NCBI GenBank assembly: GCA_951802425.1 | Contig: OX637795.1 | Coordinates: 248,001 to 312,000 of the forward strand | Direction of reading: 5' to 3' | From: Clavaria fumosa | Lineage: Eukaryota; Basidiomycota; Agaricomycetes; Agaricales; Clavariaceae | Length of the DNA: 64,000 bases | Shown: positions 1-64,000 of the stretch, one piece after another | How positions within the stretch are numbered: the first letter of the stretch is position 1 | Layout: each line of letters opens with the position of its first letter | The notes under the pieces: model-generated | What the model was told of the DNA's origin: nothing | Seen by the model: the letters and a program-made list of their open reading frames with translations, nothing else | Database searches by the model: none | Translations under genes and position numbers: made by a program

Positions 1-112
1 AACATATGTTCAGTTGAAGCTGAGATATTTGGACTTGTTTGTGGGTGTGTCATCCAGACAGTTTTTCTGCAGGCATCAAAAAGTAGAATAATTGAATGAA
101 TTTGTTGAATGG

Positions 113-940
113 ACATCCCAATAAACAAAATAATGTTACCAGACCACTTTCTGGTGTATAAGGAGGGTCTTCCTTCACTTTCCCCCAACTATCCCACCAT
201 GGAGCAGCTCCCTACTAAGGGTAAGGCATCCATCATCTCTATAGTGGGAAATGGTGATTCCTGTCACAAAATTTCTGTTAGGCTTTGTGTTAGCCATTAC
301 ACTGTCTCTGGACTGTGCTTTCAGACTTCTAGGACTCTTCCTGAAAGTGATTTGGTCACTTTTGACCCCTGATTGCTATGACCCAGTAATGTCAGACATT
401 GTGTGAGGACAGAGTCATCAAGGAATGGCAGACAAGGGGGACAGGGGGGACATGAGGATTTATAATGGTGGTGGTGGGTCCTTATCTGGGACCTTATCTA
501 TTGTGTGACAGTGGAACACTGTCCTGTGTCATCTGCAGCTTTCCTATTTGGTCTCTGTGTGGGTATTTTTCTCAGGAACAATCATTCTACACACACACCT
601 TTTGTTTTCTAAGCTTATTTTGGAGGTGGGAAGCTACCTCAGCCTTGTTTGTGGTGATAAGCTGTACTGGGTCATAGCAATCGGGGGTCAAAAGTGACCA
701 AATCACTTTCAGGAAGAGTCCTAGAAGTCTGAAAGCACAGTCCAGAGACAGTTTAATGGCTAACACAAAGCCTAACAGAAATTTTGTGACAGGAATCACC
801 ATTTCCCACTATAGAGATGATGGATGCCTTACCCTTAGTAGGGAGCTGCTCCATGGTGGGATAGTTGGGGGAAAGTGAAGGAAGACCCTCCTTATACACC
901 AGAAAGTGGTCTGGTAACATTATTTTGTTTATTGGGATGT
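113..940. repeat. Foldback element with two 275-bp inverted arms
   Basis: The arms 113-387 and 666-940 are near-identical reverse complements, starting ACATCCCAATAAAC and ending GTTTATTGGGATGT. They flank about 278 bp of unrelated spacer. Open frames inside (109-372 plus, 587-802 minus) are the same arm read twice and do not look like genes. No target-site duplication is clear at the outer edges. A non-autonomous foldback transposon or MITE is the likeliest reading; a local inverted duplication is the alternative. Confidence 0.8.
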
Positions 941-1046
941 GTTACATTTGGTTGAGCATGACCTGAAGCTTGCTGGCAGCACATAGGAAGAGTGCTGCAA
1001 AAAAGGCCTTATATCTTCTCTCAATCAGGCTGTTGTCATTTGGCTC

Positions 1047-1232
1047 TCAATAGTTAGGTTTATGGAAGAAGTCCCAGATGCAATCATTGGCAGGAGGGTA
1101 CACTAAGTGATCAAGGTTATCTACGAGGTGTGATTTGCCCATACCTGAAGATTGAATAATGCTAATAGAATGATTATATGGAGATTTCATGGGGTCACTG
1201 GGAGGCTGTGGAACCAAAGGCCATACCCTCAT
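1047..1232 (-). pseudogene. Fragment of a second P-loop NTPase copy
   Basis: This short frame reads IIQSSGMGKSHLVDNL, a Walker A motif nearly the same as ITQSSGMGKSKTVDAI in the gene at 1482-4546. It is followed by YPPANDCIWDFF, which matches YPPPDTAVRDFL downstream of Walker A in that gene. About 20-40 residues that separate the two motifs in the intact copy are missing, and nothing before or after continues the gene. It is an internally deleted remnant of a paralogue on the same strand just beyond the 3' end of the main gene. Function is presumably lost. Confidence 0.65.
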
Positions 1233-1481
1233 ACATTTTCAAAGGGTCAGCAGGTTCACCTTGGCTGATTTGTTAGCTTTGAGAATGAACAAGGGCAAGA
1301 ACATACCCACACATCAGCAGCATGCCCAATTTGTGCAAACCATTTCGAAAGCATTGGTGTTGCCATCCAGTCAGACGAAATTACACTTCTGTCGCATTCA
1401 ACAGCTATAATAAAAATTCATGGGAGTGCACATTTAATTCTCCGCTTTTCCCTTCCCCTTCCATTCCCGCCTCCGCTCTTT

Positions 1482-4400
1482 CTAGCCCCTACCTTGCGAT
1501 GGTTGTCCTTGTCCATTTCCTGACACTGATGCTCCCAACCCACCAAACCACGCTGTTGCTGACGCATGTCCATTCAGCAAGGGTAACATCTGATGAACTA
1601 AATCAAGACACTCTTGCCGAGGGTGGTGGGTGAACAACGCATTTTTTGTGCCTTCAATCATCCTACGAATATCAGCCTTCATTTGTCTATTGAGACCTCT
1701 GTATGCAGCCAGCCCCCGAAAATCAATCTGATAGCGTGGGGCGGCTTCGCAATGTTGTTTTCTTCGGAGTTCACGGGTTGGGCCAAGCGCGCGTACACCT
1801 TGATTTTTGGTTACACCATAGCAATGGACCGCGGCAATATATGGCAAATTCTGGCCTTGTGTGAATACACCAAGGATCTCAGCAGATTGGATCGCAACGG
1901 TTTCAGGGTCTTCCGATGGGCTTGTCTTATCCTGCTCCAATGCCATTGATGTCAATTGTGCGGAGATTCTGTGATCCGGTTCGGAAAAGATGATGGGAAT
2001 TGCACGGTCGGTTCGCATCTGGTTTAATTGGCAGACAATTGCTGTCCCTCGGAGCCAAGCGGCCCAACCGTAGCGATCTTGTAATGGCGTCTCGTCATTT
2101 GCTTTGCCATAATGAGAAAAATGGAAGTAGGCATCCGCAAACGCTTTTTCGAACGGCCTTGATGCGTATTCCTGCGTGAGGTTTGAGTGGTTGGCAGGTA
2201 CAGAGTTCCTCACAACTTTCCAGGCTTCATCGGTGAGGAGCGCTTTGTAGTAATCCACGACTTTCACAGGCGTCTGATACTTGAGTTCCCGTTTATCTGG
2301 CGTGCTTTCGATAGCGCGATCCATTGCGAAAACGCTCAAAGCACGACCCAGCAGCTCTCCGATGGTACCCTGAGGTAGCAACCCCCTGTCGACGAACTGC
2401 ACAAGGAGATCCCATACATTCATGTACGGCACCCTGCTACCATGGACGTCAACGGAAGAATGCATCAGTTGAGCAGATGCCTCAGCAATGACTGGCTCAG
2501 GGGATGATCCAGACACAATTGTCTCCCGGTCTTGACTAACAGAGTATAGAATTCGCATATGAGAGCGAACTTGATCTTCTTCGTATTTTCTCGCCATTGA
2601 AGCGGTGGGAGAAAGGTCAAGAAGAAGTCGGGCTGACAGAATAGCGATGGATGACGCATCCAGGATAGAAGGTGCCACGAGTTTATCCCGTCCAGAGAGC
2701 TTCATTCGCGCGACGCGCATCAGTTCAAGACCAATTTGCTCCGAAGATTCCTTTCCCTCACTCAGGCGAGATGTAAATGTTGCATGAAACCTAGAATATC
2801 AAGGTGAGGATGTCATGACTCTCCAAAGTTAGAATGGACGTACAGGGGACGCCCAAATCTTGCAGCAAATCTAAACGAACCAACAGAAGCTAGAGTTTCC
2901 ATCCCAGGACTAAGGGGATCTTCAATGATATGGACGTCGAAGGGAAGCTCTGTGAACGGGGCTGGAAGAACACGATCTTCGGATTTTTCCCGCAGAGAAT
3001 CTGCAACCGCCTTTGATGGAGCAAGTTTACTGACGCTGCTCACGGTGGAAAGAAAGACCACACAAAAGGGATATTTGACCAACTCGCTCAATACAGACTT
3101 CAACCGTGAATATAGTGTATAGGAACTCCGAGCGTCCTCGGTGCGTGCAGTGAAAAGGGTATGCACTTCGTCCATCGAAATTATGAGAGGGCAAGATGTC
3201 TCGGGTGGCCAATCGGTGCAATACGTCTTTAGGGCGTTCAGAGTGAGCCCGAACGCTTCCCAAGTCTCCGCCGGAGTAGCAACTTTGCCATTCGTCTTCT
3301 TGATAACCTTTGCATAGAATAAATTTCGCTCCTCCTGGTGCCCAAAAAACTCGTAGAATTTATTCGCCACTGTTGAATATGTTGCATTTGTCCCTTCGGT
3401 CCCTTCGTCCCTTTCGGTCCCTTCGTCCCCTTCGGTCCCTTCGTCCCTTTCGGTCCCTTCGTCCTTTTCGGTCCCTTCGTCCCTTTCGGTCCCTTTGAAT
3501 GTTTCGAGCAAGCATCGTACTTCGTCGAAAAGAGAACGCAGGAATGATCTCAAGTAGTTTTTGCACTCTTCCCCCTTATCTGTGCTTGGGGCTCCAAGGA
3601 GAAAGTCGCGAACCGCAGTATCTGGCGGAGGATATGCTAAATTCTCGGATGTCAGCGAACTGATCCGTGTGTAGTCAATGTCTCGTACCAAAGGAGTCAG
3701 CGCCAAGATCTTCACGGATGCACAATGGGAGAAGTATCCGCTCCTTTGCAATTGCATCCACCGTTTTGGATTTCCCCATTCCCGAAGATTGGGTGATCGT
3801 GAGAATCTTGGCATAGTTGGATTTTTCATCCAAAGTATGGACATCGTCCACCGCTCTGAGTAAGGCTTTGTGAGATTGGCCGATGTAATTTGATCTCCAG
3901 GCGCTGATAACAGCTGAATAACACAGCATCGGTGAATGAGCGCCTAACAGACCATTGACAAACTTACCGTCCTCTAGTGCAGGGGGAATGGTATATGAAC
4001 GCAGGAATAGACCACCGAAGACATGACGACTTACTATATCCTACTGGAACGCCAATGGCTTCTCTGGAAATGGTGTTGCCCGTTGATAGGCGTAGAATCT
4101 CTGTGTATGCGTCAGATATTATCTAGTCTTCTTTGAACTGCGGATATCGCACTCAAGTTTCGTATGTCCCTGAACGTTCTAGCTTTCCATGCGTCTGTCA
4201 GCTTCTCCGTCAATCCCGGATGCTCCTGGAGCAGTGCCATCGCTTCGCGGTTTTCTCTGAACTTCGGGTCGAGTTTCCCTTCGGAGACTGATACAATCTC
4301 TCGGAGAAGAATCATAGGACCCAATGGGGTGCTGAAGCCTCCGGCCTCCCAACCCCCCATGTATTTGACAAAATCAAGCACTGACTTGTCTTGGCGGGTG

Positions 4401-4546
4401 TGGGCGGCATCATCGAGGTCATTAGGCACTTCTTCCAGAGTCGTCTCCGGCACTTCTTCCAGAGTCGTCTCCAGACGCTTTCGAGAGGGTCCAGCCATTG
4501 GAAGGTCGGTCTGAGAACTGGATCTCTTGCTAGAAGGCTGGTTCAT
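1482..4546 (-). CDS. P-loop NTPase of the basidiomycete crinkler-like type
   Basis: A multi-exon gene read from 4546 down to 1482. The first exon (4546-4112) encodes an N-terminus with KR-rich stretches and a duplicated TTLEEVPE unit. A later exon carries Walker A (QSSGMGKSKT, near 3770) after NYIGQSHKALLRAVDDVHTL, and Walker B (PLIISMDEVHTLF, near 3170) follows in exon 3844-2844. A clean intron (donor GTACGT at 2843, acceptor TAG at 2791) joins GRPL to the last exon 2790-1482, whose C-terminal about 430 residues show no domain I recognise. Families with this Walker A signature and a downstream alpha-helical or nuclease-like part are expanded in mushroom genomes and have been linked to crinkler-type effectors; that link is inference. 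The frame changes near 3690 with no good splice pair, so this copy may carry a frameshift. A six-copy GTERDE repeat sits between the motifs. Confidence 0.65.
3391..3497. repeat. 18-bp coding minisatellite (GTERDE repeat)
   Basis: About six copies of an 18-bp unit (GGTCCCTTCGTCCCTTTC on the plus strand) lie inside the NTPase gene. On the minus strand they give in-frame six-residue units GTERDE, GTEKDE and GTEGDE. The period is a multiple of three, so copy-number change keeps the frame. The tract is strongly charged and probably disordered, between the Walker A and Walker B exons. Confidence 0.85.
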
Positions 4547-5111
4547 ATGAGAATCGAGATCAATTGTGGCAAAGCCGCAGCACTACTATTACAGCTGTTT
4601 GCAAATATTTGGAGACTGTGGCACAATGCACTTTTTTTCACCTAAAAGTAGTTTAGTCATTACTCTATCAATTCTCAAGATATCAATGAGTGAAAATACC
4701 CATTCTTCATGAAACAAGGAGCTCTAGAGCCTTGCAAATAGAATGGAGTGATTTGGTTGAATTTTGAGAAGGTTCATGGAAATTTTCAAATGGCAATTTC
4801 TCATCCAATTCTCCATGGATTTCCATGATATTATACTCATTCTGCAGGCAATGATGAGCTGGAGGGCATGGTAAAAGAGTTGAAAAATATTTTATCAATA
4901 TTCACATTGTTGTCAGCAAACCAAATTTGTACATGGCCAGAAATAATAAGGACAGTCAGAGTCAACATTTCAATGATGATTTAGCAAACAATTCAGGGAG
5001 TGATCTACATTTGCCTGAAATGCCAAAAGTTCAAATCATTGCTGAACCAGTGAAGTGGTCCAAGAGCCACTTCAACCTTGAAATGTGCTTCAATTCTTTG
5101 TGTGATTTGGT
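4547..5111. other. Intergenic, no gene seen
   Basis: AT-rich DNA upstream of the NTPase gene. Only short frames without recognisable domains are present. The promoter of that gene should lie at its left end, but I see no motif I would name. Confidence 0.5.
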
Positions 5112-5750
5112 ACCTAGCTTAGGGCTCAGGGAATCAGGTGATGTTAATTAGCTGGGTTAATTTACCCTATGTAAATTAACATTAATTAACTGTGGGTCCC
5201 AGCAGGTCAAAAATTTGCAGGTAAATTAGCATTAATCAGGGAAAGCCTGTGGCGTATTAGTGTATCTTGAGTCTCGACTGAAATTTTACTGCTTTGAAGC
5301 CTGCAATGAGTCCAGACCACCAAAAAGACTTGCATACTCTCCGAATTTATCTTGAAGGGCTACCCAATATTCTTCCTCTCCCTCAGATATCACATTATGA
5401 CTTTGGCAATTTCTGTGCTGACCAGGATTGGATTGACAAATATTGGTGATGAAGGAGCCGTGAACCGGGAACTTGAAATATGGCTTGGGTCATGTCAAAG
5501 TCCTCTAACCTTGAAGGAGTGTGGGCCAGGCATAGAGGCACTGGCAGATGTCTTGGAGACATCCTGTCCAACAAGCCCTTGGATATTGTTGCACCCAAGT
5601 CGTCTCTGCCTCTCATTCCTTGAACAGACGCATTAAACAGCATTGGGTTAATTAACATAGAGTAAATCAGCTCTTGCAACTCTCACCCGCTCATTAGCAA
5701 GTAAATCAGGTCTCAATTCCTGATTCCCCAAGCACTAACCTAGCTAGAGT
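5112..5750. mobile_element. Probable MITE with about 25-bp inverted ends
   Basis: The left end (TAGCTTAGGGCTCAGGGAAT, about 5114) and the reverse complement of the right end (TAGGTTAGTGCTTGGGGAAT, about 5748) match over about 25 bp. TTAATTAAC-rich segments follow inside both ends (5150-5190 and 5645-5665). No target duplication was found and no coding frame is convincing. It resembles a decayed non-autonomous DNA transposon. Confidence 0.45.
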
Positions 5751-5782
5751 GCCCCTAATAAAATTTCTTGCTTCTGTGCCCT

Positions 5783-5990
5783 TGTCAGAACTGCTTACAT
5801 AAGCACCAGAGAAGCAAGAGGGAGGGTTGCGAAAAAGATGCAGGAAGATTGCGGGAAAGTCATGTGACCTGGATGGGTGGCAGATTATGTAATAGAAAAA
5901 TCACATGACCTGGGCCTGGGGTCCAAGCATGGGAATGCCAGCAACTCCCAAAGTGCTCACTATATATACTGCATGTTAAGATCTGATTCT
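5783..5990 (+). mobile_element. LTR remnant related to Gypsy element C
   Basis: It starts TGTCAGAACTGCTTACATAAGC, close to the start of the LTR at 43190 (TGTTAGGATTGCTTACCTAAGC). It shares the CACATGACCTGGGCCTGG block, the AAGCATGGGAATGC block and the ACTATATATACT box that looks like a TATA promoter. Similarity fades after that box, and no internal retroelement sequence follows. It is a solo or truncated LTR. Confidence 0.6.
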
Positions 5991-6700
5991 TTGCTCCAAG
6001 TGGGGTAGGGGGTAGTGTAGAGGAGACAAAAAAAGGTGGCAAAGGTGAAGCCAGAGTGGAGCGGAGTCCATTTGGAGTCTGGATCGGAGTTGCACAAGGA
6101 CTTCTCCTCTACACCAAAGGAAAGAACTAGAAGGGGGTCAAAGGGGTTGGGACTATGGCCTCAACTTATGGGTTGTGCCACCACACGTATACTTGTCCCA
6201 ATTTAACCTTGCTGGTACTTTGCTTTCCAGGACAAGGAAGGACAAAGTCTGAGGGGAAATCGCCCGGAGTCCATCAGAGTCCACTGGAGTTTTGCGGAAC
6301 TCGTCGGGACTGTCGAGAACAGTGAGGACGAAGTCCCTTAACACTCGGACCAAGTGGCAAGGACCAGAAATAATGTAAATATTTGAACTGAGGATCATGG
6401 AGATACATGGGGGCTTATATGCTGCTAGGGTAGGGCATAGGGCAGACTGTGAAACATGAATATATCAAATGTACATGGTAATTTCACCTGAGGAGTAGGA
6501 AGACATAGGTGATACATGTAAGACAAAGAATAAGTTCCCATGGGTAGTGGGCATCATCCCATAGGTTGCTAACCATGGACTAGTGCCAAGGAACATGCTA
6601 GAAACAAAGTCCATTCAGTCTGAAGGACTGACTGTTGAGAACTCAGTAACCCTGGGGTGCCACATGTTCACCACATCCACCATTCGTGAAACTTGCTGGG

Positions 6701-6828
6701 CACACATTCACTCTGGGATGTTGCTCTACAACATCACCAACACACTTCATTATGAAGCTGATGTCACACATTCACTCTGGGATGTTGCTCTACAACATCA
6801 CCAACACACTTCATTATGAAGCTGATGT
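6701..6828 (+). repeat. Perfect 64-bp tandem duplication
   Basis: The 64-bp unit beginning CACACATTCACTCTGGGATG occurs twice back to back (6701-6764 and 6765-6828) with no difference that I can see, so the duplication is recent or corrected. It sits upstream of the decayed gene at 6984. Confidence 0.9.
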
Positions 6829-6983
6829 CTTCCTGTGACAAATGCTGGCCATGGCCATTGTGGAGTTTGTGGAGTTATGGGGTGAGTTATTCTTTCATTT
6901 TCTTTCAAGTCTAATCTTTTGTTTCTTTACCAGGACAAAATCTATCTCTCACACCTTCAGCACACTCATGGAATGTCCTGACC

Positions 6984-7830
6984 ATGTCAGGTTTGCTGGA
7001 TGTTGTCACCCTGGCCAATGTATTGGAGCTTAGTTTGGTCTATGATCTTCAAGCATATACTGCAGAAGGGATTCCTGAACTGGAAGCAGCCCAAAGAGTC
7101 AAGATGATGAAGACTTGGAATAACTTCCAGGATGACTTCTGCAAGAGGTACCAACTAAAGATGGGGGACAAGCATCGAAGTCCTAGGGGGATCCTCTTCA
7201 ATCTCACACTGTTGAGGTTGGCTCTCAGTCTCTGCAAGTACAAGGAGATTCACCCAGAGGCCAATCCGTCTTTCAAGTTGTCATCCTTCCATGACAAAAT
7301 GATGGAGCATTTTAGAAAGCATTGACCTGATCTGTTGACACCACTGACCAATCACATGAAGAGTGCTGTCTCAGACATTCCCTATAACATCAAATCTTTT
7401 GACTAGACAGGTGGTGACTTCACTCTGGTCCCATTGAGTGAATGTCCCCCCACTGATGATGACCAGTCAGTTGGTGAGTTGTTTCACTGTTGGTCTCTCA
7501 TTCACTTTGAATTATTTATTTATTTATTTTAACCTAGGTCCTGCAGGTCTAAAATGTGCCCTCAATCGTGCCATGAATGATGTCTATGTTGAGGTGGTGA
7601 AGTGGCCAAGGAGAGGTTGATTTGATTTTCTTCCTGCTGATATCACTTCCAACAAGCCCTTTGGAGCCCCCTCCCTCCCCCATTATGCTTCTGGGTATTT
7701 ACATGTTGACCCCTTTGTCATTGAACTAGTTACAAAATGTCCAGATGATTGAATGATTTGGTATTGAACCCATTCAGTTGCAGAAGGATTGAGAATCCAT
7801 TTCTGTATGGAGATGGCCAGATGTTTGATC
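6984..7830 (+). pseudogene. Decayed gene of unknown function
   Basis: The 113-codon frame at 6984-7325 looks like real coding sequence (charged, with motifs such as AYTAEGIPELEAAQRVKMMK), and coding-like sequence continues past its TGA with further stops. A plausible intron ends TTTTAACCTAG at about 7540, after which GPAGLKCALNRAMNDVYVEV and EVVKWPRRG continue, followed by PADITSNKPFGAPSLPHY and GYLHVDPFVIELVTKCPDD, each broken by TGA or TAG codons. I do not recognise the family. The style (one intron, several stops at arginine-like positions) fits a dead transposon-borne gene next to other debris. Confidence 0.45.
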
Positions 7831-8062
7831 ACATGGTTGTTCAGTTAACATAAAAGTCACATGTTCTTCATGTTTTCAATCAACAAAGTCATGTTTCTGT
7901 GTCCCTTATCTTTTACCCATGTCTTCCTCCAAGAAGTGGACTAAACCACACCTCAAATCATCAAAGAAAAGAGCCAAGGTGGATGTGGTTGACATTGAAT
8001 GGGTTCCTGCTGTGTCCAGATGTGGAAGTCAATACTTTCAAATGAAAATTGGCAAATCTATC

Positions 8063-8325
8063 TGTAAGGCTATAGGCTTTTTCTGTTCTTATATTACATA
8101 AGCTCTATACCATAATAGTCTACTAGCATAGCCGCTTGGGCTATGCTTACATCAGTGGCCCCTAGAGGGCTGCTCGCCTATATATACCATGTTGTGACTG
8201 TACATAGAGGGCAGATCCCTCTATATAGAACTACCATACTCAATATATCATTGAGTCCAGTTCTTTTGAGGGATAGTAAGTCTTACAACTTTTTTGAACC
8301 TTTAACACTATGAGTGTGGTTAATG
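8063..8325 (+). mobile_element. Truncated third copy of the chromovirus LTR
   Basis: 8063-8287 is a 225-bp LTR (TGTAAGGCTATAGG ... TTACA) of the family at 27057, 35716, 44745 and 53184. It is followed by about 38 bp of the same internal leader (ACTTTTTTGAACC) and then unrelated sequence, so it is a truncated insertion and not a clean solo LTR. It interrupts or abuts a short frame (7919 onward) of unknown origin. Confidence 0.85.
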
Positions 8326-8454
8326 TTAGGGCCTGTCCCATCTCGTAAGTAATGCCAAAGGTTGACTTGTTGGTGACTGATCCTGGAAACTCGCTAAGAC
8401 TAATCAACTGTTGAGCACAGTCAAGAATGCTTGATCCCGGAAGGTTGTGAGAAC

Positions 8455-8745
8455 ATCTGAAAGAGTGTAAGAACAGAAATAAACAAGTAGGGAGAAGGGG
8501 GATGTTGCTAGAAAAGTCGCAAAGTCGGTAGACGAAGTGTAAAAGGGGAAAAGACGAATTGGGAGAGAAGAGATAGTGCTGAAAAGGTTGCAAGGTCGAC
8601 CGACAAAGTGTAAGAAGAGGAATAGATGAGGTGAGAGAAATGGATAATGCTGAGAAGGTTGCGAAGTCGACCAATGAAGCATGAAAGAAATAGACAAGGA
8701 GGGAGAAATAGACAATGTTGAGAGTGTGTGTTGGTGAAGGCAATG
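8455..8745. repeat. Imperfect minisatellite, about 67-bp unit
   Basis: Roughly four diverged copies of a purine-rich unit contain GTTGCRAAGTCGACC-like and AGGGAGAAATAGACAA-like blocks. The three overlapping minus-strand frames here (8240-8781) are products of the repeat and are not believed to be genes. Confidence 0.6.
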
Positions 8746-10043
8746 ACTTTGCCAACTGACAAGAGAACCTACAGGGTTCAAAGAATCAGTACCAAGACAA
8801 AGGAAAGAAAATAATTAAGGTGTGCAAGTTGTATGAGTGTGGAGGATGAGTTTAGAAGAAAGCAGAGTTGTCTTGGTATTGTTGAGGTCACCAAGTGAGA
8901 CAAGACCTATCAATTGTGGTGGTTCCAAGCTCAAAGGGCATGATAGCCTCAAGCTTAAACCAAAGTGCGTAAATATCAAGTTTACCATACTGTATGTACA
9001 TGCAAGACTTATATATGTGCATACAGAGAGTATAACAGAAAAGGAAAAGTACAGAGGTTGCCAAGTGACAGAACTATAGCAGCACAGGGTATAGCTAGTC
9101 ATAAAGTGACCATGTGCATGTTCTACTAAGGTTGCGAGGGGTAAGGGAAACATAAGTAAGGTCACAAACCTGACCAGTCATGGGTCACGACTTAGTTAAA
9201 TAATCATATGAGTAACTATAACTATGAAGAGGTGTTTTTGTCATAGTTAGCACAGTTATAGATGACTGAGGAGAAGAAAGGAAGCATAATTTGAAGTAGT
9301 GCTCAGCTGGTCACCAGCAGTGTGTTTCATTGTTAAGGTCATGAGGTCCATGCATGCGGTCACGTGGATGGTGGTAGTGATGCAGGTGACACTTGGGCGG
9401 GAAGTCACGTGGGTAACACTGGTAACACTGGTAACAGTTGTAATGCTGATAATGTATTGGTGCTGGTAAATTGCATGAGTGACCACTCCTTTAACTTCCT
9501 GCACACCATGTTTGAATGGTAAGCATTAATCATTAGAAGCAGAATAATAGCAAGTATATGCAGACACTTAGACTTAGCTCAAAAATAAAAAAACAACCTG
9601 AATCTCATAAACACAACCTAACTCAAACAGTTTAAATAACTTACTAACCCCTCACAAATGACCTCTAAAACACTGGCATAGAAACAACCTGAACCTTTCC
9701 CAAACCTGAACCCCAATTAGAAAACTTACCTACAATATGTGCATACCATTGGCTGACTATTCACACCTATCATTGGTCAACAATATGGGCATGTTTTTGA
9801 TTGAGGATTGAGTTTCCTTGATCAATGATATAAACTGAACTAACACTGCCAGTAGTTCCATGACATCAATGCACAGCAGGAAACAGGTACCTGTTTGCTC
9901 ACCTTCCATCCTGATCCCAAGCTGCAAACCTCTCATGGGATTAGTGAATGCAACATTGCACACACACTGAGTTGAGAAGAGACATAATTGTTATACAAGC
10001 AGGACATCACATATTATGAGATGAGCAAAGGAGAGGTGCACAC
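8746..10043. other. No gene seen
   Basis: Only short frames without domains. GGTAACACT is repeated three times at about 9412-9437. A few AT-rich stretches are present. Nothing else is supportable up to the hAT target site at 10044. Confidence 0.5.
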
Positions 10044-10051
10044 ACTGCTTA

Positions 10052-13000
10052 TAGGGTGTAACACGGGTCAACCCATGGGTGTCAGAGGGCTGACCCGCAC
10101 CCGCACCCGCACTATACCCGCACCCGCATCCAGGGGTCGGGTTTTTCCTGGGTACGGGTATGGGTACTTGAACTGCATACGGGTCATATATTATAGGCTA
10201 AAAGTCAGTATGACTCAGTAGTCTAGGTCCGCACAAATTTATGGGTGGATCAGGGTGATTGCATCCCATCCCGCTTCCATCTCATAGTCTGAACCATCAC
10301 CATCCACGTCTGCAAGCATCGCAACAGTCCTAACATCACTATCTTTCACCAACCCAAGCAGGCTCCATGAGCCGACGCATAACAGAGCTCGTATGGTTTG
10401 GGCTGAGAGGCGGCTCCGGACATGAGACAGAAGGAGGCGGCCTTTACTGAAAGCCCGTTCAACATCAATGGAAGTTGCTGAATATATAAATAGTAGTGAT
10501 GCAACAATGAAAATTAAAGTTGGACTCACCAGGGATTGTAAGATAATCAAGTGCCATCCTTGACAGGAAAGGAAACAATGCCCAACGCTCCATCCACCAG
10601 GCAAGAACGTCGTCTGTTTGCTCAGGATCGGTGCTGAGATAACGCTCAAGCTCATCACGCAGTTCGGCCGACTTAGGCTGCAATAAGGCTGGCAGATAAT
10701 CAAAAATGTTCTGAGATGCCTACGTTACAAAATGAGCACTTCATGAACAGATTCGCAGCAGAGATGGACTCACATTCATTGGCATCACCTCTTCGATCTC
10801 ATCACTGTCCTCCCCATAGCTTTTCTTGCAATAGGAATGGTTGAATTCAGCTCGGATGATGTCGTGGGCCGTCGAGATCCAGCCATCCTCCCAGCCAGCC
10901 TTTACGAAGTAGGCCAGTTTATGGCGTGGATGAAGTACTGTGGGAGAAGTTAGTAAGTGATAAAGGCATGGGGGAGGTGCAATTGTCTTACTCATGGCAA
11001 TCCGGTAGAGCTCAGAGGCATCCGTAAGATTATAGTACTGATTAAGCGTCCTTTTGCCCATGGCAAGCGCAGCACGGATTGGGGCAGCATAGGAGTGGTC
11101 AAGAGATTGGGAGGCAAGGATGTGATCTATATGGTCCATTGCTGGGATGACCATCGCAAGGTTCGGCGTTCCCCTTGAGAAGAAGGCAGTCGCATCCTGG
11201 AAAATCTGTAGCACATGTGTGGACAAGCGTGAAACCAACCAGTCATGTGACAAAATGCGACCACCCACCTTGAGTACATTGCGCAATTGCATGACGATCT
11301 TCCATTCTTCTGCCTTCAATTCGAGCTCTCTCAACTTGTTATCTTTGTCTCCACTCAGCCTGTCCAATGCCTCTCGATAACGCACTGCAAAATCAAGCAT
11401 AGTAAAGGTTGAATTCCATCTCGTTCGGACATCCCTTGGCATGATCTTCTCGACTAGCTTCAACTCTTTCAGCAAGGATCTCCATGCGGGCAAAAGGAGG
11501 GTTGAGGAGTTCACAATCTTGTAGGCGAGCTTTCGTAGCTGTACTTTGCTTAGCTAATGAATTGCAGATCTCTGGAACTCACCTTCGCAATCACCAACTG
11601 AATCGGCAGCAAGCTCACACTCAATTCAGCTCGTTCTTCATCACTCATGAATATTTCCTCATCGATCCAGCCATTGACATCATCGTCATCATCTTCTAGA
11701 CTCTCAGCATCCAAATCATACATCAAGGCCCGCATCTCTGTCTCCTCGAACTCGATTCCCCTTACGAGATTGGCCAACTCTTGTTCTTCGCCAGATAAAC
11801 CCTCTCCAACCTTCCTAGGTGCGTCAAATTGCTTAATCACTGTTTTCGCAATCAGGTTAAGAATATGCAAAAAACAGCGTGTCTGGTTTGCCCTCCCAGG
11901 AAAATCTGGTGTCATACCGACCAGTTCATCAATCATCGAATCGTTGACGGTTGCATTGTCACAGGTAATACTCAGAAGCTGCATTCAGGTGAGTTTATTG
12001 TCTTTAACTATGTAAATCATGCTTACCTTGCATGATATCCCAAATTCATCAAGGATTCGTGCGAACTCAGTGGCCAACGTCAAGCCTGAATGCGACCGGG
12101 CAACTTCCACCATATCAAGGAGGAGACAGAGGGGTTGGCCCTTGACCTCAAGGTGTACGGTGATCGCAGTAAAAGCCCGATGGTTTGGCGAGGTCCAACA
12201 GTCAGTGGCGAAGTTCAGCTTGCCATCATGGTCCTATGGCGCGTGAGGTCAAATCTTTCAGGCATAGAACTAATCCACACCTGTAGCAGCCTCGCAATGC
12301 GCTCACGTGTGCGAGCAAAAACAACCTTGACATCTCGAGAAACAGTCATCGCAGAGGGTATGTAGTACTGCGGCCGTCCTGTTTTCATAAGGGACTGAAA
12401 GCCTCGGTCTCCAACAATCCGGAAAGGCCGCAAGTTTTCAGAAACCCATCGCACCAGCTCTGTTCGTGTCTCTGTCTTCGTGTGTTGTCTGGTTGAGTAA
12501 GTAACTCTACCTTTTCCTTGTCGTTCAAATGCGGCACTGATTGACCCCGTTTCATTCAGGGCTTTGACCACCTTCTCCCTTGTATCCTCAACAGTCTTGC
12601 CTGCCTCAGCGGCCTTCAGGGCTTCTTCCCCCCAACATCTTTTGGCATGCCTTCGTAAGTTTCCAGTTGAATTTGCATCCCCTTTATCGAGGAATCGTCG
12701 ACACTCAAATTTACAGCTATTCCCGGCACATTTGAAGGTATGATATCAGCGGCCATCGACATAGCCTATCTCGGGTACCAGATGATAAAAGGCATAGATA
12801 GGTGACATCCATCTCTTGGACAGTCGAACTGTGTGAATGTCAGGCATTATTTTAATATGCGGATGCGATGACATTTGGCTTGCCCAACTCTTTTTCTTCG
12901 TCATCGCTTTGCTCAACATCAATCTGATCCAGATTGTCCTTATCAGGGATTTCCTCAACTGTCACATGGGAAGGCTGGGGGTTGGTTACTTTAGCCTTCT

Positions 13001-13358
13001 TCCTCGTTGCTTGTACCTTGTCTTCTGAATCCGTCTCTGCTCGTGAGTGGCATAGGCTGTCTTCTTGCGAACAGCCAGATGGCTCTGGGCTTATCAGGGT
13101 GTTTTGGGATTTGGTGGAAGCTTTGAGTCTCATCTTTGATTGACTTACCATGTTGAGTATGCGGTAAAGAAAGGATAATTAATGCTAAGTGAAAATTTAG
13201 AGTAGTCGGGACTTCAATATAATTAATTAATTAATTACCTGCAACCCGTACTATGGGTGATACCCAGGTGCGGGTTGGCATTTGGTGACCCGCACCCTTA
13301 CCCGCAAGGACCCGCACCCGTGATCTGCACGGGTTACCCGTACCCGTGTTATTCCCTA
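10052..13358 (-). mobile_element. hAT transposon with perfect 8-bp target duplication
   Basis: The element is bounded by ACTGCTTA at 10044-10051 and 13359-13366, an exact 8-bp duplication as expected for hAT insertion. The ends are inverted: TAGGGTGTAACACGGGT on the left, TAGGGAATAACACGGGT as reverse complement of the right. Inside both ends are runs of ACCCGCACCCG-like repeats (10095-10145 and 13255-13345), likely transposase-binding subterminal repeats. One minus-strand transposase gene fills the middle. At 3307 bp it is full length for a fungal hAT element. Confidence 0.93.
10239..13151 (-). pseudogene. hAT transposase with one in-frame stop
   Basis: Exons run from 13151 to 10239. In order: a charged N-terminus; a BED-type zinc finger (C..C before 12700, then H and C in NLRRHAKRC); catalytic-core motifs TDCWTSPNHRAF and ITCDNATVND, each with an acidic residue typical of hAT; CFLHILNL; RWNSTFTML; and a C-terminal dimerisation domain (SATSIDVERAFSKGRLLLSH, about 10500-10380). 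Introns have good GT-AG ends, for example between GISCK and LLSITCDN near 11985-12032. A TGA at 12746-12748 breaks the BED finger between GYVDGR and YHTFKC, in the same frame as the downstream exon, probably from CGA. Otherwise the gene looks recently active. Confidence 0.88.
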
Positions 13359-13366
13359 ACTGCTTA

Positions 13367-14052
13367 TCAACAATGCACCTGCATGCCCCAGATATGCATG
13401 CAACTGAGACATGTAGGGCCTCAGACTTGGCTTAGAAAACAACCAGGAGCTTCAAAATGAGCAAGATCTACAAGTGGTTGCATGGTATGTGTGCAAAATT
13501 CACTTATGGTATTCAATCACAAGTGAGAATTGGTGCAGGGGCCTGGCACTAGTGAGTGCACAGGAGTATGTAGTTGCTTGTGAGATGAGGTCAGACCAAC
13601 AGCCCTTCACTTCTATGGGAATCTCCATGTAGCATATAGGTGTATGCCTACATTTATTGTCTACATGCCTACAAAGTTTCATTGGAAAGCAATAGGAACT
13701 GGCTGAGATATTTACAAAAGGAATTATTGTAAATATTGCACCAAAAATGCAAACTGTTATAGCATGCCAAGTTCCTGTTCAACTATTCTGCATATAGTAT
13801 CAAACTATAGTTATATTTTATCTCTACCTATGTGCAAAGCTTCATGAGGATTAGTTAAGAACTCATGGAGTTATTCACAGTTTGGTAAAACTTGTTGACA
13901 GTCCCTGCCTAGTTGGGACAATCATCCAGAGTCTTGGTCATCCATCCATCCTAAAGGGGGATGAATTTCACAGGGAGACCATATCTAGAAATTATTACTT
14001 AAGCAGGAGTGCTTAGATAATTGTTTATCCCTGTTATATCCCAAGGGCAAAG
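13367..14052. other. No gene seen
   Basis: Anonymous AT-rich sequence between two hAT-type insertions. Only short frames without domains. Confidence 0.5.
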
Positions 14053-14060
14053 CCCTCTAG

Positions 14061-14269
14061 TAGTGTTGCCATGGTTCAGTTAATTTCAGTTAACCAATCT
14101 CAAACTGATCTCAAATAAAATCTGTAAAATCGCAGAAAAATTAGAGTAGGTTTAAACTATGTGTAGAAATCTCCAGAAATATTTCCATAATTTTACAGAA
14201 TTTATTGAGGTTTTAAAAGCATCGGTTTGAGTTCAGTTAACTGAAATTAACCAAACCATGGCAACACTA
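14061..14269. mobile_element. 209-bp hAT-type MITE
   Basis: It is flanked by CCCTCTAG on both sides (14053-14060 and 14270-14277), a perfect 8-bp duplication. The ends TAGTGTTGCCATGG and CCATGGCAACACTA are inverted, followed inside by TTAATTTCAGTTAAC and GTTAACTGAAATTAA. It has no coding capacity. Confidence 0.93.
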
Positions 14270-14277
14270 CCCTCTAG

Positions 14278-15520
14278 AGCCAAAATACCTGTTAGGGATG
14301 CAGAGAGCAAGCCAGAGCGACAAAATTGCCTAATTAGGAAGGTTTAAGCGGAGTTTGAACTTTAAAATCAAACCTTTGGTTTTGAAGACTCTTTCCAGAC
14401 CCACACACTGATTGGGAATACCTAATAATAGTTTTACTGTATCAGGCCAATGCATAGCCTCCTCTGAGTCACTCCAGCACAGTCTAGACTGTTTTGGATA
14501 AACCCAAATAGGGGAAATGACTCCATCTGACTCATTCTCTCAAACAACTCAAGTTGGGGAGAGGATAAAAATAGTAAATGCTTATATGGCAAGAGTACAT
14601 GCCTTATGCGATTATCTGAGTATTTTATTATGATTTTATATGCAATATATGGCCATGTATCTCGAAATTACTGTATTTAGTAGATAGGCTTGAAACAATA
14701 TAAATAGGCCACTGAAGGACATGTTCAGTAGCACCTACTTGACCCCAGAAACTGCCTGATCACCTTAGTCAGCTGAAGCTAAGAGCCAGCACCAATCTTA
14801 AAGGAGTTATTAATATATTTGTCCCACTGATGTCTAAATACCAGTGTGGACAAATAGTTGATTATCTCATCAATGCCTTGGGCTGGTGCGATGATTTATT
14901 ATGTAAGCATAGCCAGGCTATAGGGCTAATGACTGAGTGTCTAGTCACGCCGAAAGCTTATGTAATACATGTGCTACGAATATTTTTGTGCTTAGGTAAT
15001 TTTACTGTGTTGTAACTGATGTCTTGCTTTGTATTATAGGGATTAGATATAAACAATTTATATCTAAAGAAGGAAAAGGAATTTGGTCAAGGTATACAAG
15101 AGTGAAAGGGAGATAGGATAGAGAGGGTATCAGAGATTTAATGTTGGAAGGATCTCCTATCCCATTGGAGAGATATGAACATTGTCATAGTACAGTATTC
15201 ATATGAATAGACTTAAGTATTTAATATCTCATTATTGGTTGGATATTAAAGCAAGGTGTAAGAGAATGAAATAGTCGAGATGACTATGGGGATCCTTTGG
15301 TCAATTACCCTTGTTTGAGATATTGATGCTTGAGTCACTATAGAATATTTCTATTTGCTGCCCACATTAGCAATGCCTTGTAGACAATATTAAGATTATC
15401 TTAGTATCTGTTTACAGGAAGGTGTGCAACCAGAAGCTCAATTAGGACATTGAGCTTGCCTAATAATAATATTTGAGGTTCCTATTAGGATTAACTTCAG
15501 TTTCCCTTACTTAAATATTA
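14278..15520. other. No gene seen
   Basis: AT-rich sequence with many stops on both strands. The 61-codon frame at 14830 has no recognisable features. Confidence 0.5.
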
Positions 15521-15524
15521 TTAT

Positions 15525-16772
15525 TCACAGGTAGCAATACTTTATCTCAAAGTCAAAGCACTGGAGCTCCCCAACCCAATGGACCTGTCTCAGTTTCAAC
15601 TTCTGGGGCTTCCTGAAGTACTGGAGGTTTGCATGGTCCATCCAGATCTCAATCATCTCATCCACTCCAATGAGGTATGCCTGCCACTCACAAAGTGCCC
15701 AAATCACAGCTAAGAACTCCTTGTCATACATGTCATAGTTCTTCTCAGCTGCAGTGAGGGCCTTGGAGATACAGTCCACAACTCTCCAAGTTCTGTCCAT
15801 CTGCTGCTGCAAGAGCACTCCACCAGTCACCAGGTTACTTGCATCCATCTCCACCCTCCATCTCCCTTTATCCTGTGGTAGAGCCAGGACAGGGGCCGAT
15901 ACAAGTGCCAAGCAGAGATCTTGGAAAGCTGCTTCCTCCTCTTCCTCCCATTTCCATGGAACCTTCCCAGTCAGCCAGAAGAGTGGCTTTGCTCAGGCAG
16001 ACAGATTTGGGATGTGCTGGTGGAGGTAGTTCAACATCCCATTGAACTTCTGGACATCCTTCACATTCCTAGGATGTGGCCAATCTTGGACTGCCACACC
16101 CTTTGCCAGATCATGCTCTAGTCAGTTGTGAGAGATCTTCATCCCCAAGAAGATGATCTCACTCTTCTCAAACTCACATTTACTGAGTTTGAGACACAAC
16201 TGATTCTCTCCAAACTTCCTCAAGACCTGATCCATCCAATACCGGTGTGTAGCCAAATCCTCTGCAAACACAATGACATTGTCCACATAGGCCCTGACAT
16301 GTCCTCCCACAATCTCCTCCCTCAACACGTGATTCATGAAGCTTTGGAAGGTGGCAGGAGCATTCTGTAGTCCAAACCACATAACTGCAGGTTCAAAGAG
16401 TCCATGAGGTGTAAGGAAGGCACAATGATGTTGGTGCTCAGGACAGATCTTCATCGATGGAAAACCTCCCTTTGCATCAATCTTAGAATAGATATTTGCT
16501 CCCTTGAGTACATCCACCATGTCTCAGATGTGGGGAAGAGGGTACTTGTCCTTGATCAAGTGCAGGTAGGGCCAGAGATGGGAAAACGGGTGTCCAGAAT
16601 ACTCATGCATGCAAGGGTACTCTGCCTTCTGCCAGTTGATATCTGGGTTATGCCACTTGAGCCAGTCATGCCCAAGGATGACCTTGTGGGACTGGGTCTT
16701 TCCCTGCAGAAAATGGATCTGCTTGTTATGGAACCAGGTTTGCACTGGCAAGTCAAACACGAAGGTGGACAC
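15525..16772 (-). pseudogene. Gypsy pol fragment D (protease, RT, RNase H)
   Basis: Read on the minus strand: a protease tail with ILGHDWLKWHNPDI (about 16670), an abrupt jump to KDKYPLPHI, RT with SKIDAKGGFPSMKI and LQNAPATFQSFMNHV (16520-16122), and RNase H with VEMDASNLVTGGVLLQQQ (15911-15525). The RT active site reads YVDN instead of YVDD, and a TGA interrupts the RT thumb (LSA*AKPLF). It ends at FDFEIKY, where the integrase part should follow. It is the same family as element C (53414-55220), about 15% different by eye, and dead. Confidence 0.88.
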
Positions 16773-16937
16773 ACTCTCCCAGAGACCAGACTATGGAGAG
16801 ATGGTGGAGGAGGATGCTCCAGTGCAGGTTTTCCCAGAAATGGAAGTCCGTGTGTTGTTCACATCAGAAATGGAGATGCTACTCCAGAAAAATAGTGCAG
16901 TACACATACAGAAGCCAGAGGAGCTTGATGATGAGTG
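16749..16937 (+). pseudogene. Inverted Gypsy RNase H-integrase linker fragment
   Basis: The plus strand reads SNTKVDTLSQRPDYG and then EEDAPVQVFPEMEVRVLF, which resembles the short linker after RNase H in Gypsy elements (ADALSRRPD...). That is the segment expected next after the 3' end of fragment D, but here it lies at the other end and on the opposite strand. An inversion or separate insertion joined the two near 16750. The fragment stops at the hAT insertion at 16938. Confidence 0.5.
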
Positions 16938-16945
16938 GACACAAG

Positions 16946-17400
16946 TAGTGAATGGAATGGGTAACCCATGGGTAAATTTGACTGTACCCATACCTGCACC
17001 TGACAGTACCCTTACCCATGGGTACAGGTCCACTAAACTGCTGGGTATGGGTACGGGTTTGTACTTCTAACTATGCTATGCACAAATACAATGGTGTCCC
17101 ACCCATCTGCCATCTCCTCCTCATCTCCTTCAACTTCAGCCAGTACTGTGACACCCATAACATCATTGTCCTTCACTAGACCTAACTTACTCCACATACC
17201 AATGCAAATCAATGCCCAAGTTGACTGAGCTGACAGCCAAATCTGGACATGCGACAGTAGGATCCATGCTGACTGGCTACCCATGTACCCCTATGAAGGG
17301 TACGGGTTTTGGAAGGGTCCAGAATCCATTACCCATACCCGCACCTAGCCGTACCCGTGAAGAAAACCTGTGTGGGTACCAATACCCATGCAATTCACTA
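16946..17400 (-). mobile_element. hAT-derived deletion element with transposase tail
   Basis: It is flanked by GACACAAG at 16938-16945 and 17401-17408. The ends are inverted: TAGTGAATGGAATGGGTA on the left, TAGTGAATTGCATGGGTA as reverse complement of the right, followed by GGGTACGGGTT-type repeats. The minus-strand frame 17284-17033 keeps only the end of the hAT dimerisation domain (LLSHVQIWLSAQSTWALICI, KLGLVKDNDV), close to the full element at 10052. It is an internal-deletion derivative of a related hAT family. Confidence 0.88.
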
Positions 17401-17408
17401 GACACAAG

Positions 17409-18299
17409 ATCGTGCTGGACTCTGGCAAAGGGGGATAGTCACTTGGGTCCCCCTGGGAGCATGTGAGGCTGTCCTCAAATTCAAGCGTGACCTCCCTGCT
17501 AGGTGGAGGGGGGGATTCTCCTGATCAGTCAGGCTGGCTCTCTCCTCTGCCATCTCCTTGACTGGGCACTATTGCCCTTCTGGAGGTCAAGGAGGCCTCT
17601 TCCAAGGTCCCTCAGGTGGGGTTGTCGGTCGAGGGCACCGTCTGGGTCTGGGCCCCTGGTTGAGGTAGCTTTCATCAAATTCCTCATGTAGCCGGCAGTA
17701 CAGTCTTTATGGTTTGTTGGCTTCTGTACCATTTCTGCTTCATGAGTTCCTTAAAACCAACATCCTATGGTCCTCTGGGATGAGGTGAATCCACCTCATC
17801 ACTTGAGTGCCATTGGTTGTCCTGGTTTCATTGGTTGTCCTGTTCATATAGTCTGTTTGCCAATCATTTAGTCCTGAGTTTGACCACAAAGTCCCTTGTG
17901 GGCGCTTTTCCCATGACATCCAGTCCAGTCCCTCCCTGGTGACTATTGGTCTCAAAGAGTTGCCAGTTAAGGCCCCCAGCTAGTCACCTTACCTGCCAGC
18001 ACACCAGCACATGATGGTGATTTCCAGGGAATTGATTTTGACTGAGAATTTATAATGCCCCCTCAGCAGTTCCCAATAATGGATTCAACCTGTGGCTGTG
18101 GGGGACATTTCTCCCCCTAGGCCACAGGGCCAAATGAGGCACCATTGCTAATAGTTTTCTTAATCTTAGAACACAGAACTGTGCCCCAAGAGGTTTCATC
18201 GACTACTAGCCACAATGGTGAATGATTGTAGGCTATGCATCACTCCACTCTGACAGAGTCTGACTATGGTATTACTCTCATCCCTAACAGCAAGCTAAT
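17409..18299. other. Possible Gypsy remnant, otherwise no gene
   Basis: The minus strand at 17730-17410 has coding-like sequence with a Pro/Arg-rich stretch and EFEDSLTCSQGDPSDYPPLP, which could be a gag-pol linker of the neighbouring Gypsy debris. I cannot confirm it. The remainder up to 18299 has no convincing frame. Confidence 0.3.
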
Positions 18300-18576
18300 T
18301 TATTGCTGTTTTCAGTGCACTTGGCAGACTGCACAAAATGCACAAATTTATGATAATTTAGAAGATGAATATGAGGTAAGGCTTATATAGACAACCTTAT
18401 AATATATTATTAGGGCTACACAGCCACATATTTTGGAATGCAAAATATGTGGCTGTGTAGCCCTAATAATATATTATAAGGTTGTCTATATAAGCCTTAC
18501 CTCATATTCATCTTCTAAATTATCATAAATTTGTGCATTTTGTGCAGTCTGCCAAGTGCACTGAAAACAGCAATAA
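18300..18576. repeat. Perfect palindrome, 135-bp arms and 7-nt loop
   Basis: Arm 18300-18434 (starting TTATTGCTGTTTTCAG) and arm 18442-18576 (ending CTGAAAACAGCAATAA) are exact reverse complements over all 135 positions, separated only by GGAATGC at 18435-18441. There is no coding frame. A transcript would fold into a single 135-bp hairpin. The lack of any mismatch implies a very recent origin, ongoing correction, or an assembly foldback. Confidence 0.95.
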
Positions 18577-18734
18577 GGCTGTGAGATGTACCAACAATTT
18601 ATAATAAGCCCAAAAAGTGGTATTTTGAGAAATTAGACTCAGTGTCTCATTGACTTATATGTTTCAATTCCTCTAATGCAGAAACAGGGCAACATGGGAT
18701 CATCTAAATTATACAAAATTTGATAAAGCACTCT

Positions 18735-20114
18735 CTAGGTAAGGATTGTAGCTCTCGCGTAAAAGATAATCTCATTAGTTGTGAGTGATGGCCCAAACTC
18801 CCAACATATCGGGGCATCTCCATTGACTGGAGGCGTCGGGCTCCCAACATCTGTGAAAGAGATCAACAAAGTACCACGCTGATATGTGATGAACTCACGA
18901 AAGTCATCAGCAATTTCATTGTGTGCAACCGTTCCCGTTCCCTTGGAGGCACGCTGTGTAGTCCCACCTCTGCCAGTGCCTTTCCCGCGTCGGGCTGCTG
19001 GTGGGCCGCCCTTGTCTTCGTCCTTCTTTCGCTTCCGTCGTCCGCCACCCTGGTTTTCCCCGACTGCACCACCCGAACTACTTGGGCCTGGATCACCCAA
19101 TCCGCTTGCATCGACGTCAATTGCCAGGGCCTGTAGAGTGAGAATAGAGTAAATGGCTCGGGCAAGCTGAATTTCAACGTGATTATGTCCAGGTAGATTT
19201 ACTGCCCGCTGCATCAGTAATTCCAGAATGACTCCTTGATTGACTGGGAGCCGCCAGAAACGCTGCTCGTCAAATCCTGGCATAGAAGGTGATAGCGGGA
19301 CCGCTCCGGGAACAATCGAGGCTCGATCGGGTAGAGACATAGAGTCAAAAATCCGAGCGACGTTGGGAGCGATCGGAGACGTGCCGGCAGGAGCAGGAAC
19401 AAATCGTCTACCCTGGATTATCGAGAGGTTTGGCAAGCTGAGGATGGGAATTGCGAGGTCCTCCAGTGCATCAGGATGCAAATGCACCAGGGAGTAAAGG
19501 CCTATATATGGTACGATTGGGGCAAATTCGGGCAAGTCGACTTGTTGACCCGCACTGCCCGAAACCAGCAACGAAAAAACCTGCATAAAAAAGCTCCATG
19601 CCTGCCAGCGGTCCTCCCAGAGTACAAAGGACATACCTCATGTAAAGGCCTTCGATCTGCTGCATCCCTCGTTTGCAGGAACTTCAAGATGTACTGCAGT
19701 ACCTGCCACGGGGGAGAGAGAGAGAGATGGTTTGGCGTGAAAAGGCCCAAGTAGCAGGTTCCGCATTCTGTGAAATCAGAACTTCACTTCTTTTATTGCA
19801 TGTATCGACGTACGAATGGTGCCATTCTCCACTGAGGATCGCCGATAATCCTTTGGTATAGTACCCAGTTCCACCCCCATATCAACCTGAAGACAGTGAA
19901 CTTGAGAAGCAAACAGGGTTGATTCACCGACCTGAATTTGACCACGTGCGCATTGGCTGCCTTCCGGGGAGAGTTTATTGAGGCAGATTGTGCAACGATT
20001 CCGGTATATGCGGCGAATTGTCATCTTAGCACCTGTGTTAAACGAAGCTTGAGAATCCCGTGTTGACATTCTGGAACTGGAAGGCTTAGCTGGCCCACGT
20101 CTCCCCCACTCCAT
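18735..20114 (-). CDS. HNH/zinc-finger-like protein, 425 residues
   Basis: Three exons splice in phase: 20114-19814, 19767-19637 and 19580-18735, with introns of 46 bp (GTACGT...CAG) and 56 bp (GTATGT...CAG). The N-terminal part has CTICLNKLSPEGSQC and, after a segment ending VENGTI, CGTC. This paired-cysteine layout and the VELGTIP...VENGTIQC order resemble HNH-nuclease-like domains seen in mushroom genomes. The rest is hydrophobic-helical (PVLQYILKFL-like, then VPYIGLYSLVHLHP), ending in a Lys/Arg/Gly-rich stretch (RRKRKKDEDKGG) that may be a nuclear signal. No stop or frameshift was found. It is transcribed away from the AAA/PD-(D/E)XK gene at 20333. Nuclease activity is inferred, not shown. 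Confidence 0.7.
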
Positions 20115-20332
20115 AATCACATGAATTTCCTTTTTTGTAATTTACATAATTACAAAGTTAGGAGGTCACACCCTTCTGGTTGACCGCCTTACTCCCCCAG
20201 AACTCAGACTCAGTCACCCTCTATTGATAATTACAACCCTGCCCCATGAAGCGTGAAGTGTGAGATGAGTGTTCTTCCAGTTGACCTACTAATTCACTGA
20301 CAAGGGACAATAACAGGGGTACCTTATCGGCC
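20115..20332. promoter_or_regulatory. Shared divergent promoter interval
   Basis: Only 218 bp separate the start codons of two divergent genes (20114 minus, 20333 plus), so both promoters must lie here or overlap the genes. An AT-rich patch at 20128-20160 (TTTTTTGTAATTTACATAAT) is the only core-promoter-like feature. Confidence 0.45.
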
Positions 20333-22500
20333 ATGCGTGGTCCGTCCTTCCCTGGGATGCGCAAATCGCTCGGTCCCTATCTGGTTGACAAGACAGCCCT
20401 TATCGAAAAAATCGTGATCACCGGCTTGTACCAGCGAGTTGACCTTGTCCTCCGGCCTAGACGTTGCGGGAAGAGCTGCATGTTGCACATGCTCAGGTAT
20501 GATATCCCGCCTTCACCCTTATCCAACTTCTCTGACCTTTCTACAGGTCGTTTTTCTCTTTCCGAGAACCCGATCAGCAGGCCCTTTTTGAGGGTCTACA
20601 TATCTCCTCCAGACCTGATATCTGCAAAGAGCACATGGGGAAGTATGCTGTGATTTTTCTCGACTTCATGGTTCGTTTCCCTGTACTGTTGAGATCGCGC
20701 GGCTCACGTACAAGCAGACCCTTCGAGCTGAAACTTGGGACGCGATGCTTTTGCTCTTTCGCAGCCAGTTGTCAAGTTTATATGCGGATTGGGAAGAATA
20801 CCTTCGAGGGAGCCTTTCACGGGAGGAAATGGGCGATTATCACTCTATCATTCGCAAGGAAGCCTCCTTCGATCTCTGTAAGCTTGCTCTGCATCAACTT
20901 TCATATCTGTTGGCCCGGAAATCTCGGAGAGGTGTGGTTGTGCTCATGGACGAGTACGAAGGGCCTGTGAGCTGCGCTGCGGAGTATGGGTTTTTCGCTC
21001 AAGTACGTCTTTATAACCCATGACAATCATCTTAAAGCCCACGTGCAGCCATGTAGGCCAACGAGTATTTTGGGCGTGGTGTCTTTCCTGCTCTCTTGAA
21101 GGTGATATCAGTCCACGATTAGCTTCCGCCCAACTCTCATCATGAACCAGGGGAATGACAATTTATCAATCGGGATTCTAGTCGGGGTGACTCCGTCTGC
21201 AAAATCTGGATGGTATTCTGGTTTGAACAATGTAGCGGCACGTACATTGACTGTGGCAATGCATGACACACCCTGACCAGTGCTCAGATGCATCCACTAC
21301 ATCGGCGCAACTCAGTCTACGCAGGAATGTTGATGTTCACAGAAGAAGAAGTTCTACGACTGATGGCGTTGTCAGAGGCAAGTTTTTTTTATCTGGCTAA
21401 ATCTTTCCCCATCTCAATGCCACAATGCCACAACAGTCGACCCTGGGACTCGACGACCTTAGAGCCCGTTACAACTCTTATCTTGCTGCGAATCAAATCA
21501 GCGTCTACAATCCTGTATCAATCATGTCTGCTTTGGAAGAAGGTGTCATACGCAACTACTGGGTAGCAACAGGTTCGCGCTAAAGGCAAAATTAGTTTTA
21601 AAATAACTGATAAATTCTGCAGGCGAACACCCCCTTATTCGGAGACAGGTGGAGTCCTTGGACCCCGGAACGCTCGGAGCCTTTACGACGCTTCTCTCCC
21701 TGTCAGAAGTTGACATGGATCTTGCGGAGGATGTCTATTTTAACGTGTATGCTCACCTCTCTCCCAGCCCTATAACATTGCCCAACCCTCTCGTACATCC
21801 GATTCAGGCCGAGTTTGAGTAATCGCGGAATCATAACTTTATTATATTACGCCGGCTACTTGACAATGACAGTGCGTGGTCATTTGTCATTAATATCCTC
21901 CTTGTATTCATTCAGGTCAAGGCCTCAGGCAAAATGAAGATACCCAATGCCGAAGTTATGTCCGATTGGTCCATGTGGATCATTGGCGGCCCTCTAGAGC
22001 CCGAAAACATTTTCATGACATGTGTCAATGGGCCTACGACCCTTTTCATGGAACAGTGGCCCCTCTTCATGCAGGCCACTCTTCATCCCAAGTTAGTTGC
22101 CAAGGATCGTGGCACCAAAAGTAAAAAGACGCCCGAACGCCTTTATCATCTTTACCTTCTAGGCGCCCTCCATAGTCTCCGTCCTCACGGCTGGGAGCTT
22201 GAACCAGAGCGCCGCACCGGCCTGGGTTACATCGACATTCGTCTCAGAAAAAAACGTGACGCAGTCATGATCGAGCTAAAGTCGAGCGAAAGCGAGCAAC
22301 AGTTGGAGAGGGATGCCGATGCCGTGCTTGATCAGATTATAACCAAGAATTACCGAAACCGCTACAGCCATTTGGGTGTTGATTGTATTCGAGAATATGG
22401 AATAGCCTGCTTCCATCTACAATCGGTTGTCAAGGCTCGATATGTGGTTCGGTCTGGGAATGGGTGGCTTGAGAAAGATGATCCATTGCTAACCCATTGA
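20333..22500 (+). CDS. AAA-ATPase-like protein with PD-(D/E)XK nuclease domain
   Basis: A gene of several exons starting MRGPSFPGMRKSLGPYLVDK. Exon 1 has an RPRRCGKS P-loop and joins in phase (intron 20497-20546) to SFFSFREPDQQALFEGL and KYAVIFLDF. Walker B follows as VVVLMDEYEGPV (about 20945), then ANEYFGRGVFPALLK and GILVGVTPSAKSGW. The last exon (21934-22500) has RRTGLGYIDIRLR and AVMIELKSSES, the D...ExK core of the PD-(D/E)XK fold, then DQIITKNYRNRY. The order matches AAA-ATPase-like proteins with a C-terminal PDDEXK_9-type nuclease domain (Pfam PF09820 and PF08011 from memory). Several middle introns (about 20670, 21004-21046, 21590-21622) are plausible; the exact joins at 21260-21300 and 21740-21915 are unresolved, so a defect there cannot be excluded. 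It could belong to effector-like or self/non-self nuclease families. Confidence 0.75.
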
Positions 22501-22940
22501 AGATGCTTTAGTCTCAGTCTGTTCTCGTTGTTCTAAAACCCTGTAATCTGTTGTTTGTTCGGAAACCCCACCCAACTAATATTCTCACAAGATTTGTTAA
22601 AGTAAAGTTCTCAGATAGGGTTGGGCTGACCAAAATTTCTGCTCCTTGCTGTAATATGTTGAGATACATTAAGAGTGACATATAGAGACCACAGCAATCA
22701 CCAGAAGAGTGATTTTAAGGGGCTGCTGCCCCCCAAATGGTTTATCATTGGCTCACAATAGTAAGAAATGCATTTATTTCTATTTACAGTAGCTGCAAGT
22801 AAGCCTGGCAATGTTAAGTGAGGACAGGAATCATGGCAGCCACCAGGAGAATCAGATGGTGGTACATTTCAGCTGATAGCTAGTCAAATGACAGAGATGT
22901 AGATTTTTCACCAAGCCATCTTCAGGAAAAAAACATATGC
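22501..22940. other. No gene seen
   Basis: 3' flank of the nuclease gene. No frame with recognisable features up to the MITE target site. Confidence 0.5.
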
Positions 22941-22948
22941 AATGTAAT

Positions 22949-23256
22949 TAGGGTGTAACATGGGTACCCTGCGGGTATCGCGCTGTAGACCCGTACCCGT
23001 AGCCGTAGCAACCCGTACCTGCAACCTGCACGGGTTTCCAGTCAAAATGAGCCCAAGATCATCCAAATTGGACCAGAACTGATTGAGATATGATCAAATC
23101 ATTGTTTTAATCATATCTCAGTCAGTTCTAGTCCAATTTAGATGATCTTGGGCTTGTTTTGAAGCTTGCGGGTAGCAGAACCTCGACCCGTACCCGCACC
23201 CGTGGCTTCCCGCACCCGTGACCCGTGCAGGTTACCCGTACCCATGTTACAGCCTA
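22949..23256. mobile_element. 308-bp hAT-type foldback MITE
   Basis: It is flanked by AATGTAAT on both sides (22941-22948 and 23257-23264). The ends TAGGGTGTAACATGGGT and ACCCATGTTACAGCCTA resemble those of the hAT element at 10052, with the same CCCGTACCCG-type subterminal repeats. The middle is itself an imperfect inverted repeat (AGCCCAAGATCATCCAAATT against AATTTAGATGATCTTGGGCT), so most of the element folds into one hairpin. Confidence 0.92.
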
Positions 23257-23264
23257 AATGTAAT

Positions 23265-24065
23265 ACTATGTTGGCTCAATAGTTTATATAGACTTGTAGC
23301 CCAGTGAGCCAAAATATTGTTCACCACAGACGTAAAGTGTGTCATTGTAATGCTGATAGACAGTCATACAAACTATACAGGTGCTGGTAGGCTTCACCCT
23401 AGTGTTGCTTACAGCTCAGCTTCAAGTCATCAGCCATGAAACCAAGCCATACCTGAGCCAAGCCAAGCCATAGCTTTGGCTCCAGGCTCACCACAGTCAG
23501 CTTAAATATGGCTCAAGGCTTGAGGCAGCTTACAGAAGGTAAAGATAAATGCAAGATAGTAATGTTTTGAGCTAGATAGTAAAATTGTATGTAATCTGAA
23601 GTTTCTCAATGTTGCCCTCTCCATTGCTGTCCTGGATGGCACCATAAGATAGATAGAAACCAGGCCTTAAGTTAGTTGATTTGAGAGAATAGATTTGGGG
23701 AATATTAAGATTCCAATTGCTTATATGTTGGTTGTACACAAATCATCATGTCTACTAGCATGGAAAGCTAACATACAACTGAAAAAGCATACAAAGCAGT
23801 GTAATGCATGATACCACTACAATCAATGCCCACACTTCCAAATAGATGTCAGGCATTGAGTGTGTGTTTATTAGGGAAGAGCATGGGTTTTTGTAACCTG
23901 CAGCCCAACAAGCATTCTTCCTAAGCCAGTACACCCTTGTGAAAAGGTACATCAATGACTCAGTCCAGAATAGGCCAGTCACCCATGAAGTGGGAAGGCA
24001 TACTCAAAGAATGTCACTTGCAGAGGTCAAACAACCTTCAATGAGTTTCATTCCCTTTCAACCTT
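23265..24065. other. No gene seen
   Basis: Contains an AAGCCATAGCC-rich patch (23440-23530) and short frames only. Confidence 0.5.
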
Positions 24066-24405
24066 CCCATAAGATAGGAAAGTGTGGCTGTGATGAGTGC
24101 CAGTGTTGCACAACAGATATGTCATGAATAACTCAAGCACCCAATAGACCTCACTCCCCTAAGGTAGGAAAGTGTAGCTGTCATGAGTGCCAGTGTCACA
24201 CAACACATATGTTGTGAATAACTCAAGTACACACTAAGCCTTACTCCCCTGAGGTAGGAAAGCATGGCTGTCAGTGCCTGTCACAAGTGCATGACTAAAG
24301 TAAGTAGCCACTAACAAGACTACAAAACTAATGTAAGCAGTTACTAACAAGACTACAAAAGTAAGGTAAGTGGTTACTAACAAGACTACAAAACTAATGT
24401 AAGAG
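24066..24405. repeat. Two adjacent tandem arrays
   Basis: About 24075-24285 holds two and a half copies of a unit of about 89 bp (GGAAAGTGTGGCTGTSATGA, then ATAACTCAAG). About 24297-24405 holds three copies of a unit of about 37 bp (TTACTAACAAGACTACAAAA). No coding role is seen. Confidence 0.75.
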
Positions 24406-24439
24406 TGATTTTGCTCATCATTGGCACAAAAAATGACAT

Positions 24440-25525
24440 GTTTGTCCTGTAGTTAGACGATGACCCTTCTCTTGTGCCAGTGTGATTACATAGCATCTGG
24501 AAATTTCTCAGCCCAGCAACTTGATGATATGCAGATGAATGCTCTGCTAATAGTCCATATTGGATCTCTCCTGAAGCTGTTGACATCTTTAAAGCTGATG
24601 TCCGAGCACATTGCAAAGTCCTCAGCCCACAAGAGCCAGAGCATGGGATCAAAGCAGCTGTGGTTGCATCATGTACTGACCATTGGACAGCGGCCAACAC
24701 AACAAAAGAAGGAAGAATGTAAATCTTCGAGCAGACAGGGATCTTTGTCAGTGCGTGTTGTCATGGAATCATTGAGACAGTTGCAGAGATGAGACAGAGT
24801 GGAGAGCTGTGAGTCATGCAAAGCTATGCCTGCCATTGCTTTACTAATGCTCTTCTATAGAGAAAAGTACAGTATGGTTTGGCAACAATCAGCAGGCTCC
24901 TTGATGTCTTTCAAAATGATCAAGTTATTGCATCTGACATTGCATGCTCATTCAGTTCAACTGTCACTGCTAGCTCCATTGGTGGCAAGGCTGCAAAGTA
25001 CCGACTTTGCCTTGTTGTCAATGCCTTCCATAGCCATGCCCATAACCATGTTTGCCAGTTGCAAAACCATCCACTCTACTCTAATGGTATTGGCCTTGAG
25101 GACCTGGAGACCTGCAAACAGATCTTCGCTGCCTCAAATCCAGCAGCTTGGCTCATCCGACATGCTTTGCATTTTCACTGGGTACAGTTCTTGGACTTGC
25201 ACTTTGATAAATGGGATCGTGACTGATACCAGGGGCTCAGTGAGTTGATTAGCATCTGATGTGGTCTATAGTAGTGCATGACCATTGAACATGGACAGGC
25301 CAGTTCATATTGAACAACTATAAGCAGGCACTTACCATCATCATGAACTACACTGGAGAGGTTGAGGCATTCCTCAAAATGTATGGATATATGGCACAAG
25401 ATTTGATTGCATGGCACACAGAGGAGTTCATGTACCTCAAGAGCCTCACCAAAGGCCCCAAAGACAATGCCCTTGCCATCTCCTACGTGGAGGCACTCCA
25501 GAACTTGATTAATGCTGAGTAGGTC
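24440..25525 (+). pseudogene. KDZ-type transposase fragment
   Basis: Coding sequence in shifting frames carries motifs typical of fungal KDZ (Kyakuja-Dileera-Zisupton) transposases: ATISRLLDVFQNDQVIASDI, then VNAFHSHAHNHVCQLQNHPL, GLEDLETCKQIFAASN, LIRHALHFHWVQFLDLHF, and further on NNYKQALTII and AISYVEALQNL. At least three frame changes and a lost 5' half make it non-functional. It stops about 40 bp before the long terminal repeat of the DDE transposon at 25565. Confidence 0.82.
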
Positions 25526-25564
25526 TATTCTCTTAACTGCATAATGGCAGTCAATGACATGAAT

Positions 25565-26298
25565 TCCTTGCAATAGAGTATTGTAATTACAATAAATAGC
25601 TATTGCAAGAGTGACTGTAAGTGTATTGCAAGACATGACAATACAGCCTCTGTGACAACTGTGATGTGCTTGTCCCAAAGTGGACAATAGCCATGCAATG
25701 TATTACAATACATGTCCCTTTCAGGCCTGCCCTGCACACTCATTCTGTTCCCAGGCCTGCCCTGCCTTTCCCAGGCCTGCCCTGACAATAGCCATGCAAT
25801 ATATTACAATACATGTCCTTTCCCAGGCCTGCCCTGCCTATTGCAGGGTCCCCTGACAAACAATGGCAAACAAAATATGCTAAAAATAAAAACAAAAACT
25901 CGAAATTGAGCAGCCCTGTGCCTGGTCCCTCAGGTACAGCTTACCAATCAGGCATAGCTGCTTTTGGTAAGCTGCTATGACTGTGGGATTTTTTTTGCAT
26001 GGCTTGCAAAATATGACTTTTTATACACCAAAAAATCAGCAAAAATCAGGAGATTCCGAATCTGGACACCCCACATTTCTAAGGTAGACCACATTCACAA
26101 ACAGTTACATCATGTGATAAAACTGATTTATGCATGACAAACGATGTATTTCACTCAGCATATGCTCTCACAGCAATTTAATTAAAATATCGCTTCAGAG
26201 GTCAATAGTCAATTGTCTTGTACACAATCCCATGTCATTATAATTCCAGATTTCAACAAATTGAAGGACAAGTAGCATTTGCAAGGCTTGGGTGTGCA
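25565..26298. repeat. Left terminal inverted repeat of the DDE transposon
   Basis: From the outside: TTGCAA/ATTACAATA motifs, then CCAGGCCTGCCCTGCC blocks, then TTGCAGGGTCCCCTGAC, then an AT-rich part that matches 37464-37958 in reverse complement with few differences. The strong similarity of the two arms suggests the DDE element moved not long before it was interrupted. Confidence 0.85.
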
Positions 26299-26543
26299 TA
26301 AAGAGTGACAGGTGCATGACAAAGCTCCTTATGCCTTGTAAACACACATTCAATCTTGTTGGCCAAACAACAGCTCCCATGGCCCAAAAAAAAGAAAGAA
26401 AGCAGAAGGGAATAAAGAGAATGTAATGCTATTTTTTCTGCCACACTGAGAGTCTGAGACACATCTAAATCACACAATTTCAACAATAGTGCCCCATTCC
26501 CGGAAGCTATCCAACAAATCCACCACTCTCATGGTCGAGAACA

Positions 26544-27056
26544 GTGCTTCCTTGGTTGTGTGTCTCAGATCAGGTGCCCTTCGAGCCTCCAACCAGAGTT
26601 ATGAAAGTGTCATGGCCAGGTGGTCTCAGCATGCTCCCTGCTACTGCCGAGTCAGACGAAGAGGATGGAGAAGCCTCAACACCTTGGCAGGGACAGGTAG
26701 CCACAGCTGGTGTGTTCAAGCCACCTCCAGGTGTTGCTGAGGCAGAAGAAGCCCTTCACACACTGAGATTGATACTAAAGCCACCCCGGGATGGATGTCG
26801 GGGATACAAGGATCCTGAGCTAAACTCACTCTTACAGGGGCGGATTGAAAAGATGAGAATGTTCCTATGGACATTTATCAACAGAGGATGTGGTTGGATT
26901 GAAGCATCTCTCCAGACAGCACATGCTTTCGAGAAAGGACCCTGGTTAGCTGGCTGTCTTCGCCAATGGACCCATGCTTACCTGGAGAATCACGAGGCAC
27001 TCCCTGTTAGTCCTTATGGGACATGGAACTCATCTGTTCTCGAAGATGAAGATTTC
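26544..27056 (+). pseudogene. DDE transposase, 5' part before the chromovirus
   Basis: The frame contains an acidic stretch (ESDEEDGEAST), then LILKPPRDGCRGYKDPEL, RIEKMRMFLW and LRQWTHAYLENHEALP, ending DEDF at the insertion point. The continuation after the 3' LTR (SQELQLHLQG) is in phase once one ATTTC copy is removed. The start codon is uncertain; 26544 is the open frame edge. Only this gene's interruption by copy A, and not its own sequence here, prevents expression of the N-terminal half. Confidence 0.82.
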
Positions 27057-27653
27057 TGTAAGGCTATAGGCCTTTTCTATTCTTTTATTACATAATATAC
27101 ATACCATAATAGTCTACTAGCATAGCCGCTTAGGCTATGCTTACATCAGCAGCCCCTAGAGGGCCGCTCGCCTATATATATCGGGTCGTGACTGTACAGA
27201 GAGGGTAGATCCCTCTACATAGAACTACCATACTCAATATACAGTTGAGTCCAGTTCTTTTGAGGGATAGAAAGCATTACAACTTTTTTGAACCTTCAAC
27301 ACAACGAGTGTGGCGAGAAATGGGTTACACCCATATAGCCGTGCAGAAGAAGCACAACAAGAAGGGAGGAGAAACTCCTCCCTTGGTAGGACCTCTGCGC
27401 AACACAGGCGTCATGCAGCCAGAGGGAATAGGACCCTCTGTCGAGCCCAGTGGTGAACCCCCACTAAGGGCTGACATGGCATCACCGGCCCCTGACGACA
27501 GCGTTAGGTCCAAAACGCCGTCGACACGAGGAGGGCGCCACAACGCGCCAAGTCACTGGCGAGGCGCCATCGTTCGAGAAGGCCGGACCTTCAAAAGGAA
27601 AGGGCAGAGAGCCCTTAGAAACCCGCAAGAGGTGGCCATGAGAGCAGTCAAGC

Positions 27654-29081
27654 TTGCAGGCTCCCTCCAATAGTGGAGATGAGCCCACAGCGATAGCGCG
27701 AGCTAACGCTGTAGCCGAGAGACTCTTGGACATTCAGGTGGAACTTTCCCGCCAGGACGAAGAGTTTGAGGCTCTTGTAAGGGCGATGAAAAATCGCCAA
27801 GCCACTATTCGGCAATGGCTAAGCGAGGAGGCTACCCACATTAGGTGGGTGTTGGACTCACTAGATGAGCAGGGAACCGCACTAGCGGCTCCCTTACGGC
27901 GGCAACGCCGTGATTCGTTGGAACCCGAAGTGGGGCCTGCCCCGCTGAGTCAGGCGCCAGCCGACCACGAGGAAGGGTGGCGAAGGGAGAACCGCGTGGA
28001 CGGTTCTTGAACCCCTGGCGAACCAGGAATGGAGGGCGGCAGCCCTCGAGAAACAGCGGGGCCGGAGCCGCAGCTTATGTCGCGCTACCCACAGCTGGGT
28101 CAGCGAGAGCCAACAGGCCGGATGGGCCCATTCGGATGGATGGAACCGCCCCAGAAGGAGTGGGAGATTACTCGGGAGGTGTCCCCGAGTTCTACAAACT
28201 ACCAGAGCGATGTATTACATCGCTACCTCGTGATGATACAAGATAAAACCTCGCTATTGCCTGAGGCAATAGCTGAGATTAGGGGGATTAAGATTGACCC
28301 CCCTGAGCTTTATGACGGACGAGACAACCTCGTCGTCTGGGAAAGGTGGCTCGATGGCCTCCTTAATTACTTCTACTTCTATAGAGTAGTCGGCCCGCAG
28401 TTGGAGCACCAACGCATTATGCTAGTGGGGTCACGTTTAAGCGGAATAGCCGCTACTTGGTATACCCAAGAAGTAACAGGTCTATCCCATGCTCCTCGAA
28501 GGTCCACCTTCGAGGAATTGATAACCGCTATGTTTAAGTGGTTCCTGACAGAGGTAATGGCCCAGAAGGCAGTGGATGCCTTCTATCAGGTGAAGTTTAC
28601 AAAGGCGAAGGGCGCCTTGGGATTCTGGAACGAATTGGCCCAGGCAGCGGAGAGAATGCTCACCCCGCCTGACGCCGGTACGATGAAAAGGCAGTTCCTT
28701 AACGGACTGCCTAACGAGATGGTGGAGGCCATCTTCAAAACTCGTGCGATTAGCGTCGAGTTATCCTCGGTTGAGGATATTATCAACACTAGTCGCCAAG
28801 TGGAAGCGACCCTCCACTACCTCCAGCAGCGGAGGGCAGTGCCTTCGGTAGGGAACCAGGCAGGTCCCAAAGGAAACCCGCCTACAGGCAGAGTGCCTGT
28901 GGGGCAGAGGTTTGTGAGACTGCGGCCGCAGACTGTAGGCCAGGGGAACCTGTTCCCCTGCGGATCGACCGCACGCAAGACGAGTGTGTCCAAACCGGAG
29001 GAAGCAAACCCCGGCCAGAACCACCTAAGGTGGTGCCCAAGATTGGGGTACAAGGCGGAGAGGAGCGGAAAGCTCCTCTAA
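27654..29081 (+). pseudogene. gag: gag of chromovirus copy A (broken)
   Basis: Retrotransposon gag core with WERWLDGLLNYFYFYRVVG, GIAATWYTQEVTGL and FEELITAMFKWFLTEVMAQK. Compared with copy B it has lost the likely start (ACG where B has ATG at 45231), gained TGA at about 27637 and 28008-28010, and lost about 13 nt near 28928. That loss shifts the frame before the zinc knuckle. A short upstream frame from inside the LTR to 27673 is open in a different phase; its role is unknown. Gag would form the particle; this copy could not make it unaided. Confidence 0.85.
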
Positions 29082-29929
29082 CATGCTATATGTGCGGGAA
29101 AGCAGGGCACTACGCGAATGTGTGCCCTCAGTCACAGCGAAAGCCAGAGGCTTTTAGGGGAAATGTAAGGAACTACGCCTTACAAGAGGAGCCGGGCGAG
29201 TCAGAGCCCGAGGAACTGCTGGAAACACCTGCAGTTGAAAGCAAGGAGGCGGAGGAAGTTGCGGAAGACGACTACGCTGGTCACGGGGACCAGTACGATT
29301 CGCACGAGCTCGAGGAGGAGGCGGAAAGCGACCAGGTCGCTGGAATCCGGGAATTGGAAGAGGACGAGGTCCTCTACATGACAGAAGTACGTGTCGGCCA
29401 TGTCGACAACAGGCCGTTTCAGGCGCATGTCCAGAAGGAGCAGATGGGATCGCGCCCGGTAGTGACAAAGGAGGCTAGGCAATGCCTCGCGGCCTACATC
29501 ACCGTGAACGGTGTAAAAGTGTATACGCTTTTCGATTCTGGAAGTACCCCGGACCTGATGAGCCCGGACTTTGCCTGGGTGACGAAGGTACCGACCTTCC
29601 AACTGGATAATCCAGTTCCTATCCAACTCGGCTGTATCGGCAGCCGATCAACAATCACACACGGATGCCGTGTAGCGGTAGATTTGGGAGGAATACTGGA
29701 GGAGGACCAGCATTTTGATATAGCGAACATCAACCACTATGATATCATAGTCGGAACGGCGTTCATGTATGACCGCCATGTGATACTGGATGTGCACCGA
29801 CGGGCAATCCGGATTGGCGAAGGGAAGGGGAAAACCCTTCAGGCGATGTCGCCCAGTGAGGAGACGGAAGCATTATGCGTCCGTATATCGGCTAAGAATG
29901 CGCCGAGGAAGGAAGCTCAAAAGAGCTGA
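29030..29929 (+). CDS. Zinc knuckle and aspartic protease, copy A
   Basis: In ancestral order this is the end of the gag-protease frame. It has a CCHC knuckle CYMCGKAGHYANVC, an acidic linker, and a retropepsin core: LFDSGSTPDLMS (catalytic Asp), then INHYDIIVGTAFMY, which fits the second conserved strand. It ends at TGA 29927-29929 followed directly by CTA. The same frame stays open on to pol with no further stop, and copy B has the identical stop, pointing to readthrough. The knuckle binds RNA; the protease would cut the polyprotein. Confidence 0.85.
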   Translation: MVPKIGVQGGEERKAPLTCYMCGKAGHYANVCPQSQRKPEAFRGNVRNYALQEEPGESEPEELLETPAVESKEAEEVAEDDYAGHGDQYDSHELEEEAESDQVAGIRELEEDEVLYMTEVRVGHVDNRPFQAHVQKEQMGSRPVVTKEARQCLAAYITVNGVKVYTLFDSGSTPDLMSPDFAWVTKVPTFQLDNPVPIQLGCIGSRSTITHGCRVAVDLGGILEEDQHFDIANINHYDIIVGTAFMYDRHVILDVHRRAIRIGEGKGKTLQAMSPSEETEALCVRISAKNAPRKEAQKS

Positions 29930-32900
29930 CTACACTCGGGCCCCCAGGATGCGGGTGAGCCCTGGAAGGGGGGAGAGGCTAACACCTCTGTAAAGATAGA
30001 CGACGCCTACCTCGAAGGCAGGCGTGAGTACTGGTTTAACCAGTACGCTGAGCTCTTTGGGGGAGTTCCCCCCAGACCGCCGCCGTTTCAGGTGGTGAAC
30101 CACTGCATACGCTTAATAGACGAAAAGCAAGTCTATAATTATTACCTGCCTCGGTGTGCTGAGGCATTTAAGGAACAATTCCTTGAGAAAGTGAACCGTT
30201 ATATTACTAACAGTTGGTGGGAAGCAGGAGCGGCATTGCAAGCAGCTCCTATGTTATGCATACCAAAAAGCAGCCGGAACCCACTGCTACGGACGGTCGT
30301 AGACTGTCGGAAATGGAATGCGAACACAGTACGGGATATTACCCCGTTGCCTGATCAGGACCAGATCAGGCAGGATGTGGCTAGAGCCGCGTATAGGTCA
30401 AAGATTGACCTATCAGACACGTACAAGCAAGTATGCATAGAACTTGAGGATGTGTGGAAGACGGCCTTTGCAACCGTCTTGGGCACCATGTTCTCACAGG
30501 TGATGCAGATAGGGGATTATAATGCCCCTGCTACCTTCCAATGCCTGATGACGCACATATTTCGTCATCAGTTGGGAAAGTACATGCATGTGTACTTAGA
30601 CGATGTATTCGTCTTCTCCAAGACCTTGGAGGACCATGAGCATCACTTAAAGACGGTCTTTGAGACCCTCAAAGGCGCGAGCCTTTTCTTGAGTAAGAAG
30701 AAGTGCTCGTTATACGCGAAGAGCGTAGATTGCTTAGGGCATATTATAGATGCCCGAGGAATCCACATCACAGTGGATAAAATGGATAAAATCTGTAACT
30801 GGAAAACGCCAACAAGCGTTAACAAGGTGCAGAGGTTCCTCGGATTAGTACAGTACATCGGACAGTTCATGCCCAATCTGTCCGCTTATACTGGCCCTTT
30901 GGCTAGTCTGTGTAGTGAAACACGAATGTTTCACTGGAGACCACTCCATGACAAGTGTATGGAGGTGATTAAGGCATTGGCATGTAAAATGCCAATATTA
31001 CACCCAGTAGACGTGGCGGTACAGGAGCCAATATGGCTCGTGTGCGACGCCTCGGTGTCAGGCGTAGGGGCCATGTATGGCCAGGGAAATACATGGGAAA
31101 CCTGCTGTCCAGCAGGGTTTATGTCTAAAAGGTTCAGCCTGGCCCAGTTTAGTTACAAAACCTGGGACCGGGAGGCCTTAGCGATTGTCGAATCGCTACA
31201 GAAATGGGAGGATAAACTCCTCGGTAGACGAATCAACATGGTCACAGACCACGAAGCGCTGGGGTTCTTTAAGAACCAAACACGCTTGTCTGGCCGGCAG
31301 GCCAGGTGGATGGAATATATGGAGAGGTTTGACTACTCCATCACTTACATTAAAGGCGAGAGCAACAAAGTTGTGGATGGCCTTTCGCGTTACCATATGA
31401 GTGATGCAACAGATGAGATTCATCCAGATCACGAGTATGTGAAGGCGGACGTTCGCCTTGACCCTGAAGGGGACGAGTTGCCCTGCGGACGCCTGGAGGA
31501 GGTGCGCGCACTGCGAGTACGCGCACCTGCCACGGACCAGGAGACCGAGCAGGAGCAATCGCCGCCTGTGCCCCAAGCGGACGGGGATGTGAGGGACGAG
31601 ACGCTCGTGCCCTTAAGGCCCTGCGTGGAAGGGGGGGATAGCAGGATGCTGCAAAGCATCCATGACAGCTATGAACAGGATCGCCTGTTCAAAATAATTT
31701 TGGAGAAACCAGGAAACTACACTGGTTTTAAGATCAGGGATGACCTGATCTTCGCTGAGAATAAAAAGGGAGATGAGGTGCTCTGCGTGCCTCGTACCCT
31801 TCATGAAGGGAAAAGCATCCATGGGAGAATAATCCAGGAAGCCCATGCGGTCCTAGGACACATGGGGTCGCGGATAACAATGGATTACGTCTGCCGTTAC
31901 TACTGGTGGCCATCGGTGTCTAAAGACATCAATAAGTTTTGCTCGTTGTGCGGCGTGTGCCAGACGAGCAAGACTTCCCCTCAGAAGCCGCAAGGGCTTC
32001 TACACACCCTTCCGATCCCCAGGCGGCCCTGGGAATCAATAGGAATGGACTTCGTAGGTCCATTTCCTATGTCGAAAGAGGCGGACTACCTCTGGGTGGT
32101 GATCTGCCGCCTCACTTCACTGGTACACCTAGTACCAGTTACTGTTTCGGTAATGGCAGCAGAGCTAGCCTGGCTCTTCCTAACCCATGTAGTGAGACTG
32201 CATGGGTTGCCAGGATCGATTGTGTCCGATTGTGATCCAAGATTTACGTCTGCCTTTTGGCAGGAAACACAACGACTACTCGGTGTCAAGCTGCGGATGT
32301 CCACAGCTTTCCATCCGCAGACGGATGGAGCGATGGAACGGTCGATCCGATCCGTGTCTCAGATCCTCCAATCTGTGGTCCAACCGGACCAGACAGACTG
32401 GGCGGAGCGAATCCCAATGGTTGAATTCGCCATTAATGCGTCAATAAGCGCGTCGACGGGGTTTGCCCCATTTGAGCTCACCTATGGGTACATGCCCCAG
32501 ATGATGGCAGAGTTGCCAGACGACCTCCGGGCGGTGCCCAGAGGGGTACAGATGTTCGCGGAGAAAGCCGCACTCAACCTTGCAATGGCGCACGATGCGA
32601 TTATAGAAAGTCGCGTCCACCAGACCTTTTACGCTAACCAGCGTAGACGGGCAGAGCACCCGTTTAGAGAGGGAGAATTAGTCTACCTCTCAACAGAGAA
32701 CTTGAATCTCCCTAAAAAACGAGCTAGAAAGCTCATGCCGAAGTTTATTGGGCCATACCCAATACGGTCGTGTAGACCGGAATCGTCTACGTACGAGCTG
32801 GAGCTCCCCGACTCGCTAAAGTCGAGGAGAATCCATCCGACATTCCATGTCAGCCGGTTGCGGCAACATGAACCAAACGACGACACGTTGTTTCTGCATC

Positions 32901-33163
32901 ATGAAGTGAAAGTCTTTTATGACTTTGGTGTGGATCCAAAGGAGGAATGGCTAGTAGACACCATTATTGGCCATAGGTGGGAAGGCCGCCACCTGGAATG
33001 CGAGGTTCGATGGAACCTCAGGGATACGACCTGGGAGCCGTACATGGGGGTCGAAGAGCTGGCTGCTCTAGACCATTACCTTGAACTACAAGGTGTAGAC
33101 TCATGGAGGGTGCTACCTAGGCACCCTCGAGCAGAGTGTGGACGGAGCGCCCGCGCGGAGTAG
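29930..33163 (+). CDS. pol: pol: RT, RNase H, integrase, chromodomain (copy A, intact)
   Basis: Continuous from the TGA at 29927 to 33163, about 1077 codons; the usual ORF call would begin at 30092. RT: TVVDCRKWNANTVRDITPLP and active site HVYLDDVFVFS (about 30590). RNase H: VCDASVSGVGAMYG (about 31045), TDHEALGFF. Integrase: zinc-binding part around GHMGS and CSLCGVCQ (about 31850-31965), core GMDFVGPFP, IVSDCDPRF and DGAMERS giving D, D and E. C-terminal chromodomain: EEWLVDTIIGHRW, ECEVRWNLRDTTWEPYM (about 32940-33045), the mark of chromoviruses that target chromatin. IVSDCDP probably was SDRDP (CGT to TGT). Confidence 0.95.
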   Translation, partial: LHSGPQDAGEPWKGGEANTSVKIDDAYLEGRREYWFNQYAELFGGVPPRPPPFQVVNHCIRLIDEKQVYNYYLPRCAEAFKEQFLEKVNRYITNSWWEAGAALQAAPMLCIPKSSRNPLLRTVVDCRKWNANTVRDITPLPDQDQIRQDVARAAYRSKIDLSDTYKQVCIELEDVWKTAFATVLGTMFSQVMQIGDYNAPATFQCLMTHIFRHQLGKYMHVYLDDVFVFSKTLEDHEHHLKTVFETLKGASLFLSKKKCSLYAKSVDCLGHIIDARGIHITVDKMDKICNWKTPTSVNKVQRFLGLVQYIGQFMPNLSAYTGPLASLCSETRMFHWRPLHDKCMEVIKALACKMPILHPVDVAVQEPIWLVCDASVSGVGAMYGQGNTWETCCPAGFMSKRFSLAQFSYKTWDREALAIVESLQKWEDKLLGRRINMVTDHEALGFFKNQTRLSGRQARWMEYMERFDYSITYIKGESNKVVDGLSRYHMSDATDEIHPDHEYVKADVRLDPEGDELPCGRLEEVRALRVRAPATDQETEQEQSPPVPQADGDVRDETLVPLRPCVEGGDSRMLQSIHDSYEQDRLFKIILEKPGNYTGFKIRDDLIFAENKKGDEVLCVPRTLHEGKSIHGRIIQEAHAVLGHMGSRITMDYVCRYYWWPSVSKDINKFCSLCGVCQTSKTSPQKPQGLLHTLPIPRRPWESIGMDFVGPFPMSKEADYLWVVICRLTSLVHLVPVTVSVMAAELAWLFLTHVVRLHGLPGSIVSDCDPRFTSAFWQETQRLLGVKLRMSTAFHPQTDGAMERSIRSVSQILQSVVQPDQTDWAERIPMVEFAINASISASTGFAPFELTYGYMPQMMAELPDDLRAVPRGVQMFAEKAALNLAMAHDAIIESRVHQTFYANQRRRAEHPFREGELVYLSTENLNLPKKRARKLMPKFIGPYPIRSCRPESSTYELELPDSLKSRRIHPTFHVSRLRQHEPNDDTLFLHHEVKVFYDFGVDPKEEWLVDTIIGHRWEGRHLECEVRWNLRDTTWEPYMGVEELAALDHYLELQGVDSWRVLPRHPRAECGRSARAE

Positions 33164-33296
33164 TAAACGCGATCGAGCCAGACTGCTGGGTCGTTAGCCA
33201 CAGTGATTAAGTCACGTGGTGGCTCCACCGTAAGGTACAAAACCTTAAGAGGGCCCGCCCTCTTTTTCTCTTTTTCCTCATCAGCCATTTGTTACA

Positions 33297-35423
33297 ATGG
33301 ATGATCTGATGGGGGAAACCCCATCTCCTCGCACTACCCGCGCCGCCGCTGCTACTGCCGCCGTCCCTGGCCTCGCGCCAGGGAACTCACTGCCGACGAG
33401 CATCGTCGGAACGGCTGGGTTGTCCCAGCCGTCGTTGTCGCAAGGGGAGGAAACTCTCCCCTGTGTCCAGGATCACATGATCCATGCGATCACCCACGGA
33501 TCCCGGTGCACTCAGTGTATCGGATTCCATCGTCACATCTTCGAGTCGCTGCTGCACTCGGACAAAGCGTTTCAACAAACGCTTAAGGAAGCACAGGAAA
33601 GCGCTAGGCGTGAGCTCGAGCCGGAGCTCGGAATGATACAGTGCAAGTTGGATGACTTGCATGAAGAGTATGAGAAGGGCAATGCCCTTTGCGCCGGGCA
33701 CTGGCAAAAGCTTGAAAAAGCTTACGATAGCCTGGATAAGGTCGAGGCCAACCTTAGAAAGGCGAAGGAGAAGGTTCTCTCCTTGACAGAAAAGTTGGCA
33801 AGCGCCAACGAGGAGCTTGCCGCAGTGCGAATGGCAGTGAAAGGGAAGGGACCTGACAGGGATCCCTTGGAGCGGGACCCTAAAAGGGCCCGCACTGCTG
33901 TCTCATACGCAGACATAGCGCCACCTATGGGGGACGTGGACGTCCCCATGAACATTGAGGAGGGGTATCCCCCTCTTCCACCTGCTGGTGTTAGCCAGCA
34001 GAACCCCGATGCCTCACTGAGGCATAAACGAACGTTTGCGGAGACGGTGCTTGCACCTCCGACAAGGGGTTATCCCTTTAATGCCCCCTGCCCGGACAGG
34101 GCTCCGGATGGCTATCCCTGGCCATCAGGGATGTCTGTCAAGCCCGGTGCGTGGGCTGTCGAGTTGAAGACAGTTGAGGAGGTGATAGCCCTCAACCAGC
34201 AGGCGCATCATGGAGCGCCTGACGGCAGTTATGATATGACTGCTGTAATGAAGATGCGATGGGCCATTAAGGAGGCCCAGAAGAACGCGGCAGTGGGAAA
34301 GCTGCCTACACCAGTTGAGGACTGGCTGTTGAGGAACTGGAGAGTTCCTGCCGGCATCGAAAAATCGGCAGACCGGGTGGCACGCCATCTGCAGGAGCAG
34401 ATGTTGCGAGAGAGCGGAGGGATGGGCGACCCATCCCTGAGGGCAGGACCCTTGGAAGTCGCAGGAGGGGGAGCACCCTCCTATCCATCGTACCAGACAT
34501 TGCCGCTGACAGCGGCAAGAGTGGTTGCGCCTCCCATTAGGGAGTTTGTAGAGACCGGGGAGCCGTTGCTCCCCCAAGAGCTGTGGCTCTCCTTTGTAGG
34601 GGAGAAGGGAGAAATTCCCCCTATGAACCCGAAAGGCGACAGAGGCGCAGTGTCAGACCTGCGCTGCTGGGCCGCCGACATAAGGATGGGCAGAGCGGCC
34701 GTCCTTGGTATTGATAAGGACAGGGACTCACCCCTGTCCTTTGCACGCAAGGTGGCCATCTGGCATACCATAATGGCGTGCGCACCGTCCCGGGCCTGAA
34801 TGCGGCGCCCGTTCCTAGCTATGGCTGTAGCCCTCTTTGTGTCAAAGGGGGCATATGCGCAGGCCATTAAAGGGAGAGTCCTCCCTGCATGACGTTCCAG
34901 GCACTGGAACACAAAGATAACGCCAACCGTCGCACAGAAGATTGAGGCGTTTGTAGACGCCGGAGTCTCCATTGGGGAAACGGAGCTCTGGGACGAATTT
35001 GTACTTGCGTGGGCACGCGAGTACGTGCGAAAGGGGAATGCCCCCTTGGACGATGATATCCAGCTAGCGCTGGGTGAACGGGAGAAGCCTCCCATACCAC
35101 CCCAGACATATGCACTGCTAGAGTGCATAGGGCGCGGGGCGCATCCGTGCCATCTTCGGTTAAGCGAGAAGGCGGGAGACAAACGGAGGGGCGATGCGCC
35201 CCTGGAAGACGGTGGAAGCACGTCCACCGTTAGAAACCCCCTAGGGCTACCTATTGGGGGTTTAACAATATCCCAGACAGAGGGTGCGGGGCCCTCTCAA
35301 AAACAAAAGAAAGCGGCTAAGTCATCAGCCGCTAAGGCCACGAAGAGGCCTGTTGTGTCGTCGCCCGACTGGAGCGACAACAAGGGCGAGCCGCCGTGCG
35401 ACTACGAGCAGGGCTCGGACTAA
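33297..35423 (+). pseudogene. ORF3 of copy A, extra 3' gene with two stops
   Basis: A 709-codon sense frame after pol, starting ATG 33297, broken by TGA at 34797-34799 and 34890-34892, where copy B has CGA. Visible parts: a Pro/Ala N-terminus; SRCTQCIGFHRH, a possible zinc site; a charged heptad-rich region (about residues 85-185) likely to form a coiled coil; KRARTAVSYADIAPP; LPTPVEDWLLRNWRVP; and a Lys/Ala-rich end (QKQKKAAKSSAAKA). No signal peptide or clear membrane segment is seen, so it is not an obvious env. I do not recognise the family. It might assist particle assembly or RNA binding, but that is a guess. Expression could need splicing or a subgenomic transcript. Confidence 0.8.
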
Positions 35424-35715
35424 GCGTCCGAGCTCTTTAAAAACATATGCCTACCCCGCAGGATGAGACAGCGGCACTTGGGGCACCCCCCACCGGGGTG
35501 TGCCGCTCGTGACACGCTGTCCAACTGGGGGCAGGTCACGCAGACCACCGGGGAGGACCCGTCAGCACCAGGCGAAGGCCCCAGGAGGGGATCGCGCCCG
35601 GTGACATGGCGGTAACCCTGCCCAAGGGGATGCGCCCCTTGTAACATTATTCTACTTCTGCTCGTCGTCCCGCACTGCCCGCGCATTGGCTCTGGTTGGG
35701 GCCTCTCCGGAGGGG

Positions 35716-35940
35716 TGTAAGGCTATAGGCCTTTTCTATTCTTTTATTACATAATATACATACCATAATAGTCTACTAGCATAGCCGCTTAGGCTATGCT
35801 TACATCAGCGGCCCCTAGAGGGCTGCTCGCCTATATATATCGTGTCGCGACTGTACAGAGAGGGTAGATCCCTCTACATAGAACTACCATACTCAATATA
35901 CAGTTGAGTCCGGTTCTTTTGAGGGATAGAAAGCATTACA
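35716..35940 (+). repeat. 3' LTR of copy A
   Basis: 225 bp, TGTAAGG...TTACA. It differs from the 5' LTR (27057-27281) at about 5 sites, about 2 percent, so the insertion is not very recent. ATTTC follows at 35941. Confidence 0.95.
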
Positions 35941-35945
35941 ATTTC

Positions 35946-37378
35946 TCCCAGGAACTGCAACTGCATCTGCAGGGCATAGGGAAATATGTGAGAGTGATGG
36001 ATATTGTGGAGTATCTGGATAAACCAGAGGTGAAGGCTAAGCTCGGACTTACCAGAACCATCCACCTTGCTACCGCACAGCGCTGGATGAGGAAGATCAA
36101 CTATCGGTGGACTGAAACTCCCACTGGCCAGTATGTTGATGGCCATGAACGTGAGGACATAGTGCGATACCGTCAAATGGTGTTTCTCCCTGCTTTAGCC
36201 GAGGCCCTGTGCCGGTCCCGCATTTACAGTCCAGATGGAGAGCCTGTAGAGGGCCCATGCCAGTCTCCCCGCAGGATTGTAATCTGGTTTCATGACAAGT
36301 CTACTTTCTATGCAAATGATCACAGAACCAAACGCTGGGTACACAAAACAGAGACTGCAGTTCCCCATGCAAAAGGCGAGGGTGTTTCGCTGATGGTAGC
36401 TGACTTCATGAGTGCCAATTACGGATGGCTTCAGTCTCCTGATGGGCAAGAATCAGCACGCATCCTTTTCAAAGCCGGGAAACAGCGTGACGGTTATTTC
36501 ACACATGACAATATCCTCAAGATGACCACATGTTTATCTATGATAATGCAACAATACACGCTAAACGAGGCGATGGTGCACTCTCAGCTCGCCATATGCC
36601 CAAATCCAAGCCGAAAAATTCGCACGAGTGGGATGGAATGGACTGGGGAACTGACCGCAATCCGAAGAATTGGGGGGTTGAGGTTAACATGGTTGGAGCG
36701 GACAGGAAGCCAATCTATGGTCCCAATGGTGCGATCTTGAGGCACAAGGTTCCTATGGTCGATGGAACCTTTGCAGATGGGTCACCACAGCCATTTTACT
36801 ACCCTAGTGGACATGAATTCGCCGGCATCTTCAAAGGGATGGCTGCCATACTTCAGGAACGTGAGTATGAGGGGGTTCAGAAGCTTCGTGCGGAGTGTCC
36901 GAAGTTCCAGTGCAAGCCGGGCAGCATGCACTGCTGTTGTCGGCGCATCCTTTTCAATGAGCCTGATTTCGTCAATGTCAAGTCACTGTTGGAGACTCAC
37001 TGCAAAGATCAAGGATTCTCAGTCACTTTCCTGCCAAAGTTCCATTGCGAGCTCAGCCCCATCGAGCAGTGTTGGGGATGCTCGAAGCGGGTATATCGAA
37101 TGTTCCCTCCCTCGTCTAAGGAATCTGACCTTGAACGAAATGTTCTTAACGCTTTGGGATCAGTCTCACATGAAGCAATGCGAAAGTATGTCAGCTACAT
37201 CACCTTTCTTCAGTACTGACTCTTACCTAGGTTCTCTACCCAGTCTCTGAGGTTCTCTGACGCATACAGGAAGGGTCTGAATGGCCAACAGGCAGCCTGG
37301 GCAACAAAGAGGTATCATGGGCATAGAGTACTTCCAATGCAGATTATTGAGGAGCTAGGGAGGGCCAGTCTGCCCTAG
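35946..37378 (+). pseudogene. DDE transposase, 3' part after the chromovirus
   Basis: Continues from 27056. Motifs: IVIWFHDKSTFYANDHRTKR (first Asp of the DDE triad), VADFMSANYGWLQSPDG, ILFKAGKQRDGYFTHDN, then in another frame FIYDNATIHAKRGDGALSAR (second Asp), CCCRRILFNEPDFVNVKSLL and FHCELSPIEQCWG (Glu). The frame changes near 36525 between THDNILKMTT and FIYDNAT, where family members as I remember them have about 15 more residues, so a small deletion broke the gene. A 45-bp intron (37186-37230) restores phase to a last exon with DAYRKGLNGQQAAWATKRY and stop 37378. This is a DDE_3-like (IS630/Tc1-type) transposase, catalytic triad present but no longer in one frame. Confidence 0.85.
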
Positions 37379-37463
37379 AAGCAGAGTTTGCAAGCATGGA
37401 TGGCAGCAGCGACAGTGTTGTGCTGCCATCACATTGTTGTCACAGAACCATCACACATTGTCA

Positions 37464-38555
37464 CACATGCACCCCAAACCTTGCAAATGCTACTCGTCCT
37501 TCAATTTGTTGAAATCTGGAATTATAATGACATGGGATTGTGTACAATTGACTATTGACCTCTGAAGCAATATTTTAATTAAATTGCTGTGAGAGCATAT
37601 GCTGAGTGAAATACATCGTTTGTCACGCATAAATCAGTTTTATCACATGATGTAACTGTTTGTGAATGTGGTCTACCTTACAAATGTGGGGTGTCCAGAT
37701 TCAGAATCTCCTGATTTTTGCTGATTTTTTGGTGTATAAAAAGTCATATTTTGCAAGCCATGCAAAAAAAATCCCACAGTCATAGCAGCTTACCAAAAGC
37801 AGCTATGCCTGATTGGTAAGCTGTACCTGAGGGACCAGGCACAGGGCTGCTCAATTTCGAGTTTTTGTTTTTATTTTTAGCATATTTTGTTTGCCATTGT
37901 TTGTCAGGGGACCCTGCAATAGGCAGGGCAGGCCTGGGAAAGGACATGTATTGTAATACTGTACCATTTCGACCACATGTTTGTCACGTGTCACGTGGGC
38001 CTCTGAACTGAACACAAACTGCATGACTGTCACGCAATATTTTCATAGATGAACTTGGAGGCATGACTAATTTCAATGAGCCTCGAAGTCATTATTGTAC
38101 CTACTGCTTTTCAATTTATGCCTTTGCCCTCTCCCCCCTTCTTGTATCTCTTCTAGTTGTTTAACAATTGCTGCAATACTCAACTGCTGAGCCTCCTCCA
38201 CCTCCTCTGCCACATCCTCTGCAAGCACGACAACACCTTGAACTTGTTTCAACCCTGGTCACACATCATGTTGAGCTCTGAACTCCGAGTGGATGTGTGA
38301 CCACCTGCTTATGTAAGTGTGGCGTGAACATGTGGTCGAAATGATACAGTATATTGCATGGCTATTGTCAGGGCAGGCCTGGGAAAGGCAGGGCAGGCCT
38401 GGAAACAGAATCACTGTCACAGTCTTGCATTGTATTGTAGTCTGTATTGTAATCTGCATTGTAATGACAAATAATCTTGCAAGAAAAAAGTATTGTAACT
38501 ACACTCAATCTTGCAATAGCATTATATTGTAATTAGAAGATACTCTTGCAAGAAT
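37464..38555. repeat. Right terminal inverted repeat, interrupted by a MITE
   Basis: Matches 25565-26298 in reverse complement on both sides of the 391-bp insertion (37959-38349). The block GCAGGGCAGGCCTGGGAAAG occurs once on each side of the insertion, as its reverse complement does in the left arm. Confidence 0.82.
37959..38349. mobile_element. 391-bp TA-flanked MITE
   Basis: TA precedes (37957-37958) and follows (38350-38351). The ends are inverted: CTGTACCATTTCGACCACAT on the left, CTGTATCATTTCGACCACAT as reverse complement of the right. A TA duplication with such ends fits a Tc1/mariner-type non-autonomous element. It has no coding frame. It inserted in the right arm of the DDE transposon. 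Confidence 0.9.
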
Positions 38556-38664
38556 CTGGCAGCATCAGGTGATTGTGACAGGCCATGTAGGTATTTTTAT
38601 GTATTGAATCACTCTTATCAGAAGTTATGGATGTTGTATGGATTGGTCTGATTAGAGGGGAGGA

Positions 38665-38760
38665 AATCAATATATTGAAACCTCTCATATCATCTCCAAT
38701 ACATTGTTGGGTTCTGATATTTGATATATTGAAATCTCTCATATCATCATCTCCAATCAG
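38665..38760. repeat. Short direct repeat, two copies
   Basis: ATATATTGAAACCTCTCATA and ATATATTGAAATCTCTCATA, each followed by TCATCTCCAAT, about 50 bp apart. Confidence 0.7.
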
Positions 38761-38849
38761 ACTCCTCAGGACTCCATGCAGATTGGAGGCAAAGTCTCAA
38801 GGAGTATTTGCAGTCAGTTATTACAGTCTGAATTGACTTCATGACTCTG

Positions 38850-39175
38850 TGCAGTTCCTCAGGACTCCAGTCAGATGCCTCAGGACTCCAGTTGGACTCC
38901 TCAGGACTCCAGTCAGACTCCTCAGGACTCCAGTTGGACTCCTCAGGACTCCAGTCAGACTCCTCAGGACTCCAGTTGGACTCCTCAGGACTCCAGTCAG
39001 ACTCCTCAGGACTCCAGTTGGACTCCTCAGGACTCCAGTCAGACTCCTCAGGACTCCAGTTGGACTCCTCAGGACTCCAGTTGGACTCCTAAGGACTCCT
39101 GCAGACTCCAGTCAGACTCCTAAGGACTCCTGAGGACTCCAGTTGGACTCCTCAGGACTCCTAAGGACTCAACAG
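38850..39175. repeat. 21-bp satellite array (CTCAGGACTCCAGT unit)
   Basis: About a dozen copies of CTCAGGACTCCAGTYRGACT in a row. The 21-bp period keeps all three plus frames open, giving SSGLQLD-like and PQDSSWT-like products that I regard as artefacts. The array runs into a further irregular GGACTCC-rich stretch and abuts the tRNA-headed repeat at 39222. Confidence 0.9.
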
Positions 39176-39221
39176 AGCTAAGGACAAGGGCTATAGGGAT
39201 TATATTGGCTAAGATAACTGT

Positions 39222-39612
39222 GGCTGCATGGCATAGCTGGTAATTGCATTTCCAAGCGACACAAGGATTTGGGTTCAACTCTGGCTGGTGACATTTGTTT
39301 TCTTCCATTATGCTCAGACTCCAGTGGACTCCAGTGGACTCCAATCAAGTCCAGTGAGTCCAATCACAGTCCTGACACAGTCCAGTGGAGTCCAATCACA
39401 GTCCTAACACAGTCCAGTGGAGTCCAATCATAGTCCTGACCCAGTCCAGTGGAGTCCAATCATAGTCCTGACCCAGTCCAATCACAGTCCAGTGGGACTT
39501 GGTTCAGAGTCCTGTGGAGTCCTGAGGACTCTGACTGGAGTCCGAGGAGTCTGACTGGAGTCCAAGGAGTCCGGTGGAGTCCATTGGAATGGGTGGACCA
39601 GTGTAAAGTCTT
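39222..39612 (+). repeat. SINE-like repeat, tRNA head plus GGAGTCC array
   Basis: TGGCATAGCTGG (about 39234) fits an RNA polymerase III A box and GGGTTCAACTC (about 39275) a B box. A CATTTGTTTT link follows, then an irregular AGTCCAGTGGAGTCCAATCA array, then a tail GTGGAGTCCATTGGAATGGG to GTGTAAAGTC. The same order of parts recurs at 42615-43172. It looks like a tRNA-derived SINE whose body has expanded into a satellite. Confidence 0.6.
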
Positions 39613-39619
39613 GCAAACA

Positions 39620-40194
39620 GCGCATAATGACATTGGTCATTGATACATTTCACTTTGACAATTCGCTACATGGAAGACGGACTACTTTCCAATAAAAAAG
39701 GAACCCTGGAAGACAGCTGATCAAATTTGTTAGGTGACAAGAGTAATGTACATACAACACGTGAACGACTCTGGTGGCTTGCAGTGACTTGCATGAACCA
39801 GGCAGGAAAGTGGATGTGGAGTGTTCCACATTGGTGAAATTCAATTGCATTGAACAGTTCCCTCATGGGTGACTTGTGAGGTGTCATGTCAGAAATGTTG
39901 GGAGTAGCAGTTACACAACTATTTTCAAATATGACATTGCACACCTAAAGCATTAATTTCCCCAGCTGCATAAAAAGCTCAAACACCTCAATGTAAAGTT
40001 CACATCTCAATGCATAGGGGTTTTGAATCAGGGGTGCAAATGCTGCTCCTTCTCAATGTCCGTGTCAACGAATAGACACCACTCACCTGTTGCCAGGTAC
40101 ACATGACACACACTCGTCTGGGACAAGAGTGACTCAGCTCTTGTTAAGCAGTGCTTTTACTGCAAATGGACATGGAAATGATGAGTGAATGACG
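39620..40194. other. No gene seen
   Basis: Short frames only. No repeat structure of note. Confidence 0.5.
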
Positions 40195-40202
40195 AATAAG
40201 AC

Positions 40203-40824
40203 TAGTGTTTTCAAGTCCAGTTCAGTCCAGTTTTTGGTCCTCATTTGGGCTTAACTGTAACCATAACTGGTTGAGACTGTAGCTGAACATATCCATAACT
40301 GGACTGAACTGAAGAAAACCAGTTCGTTTCAGTTAAGTTCTGGTCTATAGACCAGTCTTGACCAGTCTTTTTGAGGACCAGTCATGACCAGTCTTATTCA
40401 GTCTTATTGTCAGTCTAGACCAGTCTATCTACTCTAAAACAACACAACCTCAATCTTAGGATTGTCCCACCTCACCTGCTCCCCATCAGCAGCCAGTAAG
40501 TCACAGTATTCCTTCATTTCATCATGTATTTCCTCCACCTGGCTCGAGTTCCAAGCAGCGAGGTCTCTGGTGGCCCCTTGTGCACCTACAAGGGCCTGCT
40601 CAGTGACAGTCACTTATTAATATTTGAAAGATCGGTTATGACCAGTTAGGACTGGTTAGGACTGGTTTCTTGCAGTCTTTTTGAAAACTCGGCAACCCTT
40701 AGACTGTTAACTGGTAGTGTCCAAGAATTGGCTTAACCATAACCAATGGTTTGGTCTTTTGCAGTTAAGTTCGGTTCAGTTTCAGTCATTTTTTCGGTCC
40801 AGTAGACTGGACCTTAAGACACTA
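40203..40824. mobile_element. 622-bp hAT-type non-autonomous element
   Basis: It is flanked by AATAAGAC at 40195-40202 and 40825-40832. The ends TAGTGTTTTCAAG and the reverse complement of the right end TAGTGTCTTAAGG share TAGTGT. Inside, both halves are packed with GACCAGTC/GACTGGT and AGTCCAGT/ACTGGACT motifs in both orientations, a subterminal-repeat pattern. No coding frame. Confidence 0.9.
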
Positions 40825-40832
40825 AATAAGAC

Positions 40833-41335
40833 ACAGGAGATTACATGTGGGACATACTGTGCTTAGTCAGGTACTCAGTCACACCCTGTAGTTGGTCAAC
40901 CTTGAATTACATGTCTGGCATGGCCTTGCTGCCCTCATTTATGGCCAGATTTGATTGACAATAGACATACCTAAAATATGAATACCATACAAGCTATAGT
41001 GACTACTATTAACATTGCACATCATTGCCATTTTTGTCAGTCAAGACCAATTTGTGCAAAACAAGGGTAGAGCAACTTGCCAGGCATTGATTGCACATTT
41101 TGATTGAACAACATCCCATAATTTGTGTTCACACATAACTACAGATGTACTAGAGATGATTTAACTCCAAAATAAAGCTGAGAAGTGGTTGTATCATGTA
41201 GAATATCAAGTATGACTGACTTCCTGGTTAGGGCCAAAAATGGACACTCAGTGATTAATTTCACTCCTATAAAATATATGACCTATTAACACTACATACA
41301 TACCTTCTCAAGAGGCATGACAATCACCCTGAAAT
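40833..41335. other. No gene seen
   Basis: AT-rich anonymous sequence downstream of the gene at 41342. Confidence 0.5.
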
Positions 41336-41341
41336 GATATT

Positions 41342-42484
41342 TTAATTCCCTTGAAGTGTTCCTCCAACAGTGCAAGATGCTCCAAAAAGGTCATCTTGTG
41401 CCTTCAGGGTGGCAGCCCAGGCATGGGGAGTCGCAGAACGTGGTGCCCGAAGAGTGGGGGCAGCGGCGGGAAAGGGGGCATCAAGCGGGGCAGTGGCATT
41501 GAGCGGGGTGGCAGCAGGCAGGGCGGGGAGGGCGGCATTGAGTGGGGCAGCGGCGGGCTGGGCCGCAGCAAGCAGGGCAGTGGCGGGCTGCGTGGCAGCA
41601 AGCGGGGTAGCAGCAGGCAGGGCGGCAGTGACCGGGGCAGCGACAGGCGGGGCGGCAGTGAGCAGGGTGGCGGTAGGTAGGGCAGCCGCGATCTGGGCAG
41701 TGCTGCCATTGTTCGGGTCGTCCTGGCTGTCTTCGCTGTCATCCTTGCTGTCGTACTGGCCATCCTGGCTGTTCTGGCCATCGTCTTGGCTATCCTGGCC
41801 ATCGTAGTCGTTGTTCTGGCCATCTTGGCTGCCACTGTTATCGTTATGGCCATCCTGGCCACTGTGGCTGTCGTCTTGGCTGTCCTGGCTCTCGTCGTGG
41901 CTGCCATGGGGTTGCTGGGCCTTGCCAGCAATGTGAACACTGTGGTAGCCGTCGTTGGGGGCAGTGGCAGCCTTGTCATCATCGCTAGGGTCGCTATCGA
42001 TCTTGAGGATGTTTTGCATGTTTGTGAGTACATTAAGCTTTATTTTATGTTAGTTTCACTCACCTTTATGGCAGAAATGTGATCCTGACCATCACCATCA
42101 TCGCCTTCGCCATCCTCGTCATCGTCATCCTTGTTTTCCACCTGGGCGGTTGCCCTTGTGGCATGGTGCTCTCGAGTGGGGCGGGGAGTCGCAGGAGGAG
42201 GTCTGAGGGTCTTTGTAGCATCGCGTTTGCGTTTTGGGGGTGATACAGAGAGCAAGCTGTCGTCAAGAGCCTGCTCAGTGCTGTAAAACAGTGAGAAAAA
42301 ATAAAATGCGCAGGTGTGGTTGTACGCACCGTGTTTTGTGGACTGGCTTGCAAGTTGGCTCAATTTCCACTTGCCTTTGTGCTCTAGATCGTGTTGATGG
42401 GGGGGGGACAGACTGGAGATGCCCTGTGCTGAGAGGCTGGCAGAGGGCGAGGCATGATGTGTGGATCGATAACAGTGCACACAC
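41342..42484 (-). CDS. Hypothetical 343-residue repeat-rich acidic protein
   Basis: Three exons join in phase: 42484-42330, 42280-42064 and 42001-41342, with introns of 49 bp (GTGCGT...CAG) and 62 bp (GTGAGT...AAG), giving 1032 nt. The protein has SPPKRKRDATKTLRPPP (a possible nuclear signal), an acidic run (KDDDDEDGEGDDGDGQD), a middle section of SQDDGQNSQDGQ-type repeats, and an Ala/Pro-rich section of AAPLNAALPAATP-type repeats, ending HAWAATLKAQDDLFGASC. All of it looks intrinsically disordered. The plus-strand frames over the same DNA are products of the repeats. I do not recognise the family; the clean splicing is the main support for a real gene. Confidence 0.5.
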
Positions 42485-42614
42485 GTCGCCTCACACGTCG
42501 CCTCTTTGCACAGCCCTGTTACTTCTCGAGGCAACCACAATGACAAAGAGAGCCAAAGAATAACAAAGAAGATATCACATGATTGAATTAGGTATATATT
42601 GTGCAACTTTGTAT

Positions 42615-43172
42615 ACTACAGAATTGGCTACATAGTGTAACTGGAATTAGGACTGCGTTTGGCAGGTGCAGGTTCGAATCATGCTGGTGCATTTATTTTA
42701 TGGCAGACTCCGAGTACAATGGAGTCCAATTGAGTCCAGTGGAGTCCAATGGAGTCCAATGGAGTCTGATGGACTCCAGTACTCTGTGAGTGACAATGGA
42801 GTCCATTGGAATCCTGAAGACTCCAGTGGAGTCTGAGGGGAGTCCATGTGGGCTCCAATGGGACTGCTCCAATGGAGTTGATTGGACTCCAGTCCCTGGC
42901 TGGAGTCCAGTCTGAGGCAATTCCATTGGACTCCTGGTGGAGTCCAATGGAGTCCTTGCTGGCTCCTTGCTGGCTCCAATGGACTCCAATAAAGTCCTTG
43001 TTGGCTCCAATGGAGTCCTTGCTGGCTCCAATGGAGTCCTTGCTGGCTCCAATGGAGTCCTTGCTGACTCCTCACAAACTCCAATGGAGCTGGTTGGACT
43101 CCAACAGACTCCAGTGGACTCCAGTGGAGTCCAGTGGAGTCCATTGGAATGGGTGGCTGAGTGTAAAGTCCT
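42615..43172 (+). repeat. Second SINE-like repeat, tRNA head plus GGAGTCC array
   Basis: TAGTGTAACTGG (about 42635) fits an A box and GGTTCGAATC (about 42671) is a perfect B box. CATTTATTTTATGGCAGACTCC then matches the link in the copy at 39222. The body is GGAGTCCAATGGAGTCC-type repeats, including GCTGGCTCCAATGGAGTCCT repeated several times (42950-43060). The tail GTGGAGTCCATTGGAATGGG to GTGTAAAGTC is shared. Its right end lies about 18 bp from the LTR at 43190. Confidence 0.6.
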
Positions 43173-44048
43173 CGCTGTTTGCTCCTTCTTGTTAGGATTG
43201 CTTACCTAAGCCATCCCAAAAGGAGGAGTTGTGGAGAAATTGGAAAAGATTGTTGGAAGGTCACATGACCTGTGGTGGAGGATTACATAATTGGGAGATC
43301 ACATGACTTGGGCCTGGGTGCGTCACGTGATCCGAGAGGTCCGAGCATGGGAATGCTGGCAAATGCCGAAGCATTCACTATATATACTATGTCTTTTCCA
43401 TTCTTGTACCCTTTTCCCCTTATCTTAGTATTGTCATCATGACCTTACACTTAAGTTGTGTGAGACCCAGTCTGATATAATACTAAGATCTGCCCGTCCA
43501 CCCTAGCCCCGTGTCCTAACCCGGCTAGCCTGGACCCTGAATCTCAAACTGTGACACATTGTCACAGCTCAGCCCCTATCATCCTCTTCTTCTTTACCCT
43601 GCCCATGGTGTGTAACAGAACCATGCGAAATTTTTACTGTGTGTAGATACATGTGACCAGACCCAGAGGAAGTCTACTGTGACCCTCCCCAAGTGATACC
43701 GAGTGCCCAAGGCCCGGAACTTTGTTTTGCAGCTACGTACCAGTTAATTGTGTAGTGTACAGGGCAAGGAAAGGCCCTCTACATAGTCTTTCTGTAGTTT
43801 CCTGGTCCAGTGGACAGGGCCCTTGCTCTGTGACCATTGTCAGAAGGGTGCACAGGCAACTCATTAAGAGTTGTGGAGCGACTACCTGGGACACCATTTG
43901 GGCCCCATGCTACCAATAGTTTCATAGAATAAGAGTTCTATAGGTACATAAGTACCTAGAAGAGCAGCCTGAGAGGACAGGACTGTTAAGAGATCGAAGA
44001 AATCCTGAGTGCTGAAGGCCTGGAATTTTATTTTACAGTGCTATAGAA

Positions 44049-44744
44049 TGCTGGACCTAGCTGTTGCCCCCTTTGATGGGCAGAAAAGGAACTTTTGTAC
44101 ATTCCTCCAATTGCTTCACCTCTGATTTATGGTGAACCCTACTGTCTATGCCATGGACCTGGCAAAGGTCCTCTTTGCACTGAGCAGACTTGGAGATGGA
44201 TCTGCTGCTGAATGGGCAAATGTGAAGGCAGAAGAGATCCTGGGTAATGGTGTGACCAGAACTGGGTGGAGTTTGTGGAAGAGTTAAAGCAGGTGTTTGG
44301 TGACCCGAACGACCGAGCAACAGCCCTCGCAGATATTGCAGGGTTGAAACAGGGCTCCATGACAGCCCCAGAATTCTTTACGAGGTTTGAAACACTGTTC
44401 CACCAGGTGGGAATGACTGAGGTGGCCAATTCAGATGTCCTGGTCCATTGGCTGGAGCTGAACCTGAGTAGGAGCTTGGTGGAGAGAATCTATGGTGTCT
44501 CCCTGATGCCAGAGACATATGGAGGATGGAAAGTGCTGGCAGAAAGACTCAATGCCCAGCAAAGGCAACTCAATGCGATAGTTGCAGAATGAGACCCATG
44601 ACCCACCGCAACCTTTCCGCAACCTCTCGCAACCCCTCCGCAGTGTACTCCGGATGTAACCATGGGCAGAGGTTGGGCCCCTGCCGAGAGATGTTGTTTC
44701 CGATGCCACCAGACAGGGCATGCTGTCCGTTTCTGCCCCCTGCC
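44049..44744 (+). pseudogene. gag: gag of Gypsy element C (broken)
   Basis: Starts MLDLAVAPFDGQKRNF and soon meets TGA. Coding continues in other frames with DLAKVLFALSRLGDGSAAEW and then FVEELKQVFGDPNDRATALA, LKQGSMTAPEFFTRFETLF and VHWLELNLSRSLVERIY, the usual retrotransposon gag signature. A CCHC knuckle, CFRCHQTGHAVRFC, ends just before the copy B insertion. At least two frame or stop defects. Confidence 0.85.
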
Positions 44745-45230
44745 TGTAAGGCTATAGGCCTTTTCTGTTCTTGTATTACATAATCTACCTACCATAATAG
44801 TCTACCAGCATAGCCGCTTAGGCTATGCTTACATCAGCGGCCCCTAGAGGGCTGCTCGCCTATATATATAGTGTCGCGACTGTACAGAGAGGGTAGATCC
44901 CTCTACATAGAACTACTACACTCAATATACAGTTGAGTCCGGTTCTTTTGAGGGATAGAAAGCATTACAACTTTTTTGAACCTTCAACACAACAAGTGTG
45001 GTTAGAAATGGGTTACACCTGTATAGCTGCACAGAAAAAGCACAACAAGAAGGGAGGAGAAACTCCTCCCTTGGTAGGACCTCGGCATGACACAGGCGTC
45101 GTGCAGCCAGAGGGAATAGGACCCTCTGTCGAGCCCAGCGGTGAACCCCCACTAAGGGCTGACATGGCGTCACCCGCCCCTGACGACAGTGTTAGGTCCG
45201 AAATGCCGTCGACATGAGGAGGGAGCCACA

Positions 45231-46772
45231 ATGCGCCAAGTCACTGGCGAGGCGCCATTGTTCAAGAAGGCTGGACCTTCAAAAGGAATGGGCAGAGAGC
45301 CCTTAGAAACCCATGAGAGGTGGCCGCGAGAGCGGTCAAGCTTGCGGGCTCCCTCCAATAGTGGAGACGAGCCCACAGCGATAGCACGAGCTAATGCTGT
45401 AGCTGAGAGACTCTTGGACATTCAGGCGGAACTCTCCTGCCAGGACGAAGAGTTTGAGGCTCTTGTAAGGGCGATGAAAAATCGCCAAGCCACTATTTGG
45501 CAACGGCTAAGCGAGGAGGCTACCCACATGAGGCGGGTGTTGGACTCGCTAGATGAGCAGGGAACTGCGCTAGCGGCTCCCTTACAGCAGCAACGCCGTG
45601 ATTCGTTGGAACCCGAAGTAGGGCTTGCCCCAACGAGTCAGGCGCCCTCAGGGGTAGCCCCGGAGGCCAGATGGTCAGCGCCAGCCGACCGTGAGGAAGG
45701 GTGGCGAAGGGAGAACCACGCGGACGGTTCTCAAACCCCTGGCGAACCAGGAATAGAGGGCGGCGGCCCTCGAGAAACAGTGGGGCCAGAGCCGTGGCTT
45801 ATGTCACGCTACCCACAGCTGGGTCAGCGAGAGCCAATGGGCCGGATGGAACCGCCCCAGAAGGAGTGGGAGATTACTCGGGAGGTATCCCCGAGTTCTA
45901 CAAATTACCAGAGCAATGTATTACATCACTACCTCGTGATGATACAAGATAAAACCTCGCTATTGCCTGAGGCAATAGCTGAGATTAAGGGGATTAAGAT
46001 TGACCCCCCTGAGCTTTATGACAGACGAGACGACCTCGTCGTCTGGGAAAGGTGGCTCGATGGCCTCCTTAATTACTTCTACTTCTATAGAGTAGTCGGC
46101 CCGCAGTTGGAGCACCAACGTGTTATGCTAGCGGGGTCACGCTTAAGTGGAATAGCCGCTACTTGGTATACCCAAGAAGTAACGGGCCTATCCCGTGCTC
46201 CTCAAAGGTCCACCTTCGAGGAATTGATAACTGCTATGTTTAAGCGGTTCCTGACCGAGGTAATGGCCCAGAAGGCAGTGGATGCCTTCTACCAGGTGAA
46301 GTTTACAAAGGCGAAGGGCACCTTAGGATTCTGGAACGAACTGGTTCAGGTGGCGGAGAGAATGCTCACCCCGCCTGACGCTGGTACAATGAAAAGGCAG
46401 TTCCTTAATGGACTGCCTAACGAGATGGTGGAGGCCATCTTCAAAACTCGTGCGATTAGCATTGAGTTATCCTCGGTTGAGGATATTATCGATGCTAGTC
46501 GCCAGGTGGAAGCGACCCTCCACTACCTACAGCAGTGGAGGGCAGTGCCTTTGGCAGGGAACCAGCCAGGTCCCAAAGGAAACCCACCCACAGGCAGAGT
46601 GCCTGTGGGGCAGAGGTTTGTGAGACTGCGGCCGTATCGGCCGCACACAGACCGTAGGCCAGGGGAACCTGTTCCCCTGCAGATTGACCAAGCACGGGAC
46701 GAGCGCGCCCAAGCCGGAGGGAGCAAACCCCGGCTAGAACCGCCTAAGGCGGTGCCCAAGATTGGGGTATGA
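45231..46772 (+). CDS. gag: gag of chromovirus copy B
   Basis: From ATG 45231 the frame is open to TGA 46770-46772, about 513 residues. The first part is charged and helical (ERLLDIQAELSCQDEEFEAL), then Pro/Gly-rich, then the gag core WERWLDGLLNYFYFYRVVG, GIAATWYTQEVTGL and FEELITAMFKRFLTEVMAQK. The TGA is not shared with copy A (A has CAA there, one frame over) and separates gag from the zinc knuckle in the same frame, so the ancestral protein ran on through knuckle and protease. A different-phase frame upstream (about 44933-45217) reaches back into the LTR in both copies. Confidence 0.85.
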   Translation: MRQVTGEAPLFKKAGPSKGMGREPLETHERWPRERSSLRAPSNSGDEPTAIARANAVAERLLDIQAELSCQDEEFEALVRAMKNRQATIWQRLSEEATHMRRVLDSLDEQGTALAAPLQQQRRDSLEPEVGLAPTSQAPSGVAPEARWSAPADREEGWRRENHADGSQTPGEPGIEGGGPRETVGPEPWLMSRYPQLGQREPMGRMEPPQKEWEITREVSPSSTNYQSNVLHHYLVMIQDKTSLLPEAIAEIKGIKIDPPELYDRRDDLVVWERWLDGLLNYFYFYRVVGPQLEHQRVMLAGSRLSGIAATWYTQEVTGLSRAPQRSTFEELITAMFKRFLTEVMAQKAVDAFYQVKFTKAKGTLGFWNELVQVAERMLTPPDAGTMKRQFLNGLPNEMVEAIFKTRAISIELSSVEDIIDASRQVEATLHYLQQWRAVPLAGNQPGPKGNPPTGRVPVGQRFVRLRPYRPHTDRRPGEPVPLQIDQARDERAQAGGSKPRLEPPKAVPKIGV

Positions 46773-47405
46773 GGTGGAGAGGAGCAGAAAGCTCCTCTAA
46801 CATGCTATGTGTGCGGGAAAGCAGGGCACTACGCGAATGTGTGCCCTCAGTCACAGCGAAAGCCAGAGGCTTTTAGGGGAAATGTAAGGAACTACGCCTT
46901 ACAAGAGGATCCGGGTGAGATGGAGCCTGAGGAACCACAGGAAACACCTGCGGTTGAAAGTGAGGAGCTGGAGGGTGAAGCCCTACCGGAGGAAGTCACG
47001 GAAGACGACTACGCTGGTCGCAGAGACCAGTATGATTCAGACAAGCTCTTTGTCCTTGAAGAGCTCGAGGAGGAGGCGGAAAGCGACCAGGTCGCTGGAA
47101 TCTGGGAAGTGGAAGAGGATGAGATCCTCTACGCGACGGAAGTACACTTCGGCCATGTCGACGATGGGCCGTTCCGGGCGCATGTCCAGAAAGAGCGAAT
47201 GGGATCGCACCTGGTAGTGACAAAGGAGGCAAGGCAATGCCTCGCAGCCTACATCACCGTGAATGGTGTAAAAGCGTACATGCTTTTCGATTCGGGAAGT
47301 ACTCCGGACCTGATGAGCCCGGACTTTGCCCAGGTGACGAAGGAAGTGTTACACATCTGTATATCAGATAAGAATGCGCCAAGGAGGGAAGCTCGAAAGA
47401 GCTGA
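46773..47405 (+). pseudogene. Zinc knuckle and deleted protease, copy B
   Basis: CYVCGKAGHYANVC knuckle, an acidic linker, and the start of the protease with LFDSGSTPDLMS. Then about 276 bp present in copy A (about 29589-29865) are missing in frame, joining FAQVTK to EVLHICISDKNAP. The flap and the second half of the retropepsin core are gone, so the protease cannot work. The terminal TGA (47403-47405) followed by CTA is the same as in copy A. Confidence 0.85.
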
Positions 47406-50400
47406 CTACACTCGGGCCCCCAGGATGAGGGTGAGCCCTGGAAGGGGGGAGAGGCTAACACCTCTGTAAAGATAGACAACGCCTACCTCGAAGGCAGGCG
47501 TGAGTACTGGTTTAACCAGTACGCCGAGCTCTTTGGGGGAGTTCCCCCCAGACCGCTGCTGTTTCGGGCAGTGAACCACCGCATACCCTTAATAGACGAA
47601 AAGCAAGTCTATAATTATTACCTGCCTCGGTGTGCTGAGGCATTCAAGGAACAATTCCTTGAGAAGGTGAACCATTATATTACTAACAGTTGGTGGGAAG
47701 CAGGAGCGGCATCGCAAGCAGCTCCTATGCTATGCATACCAAAAAGCAGCTGGAACCCACTGCTACGGACAGTTGTAGACTGTCAGAAACGGAATGCGAA
47801 CATGGTACGGGATATTACCCCGTTGCCTGATCAGGATCAGATCAGACAGGACATGGCTAGAGCCGCGTATAGGTCAAAGATTGACCTATCAGACGCGTAC
47901 GAGCAAGTATGCGTAGAACCTGAGGATGTGTGGAAGACGGCCTTTGCGACCGTCTTGGGCACCATGTTCTCACAGGTGATGCAGATAGGGGATTGTAATG
48001 CCCCTGCTACCTTCCAATGCCTGATGACGCACATATTTCGTCATCAGTTGGGAAAGTACGTGCATGTGTACTTAGACGATGTATTCGTCTTCTCCAAGAC
48101 CTTGGAGGACCATGAGCATCACTTAAAGATGGTCTTTGAGACCCTCAAAGGCGCGAGCCTTTTCTTGAGTAAGAAGAAGTGCTCGTTATATGCGAAGAGC
48201 GTAGATTGCTTAAGGCATATTATAGATGCCCGAGGAATCCACGTCACAGTGGATAAAATGGATAAAATCTGTAACTGGAAAACGCCAACAAGCGTTAACA
48301 AGGTGCAGAGGTTCCTCGGATTAGTACAGTACATCGGACAGTTCATGCCCAATCTGTCCGCTTATACTGGCCCTTTGGCTAGTCTGTGTAGTGAAACACG
48401 AACGTTTCACTGGAGACCACTCCATGACAAGTGTATGGAGGTGATTAAGGCATTGGCATGTAAAATGCCAATATTACACCCAGTAGACGCAGCAGTACAG
48501 GAGCCAATATGGCTCGTGTGCGACGCCTCGGTGTCAGGCGTAGGGGCCATGTATGGCCAGGGAAAGACATGGGAAACCTGCCGTCCAGCAGGGTTTATGT
48601 CTAAAAGGTTCAGCCTGGCCCAGTTTAGTTATAAAACTTGGGACTGGGAGGCCTTAGCGATTGTTGAATCGCTACAGAAATGGGAGGATAAACTCCTTGG
48701 TAGACGAATCAACGTGGTCACAGACCACAAAGCACTGGGGTTCTTTAAGAACCAAACATGCTTGTCTGGCCAGCAGGCCAGGTGGATGGAGTATATGGAG
48801 AGGTTTGATTACTCCATCACTTACATTAAAGGTGAGCGCAACAAGGTTGCGGATGGCCTTTCGCAGTACCATATGAATGACGCGACAGATGAGATTCATC
48901 TGGATCACGAGTACGTGAAGGCAGACATTCGCCTTGACCCCAAAGGGGACAAGTTGCCCCGCGGATGCCTGGAGGAGGTGCACGCACTACGAGTACGCGC
49001 ACCTGCCGCAGACCAGGAGACCGAGCAGGAGCAACCGCTGCCTGGGCCCCAAGCGGACGGGGATGTGAGGGACGAGACGCTTGTGCCCTTAAGGCCCCAC
49101 ATGGAAGGGGGGGATAGCAGGATGCTGCAAAGCATCTGTGACAGCTATGAACAGGATCGCCTGTTTAAAATAATTCTGGAACAACCAGGAAACTACACCG
49201 GTTTTAAGATCAGGGAGGACCTGATCTTCTCTGAGAATAAAAAGGGAGACGAGGTGCTCTGCATACCTCGTACCCTTCATGAAGGAAAAAGTATCCCTGG
49301 AATAATAATCCAGGAAGCCCATGTGGTCCTAGGACACATGGGGTCGCAGATAACGACCGATTATGTCCGTCGTTACTACTGGTGGCCATCGGTGTCTAAG
49401 GACATCGATAAGTTTTGTACGTCATGCGGTGTGTGCCAGATGAGCAAGACTTCCCCGCAGAAGCTGCAAGGGCTTCTACACACCCTCCCAATCCCCAGGC
49501 GGCCCTGGGAATCAATAGGAATGGACTTTGTAGGTCCATTCCCTATGTCAAGAGAGGTGGACTACCTCTGGGTGGTGATTTGCCGCCTCACTTCACTGGT
49601 ACATCTAATACCAGTTACAGTGTCAGTAGCGGCAGCAGAGCTAGCCTGGCTCTTTCTAACCCATGTAGTGAGACTACATGGGCTGCCAGGATCGATCGTG
49701 TCTGACCGCAATCCTAGATTCACCTCTGCCTTCTGGCAGGAAACACACTGACTACTCGGTGTCAAGCTGCGGATGTCCACAGCTTTCCATCTGCAGATGG
49801 ATGGAGCGACGGAACGGTCGATCCGATCCGTGTCTCAGATCCTCCGATCTGTGGTCCAACCGGACCAGACGGATTGGGCGGAACGAATCCCAATGGTTGA
49901 ATTCGCCATTAATGCGTCAATCAGCGTGTCAATGGGGTTTGCCCCATTTGAGCTCACCTATGGGTACATGCCCCAGATGATGGCAGAGTTGCCAGACGAC
50001 CTCTGGGCACCGCCCAGAGGTGTAAGGATGTTCGCAGAGAAAGCTGCACTCAACCTTGCAATGGCACATGATGCGATTATAGAAAGTCGCGTCCACCAGA
50101 TGTTTTACGCTAACCAGCGTAGATGGGCAGAGCACCCGTTTAGAGAGGGAGAATTAGTCTACCTCTCAATGGAGAACTTGAATCTCCCTAAAAAACGAGC
50201 TAGAAAGCTCATGCCGAAGTTTATTGGGCCTTACCCAATACAGTCGTGTAGACCGGAATCGTCGACATATGAGCTGGAGCTCCCCGATTCACTAAAGTCG
50301 AGGAGGATCCATCCGACGTTCCATGTCAGCCGGTTGCGGCGACATGAGCCGAACAATGATGCGTTGTTTCTGCATCATGAAGTAAAAGTCTTTTATGACT

Positions 50401-50635
50401 TTGGTGTGGACCCGAAGGAGGAATGGCTAGTGGACACCATTATTGGCCATAGGTGGGCAGGATGCCACCTAGAATGCGAGGTCTGATGGAACCTCGGGGA
50501 TACGACTTGGGAGCCGTATATGGGAGTCAAAGAGCTAGCAGCTCTAGACCACTACCTTGAACTACAAGGTGTAGACTTGTGGAGGGCACTACCTAGGCGC
50601 CCTCAAGCAGAGCATGGACGGAGCGCCCGCGCAGT
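47406..50635 (+). pseudogene. pol: pol of chromovirus copy B (two stops)
   Basis: Open in frame from the TGA at 47403 to TGA 49749-49751, then on to TGA 50484-50486; copy A has CGA at both. RT active site HVYLDDVFVFS, RNase H VCDASVSGVGAMYG and integrase GMDFVGPFP are intact; the first stop falls within the integrase core between the second Asp and the Glu. The expected FHPQTDG reads FHLQMDG. The chromodomain begins (EEWLVDTIIGHRW) and its second half lies after the second stop. Confidence 0.92.
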
Positions 50636-50772
50636 GTAGTAAACGCGATCGAGCCAGAGCGTGGGGTCGTTAGCCACAATAATTAAGTCACGTGGTGGCT
50701 CCACCGTAAGGTACAAAACCTTAAGAGGGCCCGCCCTCTTTTTCTCTTTTTCCTCATCAACCATTTTTTACA

Positions 50773-52884
50773 ATGAATGATCCGATGGGGGAAACCCCAT
50801 CTCCTTGCGCTACCCGCGCTGCCATCCCTGGCCTTGTGCCAGGGAACTCGCTGCCGACGAGCATCGTCAGAACGGCTGGGTTGTCCCAGCCGTCGTTGTC
50901 GCAAGGGGAGGAAACCCTCCCCTGGGTCCAGGATTGCATGATCCATGCGATTACCCACGGATCCCGGTGCACTCAGTGTATCGGATTCCATCGCCACATC
51001 TTCGAGTCGCTGCTGCACTTGGACGAAGCGTTTCAACAAATGCTTAAGGGAGCACAGGAAAGCGCTAAGCGTGAGCTCGAGCTGGAGCTCGGGATGATGC
51101 AGCGCAAGTTGGATGACTTGCATGAAGAGTATGAGAAGGGCAATGCCCTTTGCGCCGGGCACTGGCAAAAGCTTGAAAAAGCTTATGATAGCCTGGATAA
51201 GGTCGAGAACGACCTTAGAAAAGTGCGGGAGAAGATTCTCTCCTTGACTGAAAAGTTGGCAAGTGCCAACGAGGAGCTCGCCACGGTGCGAACTGCGGCG
51301 AAAGGGAAGGGACCAGAAAGGGACCCCTTGGAGCAGGACCCTAAAAGGGCCCGCACTGCCGTCTCATACACGGACATAGCGCCGCCTATGGGGGATGTGG
51401 ATGTCCCCATGAACGTTGAGGAGGAGTATCCCCCTCTTCCACCTGCTGGTATTAGCCAGCAGAACCCCGATGCCTCACTGAGGCATAAACAAACGTTTGC
51501 GGAGACAGTGCTTGCGCCTCCGACAAGGGGTTATCCCTTTAATGCCCCCTGCCCGGACAGGGCTCCAGATGGCTATCCCTGGCCATCGGGGATGTCTGCC
51601 AAGCCCGGTGCGTGGGCTGTCGAGTTGAAGACAGTTGAGGAGGTGATAGCCCTCAACCAGCAGGCGCATCATGGAGCGCCTGACAGCAGTTATGATATGA
51701 CTGCTGTAATGAAGATGTGATGGGCCATTAAGGAGGCCCAGAAAAACGCGGCAGTGGGAAAGCTGCCTACGCCAGTTGAGGACTGGCTGTTGAGGAACTG
51801 GAGAGTTCCTGCTGGTGTCGAGAAATCAGCAGACCGGGTGGCACGCCATCTGCAGGGGCAGCTGTTGCGAGAGAGCGGAGGGATGGGCGACCCATCCCTG
51901 AGGGCAGGACCCTTGGAAGTCGCAGGAGGGGGAGCACCCTCCTATCTGTTGTACCAGACATTGCCACTGACAGCGGCAAGAGTGGTTGCGCCTCCCATTA
52001 GGGAGTTTGTAGAGACCGGGGAGCCGTTGCTCCCCCAAGAGCTGTGGCTCTCCTTTGTAGGGGAAAAGGGGGAAATTCTCCCTATGAATCTGAAGGGCGA
52101 CAGAGGCGCAGTGTCAGACCTGCGCTGCTGGGCTGCCAACATAAGGATGGGCAGGTTGGCCTTCCTTGGGATTGATAAAGACAGGGATTCACCCCTATCT
52201 TTTGCACGCAAGGTGGCCATCTGGCGCACCATAATGGCGTGCGCACTGTCTCGGGCCCGAATGTGGCGCCCGTTCCTAGCCATGGCTGTGGCCCTCTTTG
52301 TGTCAAAGGGGGCATATGCGCAGGCCATCAAAGGGAGAGTCCTCCCTGTACGACGTTCCAGGCACTGGAACACAAAGAAAATGCCAACCGTCATGCAGAC
52401 GATTGAGGCATTTGTAGACGCCGGAGTCTCCGTTGGGGAAACGGAGCTCTGGGACGAATTTGTACTTGCGTGGGCACGCGAGTACGTGCGAAAGGGGAAT
52501 GCCCCCTTGGATGATGATATCCAGCTAGCACTGGGTGAACGGGAGAAGCCTCCCGTACCTCCCTGGACATATGCACTACTAGAGTGTATAGGGCATGGAG
52601 CGTGTCCGTGCCGTCTTCAGTTGAGCGAGAAGACGGGAGACAAACGGAGGGGCGATGCGCCCCTGGACGATGGTGGGAGTACATCCACCATTAAAAACCC
52701 CCTAGGGTTACCTATCGGGGGTTTAACAATATCTCAGACAGAGGGTGCGGGGCCCTCTCAAAAACAAAAGAAAGCGGCTAAGTCATCAGCCGCTAAGGCC
52801 GCGAAGAGGCCTGTTGTGTCGTCACCCAACTGGAGCGATGACGAGGGTGAGCCACTGTGTGACTATGAGCAGGGCTTGGACTAA
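50773..52884 (+). pseudogene. ORF3 of copy B (one stop)
   Basis: A 704-codon frame with ATG 50773 and one TGA at 51718-51720 where copy A has CGA. It aligns with ORF3 of A throughout, including SRCTQCIGFHRH, the coiled-coil region, KRARTAVSYTDIAPP, PTPVEDWLLRNWRVPAG and the Lys-rich end. In B the two positions that are TGA in A are CGA, so each copy confirms the other's ancestral frame. Function unknown. Confidence 0.82.
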
Positions 52885-53183
52885 GCGTCCGAGCTCTTTA
52901 AAAACTATGCCTACCCCGCAGGACGAGACAGCGGCACTTGGGGCACCCCCCACCGGGGCGTGCCGCTCGTGACACACTGTCCAACTGGGGGCAGGTTGCG
53001 CAGACCACCGGGTAGGACCCGTCAGCACCAGGCGAAGGCCCCAGGAGGGGATCGCGCCCGGTGACATGGCGGTAACCCTGCCCAAGGGGATGCGCCCCTT
53101 GTAAAATTACCCTACAATCCTGCTCGTCGTCCCGCGCTGCCCATGTGTTGTCTCTGGTTGGGGGCCTCTCCGGTGGGGGAGGG

Positions 53184-53408
53184 TGTAAGGCTATAGGCCT
53201 TTTCTATTCTTGTATTACATAATCTACCTACCATAATAGTCGACCAGCATAGCCGCTTAGGCTATGCTTACATCAGCGGCCCCTAGAGGGCCGCTCACCT
53301 ATATATATAGTGTTGCGACTGTACAGAGAGGGTAGATCCCTCTACATAGAACTACTACACTCAATATACAGTTGAGTCCGGTTCTTTTGAGGGATAGAAA
53401 GTGTTACA
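53184..53408 (+). repeat. 3' LTR of copy B
   Basis: 225 bp, ending GTGTTACA where the other LTRs end GCATTACA. It differs from the 5' LTR (44745-44969) at about 7 sites, about 3 percent. CTGCC follows. Confidence 0.95.
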
Positions 53409-53413
53409 CTGCC

Positions 53414-55220
53414 TGACATGCATCCACAGGTCCCAAGAGCCTGAACCTGTGGAGTGCCAGGTACCCCCCAAACAATGGAGGATTACCAGAGAGAGATTGC
53501 GTTGCTCCAAGCAAAACTGGAGCCACTTGAGAGAGAAAGGAGGACTCTGGTTGGAGAGAAGAGTTGTTCCAGCCCCCATTCTGTCCCTGTGCCCGCAGCA
53601 AGTATACCAAAGTATACTATCTTGCAGTGGAGACATACCCAAATTGGGGCTGAGGTGAAAGAGGAAGTGAGACTGGCAGAGCGCCCAACCAAGGTGCAGC
53701 CAGAGGTGGAGAAACGTGTGCCACAAGAGCTAGCCATCCAGGTGCACTTGGAGGCCCTCAGCACTGGCAAGTGGGCTATGACAAAGGCCCTTGTCGACTC
53801 AGGATGCACCAGCTGTTTCATGGATTTGGAGTGGGCAAAAAGAGTGGGCCTGGAGCCATCTCCCTTGCTGAACCCGATCACGATGTACAACGTGAATGGG
53901 TCACAGAACAGAGAGGGTAAAATCTGGTTTGGAATTGAGCTGCTGGTGAAGGTGGGCGACCATTGTGAATGGGTCCATTTCCTGCTGGGAAAGATCCAAT
54001 CCCACAAGGCCATCCTTGGGCATGACTGGCTCAAGCGACATAACCCTGACATTGACTGGAAGAAGGCAGAGCTGAGCCTTACCTGTTGCCCCACACAGTG
54101 CTCTCCATCCCCACGAGCCCCTGCACCCCTGAAAATGAGTACCCTCGCATCTGCAAGTATTCCGGACACCCATTTTCCCAACTCTGGCCCCACCCCTGAT
54201 TGGCCCAGCCACTACCCTTCGGTTTTTAGTGAAGTGAAGTGGGATGAGCTTCCCTGCTCCCAACTGGACTTTGATATTAAAATCGAGTTCAAAAAGGACC
54301 CTGAGCACCTCTCCTCCAAGCTATACTCACTGACATGGCAGGAGATGGTGGAGATGAACCGTTGGGTGGATGAGCGGCTCACTTCTGGATGAATCTGGCC
54401 CTCAAAATCCCTGTATGCCAGCCCCTTCTTCTTCAAACATGAGAAGGACAAGCTGCGGCCAATTATTGACTACTCGAGGCTGAATGCACACCTGGTCAAG
54501 GACAAGTACCCCCTTCCCCGCATCCAAGACACAGTGGATGTGCTTAAGGGAGCATTGATCTACTCTAAGATTGATGCAAAGGGAGGTTTCCCATCCATGC
54601 AGGTGTGGCCAGAGCACCAGCACCACTGTGCCTTCTTGACACCTCGTGGACTCTTTGAACCTGCAGTTATGTGGTTTGGACTACAGAATGCCCCTGCTAC
54701 CTTCCAACGCTTCATGAATCATGTGTTGAGGGAGGAGATTGCAGGAGGACATGTGAGGGCCTATGTGGATGATGTCATTGTGTTTGCAGAGGACTTGGCT
54801 ACACACCAGTACTGGATGGATCGAGTCTTGAGGAAGTTTGGAGAGAATGGGTTGTGTCTCAAACTCAGTAAATGTGAGTTTGAGAAGAGTGAGATCATCT
54901 TCCTGAGGATGAAGATCTCTCACAACCGGCTAGAGCATGACCCAGCCAAGGGGGTGGCAGTCCGAGATTGGCCATGTCCTAGGAATGTGAAGGTTGTCCA
55001 GAGGTTCAATGGGATGTTGAACTACCTCCGCCGGCACATCCCAAATCTTTCTGCCCAGGCAAAGCCACTCTTCTGGCTGACTGGGAATGTTCCATGGAAA
55101 TGGGAGGAGGAGGAGGAAGCAGCCTTCTGAGATCTCTGTCAGGCACTTGTATTGGCCCCGGTCTTGGCTCTGCTTCAGGACAAAGGGAGATGGAAGGTAG
55201 AAACAGATGCAAGTAACCTG
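53414..55220 (+). pseudogene. pol: Protease-RT-RNase H of Gypsy element C
   Basis: The frame holds a protease with ALVDSGCTSCFMDLEW and AILGHDWLKRHNPDIDW, then RT with KLRPIIDYSRLNAHLVKDKY, SKIDAKGGFPSM, NAPATFQRFMNHV and active site RAYVDDVIVFAEDL. TGA at 54390-54392 interrupts LTSG*IWPSKS and TGA at 55128-55130 interrupts AAF*DLCQAL; both sit where arginine or a CGA-derived codon is expected. RNase H stops after ETDASNL at about 55221, where unrelated sequence begins. Confidence 0.9.
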
Positions 55221-55344
55221 CAGCACTATGGACCCAATAGCAGGTTATTATCACCATCCAGTCAGATGATTTGTGACTTTCACCCAAAAATCAGTGCAAA
55301 ACAGGTGATGGGTGATTTCTAATCACCATTAAAATCAAGGGATA

Positions 55345-55640
55345 TTCACTAGATAAGATTGAGTTATATAATACACCCCTCAATATGGTTGATATTAAAC
55401 TAGGGGATATTGGGTTGTACAAATCACTCTTTACAACAAGGGATTTTCAACATGATAAGATTGAGTTATATAGTACACCCCTCAATATGGGTGATATTAA
55501 ACTAGAGGATATTGGGTTGTACAAATCACTCTTTACAACAAGGGATATTCAACATGATGAGATTGAGTTATATAGTACACCCCCCAATATGGGTGATATG
55601 AAACTAGAGGATATTGGGTTGCCTGCAGGTGAAATTGGTG
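55345..55640 (+). repeat. 102-bp tandem array, about three units
   Basis: Units begin GATTGAGTTATATA at 55357, 55459 and 55561, exactly 102 bp apart, with few differences. 102 is 34 codons, so the plus frame 55385-55852 stays open and reads GDIKLEDIGLYKSLFTTRDI in repeats, followed by a charged non-repeat tail. Whether that 155-codon frame is expressed is unknown; I see no promoter or intron. Confidence 0.85.
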
Positions 55641-55859
55641 AGTGGGCCATATGTAGGACATTTAGGCCAAACAAGGGCACAACTACTATACATGGAGAGG
55701 GCAGGAGGGTAGCAACACAAAATACAGATGCAAGGCTGGTGGAGGGACAACAAATGAGAGCAAGGAGGGATGACATATGCAAGGGAGGGCAAGAGAGGAG
55801 GCAGAGGAGCAGGGAAAAAGAGGTCTTAAGTGAAAAGCAAGCACTAGGGTGAAAAGGAA

Positions 55860-56430
55860 AGAAGCAGAGGATGAGATGCGGGGCATCTAGAGGTGCGGAG
55901 CATGAGACGCACGGGGCATGGTGTGCAAGGGCGAAAGATGCATGGGGCATGGTGTGCAAGGGCGAAAGACGCAGAGTGTGGGAGGCACGGATGCCGAGGG
56001 GGTACACTCGGGTCACTGATTAGACTATAGTAAATGCCCTCTTGTCTATGCCCATATTGAGATTGGTACTGTCATCTGAGTTTGTGAATGACTGACCCGG
56101 TTCCAGGAGGGAGGCATCGACCTCAAAAAAATCTTCCTTGTCCCCATTGTCTAAGCCTCTCTAGTCCCAATCCTATGTTCTCCTTCTCCCTCTGGCCAGG
56201 TGACACGATGGCTCATCCTGCTCGTTCCACCTTATTGTGCAGCCAGAAACGCAGCGATAATCCTGCCTGTCCAGTCACCTGAGTTGGAGATGATGAACAA
56301 GAATCCGGTCTTCCCTGGCTCAGAGATAGATGCAAAGGAGTGCCACTGGAGTAGAGGGCTTGTGCTAAGATGGAAGTAGCTCCCTGCTTTCCACTTGTCA
56401 TGCCAATGCATAATTTCTTTGGCACCTACT
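55860..56430. other. No gene seen; short direct repeats
   Basis: A 31-bp unit containing GCATGGTGTGCAAGGGCGAA is repeated twice (about 55915-55975). The remaining sequence has short frames only. Confidence 0.5.
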
Positions 56431-56442
56431 AACATTTTGGAG

Positions 56443-56859
56443 CAGTCAACCGTACGCGACCTTGTGCATCAAGTCCGTCTTGACCTGCAGCTCGCATATC
56501 GTCACCAACCCACCAAGGACCTGGGAGACTTATTCAAGATGGTAAGCAAGGGATATCGTAGACAATCGTGACTTAAGTCGTCCACGTAGGCATGTCACCT
56601 TCAACCCCATCTTTCATATTTTCAGAATGACTGGGCTACAGCCGAACTGGTCAAACAATATCTCAGTAATCACAGGAAAAGCAACTCACGTAAGAGACGA
56701 CTACTGCCCGGAGCACCGGAACAGGCGAAGAGGCGCCGTCGGACTGATAAAGCGACCTCAGGTGACGAAGATAGCAACAATGCTGACGAAGAGCAGGAAT
56801 ATGATGTCCAGAATGCGGCGGGTGGTGAGGGCAGTGAGGGAGAAAGCGTGGATTGTTGA
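56443..56859 (+). CDS. 3' end of an unidentified gene (two exons)
   Basis: Exon 56443-56541 (after a CTAAC branch site and AG acceptor) joins in phase across an 84-bp intron (56542-56625, GTAAGC...TTTTCAG) to exon 56626-56859, giving 110 residues to a TGA. Sequence: VRDLVHQVRLDLQLAYRHQP, LGDLFKM then NDWATAELVKQYLSNHRKSN, a KRRLLPGAPEQAKRRRRTDK basic cluster like a nuclear signal, and an acidic tail (GDEDSNNADEEQEYD). Upstream exons are not found. I do not recognise it. It could be a broken cellular gene cut by insertions. Confidence 0.5.
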
Positions 56860-57458
56860 CCAGATGGACGTTTAGATTGGATAGGCTGATAAAATGGACA
56901 TCGAGCGCGACAAACTTGAGGCATGGTGAAGTCGTGTAATTGAGTGTCATACATAGACATCGAGCGCGACAAACTTGAGGCATGGTGAAGTCGTGTATTT
57001 GAGTGCCATAGTGTGCTAGTTGAACCCGATGACTTGTGACGCTTTCCGCACATCGTCGGGCTAAGCCTTCGGGCGCTCATCATTGCCTGTCCCCAACATC
57101 CCCAACATCCCCAACATCAGTGCTGTACGCAGATGACAACAATTTTGGTTTAGGATACTGACGACGCCGCTATTTTGATGCTTTTGCGCAATGTGCCTCA
57201 TTATTGTTACATTTTCTATGCTATCTATTAACTGGCTGGTATAAAGTACGCCGACGACGGTCAGCGGTTGAGGATTGCGCGATGATGTGGTTGGAAGCGA
57301 GAAGAAAAAAACATTACCAAACAACCCCCCCTGCTTACTTACGCCCCACGCTTCGGTAACTGCCGAGTGCAGTCTGCACACATATAGAAACGCCATGTTC
57401 GCGGTCTGGGTCACACCACCACTCTTCACGCGCGAGGTGCTCGAGATGACACAGGTCA
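56860..57458. other. Spacer with small direct repeats
   Basis: A 50-bp unit containing ACATCGAGCGCGACAAACTT is duplicated (about 56897 and 56956). CCCCAACAT is repeated four times at 57093-57120. No gene seen. Confidence 0.5.
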
Positions 57459-57461
57459 GTG

Positions 57462-57620
57462 ACACGACGTGCAAACAGCTGTCCATATACGTGGAAAAGT
57501 GTCATGTCAATATATCCGCCAGTTATCTGACCACTCACTTGGTTGTCACGCGCTACTCGGCAAGTGACAGCCAACTTCGGCAAGCCGCTGGCCGCGAGTG
57601 ACCTTGTCACAAATGTGACG
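57462..57620. repeat. Left end and subterminal motifs of the CACTA element
   Basis: Terminal repeat 57462-57508, then TGTCAC or GTGACA at 57459, 57544, 57564 and 57605. Likely transposase or accessory-protein binding sites by analogy with plant CACTA elements. Confidence 0.6.
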
Positions 57621-57829
57621 ATTTCAGTTTGTTGGCGGTTTTGTGCTCGGTGTGGGTGATTTTCTGTAACATTGTGTGTTTGGAAAGGTGGTGAGGGGTG
57701 GATGGGGTGTCTAGTCATTACAGCCCAGGTAGACATGTACATAGAATGTTTGAGTTCACAGATGGTGCAGATGTGCACCTGTGCTGGTGGCCACTACTGC
57801 CACTCACTCCGCTGTCATCAGGACTTCCG

Positions 57830-60800
57830 ATGGCCAATCGAGCACCATCAACTACTGCACAGTCATCGCAAGCTGGAGTCCGAGTTGTCTGCACATGTCG
57901 GGCATCTGGATGTGACCTGAATAGCTTCATCAATGAGCATGGTCATTGGCAGCCTGGCCGTCTTGTTGCTCCATCAACTCGCTCTAAGCATCGCAGAAAG
58001 GAGAAGAGCTTGATTCCCAGTGCTTCGTCATTGCCAGTATGTCAAATCTAGCTTGTGTATTCATGGGATAATGACTGCTAATGACCACACATTGGCTTGC
58101 TCACTTCTAGATGGAACTGACAGATGACCTATCACCTGGGGTCACTGAGGAGATGTCATTGCATCCTCCATCACCGGTATGTCAAATCTAACAAGTGTAT
58201 TCATAGGTTAGTGACTTGCTGCCTTATGCTCACTTCTAGATGGAACCTATGGATGATCTACCACCTGTGGTCACTGAAGAGACAAGGTTGCATCATCAAG
58301 AGCACAGACTTGACTACCAGGGTATGAGTGATTCTGAAAGTGTGTGCCATTCTTCACCAAACAGCTTCATGTATGAATGCTAAACTCATACAAGGTATCA
58401 GTGGCAGCAAGAAATCATTATTTGCTCTAGTATGCATACTAGCAGCTTGGCTTCATCTTGTCTGTGGCCTCAGTCACAGCATGACAACTCAATTCATGAA
58501 GATGCTGAAAGCTATTGTCCTTATGGCTATCAATTTTGGGCATCTACTTGCCCAAGCTGGAGTTGTTGACTCTGAGAGTGCTAATCTCACATTACCACAT
58601 GATGTCCGCACCGCCATGACTGCTCTCTTTGTTGAACCCCAAATCATTCGCTCAATCTGTTGTCCAAAATGTTATAAGAAATATGCCCTCAATTCTCTTC
58701 CTCAAGTTTGCCTTCGTCGTGAGACACCTCGAAGTAAACCTTGTGGGGCAACTCTTTGGACCACTCGGTCAACCCAGAAAGGTCCATGTCTTGTGCCCCA
58801 ACGTCTATACAGCACACAAGACTTTGAGTCTTGGCTTCAATTCTTCCTATCTCGTCCTGGCATTGAAGAACTCATTGACAAATCATATGCTCACTGTCCA
58901 TCATCTGATGTTATGGATTCCATCTGGGACAGCCCTGCATGGCACAGTCTTGGTGCATTCACAACAACTCATGGCAATCTGACATTTAGCTTTTACATTG
59001 ACTGGTTCAATCCTTTGACAAACAAGATTGCTGGGAAATCTGTTTCATGTGGAGCAATTATGCTCTTCTGTCTCAATTTGCCATATGAACTTCAGCACCT
59101 CCCTGAAAATACATTCTTTGCTGGCATCACACCTGGACCTAAGGAGCCAACTGTTACCACAATCAATGCCACAACTGATCCAATTGTCAGCCAGCTTGAT
59201 TCAATGTGGCATGGAAAAATTATCCCAACACATTGTTGTCCAGAGGGAAGAATGATTCGGATTGGTGTGCTTCCAGCTATTGGTGATCTGTTAGCTCTCC
59301 GCAAGGTTCTTGGCTTTGCTGGAGTGGCATCACACAATTTCTGCTCCTTCTGCAAACTTCAGCATGCAGATATAGATAATCTTGACATTGGTTCATGGAA
59401 GGCACGCTCAGGAGTTGAGGTCCGAGCAGCTGCTGAACAGTGGAGGAAAGCAAATACAAAAACAAAACGCAATGAACTATTTTCTGAGCATGGAGTACGT
59501 TGGTCAGCACTTCATCGACTGCTCTATCGTGATCCTGTCTGCCACACTGTTCTAGGTGTGATGCACAATTGGATTGAAGGAATCCTTCAACATCATTCAC
59601 TTAACAAATGGGGAATTGGAATACCATCAACAGATGACTCAAAGACTCAGAGAGAGGATTTTGTTATCCCAGATTCCTGCTTTGACATGGATATGGATGT
59701 TGATATGCTTGATGATGAGCTCAATCATCTATATGCTGAAAGTCAGCAATACAAGGACACACCTCAACATTTGAAACACCTTCATTCTGAGGCATCTTTC
59801 TCAGTACTGGAAGTGGCAGACACAGTGGATTGTGATAATGATGATGGCCTTGATGAAAACTTTCAGCCTGATTCAGATTCAGATGATGACAGTGAGAAAG
59901 GCACAGAAGAAGGCACCAAGCAATCAAAGTGTATCTTTGATGCTGATGCCATGTCAAAGATCCATGCATGCCTTTCTGATGTGGTAGTACCAAGCTGGAT
60001 AGAGCGACCACCAACAAATCTGGGTGAGAAGTCACATGGAAAGTTAAAAGCTGATCACTGGCTAAAGCTGTTTACCATCTTCCTACCTCTGGTTCTGCCT
60101 GAAATATGGCTTTCATCAACCAATGAACACCACACAGCACTGTTGGATAACTTCTATGACCTTGTGATCTGCACAAACATCATCTGCTCATATACTGCAT
60201 CAAATGCATCAGCAGATAAATATCTTAACCACTACATAAAGTATCGCATGTCCTCAAAACTCCTTTTTCCAAATGTGAACAGTCGACCAAATCACCACTA
60301 TGCCATGCACAATGCTGATCTGACAAAATTCTGGGGTCCTCTGATCAAGATCAGTGAATTTGCATATGAGCGACATAATGGTGCTTTGCAAAAGATCAAA
60401 ACCAATGGACATATCTGGGAGCTAGACTTCACAATGCTGCGTCAAATCTGCCGCCGTGGCCGTTTGACTGCTCTCATTCAAGATATGGAAAACCCACTGA
60501 GCAAAGTCTTACAAGTGCTTTCCCAGAAGAGTTGCACTCAGGCTGATGAAACACCAGCAACAATGTCCTCTCTTGCTGAAGCACAATACAACAGTGAAGG
60601 CAAAACTCTTTCCATTGGGATCTATGACTTGATTCTGGCACACATGAACATGCACACACCATCTCCTCTTCGCCATTTCAAGGATGTGCCCCATCCAATG
60701 GATGCATATATCTTACCTCGAATGGCAGTTCCTCTGCACAACTTGAGGCACAAGGGACATGAATACTCAACATTCTCTGTGCACCCTGGCAACAGTTCCA

Positions 60801-61132
60801 TCAGCTATAAGTCAAAAGATGGTGTCATTAATGCAGGATTTATTGTGTCAATGTGGAGCCAGGTGCTGATGGGAAAATCACACAAATTTATCATTGTGTC
60901 TCCCCATAAACACCTCTCAGTGGATGACAGTCAGAAGAGCCCTTATTCTTCCAGGCCAGATTTCCTGTGTACTCTTGTTTACAGCCAGCAGTTGGAGTCC
61001 TGCAAGCAAGTTATTGTAGAGCCAGAGCAGATAGTAGCTCATGTTGCCTACTATATTCGCTCACCTGGTACATTTGGCATTAAAGAAGGAACAATGGTTT
61101 TAATAGACAGTCTGCACTGTAACCGATGGTGA
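57830..61132 (+). CDS. tnp2: Tnp2-type CACTA transposase, 1018 residues
   Basis: Four exons splice in phase: 57830-58036, 58111-58176, 58240-58321 and 58431-61132 (3057 nt). The N-terminus has VVCTCRASGC and WQPGRLVAPSTRSKHRRKEK, a short Cys motif with basic tail common to basidiomycete Tnp2 proteins. The main exon has ICCPKCYKKYAL, a Cys pair, ETPRSKPCGATLW, then the transposase core: FYIDWFNPLTNKIAGKSVSC, MLFCLNLPYELQHLPENTFF, AGITPGPKEP, SHNFCSFCKLQHADIDNL and LFSEHGVRWSALHRLLYRDP before VLGVMHNWIEGILQHH. Conserved Asp residues of the Tnp2 core are visible (DWFNP, DPV). No stop or frameshift was seen. It would bind the element ends and cut and move the DNA. The start at 57830 is the first ATG in frame near the Cys motif; the frame is open back to about 57698. 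Introns 1 and 2 with their following exons are tandem copies. Confidence 0.9.
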
Positions 61133-61172
61133 CATATTCAGTATATACGTATCTGTACCCAGTTTACATGAC

Positions 61173-63194
61173 CTAAGACAAATGTGTGACAAGCTCCTGC
61201 CGCTTTTCAGCCATGTCCTCATCAAACCAGTCATCATCATCATAAGCACCCAGTCCTTCCTCGTTGTCTGTGATCATCCAGTCATCTTCATTGGAGCCAT
61301 CGAGCTCACCCTCATCTACGAGATGGTACTTGACCAAAATGGATTCCTGATATTTATCCATAAACTTCGCATCACTGATTCTCTCATCTGGATGGCCACT
61401 GAAAGAGCAAGATACATCAGGCAAGAGAGCGACTTTCCCTGTGGTGAGGGAATGTCGGAGACGCGGTTGCAAACTGTTGAAAAAGGAAGGGTCAAAATAA
61501 TCAACAGGCATTCCTGTTGGAAGGACGAGGAATTCCGAGTTCTTCTGGTCATCAGGAACTATTCGCAAACGTTCGCGCCACCTTCTGGAAGGGTCTCGGC
61601 GAGCATCTTCCTCCCTTTTCTTGTCTAGCAGCTGAATCCAAGTCTCAAACTCTGCTGAACGCTCTTGCCGCTTCTTGATGTGATACTCCTTTGGACCTTT
61701 CACCGCAACACCTGAAGGAGCTAGTTCATCATCTGAAGTTGCTTTTGCATCAATAAGATCCCGGTATCGCTGCGGATAGTTGTTTTCTTTGAGAAAGGTG
61801 AGACGAGCTGAAGCAAGCTGACAATCCACAGGTTAATCATTGTACAGAAATATGCAAAAAGGGACAGACCCGCGCACGTCCACGGTACTGGGGACTTGCT
61901 TTATCCGCAGCAGTGACACATCCAGGGTTCCGGCTGTCCCTCCTATACCGCAAATACATGTAGTGGTGAACGATGTGGTCGTATAAACGAATGAGCAATT
62001 CCATCTCCCGCGCATAGGTTGTGTTCGGTTTCAGATGAGCATACGTATGAGAAACAAGTGCTTGCTTAAAGGTATCAAGTGCTATGACTCGGCATGCCGC
62101 ATTGTATAACGCATAGGGAGTCTGGCGAAGGTCTGGGCACCATGATATCAGTCCGAACCTTGCAAGACAGGCTTGCATATACTCTAACATATGCTCTTCA
62201 ACCTGTAGAATTTGAGTCGCAATCTGTCCGCGATCTGTAATAGACACCGAGGATCCAATTTGAACAAGAGTTGGAGCGATACGCATCGGCCCTTCCCGAC
62301 ACTCGTAAAGGGCCGCTTCTGTCGAGAAACAGCTTGCAAAGGTCTTGAGGATTTGATCCGAAGGGTCCTGAGGCACTTGCTTTGGGTCAACAAGGCCCCA
62401 AAGGATGTGGAGATGGAGGGTCATCGCTTTCTATCGGTATATGTTAGCAAGTCCTTTTGACGATGATAAAGCGGTTAAAAACATACCTGGAGACCTCCCG
62501 TATCATCTGGTAACTCTGAAGGCAAGAGGCGATGGATATGAGAGGCGGGTTTTGTAGTTGGCTTATCCTTCTTTGAGTTCTTCTTGACAGCGGTACGGTT
62601 TATCTGCGGGGGATTGGAAGGTAAAATCGCTAGGGCTGTAGATTCGCCAGCAGCGGCGGCAGGGTTGCGCTTTGATGAACGAAGATTCCGTGAGGGGGCA
62701 GAATCAGGTACGTGTGTAGGCCGTTGATGAGGAGGTTGGCATGGAGGCTCAGAAAGACGAGACTCCGCAGGCTCGGAGGGACTTGGAGACAAAGAATGAG
62801 TTTGTTGGGGGTGAGAAGGGTGAGTATCTGTTGACTTGGAGTGACGAGAAGGGATGGCTGTCAAATTCCCATGATTCCTAGTACTAGATGAAATTCTGCT
62901 CGGCATGACAGTGAACAACAAAACTTACCCTGTTCGCATCTTCACCGCGACGAGTTCACTCGCTAACTCCTGCAGCTGAGCCTGCAAAGCAGCCTCTCGC
63001 ACCTGCCTCTCTTGTTCGTGTCTCTGTAAAGCCTCATCACGAGCCTGTATCTCTAGACGATAGGTTCGCTCCGTCTCATCCATCTTCGCCCGCACGACAT
63101 CCTCAAGAGTTGCTAGAAGCTGGGGGTCCATGGTTTTAAGAGCTTCATTCAGAGAAGGTGGATGGGTGTGTTTATCACCAGCACTCATGGTCAT
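61173..63194 (-). CDS. CACTA accessory protein, 622 residues
   Basis: Four exons join in phase: 63194-62929, 62883-62487, 62430-61870 and 61817-61173 (1869 nt), with short introns (about 45, 56 and 52 bp); the first acceptor could also be 6 bp further on. The N-terminus is heptad-rich (LEDVVRAKMDETERTYRLEI, RHEQERQVREAALQAQLQEL), a likely coiled coil. A Ser/Pro/Lys-rich linker follows. The third exon is helical (EEHMLEYMQACLARFGLISW, YDHIVHHYMYLRYRRDSRNP), then RGRARLASARLTFLKENN, LVLPTGMPVDYFDPSFFNSL and an acidic end (DDDDWFDEDMAEK). The gene lies wholly within the terminal repeats and converges on tnp2, so by position it is the counterpart of plant TnpA-like helper proteins. There is no sequence proof of that role. 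Confidence 0.75.
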
Positions 63195-63280
63195 AGAAGG
63201 GAGTCAAGGGACAGTAGCAAGTTAGCGAGTTGACAAGTTGAGGACCAGCCATGCACCAGCCATGCGTATCCAGCGCGGCA

Positions 63281-63419
63281 TGTCACACAATGTCACATAT
63301 GTACAGGACTAAATCTAAGTTTTGGCAGCGTGCCGTGTGACAGGGCTGTCACGGTGAATGGACAGGTGAATGGACATGACACTTCGCCGTGTATATGGAC
63401 AGTTGTTTGCACGTCGTGT
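63281..63419. repeat. Right end and subterminal motifs of the CACTA element
   Basis: TGTCAC or GTGACA at 63281, 63291, 63337 and 63347, then terminal repeat 63373-63419. Mirrors the left end. The promoter of the accessory gene must overlap this region, since its start codon is at 63194. Confidence 0.6.
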
Positions 63420-63629
63420 GAGCGCCTTCCGAGTCGTGCTTGCGCTGCACTTCACCTACAGCAAGGCATAGTAGCAGCAGCAGCTGGCAGCAACGGTTCG
63501 TCCCCATCCCTTCTCCCCTCGACCTATCATTTTTCAGTCCAATTCGTGGCAACGACAGCGGGAGCAACAGCAGCGTGCGGCGACAACAACGACAGAATGA
63601 CAATACCTGCTACACGGGCCGGCGACGGC

Positions 63630-64000
63630 TGCAGCAGCTGACAATCACCAGCAGCCGACGAGGACGACGCACCAGCGGCTAACGACGACGACGACGCACC
63701 TGCAGCCCACGGAGACGACAACCGACGACGGCAGCAGTGGCCGACGATGAGACGCACCAGCAGCCAATGACGACCGACGACGGCAGCAGTGGCCGACGGT
63801 GAGACTGGCAGCAGCGGCCGACGACGATGACGACGCACCAGCAGCTAACGACGACGACGGCGCACCAGCAGCCAACGACGACGATCGACGACGGCAGCAG
63901 CGGCCGACGATGACGACGCACCAGCAGCCAACGACGACGACTGACGACGGCAGCAGCGGCCAACGATGACGACGCACCAGCAGCTAACGATGACGACGGC
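63630..64000. repeat. GAC/CAGCAG-rich minisatellite
   Basis: Irregular units of roughly 57 and 84 bp built from GACGACGCACCAGCAGC, CAACGACGACGA and GACGGCAGCAGCGGCC blocks, running off the window end. Long minus-strand frames (ASSSSLAAG-like) are by-products. Starts about 200 bp outside the CACTA element. Confidence 0.8.

Follow-up and report, generated by a model that had tools for sequence, protein, structure and literature searches.

The window analysed here, the whole stretch of DNA under study, comprises 64,000 nt of the Clavaria fumosa genome (assembly GCA_951802425.1, contig OX637795.1, positions 248,001-312,000, forward strand). It holds two copies, A and B, of one Ty3/gypsy LTR retrotransposon family, with the following features in window coordinates.

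8063..8287, forward strand: isolated LTR match with 89% identity to the LTR of A
27057..35940, forward strand: copy A, Ty3/gypsy LTR retrotransposon whose hairpin array comprises 141 perfect stems of 6 bp or longer, none overlapping
27057..27281, forward strand: 225-bp 5' LTR of A, containing 3 hairpins with stems of 6 bp or longer
28029..29081, forward strand: gag open frame of A; similarity to Ty3_capsid weak (E 0.022, under cut-off)
29030..29929, forward strand: zinc knuckle and aspartic protease frame of A (PF00098, PF08284)
30092..33163, forward strand: pol of A (reverse transcriptase, RNase H, integrase, SH3_Tf2-1)
30348..30372, forward strand: hairpin in pol of A, 9-bp stem, loop 7
30393..30413, forward strand: hairpin in pol of A, 9-bp stem, loop 3
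30914..30935, forward strand: hairpin in pol of A, 9-bp stem, loop 4
33297..34799, forward strand: ORF3 of A, 500 aa, no Pfam family above cut-off
34418..34438, forward strand: hairpin in ORF3, 9-bp stem, loop 3
34500..34518, forward strand: hairpin in ORF3, 8-bp stem, loop 3
34557..34574, forward strand: hairpin in ORF3, 7-bp stem, loop 4
35716..35940, forward strand: 3' LTR of A, unlike the 5' LTR at 5 of its 225 bases
44745..53408, forward strand: copy B of A's family; its LTR matches lie at 44745-44969 and 53184-53408

The LTRs of A end in TG...CA and the element is bounded on both sides by the 5-bp target duplication ATTTC. Protease, reverse transcriptase, RNase H and integrase are present in Ty3/gypsy order, the integrase core match (PF00665, 22.7 bits) lying under its cut-off and being followed by an SH3-like domain (PF24626, SH3_Tf2-1, 53 bits) that we take to be of the GPY/F type. 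An earlier, sequence-only reading had called A a chromovirus; the SH3_Tf2-1 domain agrees with that name, but the pol frame of A has no match to the chromodomain PF00385 at E≤1, a domain that is present in some relatives (e.g. P0019). The closest relatives at protein level, P0002 to P0007, are 55-64% identical. The gag frame of A is interrupted, as the homologous frame in B begins further upstream, and the similarity of ORF3 to a metagenomic protein continues in frame beyond the stop, to about 35294. Two segments, 27466-28028 and 34800-35439, were considered as non-coding sequence and rejected, since B or a relative has coding sequence across most of them.

We counted perfect stems with loops of 3-14 nt and compared them with 30 dinucleotide shuffles. 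Copy A exhibited 155 stems of at least 6 bp against 19.9 ± 4.3 in the shuffles, 77 against 5.1 at 7 bp or more and 35 against 1.0 at 8 bp or more (8x, 17x and 35x), a density of about one perfect small hairpin per 60 bases. Copy B, counted over 44745-53482, gave 147 against 21.0, 70 against 6.7 and 32 against 1.6 at the same thresholds. As a second control, each open frame was compared with 60 shuffles keeping protein and codons and 60 that kept dinucleotides as well. Stems of at least 6 bp exceeded the largest shuffle of either type in 9/9 open frames of A and B, and the frames stood above all shuffles in 8/9 cases at 7 bp or more and 6/9 at 8 bp or more. With protein, codons and dinucleotides all kept, pol of A has 25 stems of at least 7 bp where 3.0 are expected, and ORF3 22 where 3.3 are expected. 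Thus, the excess over chance that the sequence-only reading had proposed is real and persists when protein and dinucleotide content are held constant, and its six named hairpins are exact. Its count of 22 hairpins at 30090-31000 is plausible if 5-bp stems are admitted, 18 non-overlapping stems of at least 6 bp being counted there, whereas its description of hairpins following one another almost without gaps was overstated: stems of at least 6 bp plus their loops occupy 2797 of the 8884 nt of A, with a median gap of 28 nt. Hairpin spacing in A is not regular (CV 0.68, against 0.68 for random placement), and no loop or arm sequence was seen to be shared among its hairpins. Loop bases on the sense strand are enriched in adenine (0.32 against 0.25 in the element) and little changed in thymine (0.21 against 0.20); the 5' arm is purine-rich and the outermost pair is A-T in 77 of the 141 hairpins.

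The same reading had held that gag, pol, ORF3 and the LTR carry hairpins alike, which stands for the coding regions and is overstated for the LTR, where 3 stems against 0.9 (14 of 200 shuffles as high) give no clear excess. The 3' tract likewise shows no clear excess (2 against 1.1), and the presumed non-coding sequence as a whole (LTR, leader and 3' tract, 685 bp) has 8 stems against 2.5, about 3-fold. Three of the four 1-kb flanks of A and B are ordinary (1 against 3.0, 4 against 2.5, 3 against 3.1), while the flank at 43745-44744 has 9 against 3.0 at 6 bp or more, yet 1 against 0.7 at 7 bp or more. Elsewhere in the window a milder excess occurs at 8-17 kb (1.5x, 2.9x and 5.2x at 6, 7 and 8 bp) and at 36.8-44.7 kb (2.6x, 5.5x and 6.1x), lying partly within minisatellite-like repeats.

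Another way to view the array is through the geometry and energy of its folding. For stems of 7 bp or more in A and B together, the excess is 26-28x when the loop is 3-5 nt long, is down to about 1x or lower once it passes 15 nt, and is 3.4x with no loop at all. A peak at 3-5 nt with a lower excess at loop 0 points to single-strand hairpins rather than palindromes of double-stranded DNA. RNA folding in windows, a check proposed with the original observation, gave energies far below those of shuffles in both copies, with a mean z per 150 nt of -2.9 on the sense strand of each and of -2.8 and -3.0 on the antisense, so that predicted folding is symmetrical between strands. The MFED, computed here with dinucleotide shuffles in end-to-end 350-nt windows and therefore not by the exact procedure of PMC7642675, was 23.7% for A (25 windows, range 8.9 to 36.9) and 23.9% for B (24 windows, range 6.1 to 40.0), against 2.8-8.3% in three ordinary gypsy loci.

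The hairpin excess is common to the 30 best-scoring copies of A's family, A and B included. We set against these 16 other gypsy loci, picked by hand rather than at random from 150 listed of 1582 candidates and representing 15 places (L047 and L048 being one place), and at 13 of the 15 there was no such excess. The remaining two are members of another family, only distantly related to the first, whose pol is about 30% identical to A's and which has a milder excess of 3.5-5.2x in four copies and an MFED of 21% in one copy; judged by the tree of sampled families, its hairpins are a separate gain. No relative was confirmed in viral contigs. Within A's family, a 1.2-kb piece was aligned for 36 of 41 copies (L022, L028, L030, L036 and L065 were dropped because no single match spanned it). 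A stem of at least 6 bp at the centre of the hairpin at 30348..30372 is present in 26/26 copies of the A group, 7/7 of the D group and 3/3 other aligned copies; the hairpin at 30914..30935 is found in the same numbers, and that at 30393..30413 in 0.96 of the 26 A-group copies, 7/7 and 3/3.

We then used divergence between copies to ask how stems evolve. Stems were located in one copy, and divergence at third codon positions outside CpG was scored by comparing other sets of copies with each other. In all six tests, which partly share copies and draw on the DNA of one genome, stems were 2.4 to 4.1 times less diverged than their neighbours. For pol the values were 0.028 against 0.116, 0.059 against 0.139 and 0.056 against 0.181, with 5/388, 26/384 and 3/388 rotated masks as low, and for ORF3 0.082 against 0.237, 0.092 against 0.275 and 0.039 against 0.116, with 0/823, 2/534 and 14/812. 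L071, which is copy B itself (0 of 1488 bases different), was left out of these tests as a duplicate, and L072 was aligned and put in no group. Of the 12 comparisons made at first and second codon positions, 10 gave lower stem values, most of these falling inside the spread of the rotated masks, and in the other two the stems were the more diverged. Over non-CpG sites of every kind, variation between groups was seen at 64 of 1132 sites in stems and at 232 of 2238 elsewhere (odds ratio 0.52, p 3e-6), and changes other than transitions are also fewer in stems (8 stem pairs against 54 background sites). Since stems are detected by being intact, these figures retain some lean towards conserved sites. 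The ratio of stem to background change was 0.42 on inner against 0.81 on end branches for 25 copies (L028 and L036, which are near-copies, and L022, L027 and L030 being left out) and 0.40 against 0.67 for 36 copies, the lower inner-branch ratio being expected if copies decay freely after insertion.

Paired substitutions between copies, which had been suggested as a further check, gave no positive covariation: outside CpG, 1 of 62 variable stem pairs was compensated. Among CpG stem pairs 24/110 were compensated; covariation was rejected as proof of pairing, as the C-G to T-A changes sit in CpG, where two independent decays suffice. Fixed G-U and A-C mismatches numbered 19 and 34 pairs, with a similar static excess and thus no favouring of G-U. 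Folding of the sense RNA alone would predict the reverse, but we gave this wobble test no weight, since MS2 and Qbeta likewise lack a G-U preference. Between subfamilies 9-15% apart, the stems in the 1.2-kb piece differ by scattered point changes, mostly transitions, among the hairpins listed (found in a share of 0.4 or more of the A group, or 0.5 or more of the D group, with the two most frequent variants of each).

On balance, we lean towards reading A as an instance, in a retrotransposon, of genome-scale ordered RNA structure (GORS) that folds alike on both strands and is kept by selection. The genome of A, chiefly its coding part, would have been remodelled into densely packed local hairpins, short and perfectly paired, which are predicted to form in the cell and would do so in single-stranded nucleic acid, genomic RNA and its complement equally well. 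Selection acting in cis on active lineages would keep the array by purging stem mutations while unpaired neighbours drift. Selection for a folded genome was among the explanations originally offered, and stem constraint, loop geometry and folding energy all support a folded genome kept in cis. That stems change more slowly through selection, rather than through lower mutation of paired bases, is our inference. A structure-dependent process, in which unpaired bases mutate more during reverse transcription or in RNA and sequence drifts into hairpins without benefit, agrees with the lower stem divergence and the stronger effect on inner branches, and protection pair by pair could perhaps accumulate a large excess over time. 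We think it unlikely, however, given that 13 of the 15 further gypsy places examined in this genome show no such excess, and protection from deamination alone would be insufficient because non-transition changes are reduced as well as transitions.

Templated mutation, also among the original suggestions, would have reverse transcriptase fold back and copy one arm into the other to leave perfect hairpins. Strict complementarity without G-U preference is what it would give, and so is the polarity of the arms, with their purine-rich 5' side and A-T outermost pairs; nearest-neighbour helix energies do not predict the latter. Yet subfamilies differ in the 1.2-kb piece by scattered point changes and not by blocks rewritten in one arm, an ongoing process should yield many compensated pairs rather than the single one outside CpG, and it would not make stems diverge less than their neighbours. 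It is therefore disfavoured in the recent history of A, and we consider it quite improbable overall. The hairpins might instead offer many scattered sites to which the Gag or ORF3 protein of the element itself binds, for packaging or condensation, with the fold kept for recognition. The zinc knuckle after gag, the A-enriched loops of the sense strand and the spread of hairpins throughout all coding regions are in keeping with such sites, but the hairpins have no common loop or arm sequence that we could see and the antisense folds as well as the sense, and we judge this improbable. As for chance, composition or a coding artefact, A is indeed GC-rich and purine-skewed, but dinucleotide, synonymous and synonymous-plus-dinucleotide shuffles refute the idea, as do gypsy loci of similar GC (L054, L056, L058 and L059) with 0.9x-1.6x only, leaving it a negligible probability.

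If selection does maintain the array, the benefit we think likeliest, and put forward tentatively, is that self-folded strands would anneal neither with one another nor with silencing RNAs; other possible benefits are packaging, and protection of RNA or cDNA. A broader proposition, which we hold to be doubtful, is that selection can remodel retrotransposons into strand-symmetric micro-hairpin arrays that block long duplexes, a sequence-independent escape from duplex-triggered silencing that would have arisen two or more times in a single fungus. Folded A beside unfolded gypsy families offers a natural comparison, with the same host and the same kind of life cycle. A further consequence is that structure governs which codons such elements use and how fast their synonymous sites change, with effects on transposon dating and phylogeny.

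Ordered folding of whole genomes is known from RNA viruses, where its purpose is debated. The array of A would work like their GORS, in an extreme short-hairpin form: A has a large folding-energy excess over its whole length, many consecutive stem-loops in coding sequence, and paired sites that are less variable, clearly at third and weakly at first and second codon positions. In positive-strand RNA viruses, GORS is likewise a folding excess of the coding genome arising from consecutive local stem-loops, with paired sites varying less (PMC7642675, in the part available). The same part gives an MFED of about 15% for SARS-CoV-2, 7.5-10.7% for HCV and 23.4% for the highest coronavirus, close to the 24% of A, although the procedures differ. 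GORS belongs, however, to single-stranded RNA virus genomes and is linked with host persistence, whereas A is an integrated LTR retrotransposon in which short perfect stems dominate. The genomic RNAs of Ty1 and Ty3 are, like A, LTR retrotransposon RNAs with structured regions, and in Ty3 a well-folded core makes up 19.4% of the RNA, much of it within or near the RT-coding region; unlike for A, the available text describes no genome-wide array of perfect short hairpins (PMC11381356, a comparison with the literature only). Among the titles and abstract openings listed by literature searches, none disclosed such an array in an LTR retrotransposon. The phages MS2 and Qbeta resemble A in having both strands strongly folded (MFED sense/antisense 30/24% and 31/29%) and in showing a hairpin excess with no preference for G-U over A-C. 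In both phages the plus and minus strands stay apart as a result of the folding. Perfect stems of at least 8 bp are in excess by 5.5x and 11x in MS2 and Qbeta and by 35x in A, and hairpins per kilobase are higher in A while MFED is higher in the phages, which replicate with an RNA replicase by way of minus RNA, whereas A passes through DNA.

Counted as maximal perfect stems (loop length 3-14 nt) and referred to dinucleotide shuffles, short hairpins (inverted repeats) are in large excess in both copies of a Ty3/gypsy LTR retrotransposon family in the window:

27057-35940, element A: 8884 bp, 225-bp LTRs, ATTTC duplication
44745-53408, element B: second copy of the same family

The proposal of the sequence-only reading that A is built of micro-hairpins is borne out, with 155 stems of at least 6 bp compared to 19.9 ± 4.3 in shuffles, 77 compared to 5.1 in the 7-bp class and 35 compared to 1.0 in the 8-bp class; counts in B are close to these, and all six hairpins named by that reading are exact. 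The density in the frames of A and B is not as low as in shuffles that preserve protein and dinucleotide content, the outcome that the sequence-only reading had named as refuting it. Against 60 synonymous and 60 synonymous-plus-dinucleotide shuffles, the count at 6 bp or more lay above every one in all nine open frames, as it did in eight of nine at 7 bp and six of nine at 8 bp. The hairpins, said to follow one another almost without gaps, are indeed many, but those of at least 6 bp make up 31% of A and are randomly spaced. They had also been described as occurring in the LTR as elsewhere; presumed non-coding sequence of A is enriched about 3-fold (8 vs 2.5), but the LTR alone is unremarkable.

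Six other stretches of the window gave ratios of 0.8x to 1.5x at 6 bp, except for 36.8-44.7 kb (2.6x). This stretch (5.5x and 6.1x) and 8-17 kb (2.9x and 5.2x) are raised at 7-8 bp, on small counts and to some extent within minisatellite-like repeats. A 21-bp tandem array and TGGAGTCCA-type repeats lie at 38814-39141 and 42700-43150, and some of the hairpins counted beyond A and B come from the TGGAGTCCA-type repeats.

The two LTRs of A differ at five sites, and its pol contains RT, RNase H, integrase and SH3_Tf2-1 domains; a chromodomain was sought in this pol and not found. The gag frame is broken relative to the longer one of B. ORF3, the frame downstream of pol, has a stop at 34799, and a metagenomic protein, 54% identical across 43% of ORF3, remains homologous past it, in frame, to about 35294. 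Between B and the D subfamily of this family, ORF3 divergence outside stems and CpG is 0.241 for third positions, 0.087 for first and 0.072 for second, and because of this substitution pattern ORF3 looks like a real protein. One piece of the RT of A has at least 114 matches in the genome, some being two pieces of one copy. The target of A's own insertion seems to have been a DNA transposon whose terminal inverted repeats are long. The surroundings of A, and two further inverted repeats in the window, are as follows:

25802-26216 and 37544-37958: inverted repeats bracketing A, 415 nt, 99% complementary
36530-37219: open frame, also flanking A, which we take to resemble a DDE transposase; no Pfam match
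18300-18576: perfect inverted repeat, 136-nt arms, 5 nt between
113-940: inverted repeat whose arms, 276 nt each and 99% complementary, are separated by 276 nt

The excess in A and B is highest at loops of 3-5 nt, small for uninterrupted palindromes and gone beyond a loop of about 15 nt, which is the profile that single-strand folding gives; there was no excess of long-range pairing in these copies. Windowed folding of A and B gave a mean z of -2.9 per 150 nt, with -2.75 and -2.95 for the antisense strands and -0.2 to -0.8 for three ordinary gypsy loci. In A and B the folding-energy excess over dinucleotide shuffles (MFED) reaches 24%; a D copy has 16%, a single copy of a second, distantly related family 21%, and three ordinary loci 2.8-8.3%.

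Among copies of a 4.1-kb piece, the 30 with the best scores, which include A and B, each carry between 51 and 83 stems of 6 bp or longer, and six diverged relatives (L040 to L045) carry 62 to 105 per 6-8.5 kb vs 17 to 31 when shuffled. We compared 16 other gypsy loci at 15 places (L047 overlaps L048), with 27-32% pol identity to A. Fourteen of these, at 13 places, gave 0.3x to 1.8x at 6 bp and up to 3.4x at 7 bp, with counts of 7 or fewer; the exceptions, L053 and L061, reached 4.4x and 3.3x at 6 bp. Two further copies, picked for belonging to the second family, gave 4.7x and 5.2x. That family (L053, L061, L067, L068) is hairpin-rich, with pol about 30% identical to that of A. In a tree built from 23 pol proteins, where A has a long branch and four outside relatives carry no trait score, the hairpin trait requires two changes, a single change appearing in 0% of 200 bootstrap trees; ordinary loci form about seven families. 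The protein relatives include some that bear the names of Phanerochaete sordida and Trametes sanguinea. Six D copies (L041, L042, L062, L063, L064 and L065), most of them near contig ends, lack the same stretch of about 1.1 kb in pol (positions 3970-5092 of A), and therefore the deleted form seems to have multiplied; L040 is without this deletion.

Of 41 loci tried, 36 were aligned over a 1.2-kb piece (26 of the A group, 7 of the D group, 3 others). Many hairpin centres are common to all groups, and among the hairpins listed, groups lacking one show scattered point changes, mostly transitions. CpG columns were removed because CpG decay dominates the differences, leaving 64 of 1132 stem sites varying between groups vs 232 of 2238 non-stem sites, an odds ratio of 0.52 (p 3e-6). 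In a cleaner test, with stems set in one copy and divergence taken between other copy sets, third-position divergence in stems was reduced 2.4 to 4.1 times in all six comparisons, which share copies and are not independent, B versus D also sharing a branch with A, the source of the stems used. Equally low values came from 0 to 26 of 384 to 823 rotated masks, the least significant comparison being 26 of 384. At first and second positions stems were lower in 10 of 12 comparisons, mostly inside the rotated-mask range, and slightly higher in two. The stem/background ratio on the copy tree is 0.42 and 0.40 for inner branches and 0.81 and 0.67 for end branches.

We lean, with somewhat better than even confidence, towards selection on the fold of A, within which avoidance of silencing is a low-confidence candidate function. 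If paired bases simply mutate less, the same rates would result. Paired substitutions between copies, a check proposed by the sequence-only reading, gave no positive covariation, one of 62 variable pairs outside CpG being compensated; such scarcity fits a short time span. G-U and A-C pairs numbered 19 and 34, showing no G-U preference in a test that, as the phage controls suggest, does not discriminate.

Hairpins of A have 5' arms rich in purines (A 0.27, G 0.37), and 77 of the 141 have A(5')-T(3') as their outermost pair. The lean recurs in B, in L045 and in two copies of the D group, with A as first base at 0.42 to 0.52, and is absent in the second family and in the RNA phages MS2 and Qbeta. 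Since a hairpin and its reverse complement have identical arms, this polarity is equal on both strands. The sense strand has A-rich loops, and GNRA tetraloops number 4 of 29, with the reverse complement at 0 of 29, a hint too small to count.

Put through the same script, MS2 and Qbeta have MFEDs of 30-31%, above that of A, whereas their perfect stems of at least 8 bp stand at 5.5x and 11x, compared to 35x in A; E. coli rRNA reaches 2.7x, from one hairpin. A works like an extreme, short-hairpin version of the genome-scale ordered RNA structure (GORS) known from RNA viruses, hosted by a retrotransposon and with both strands folding alike.
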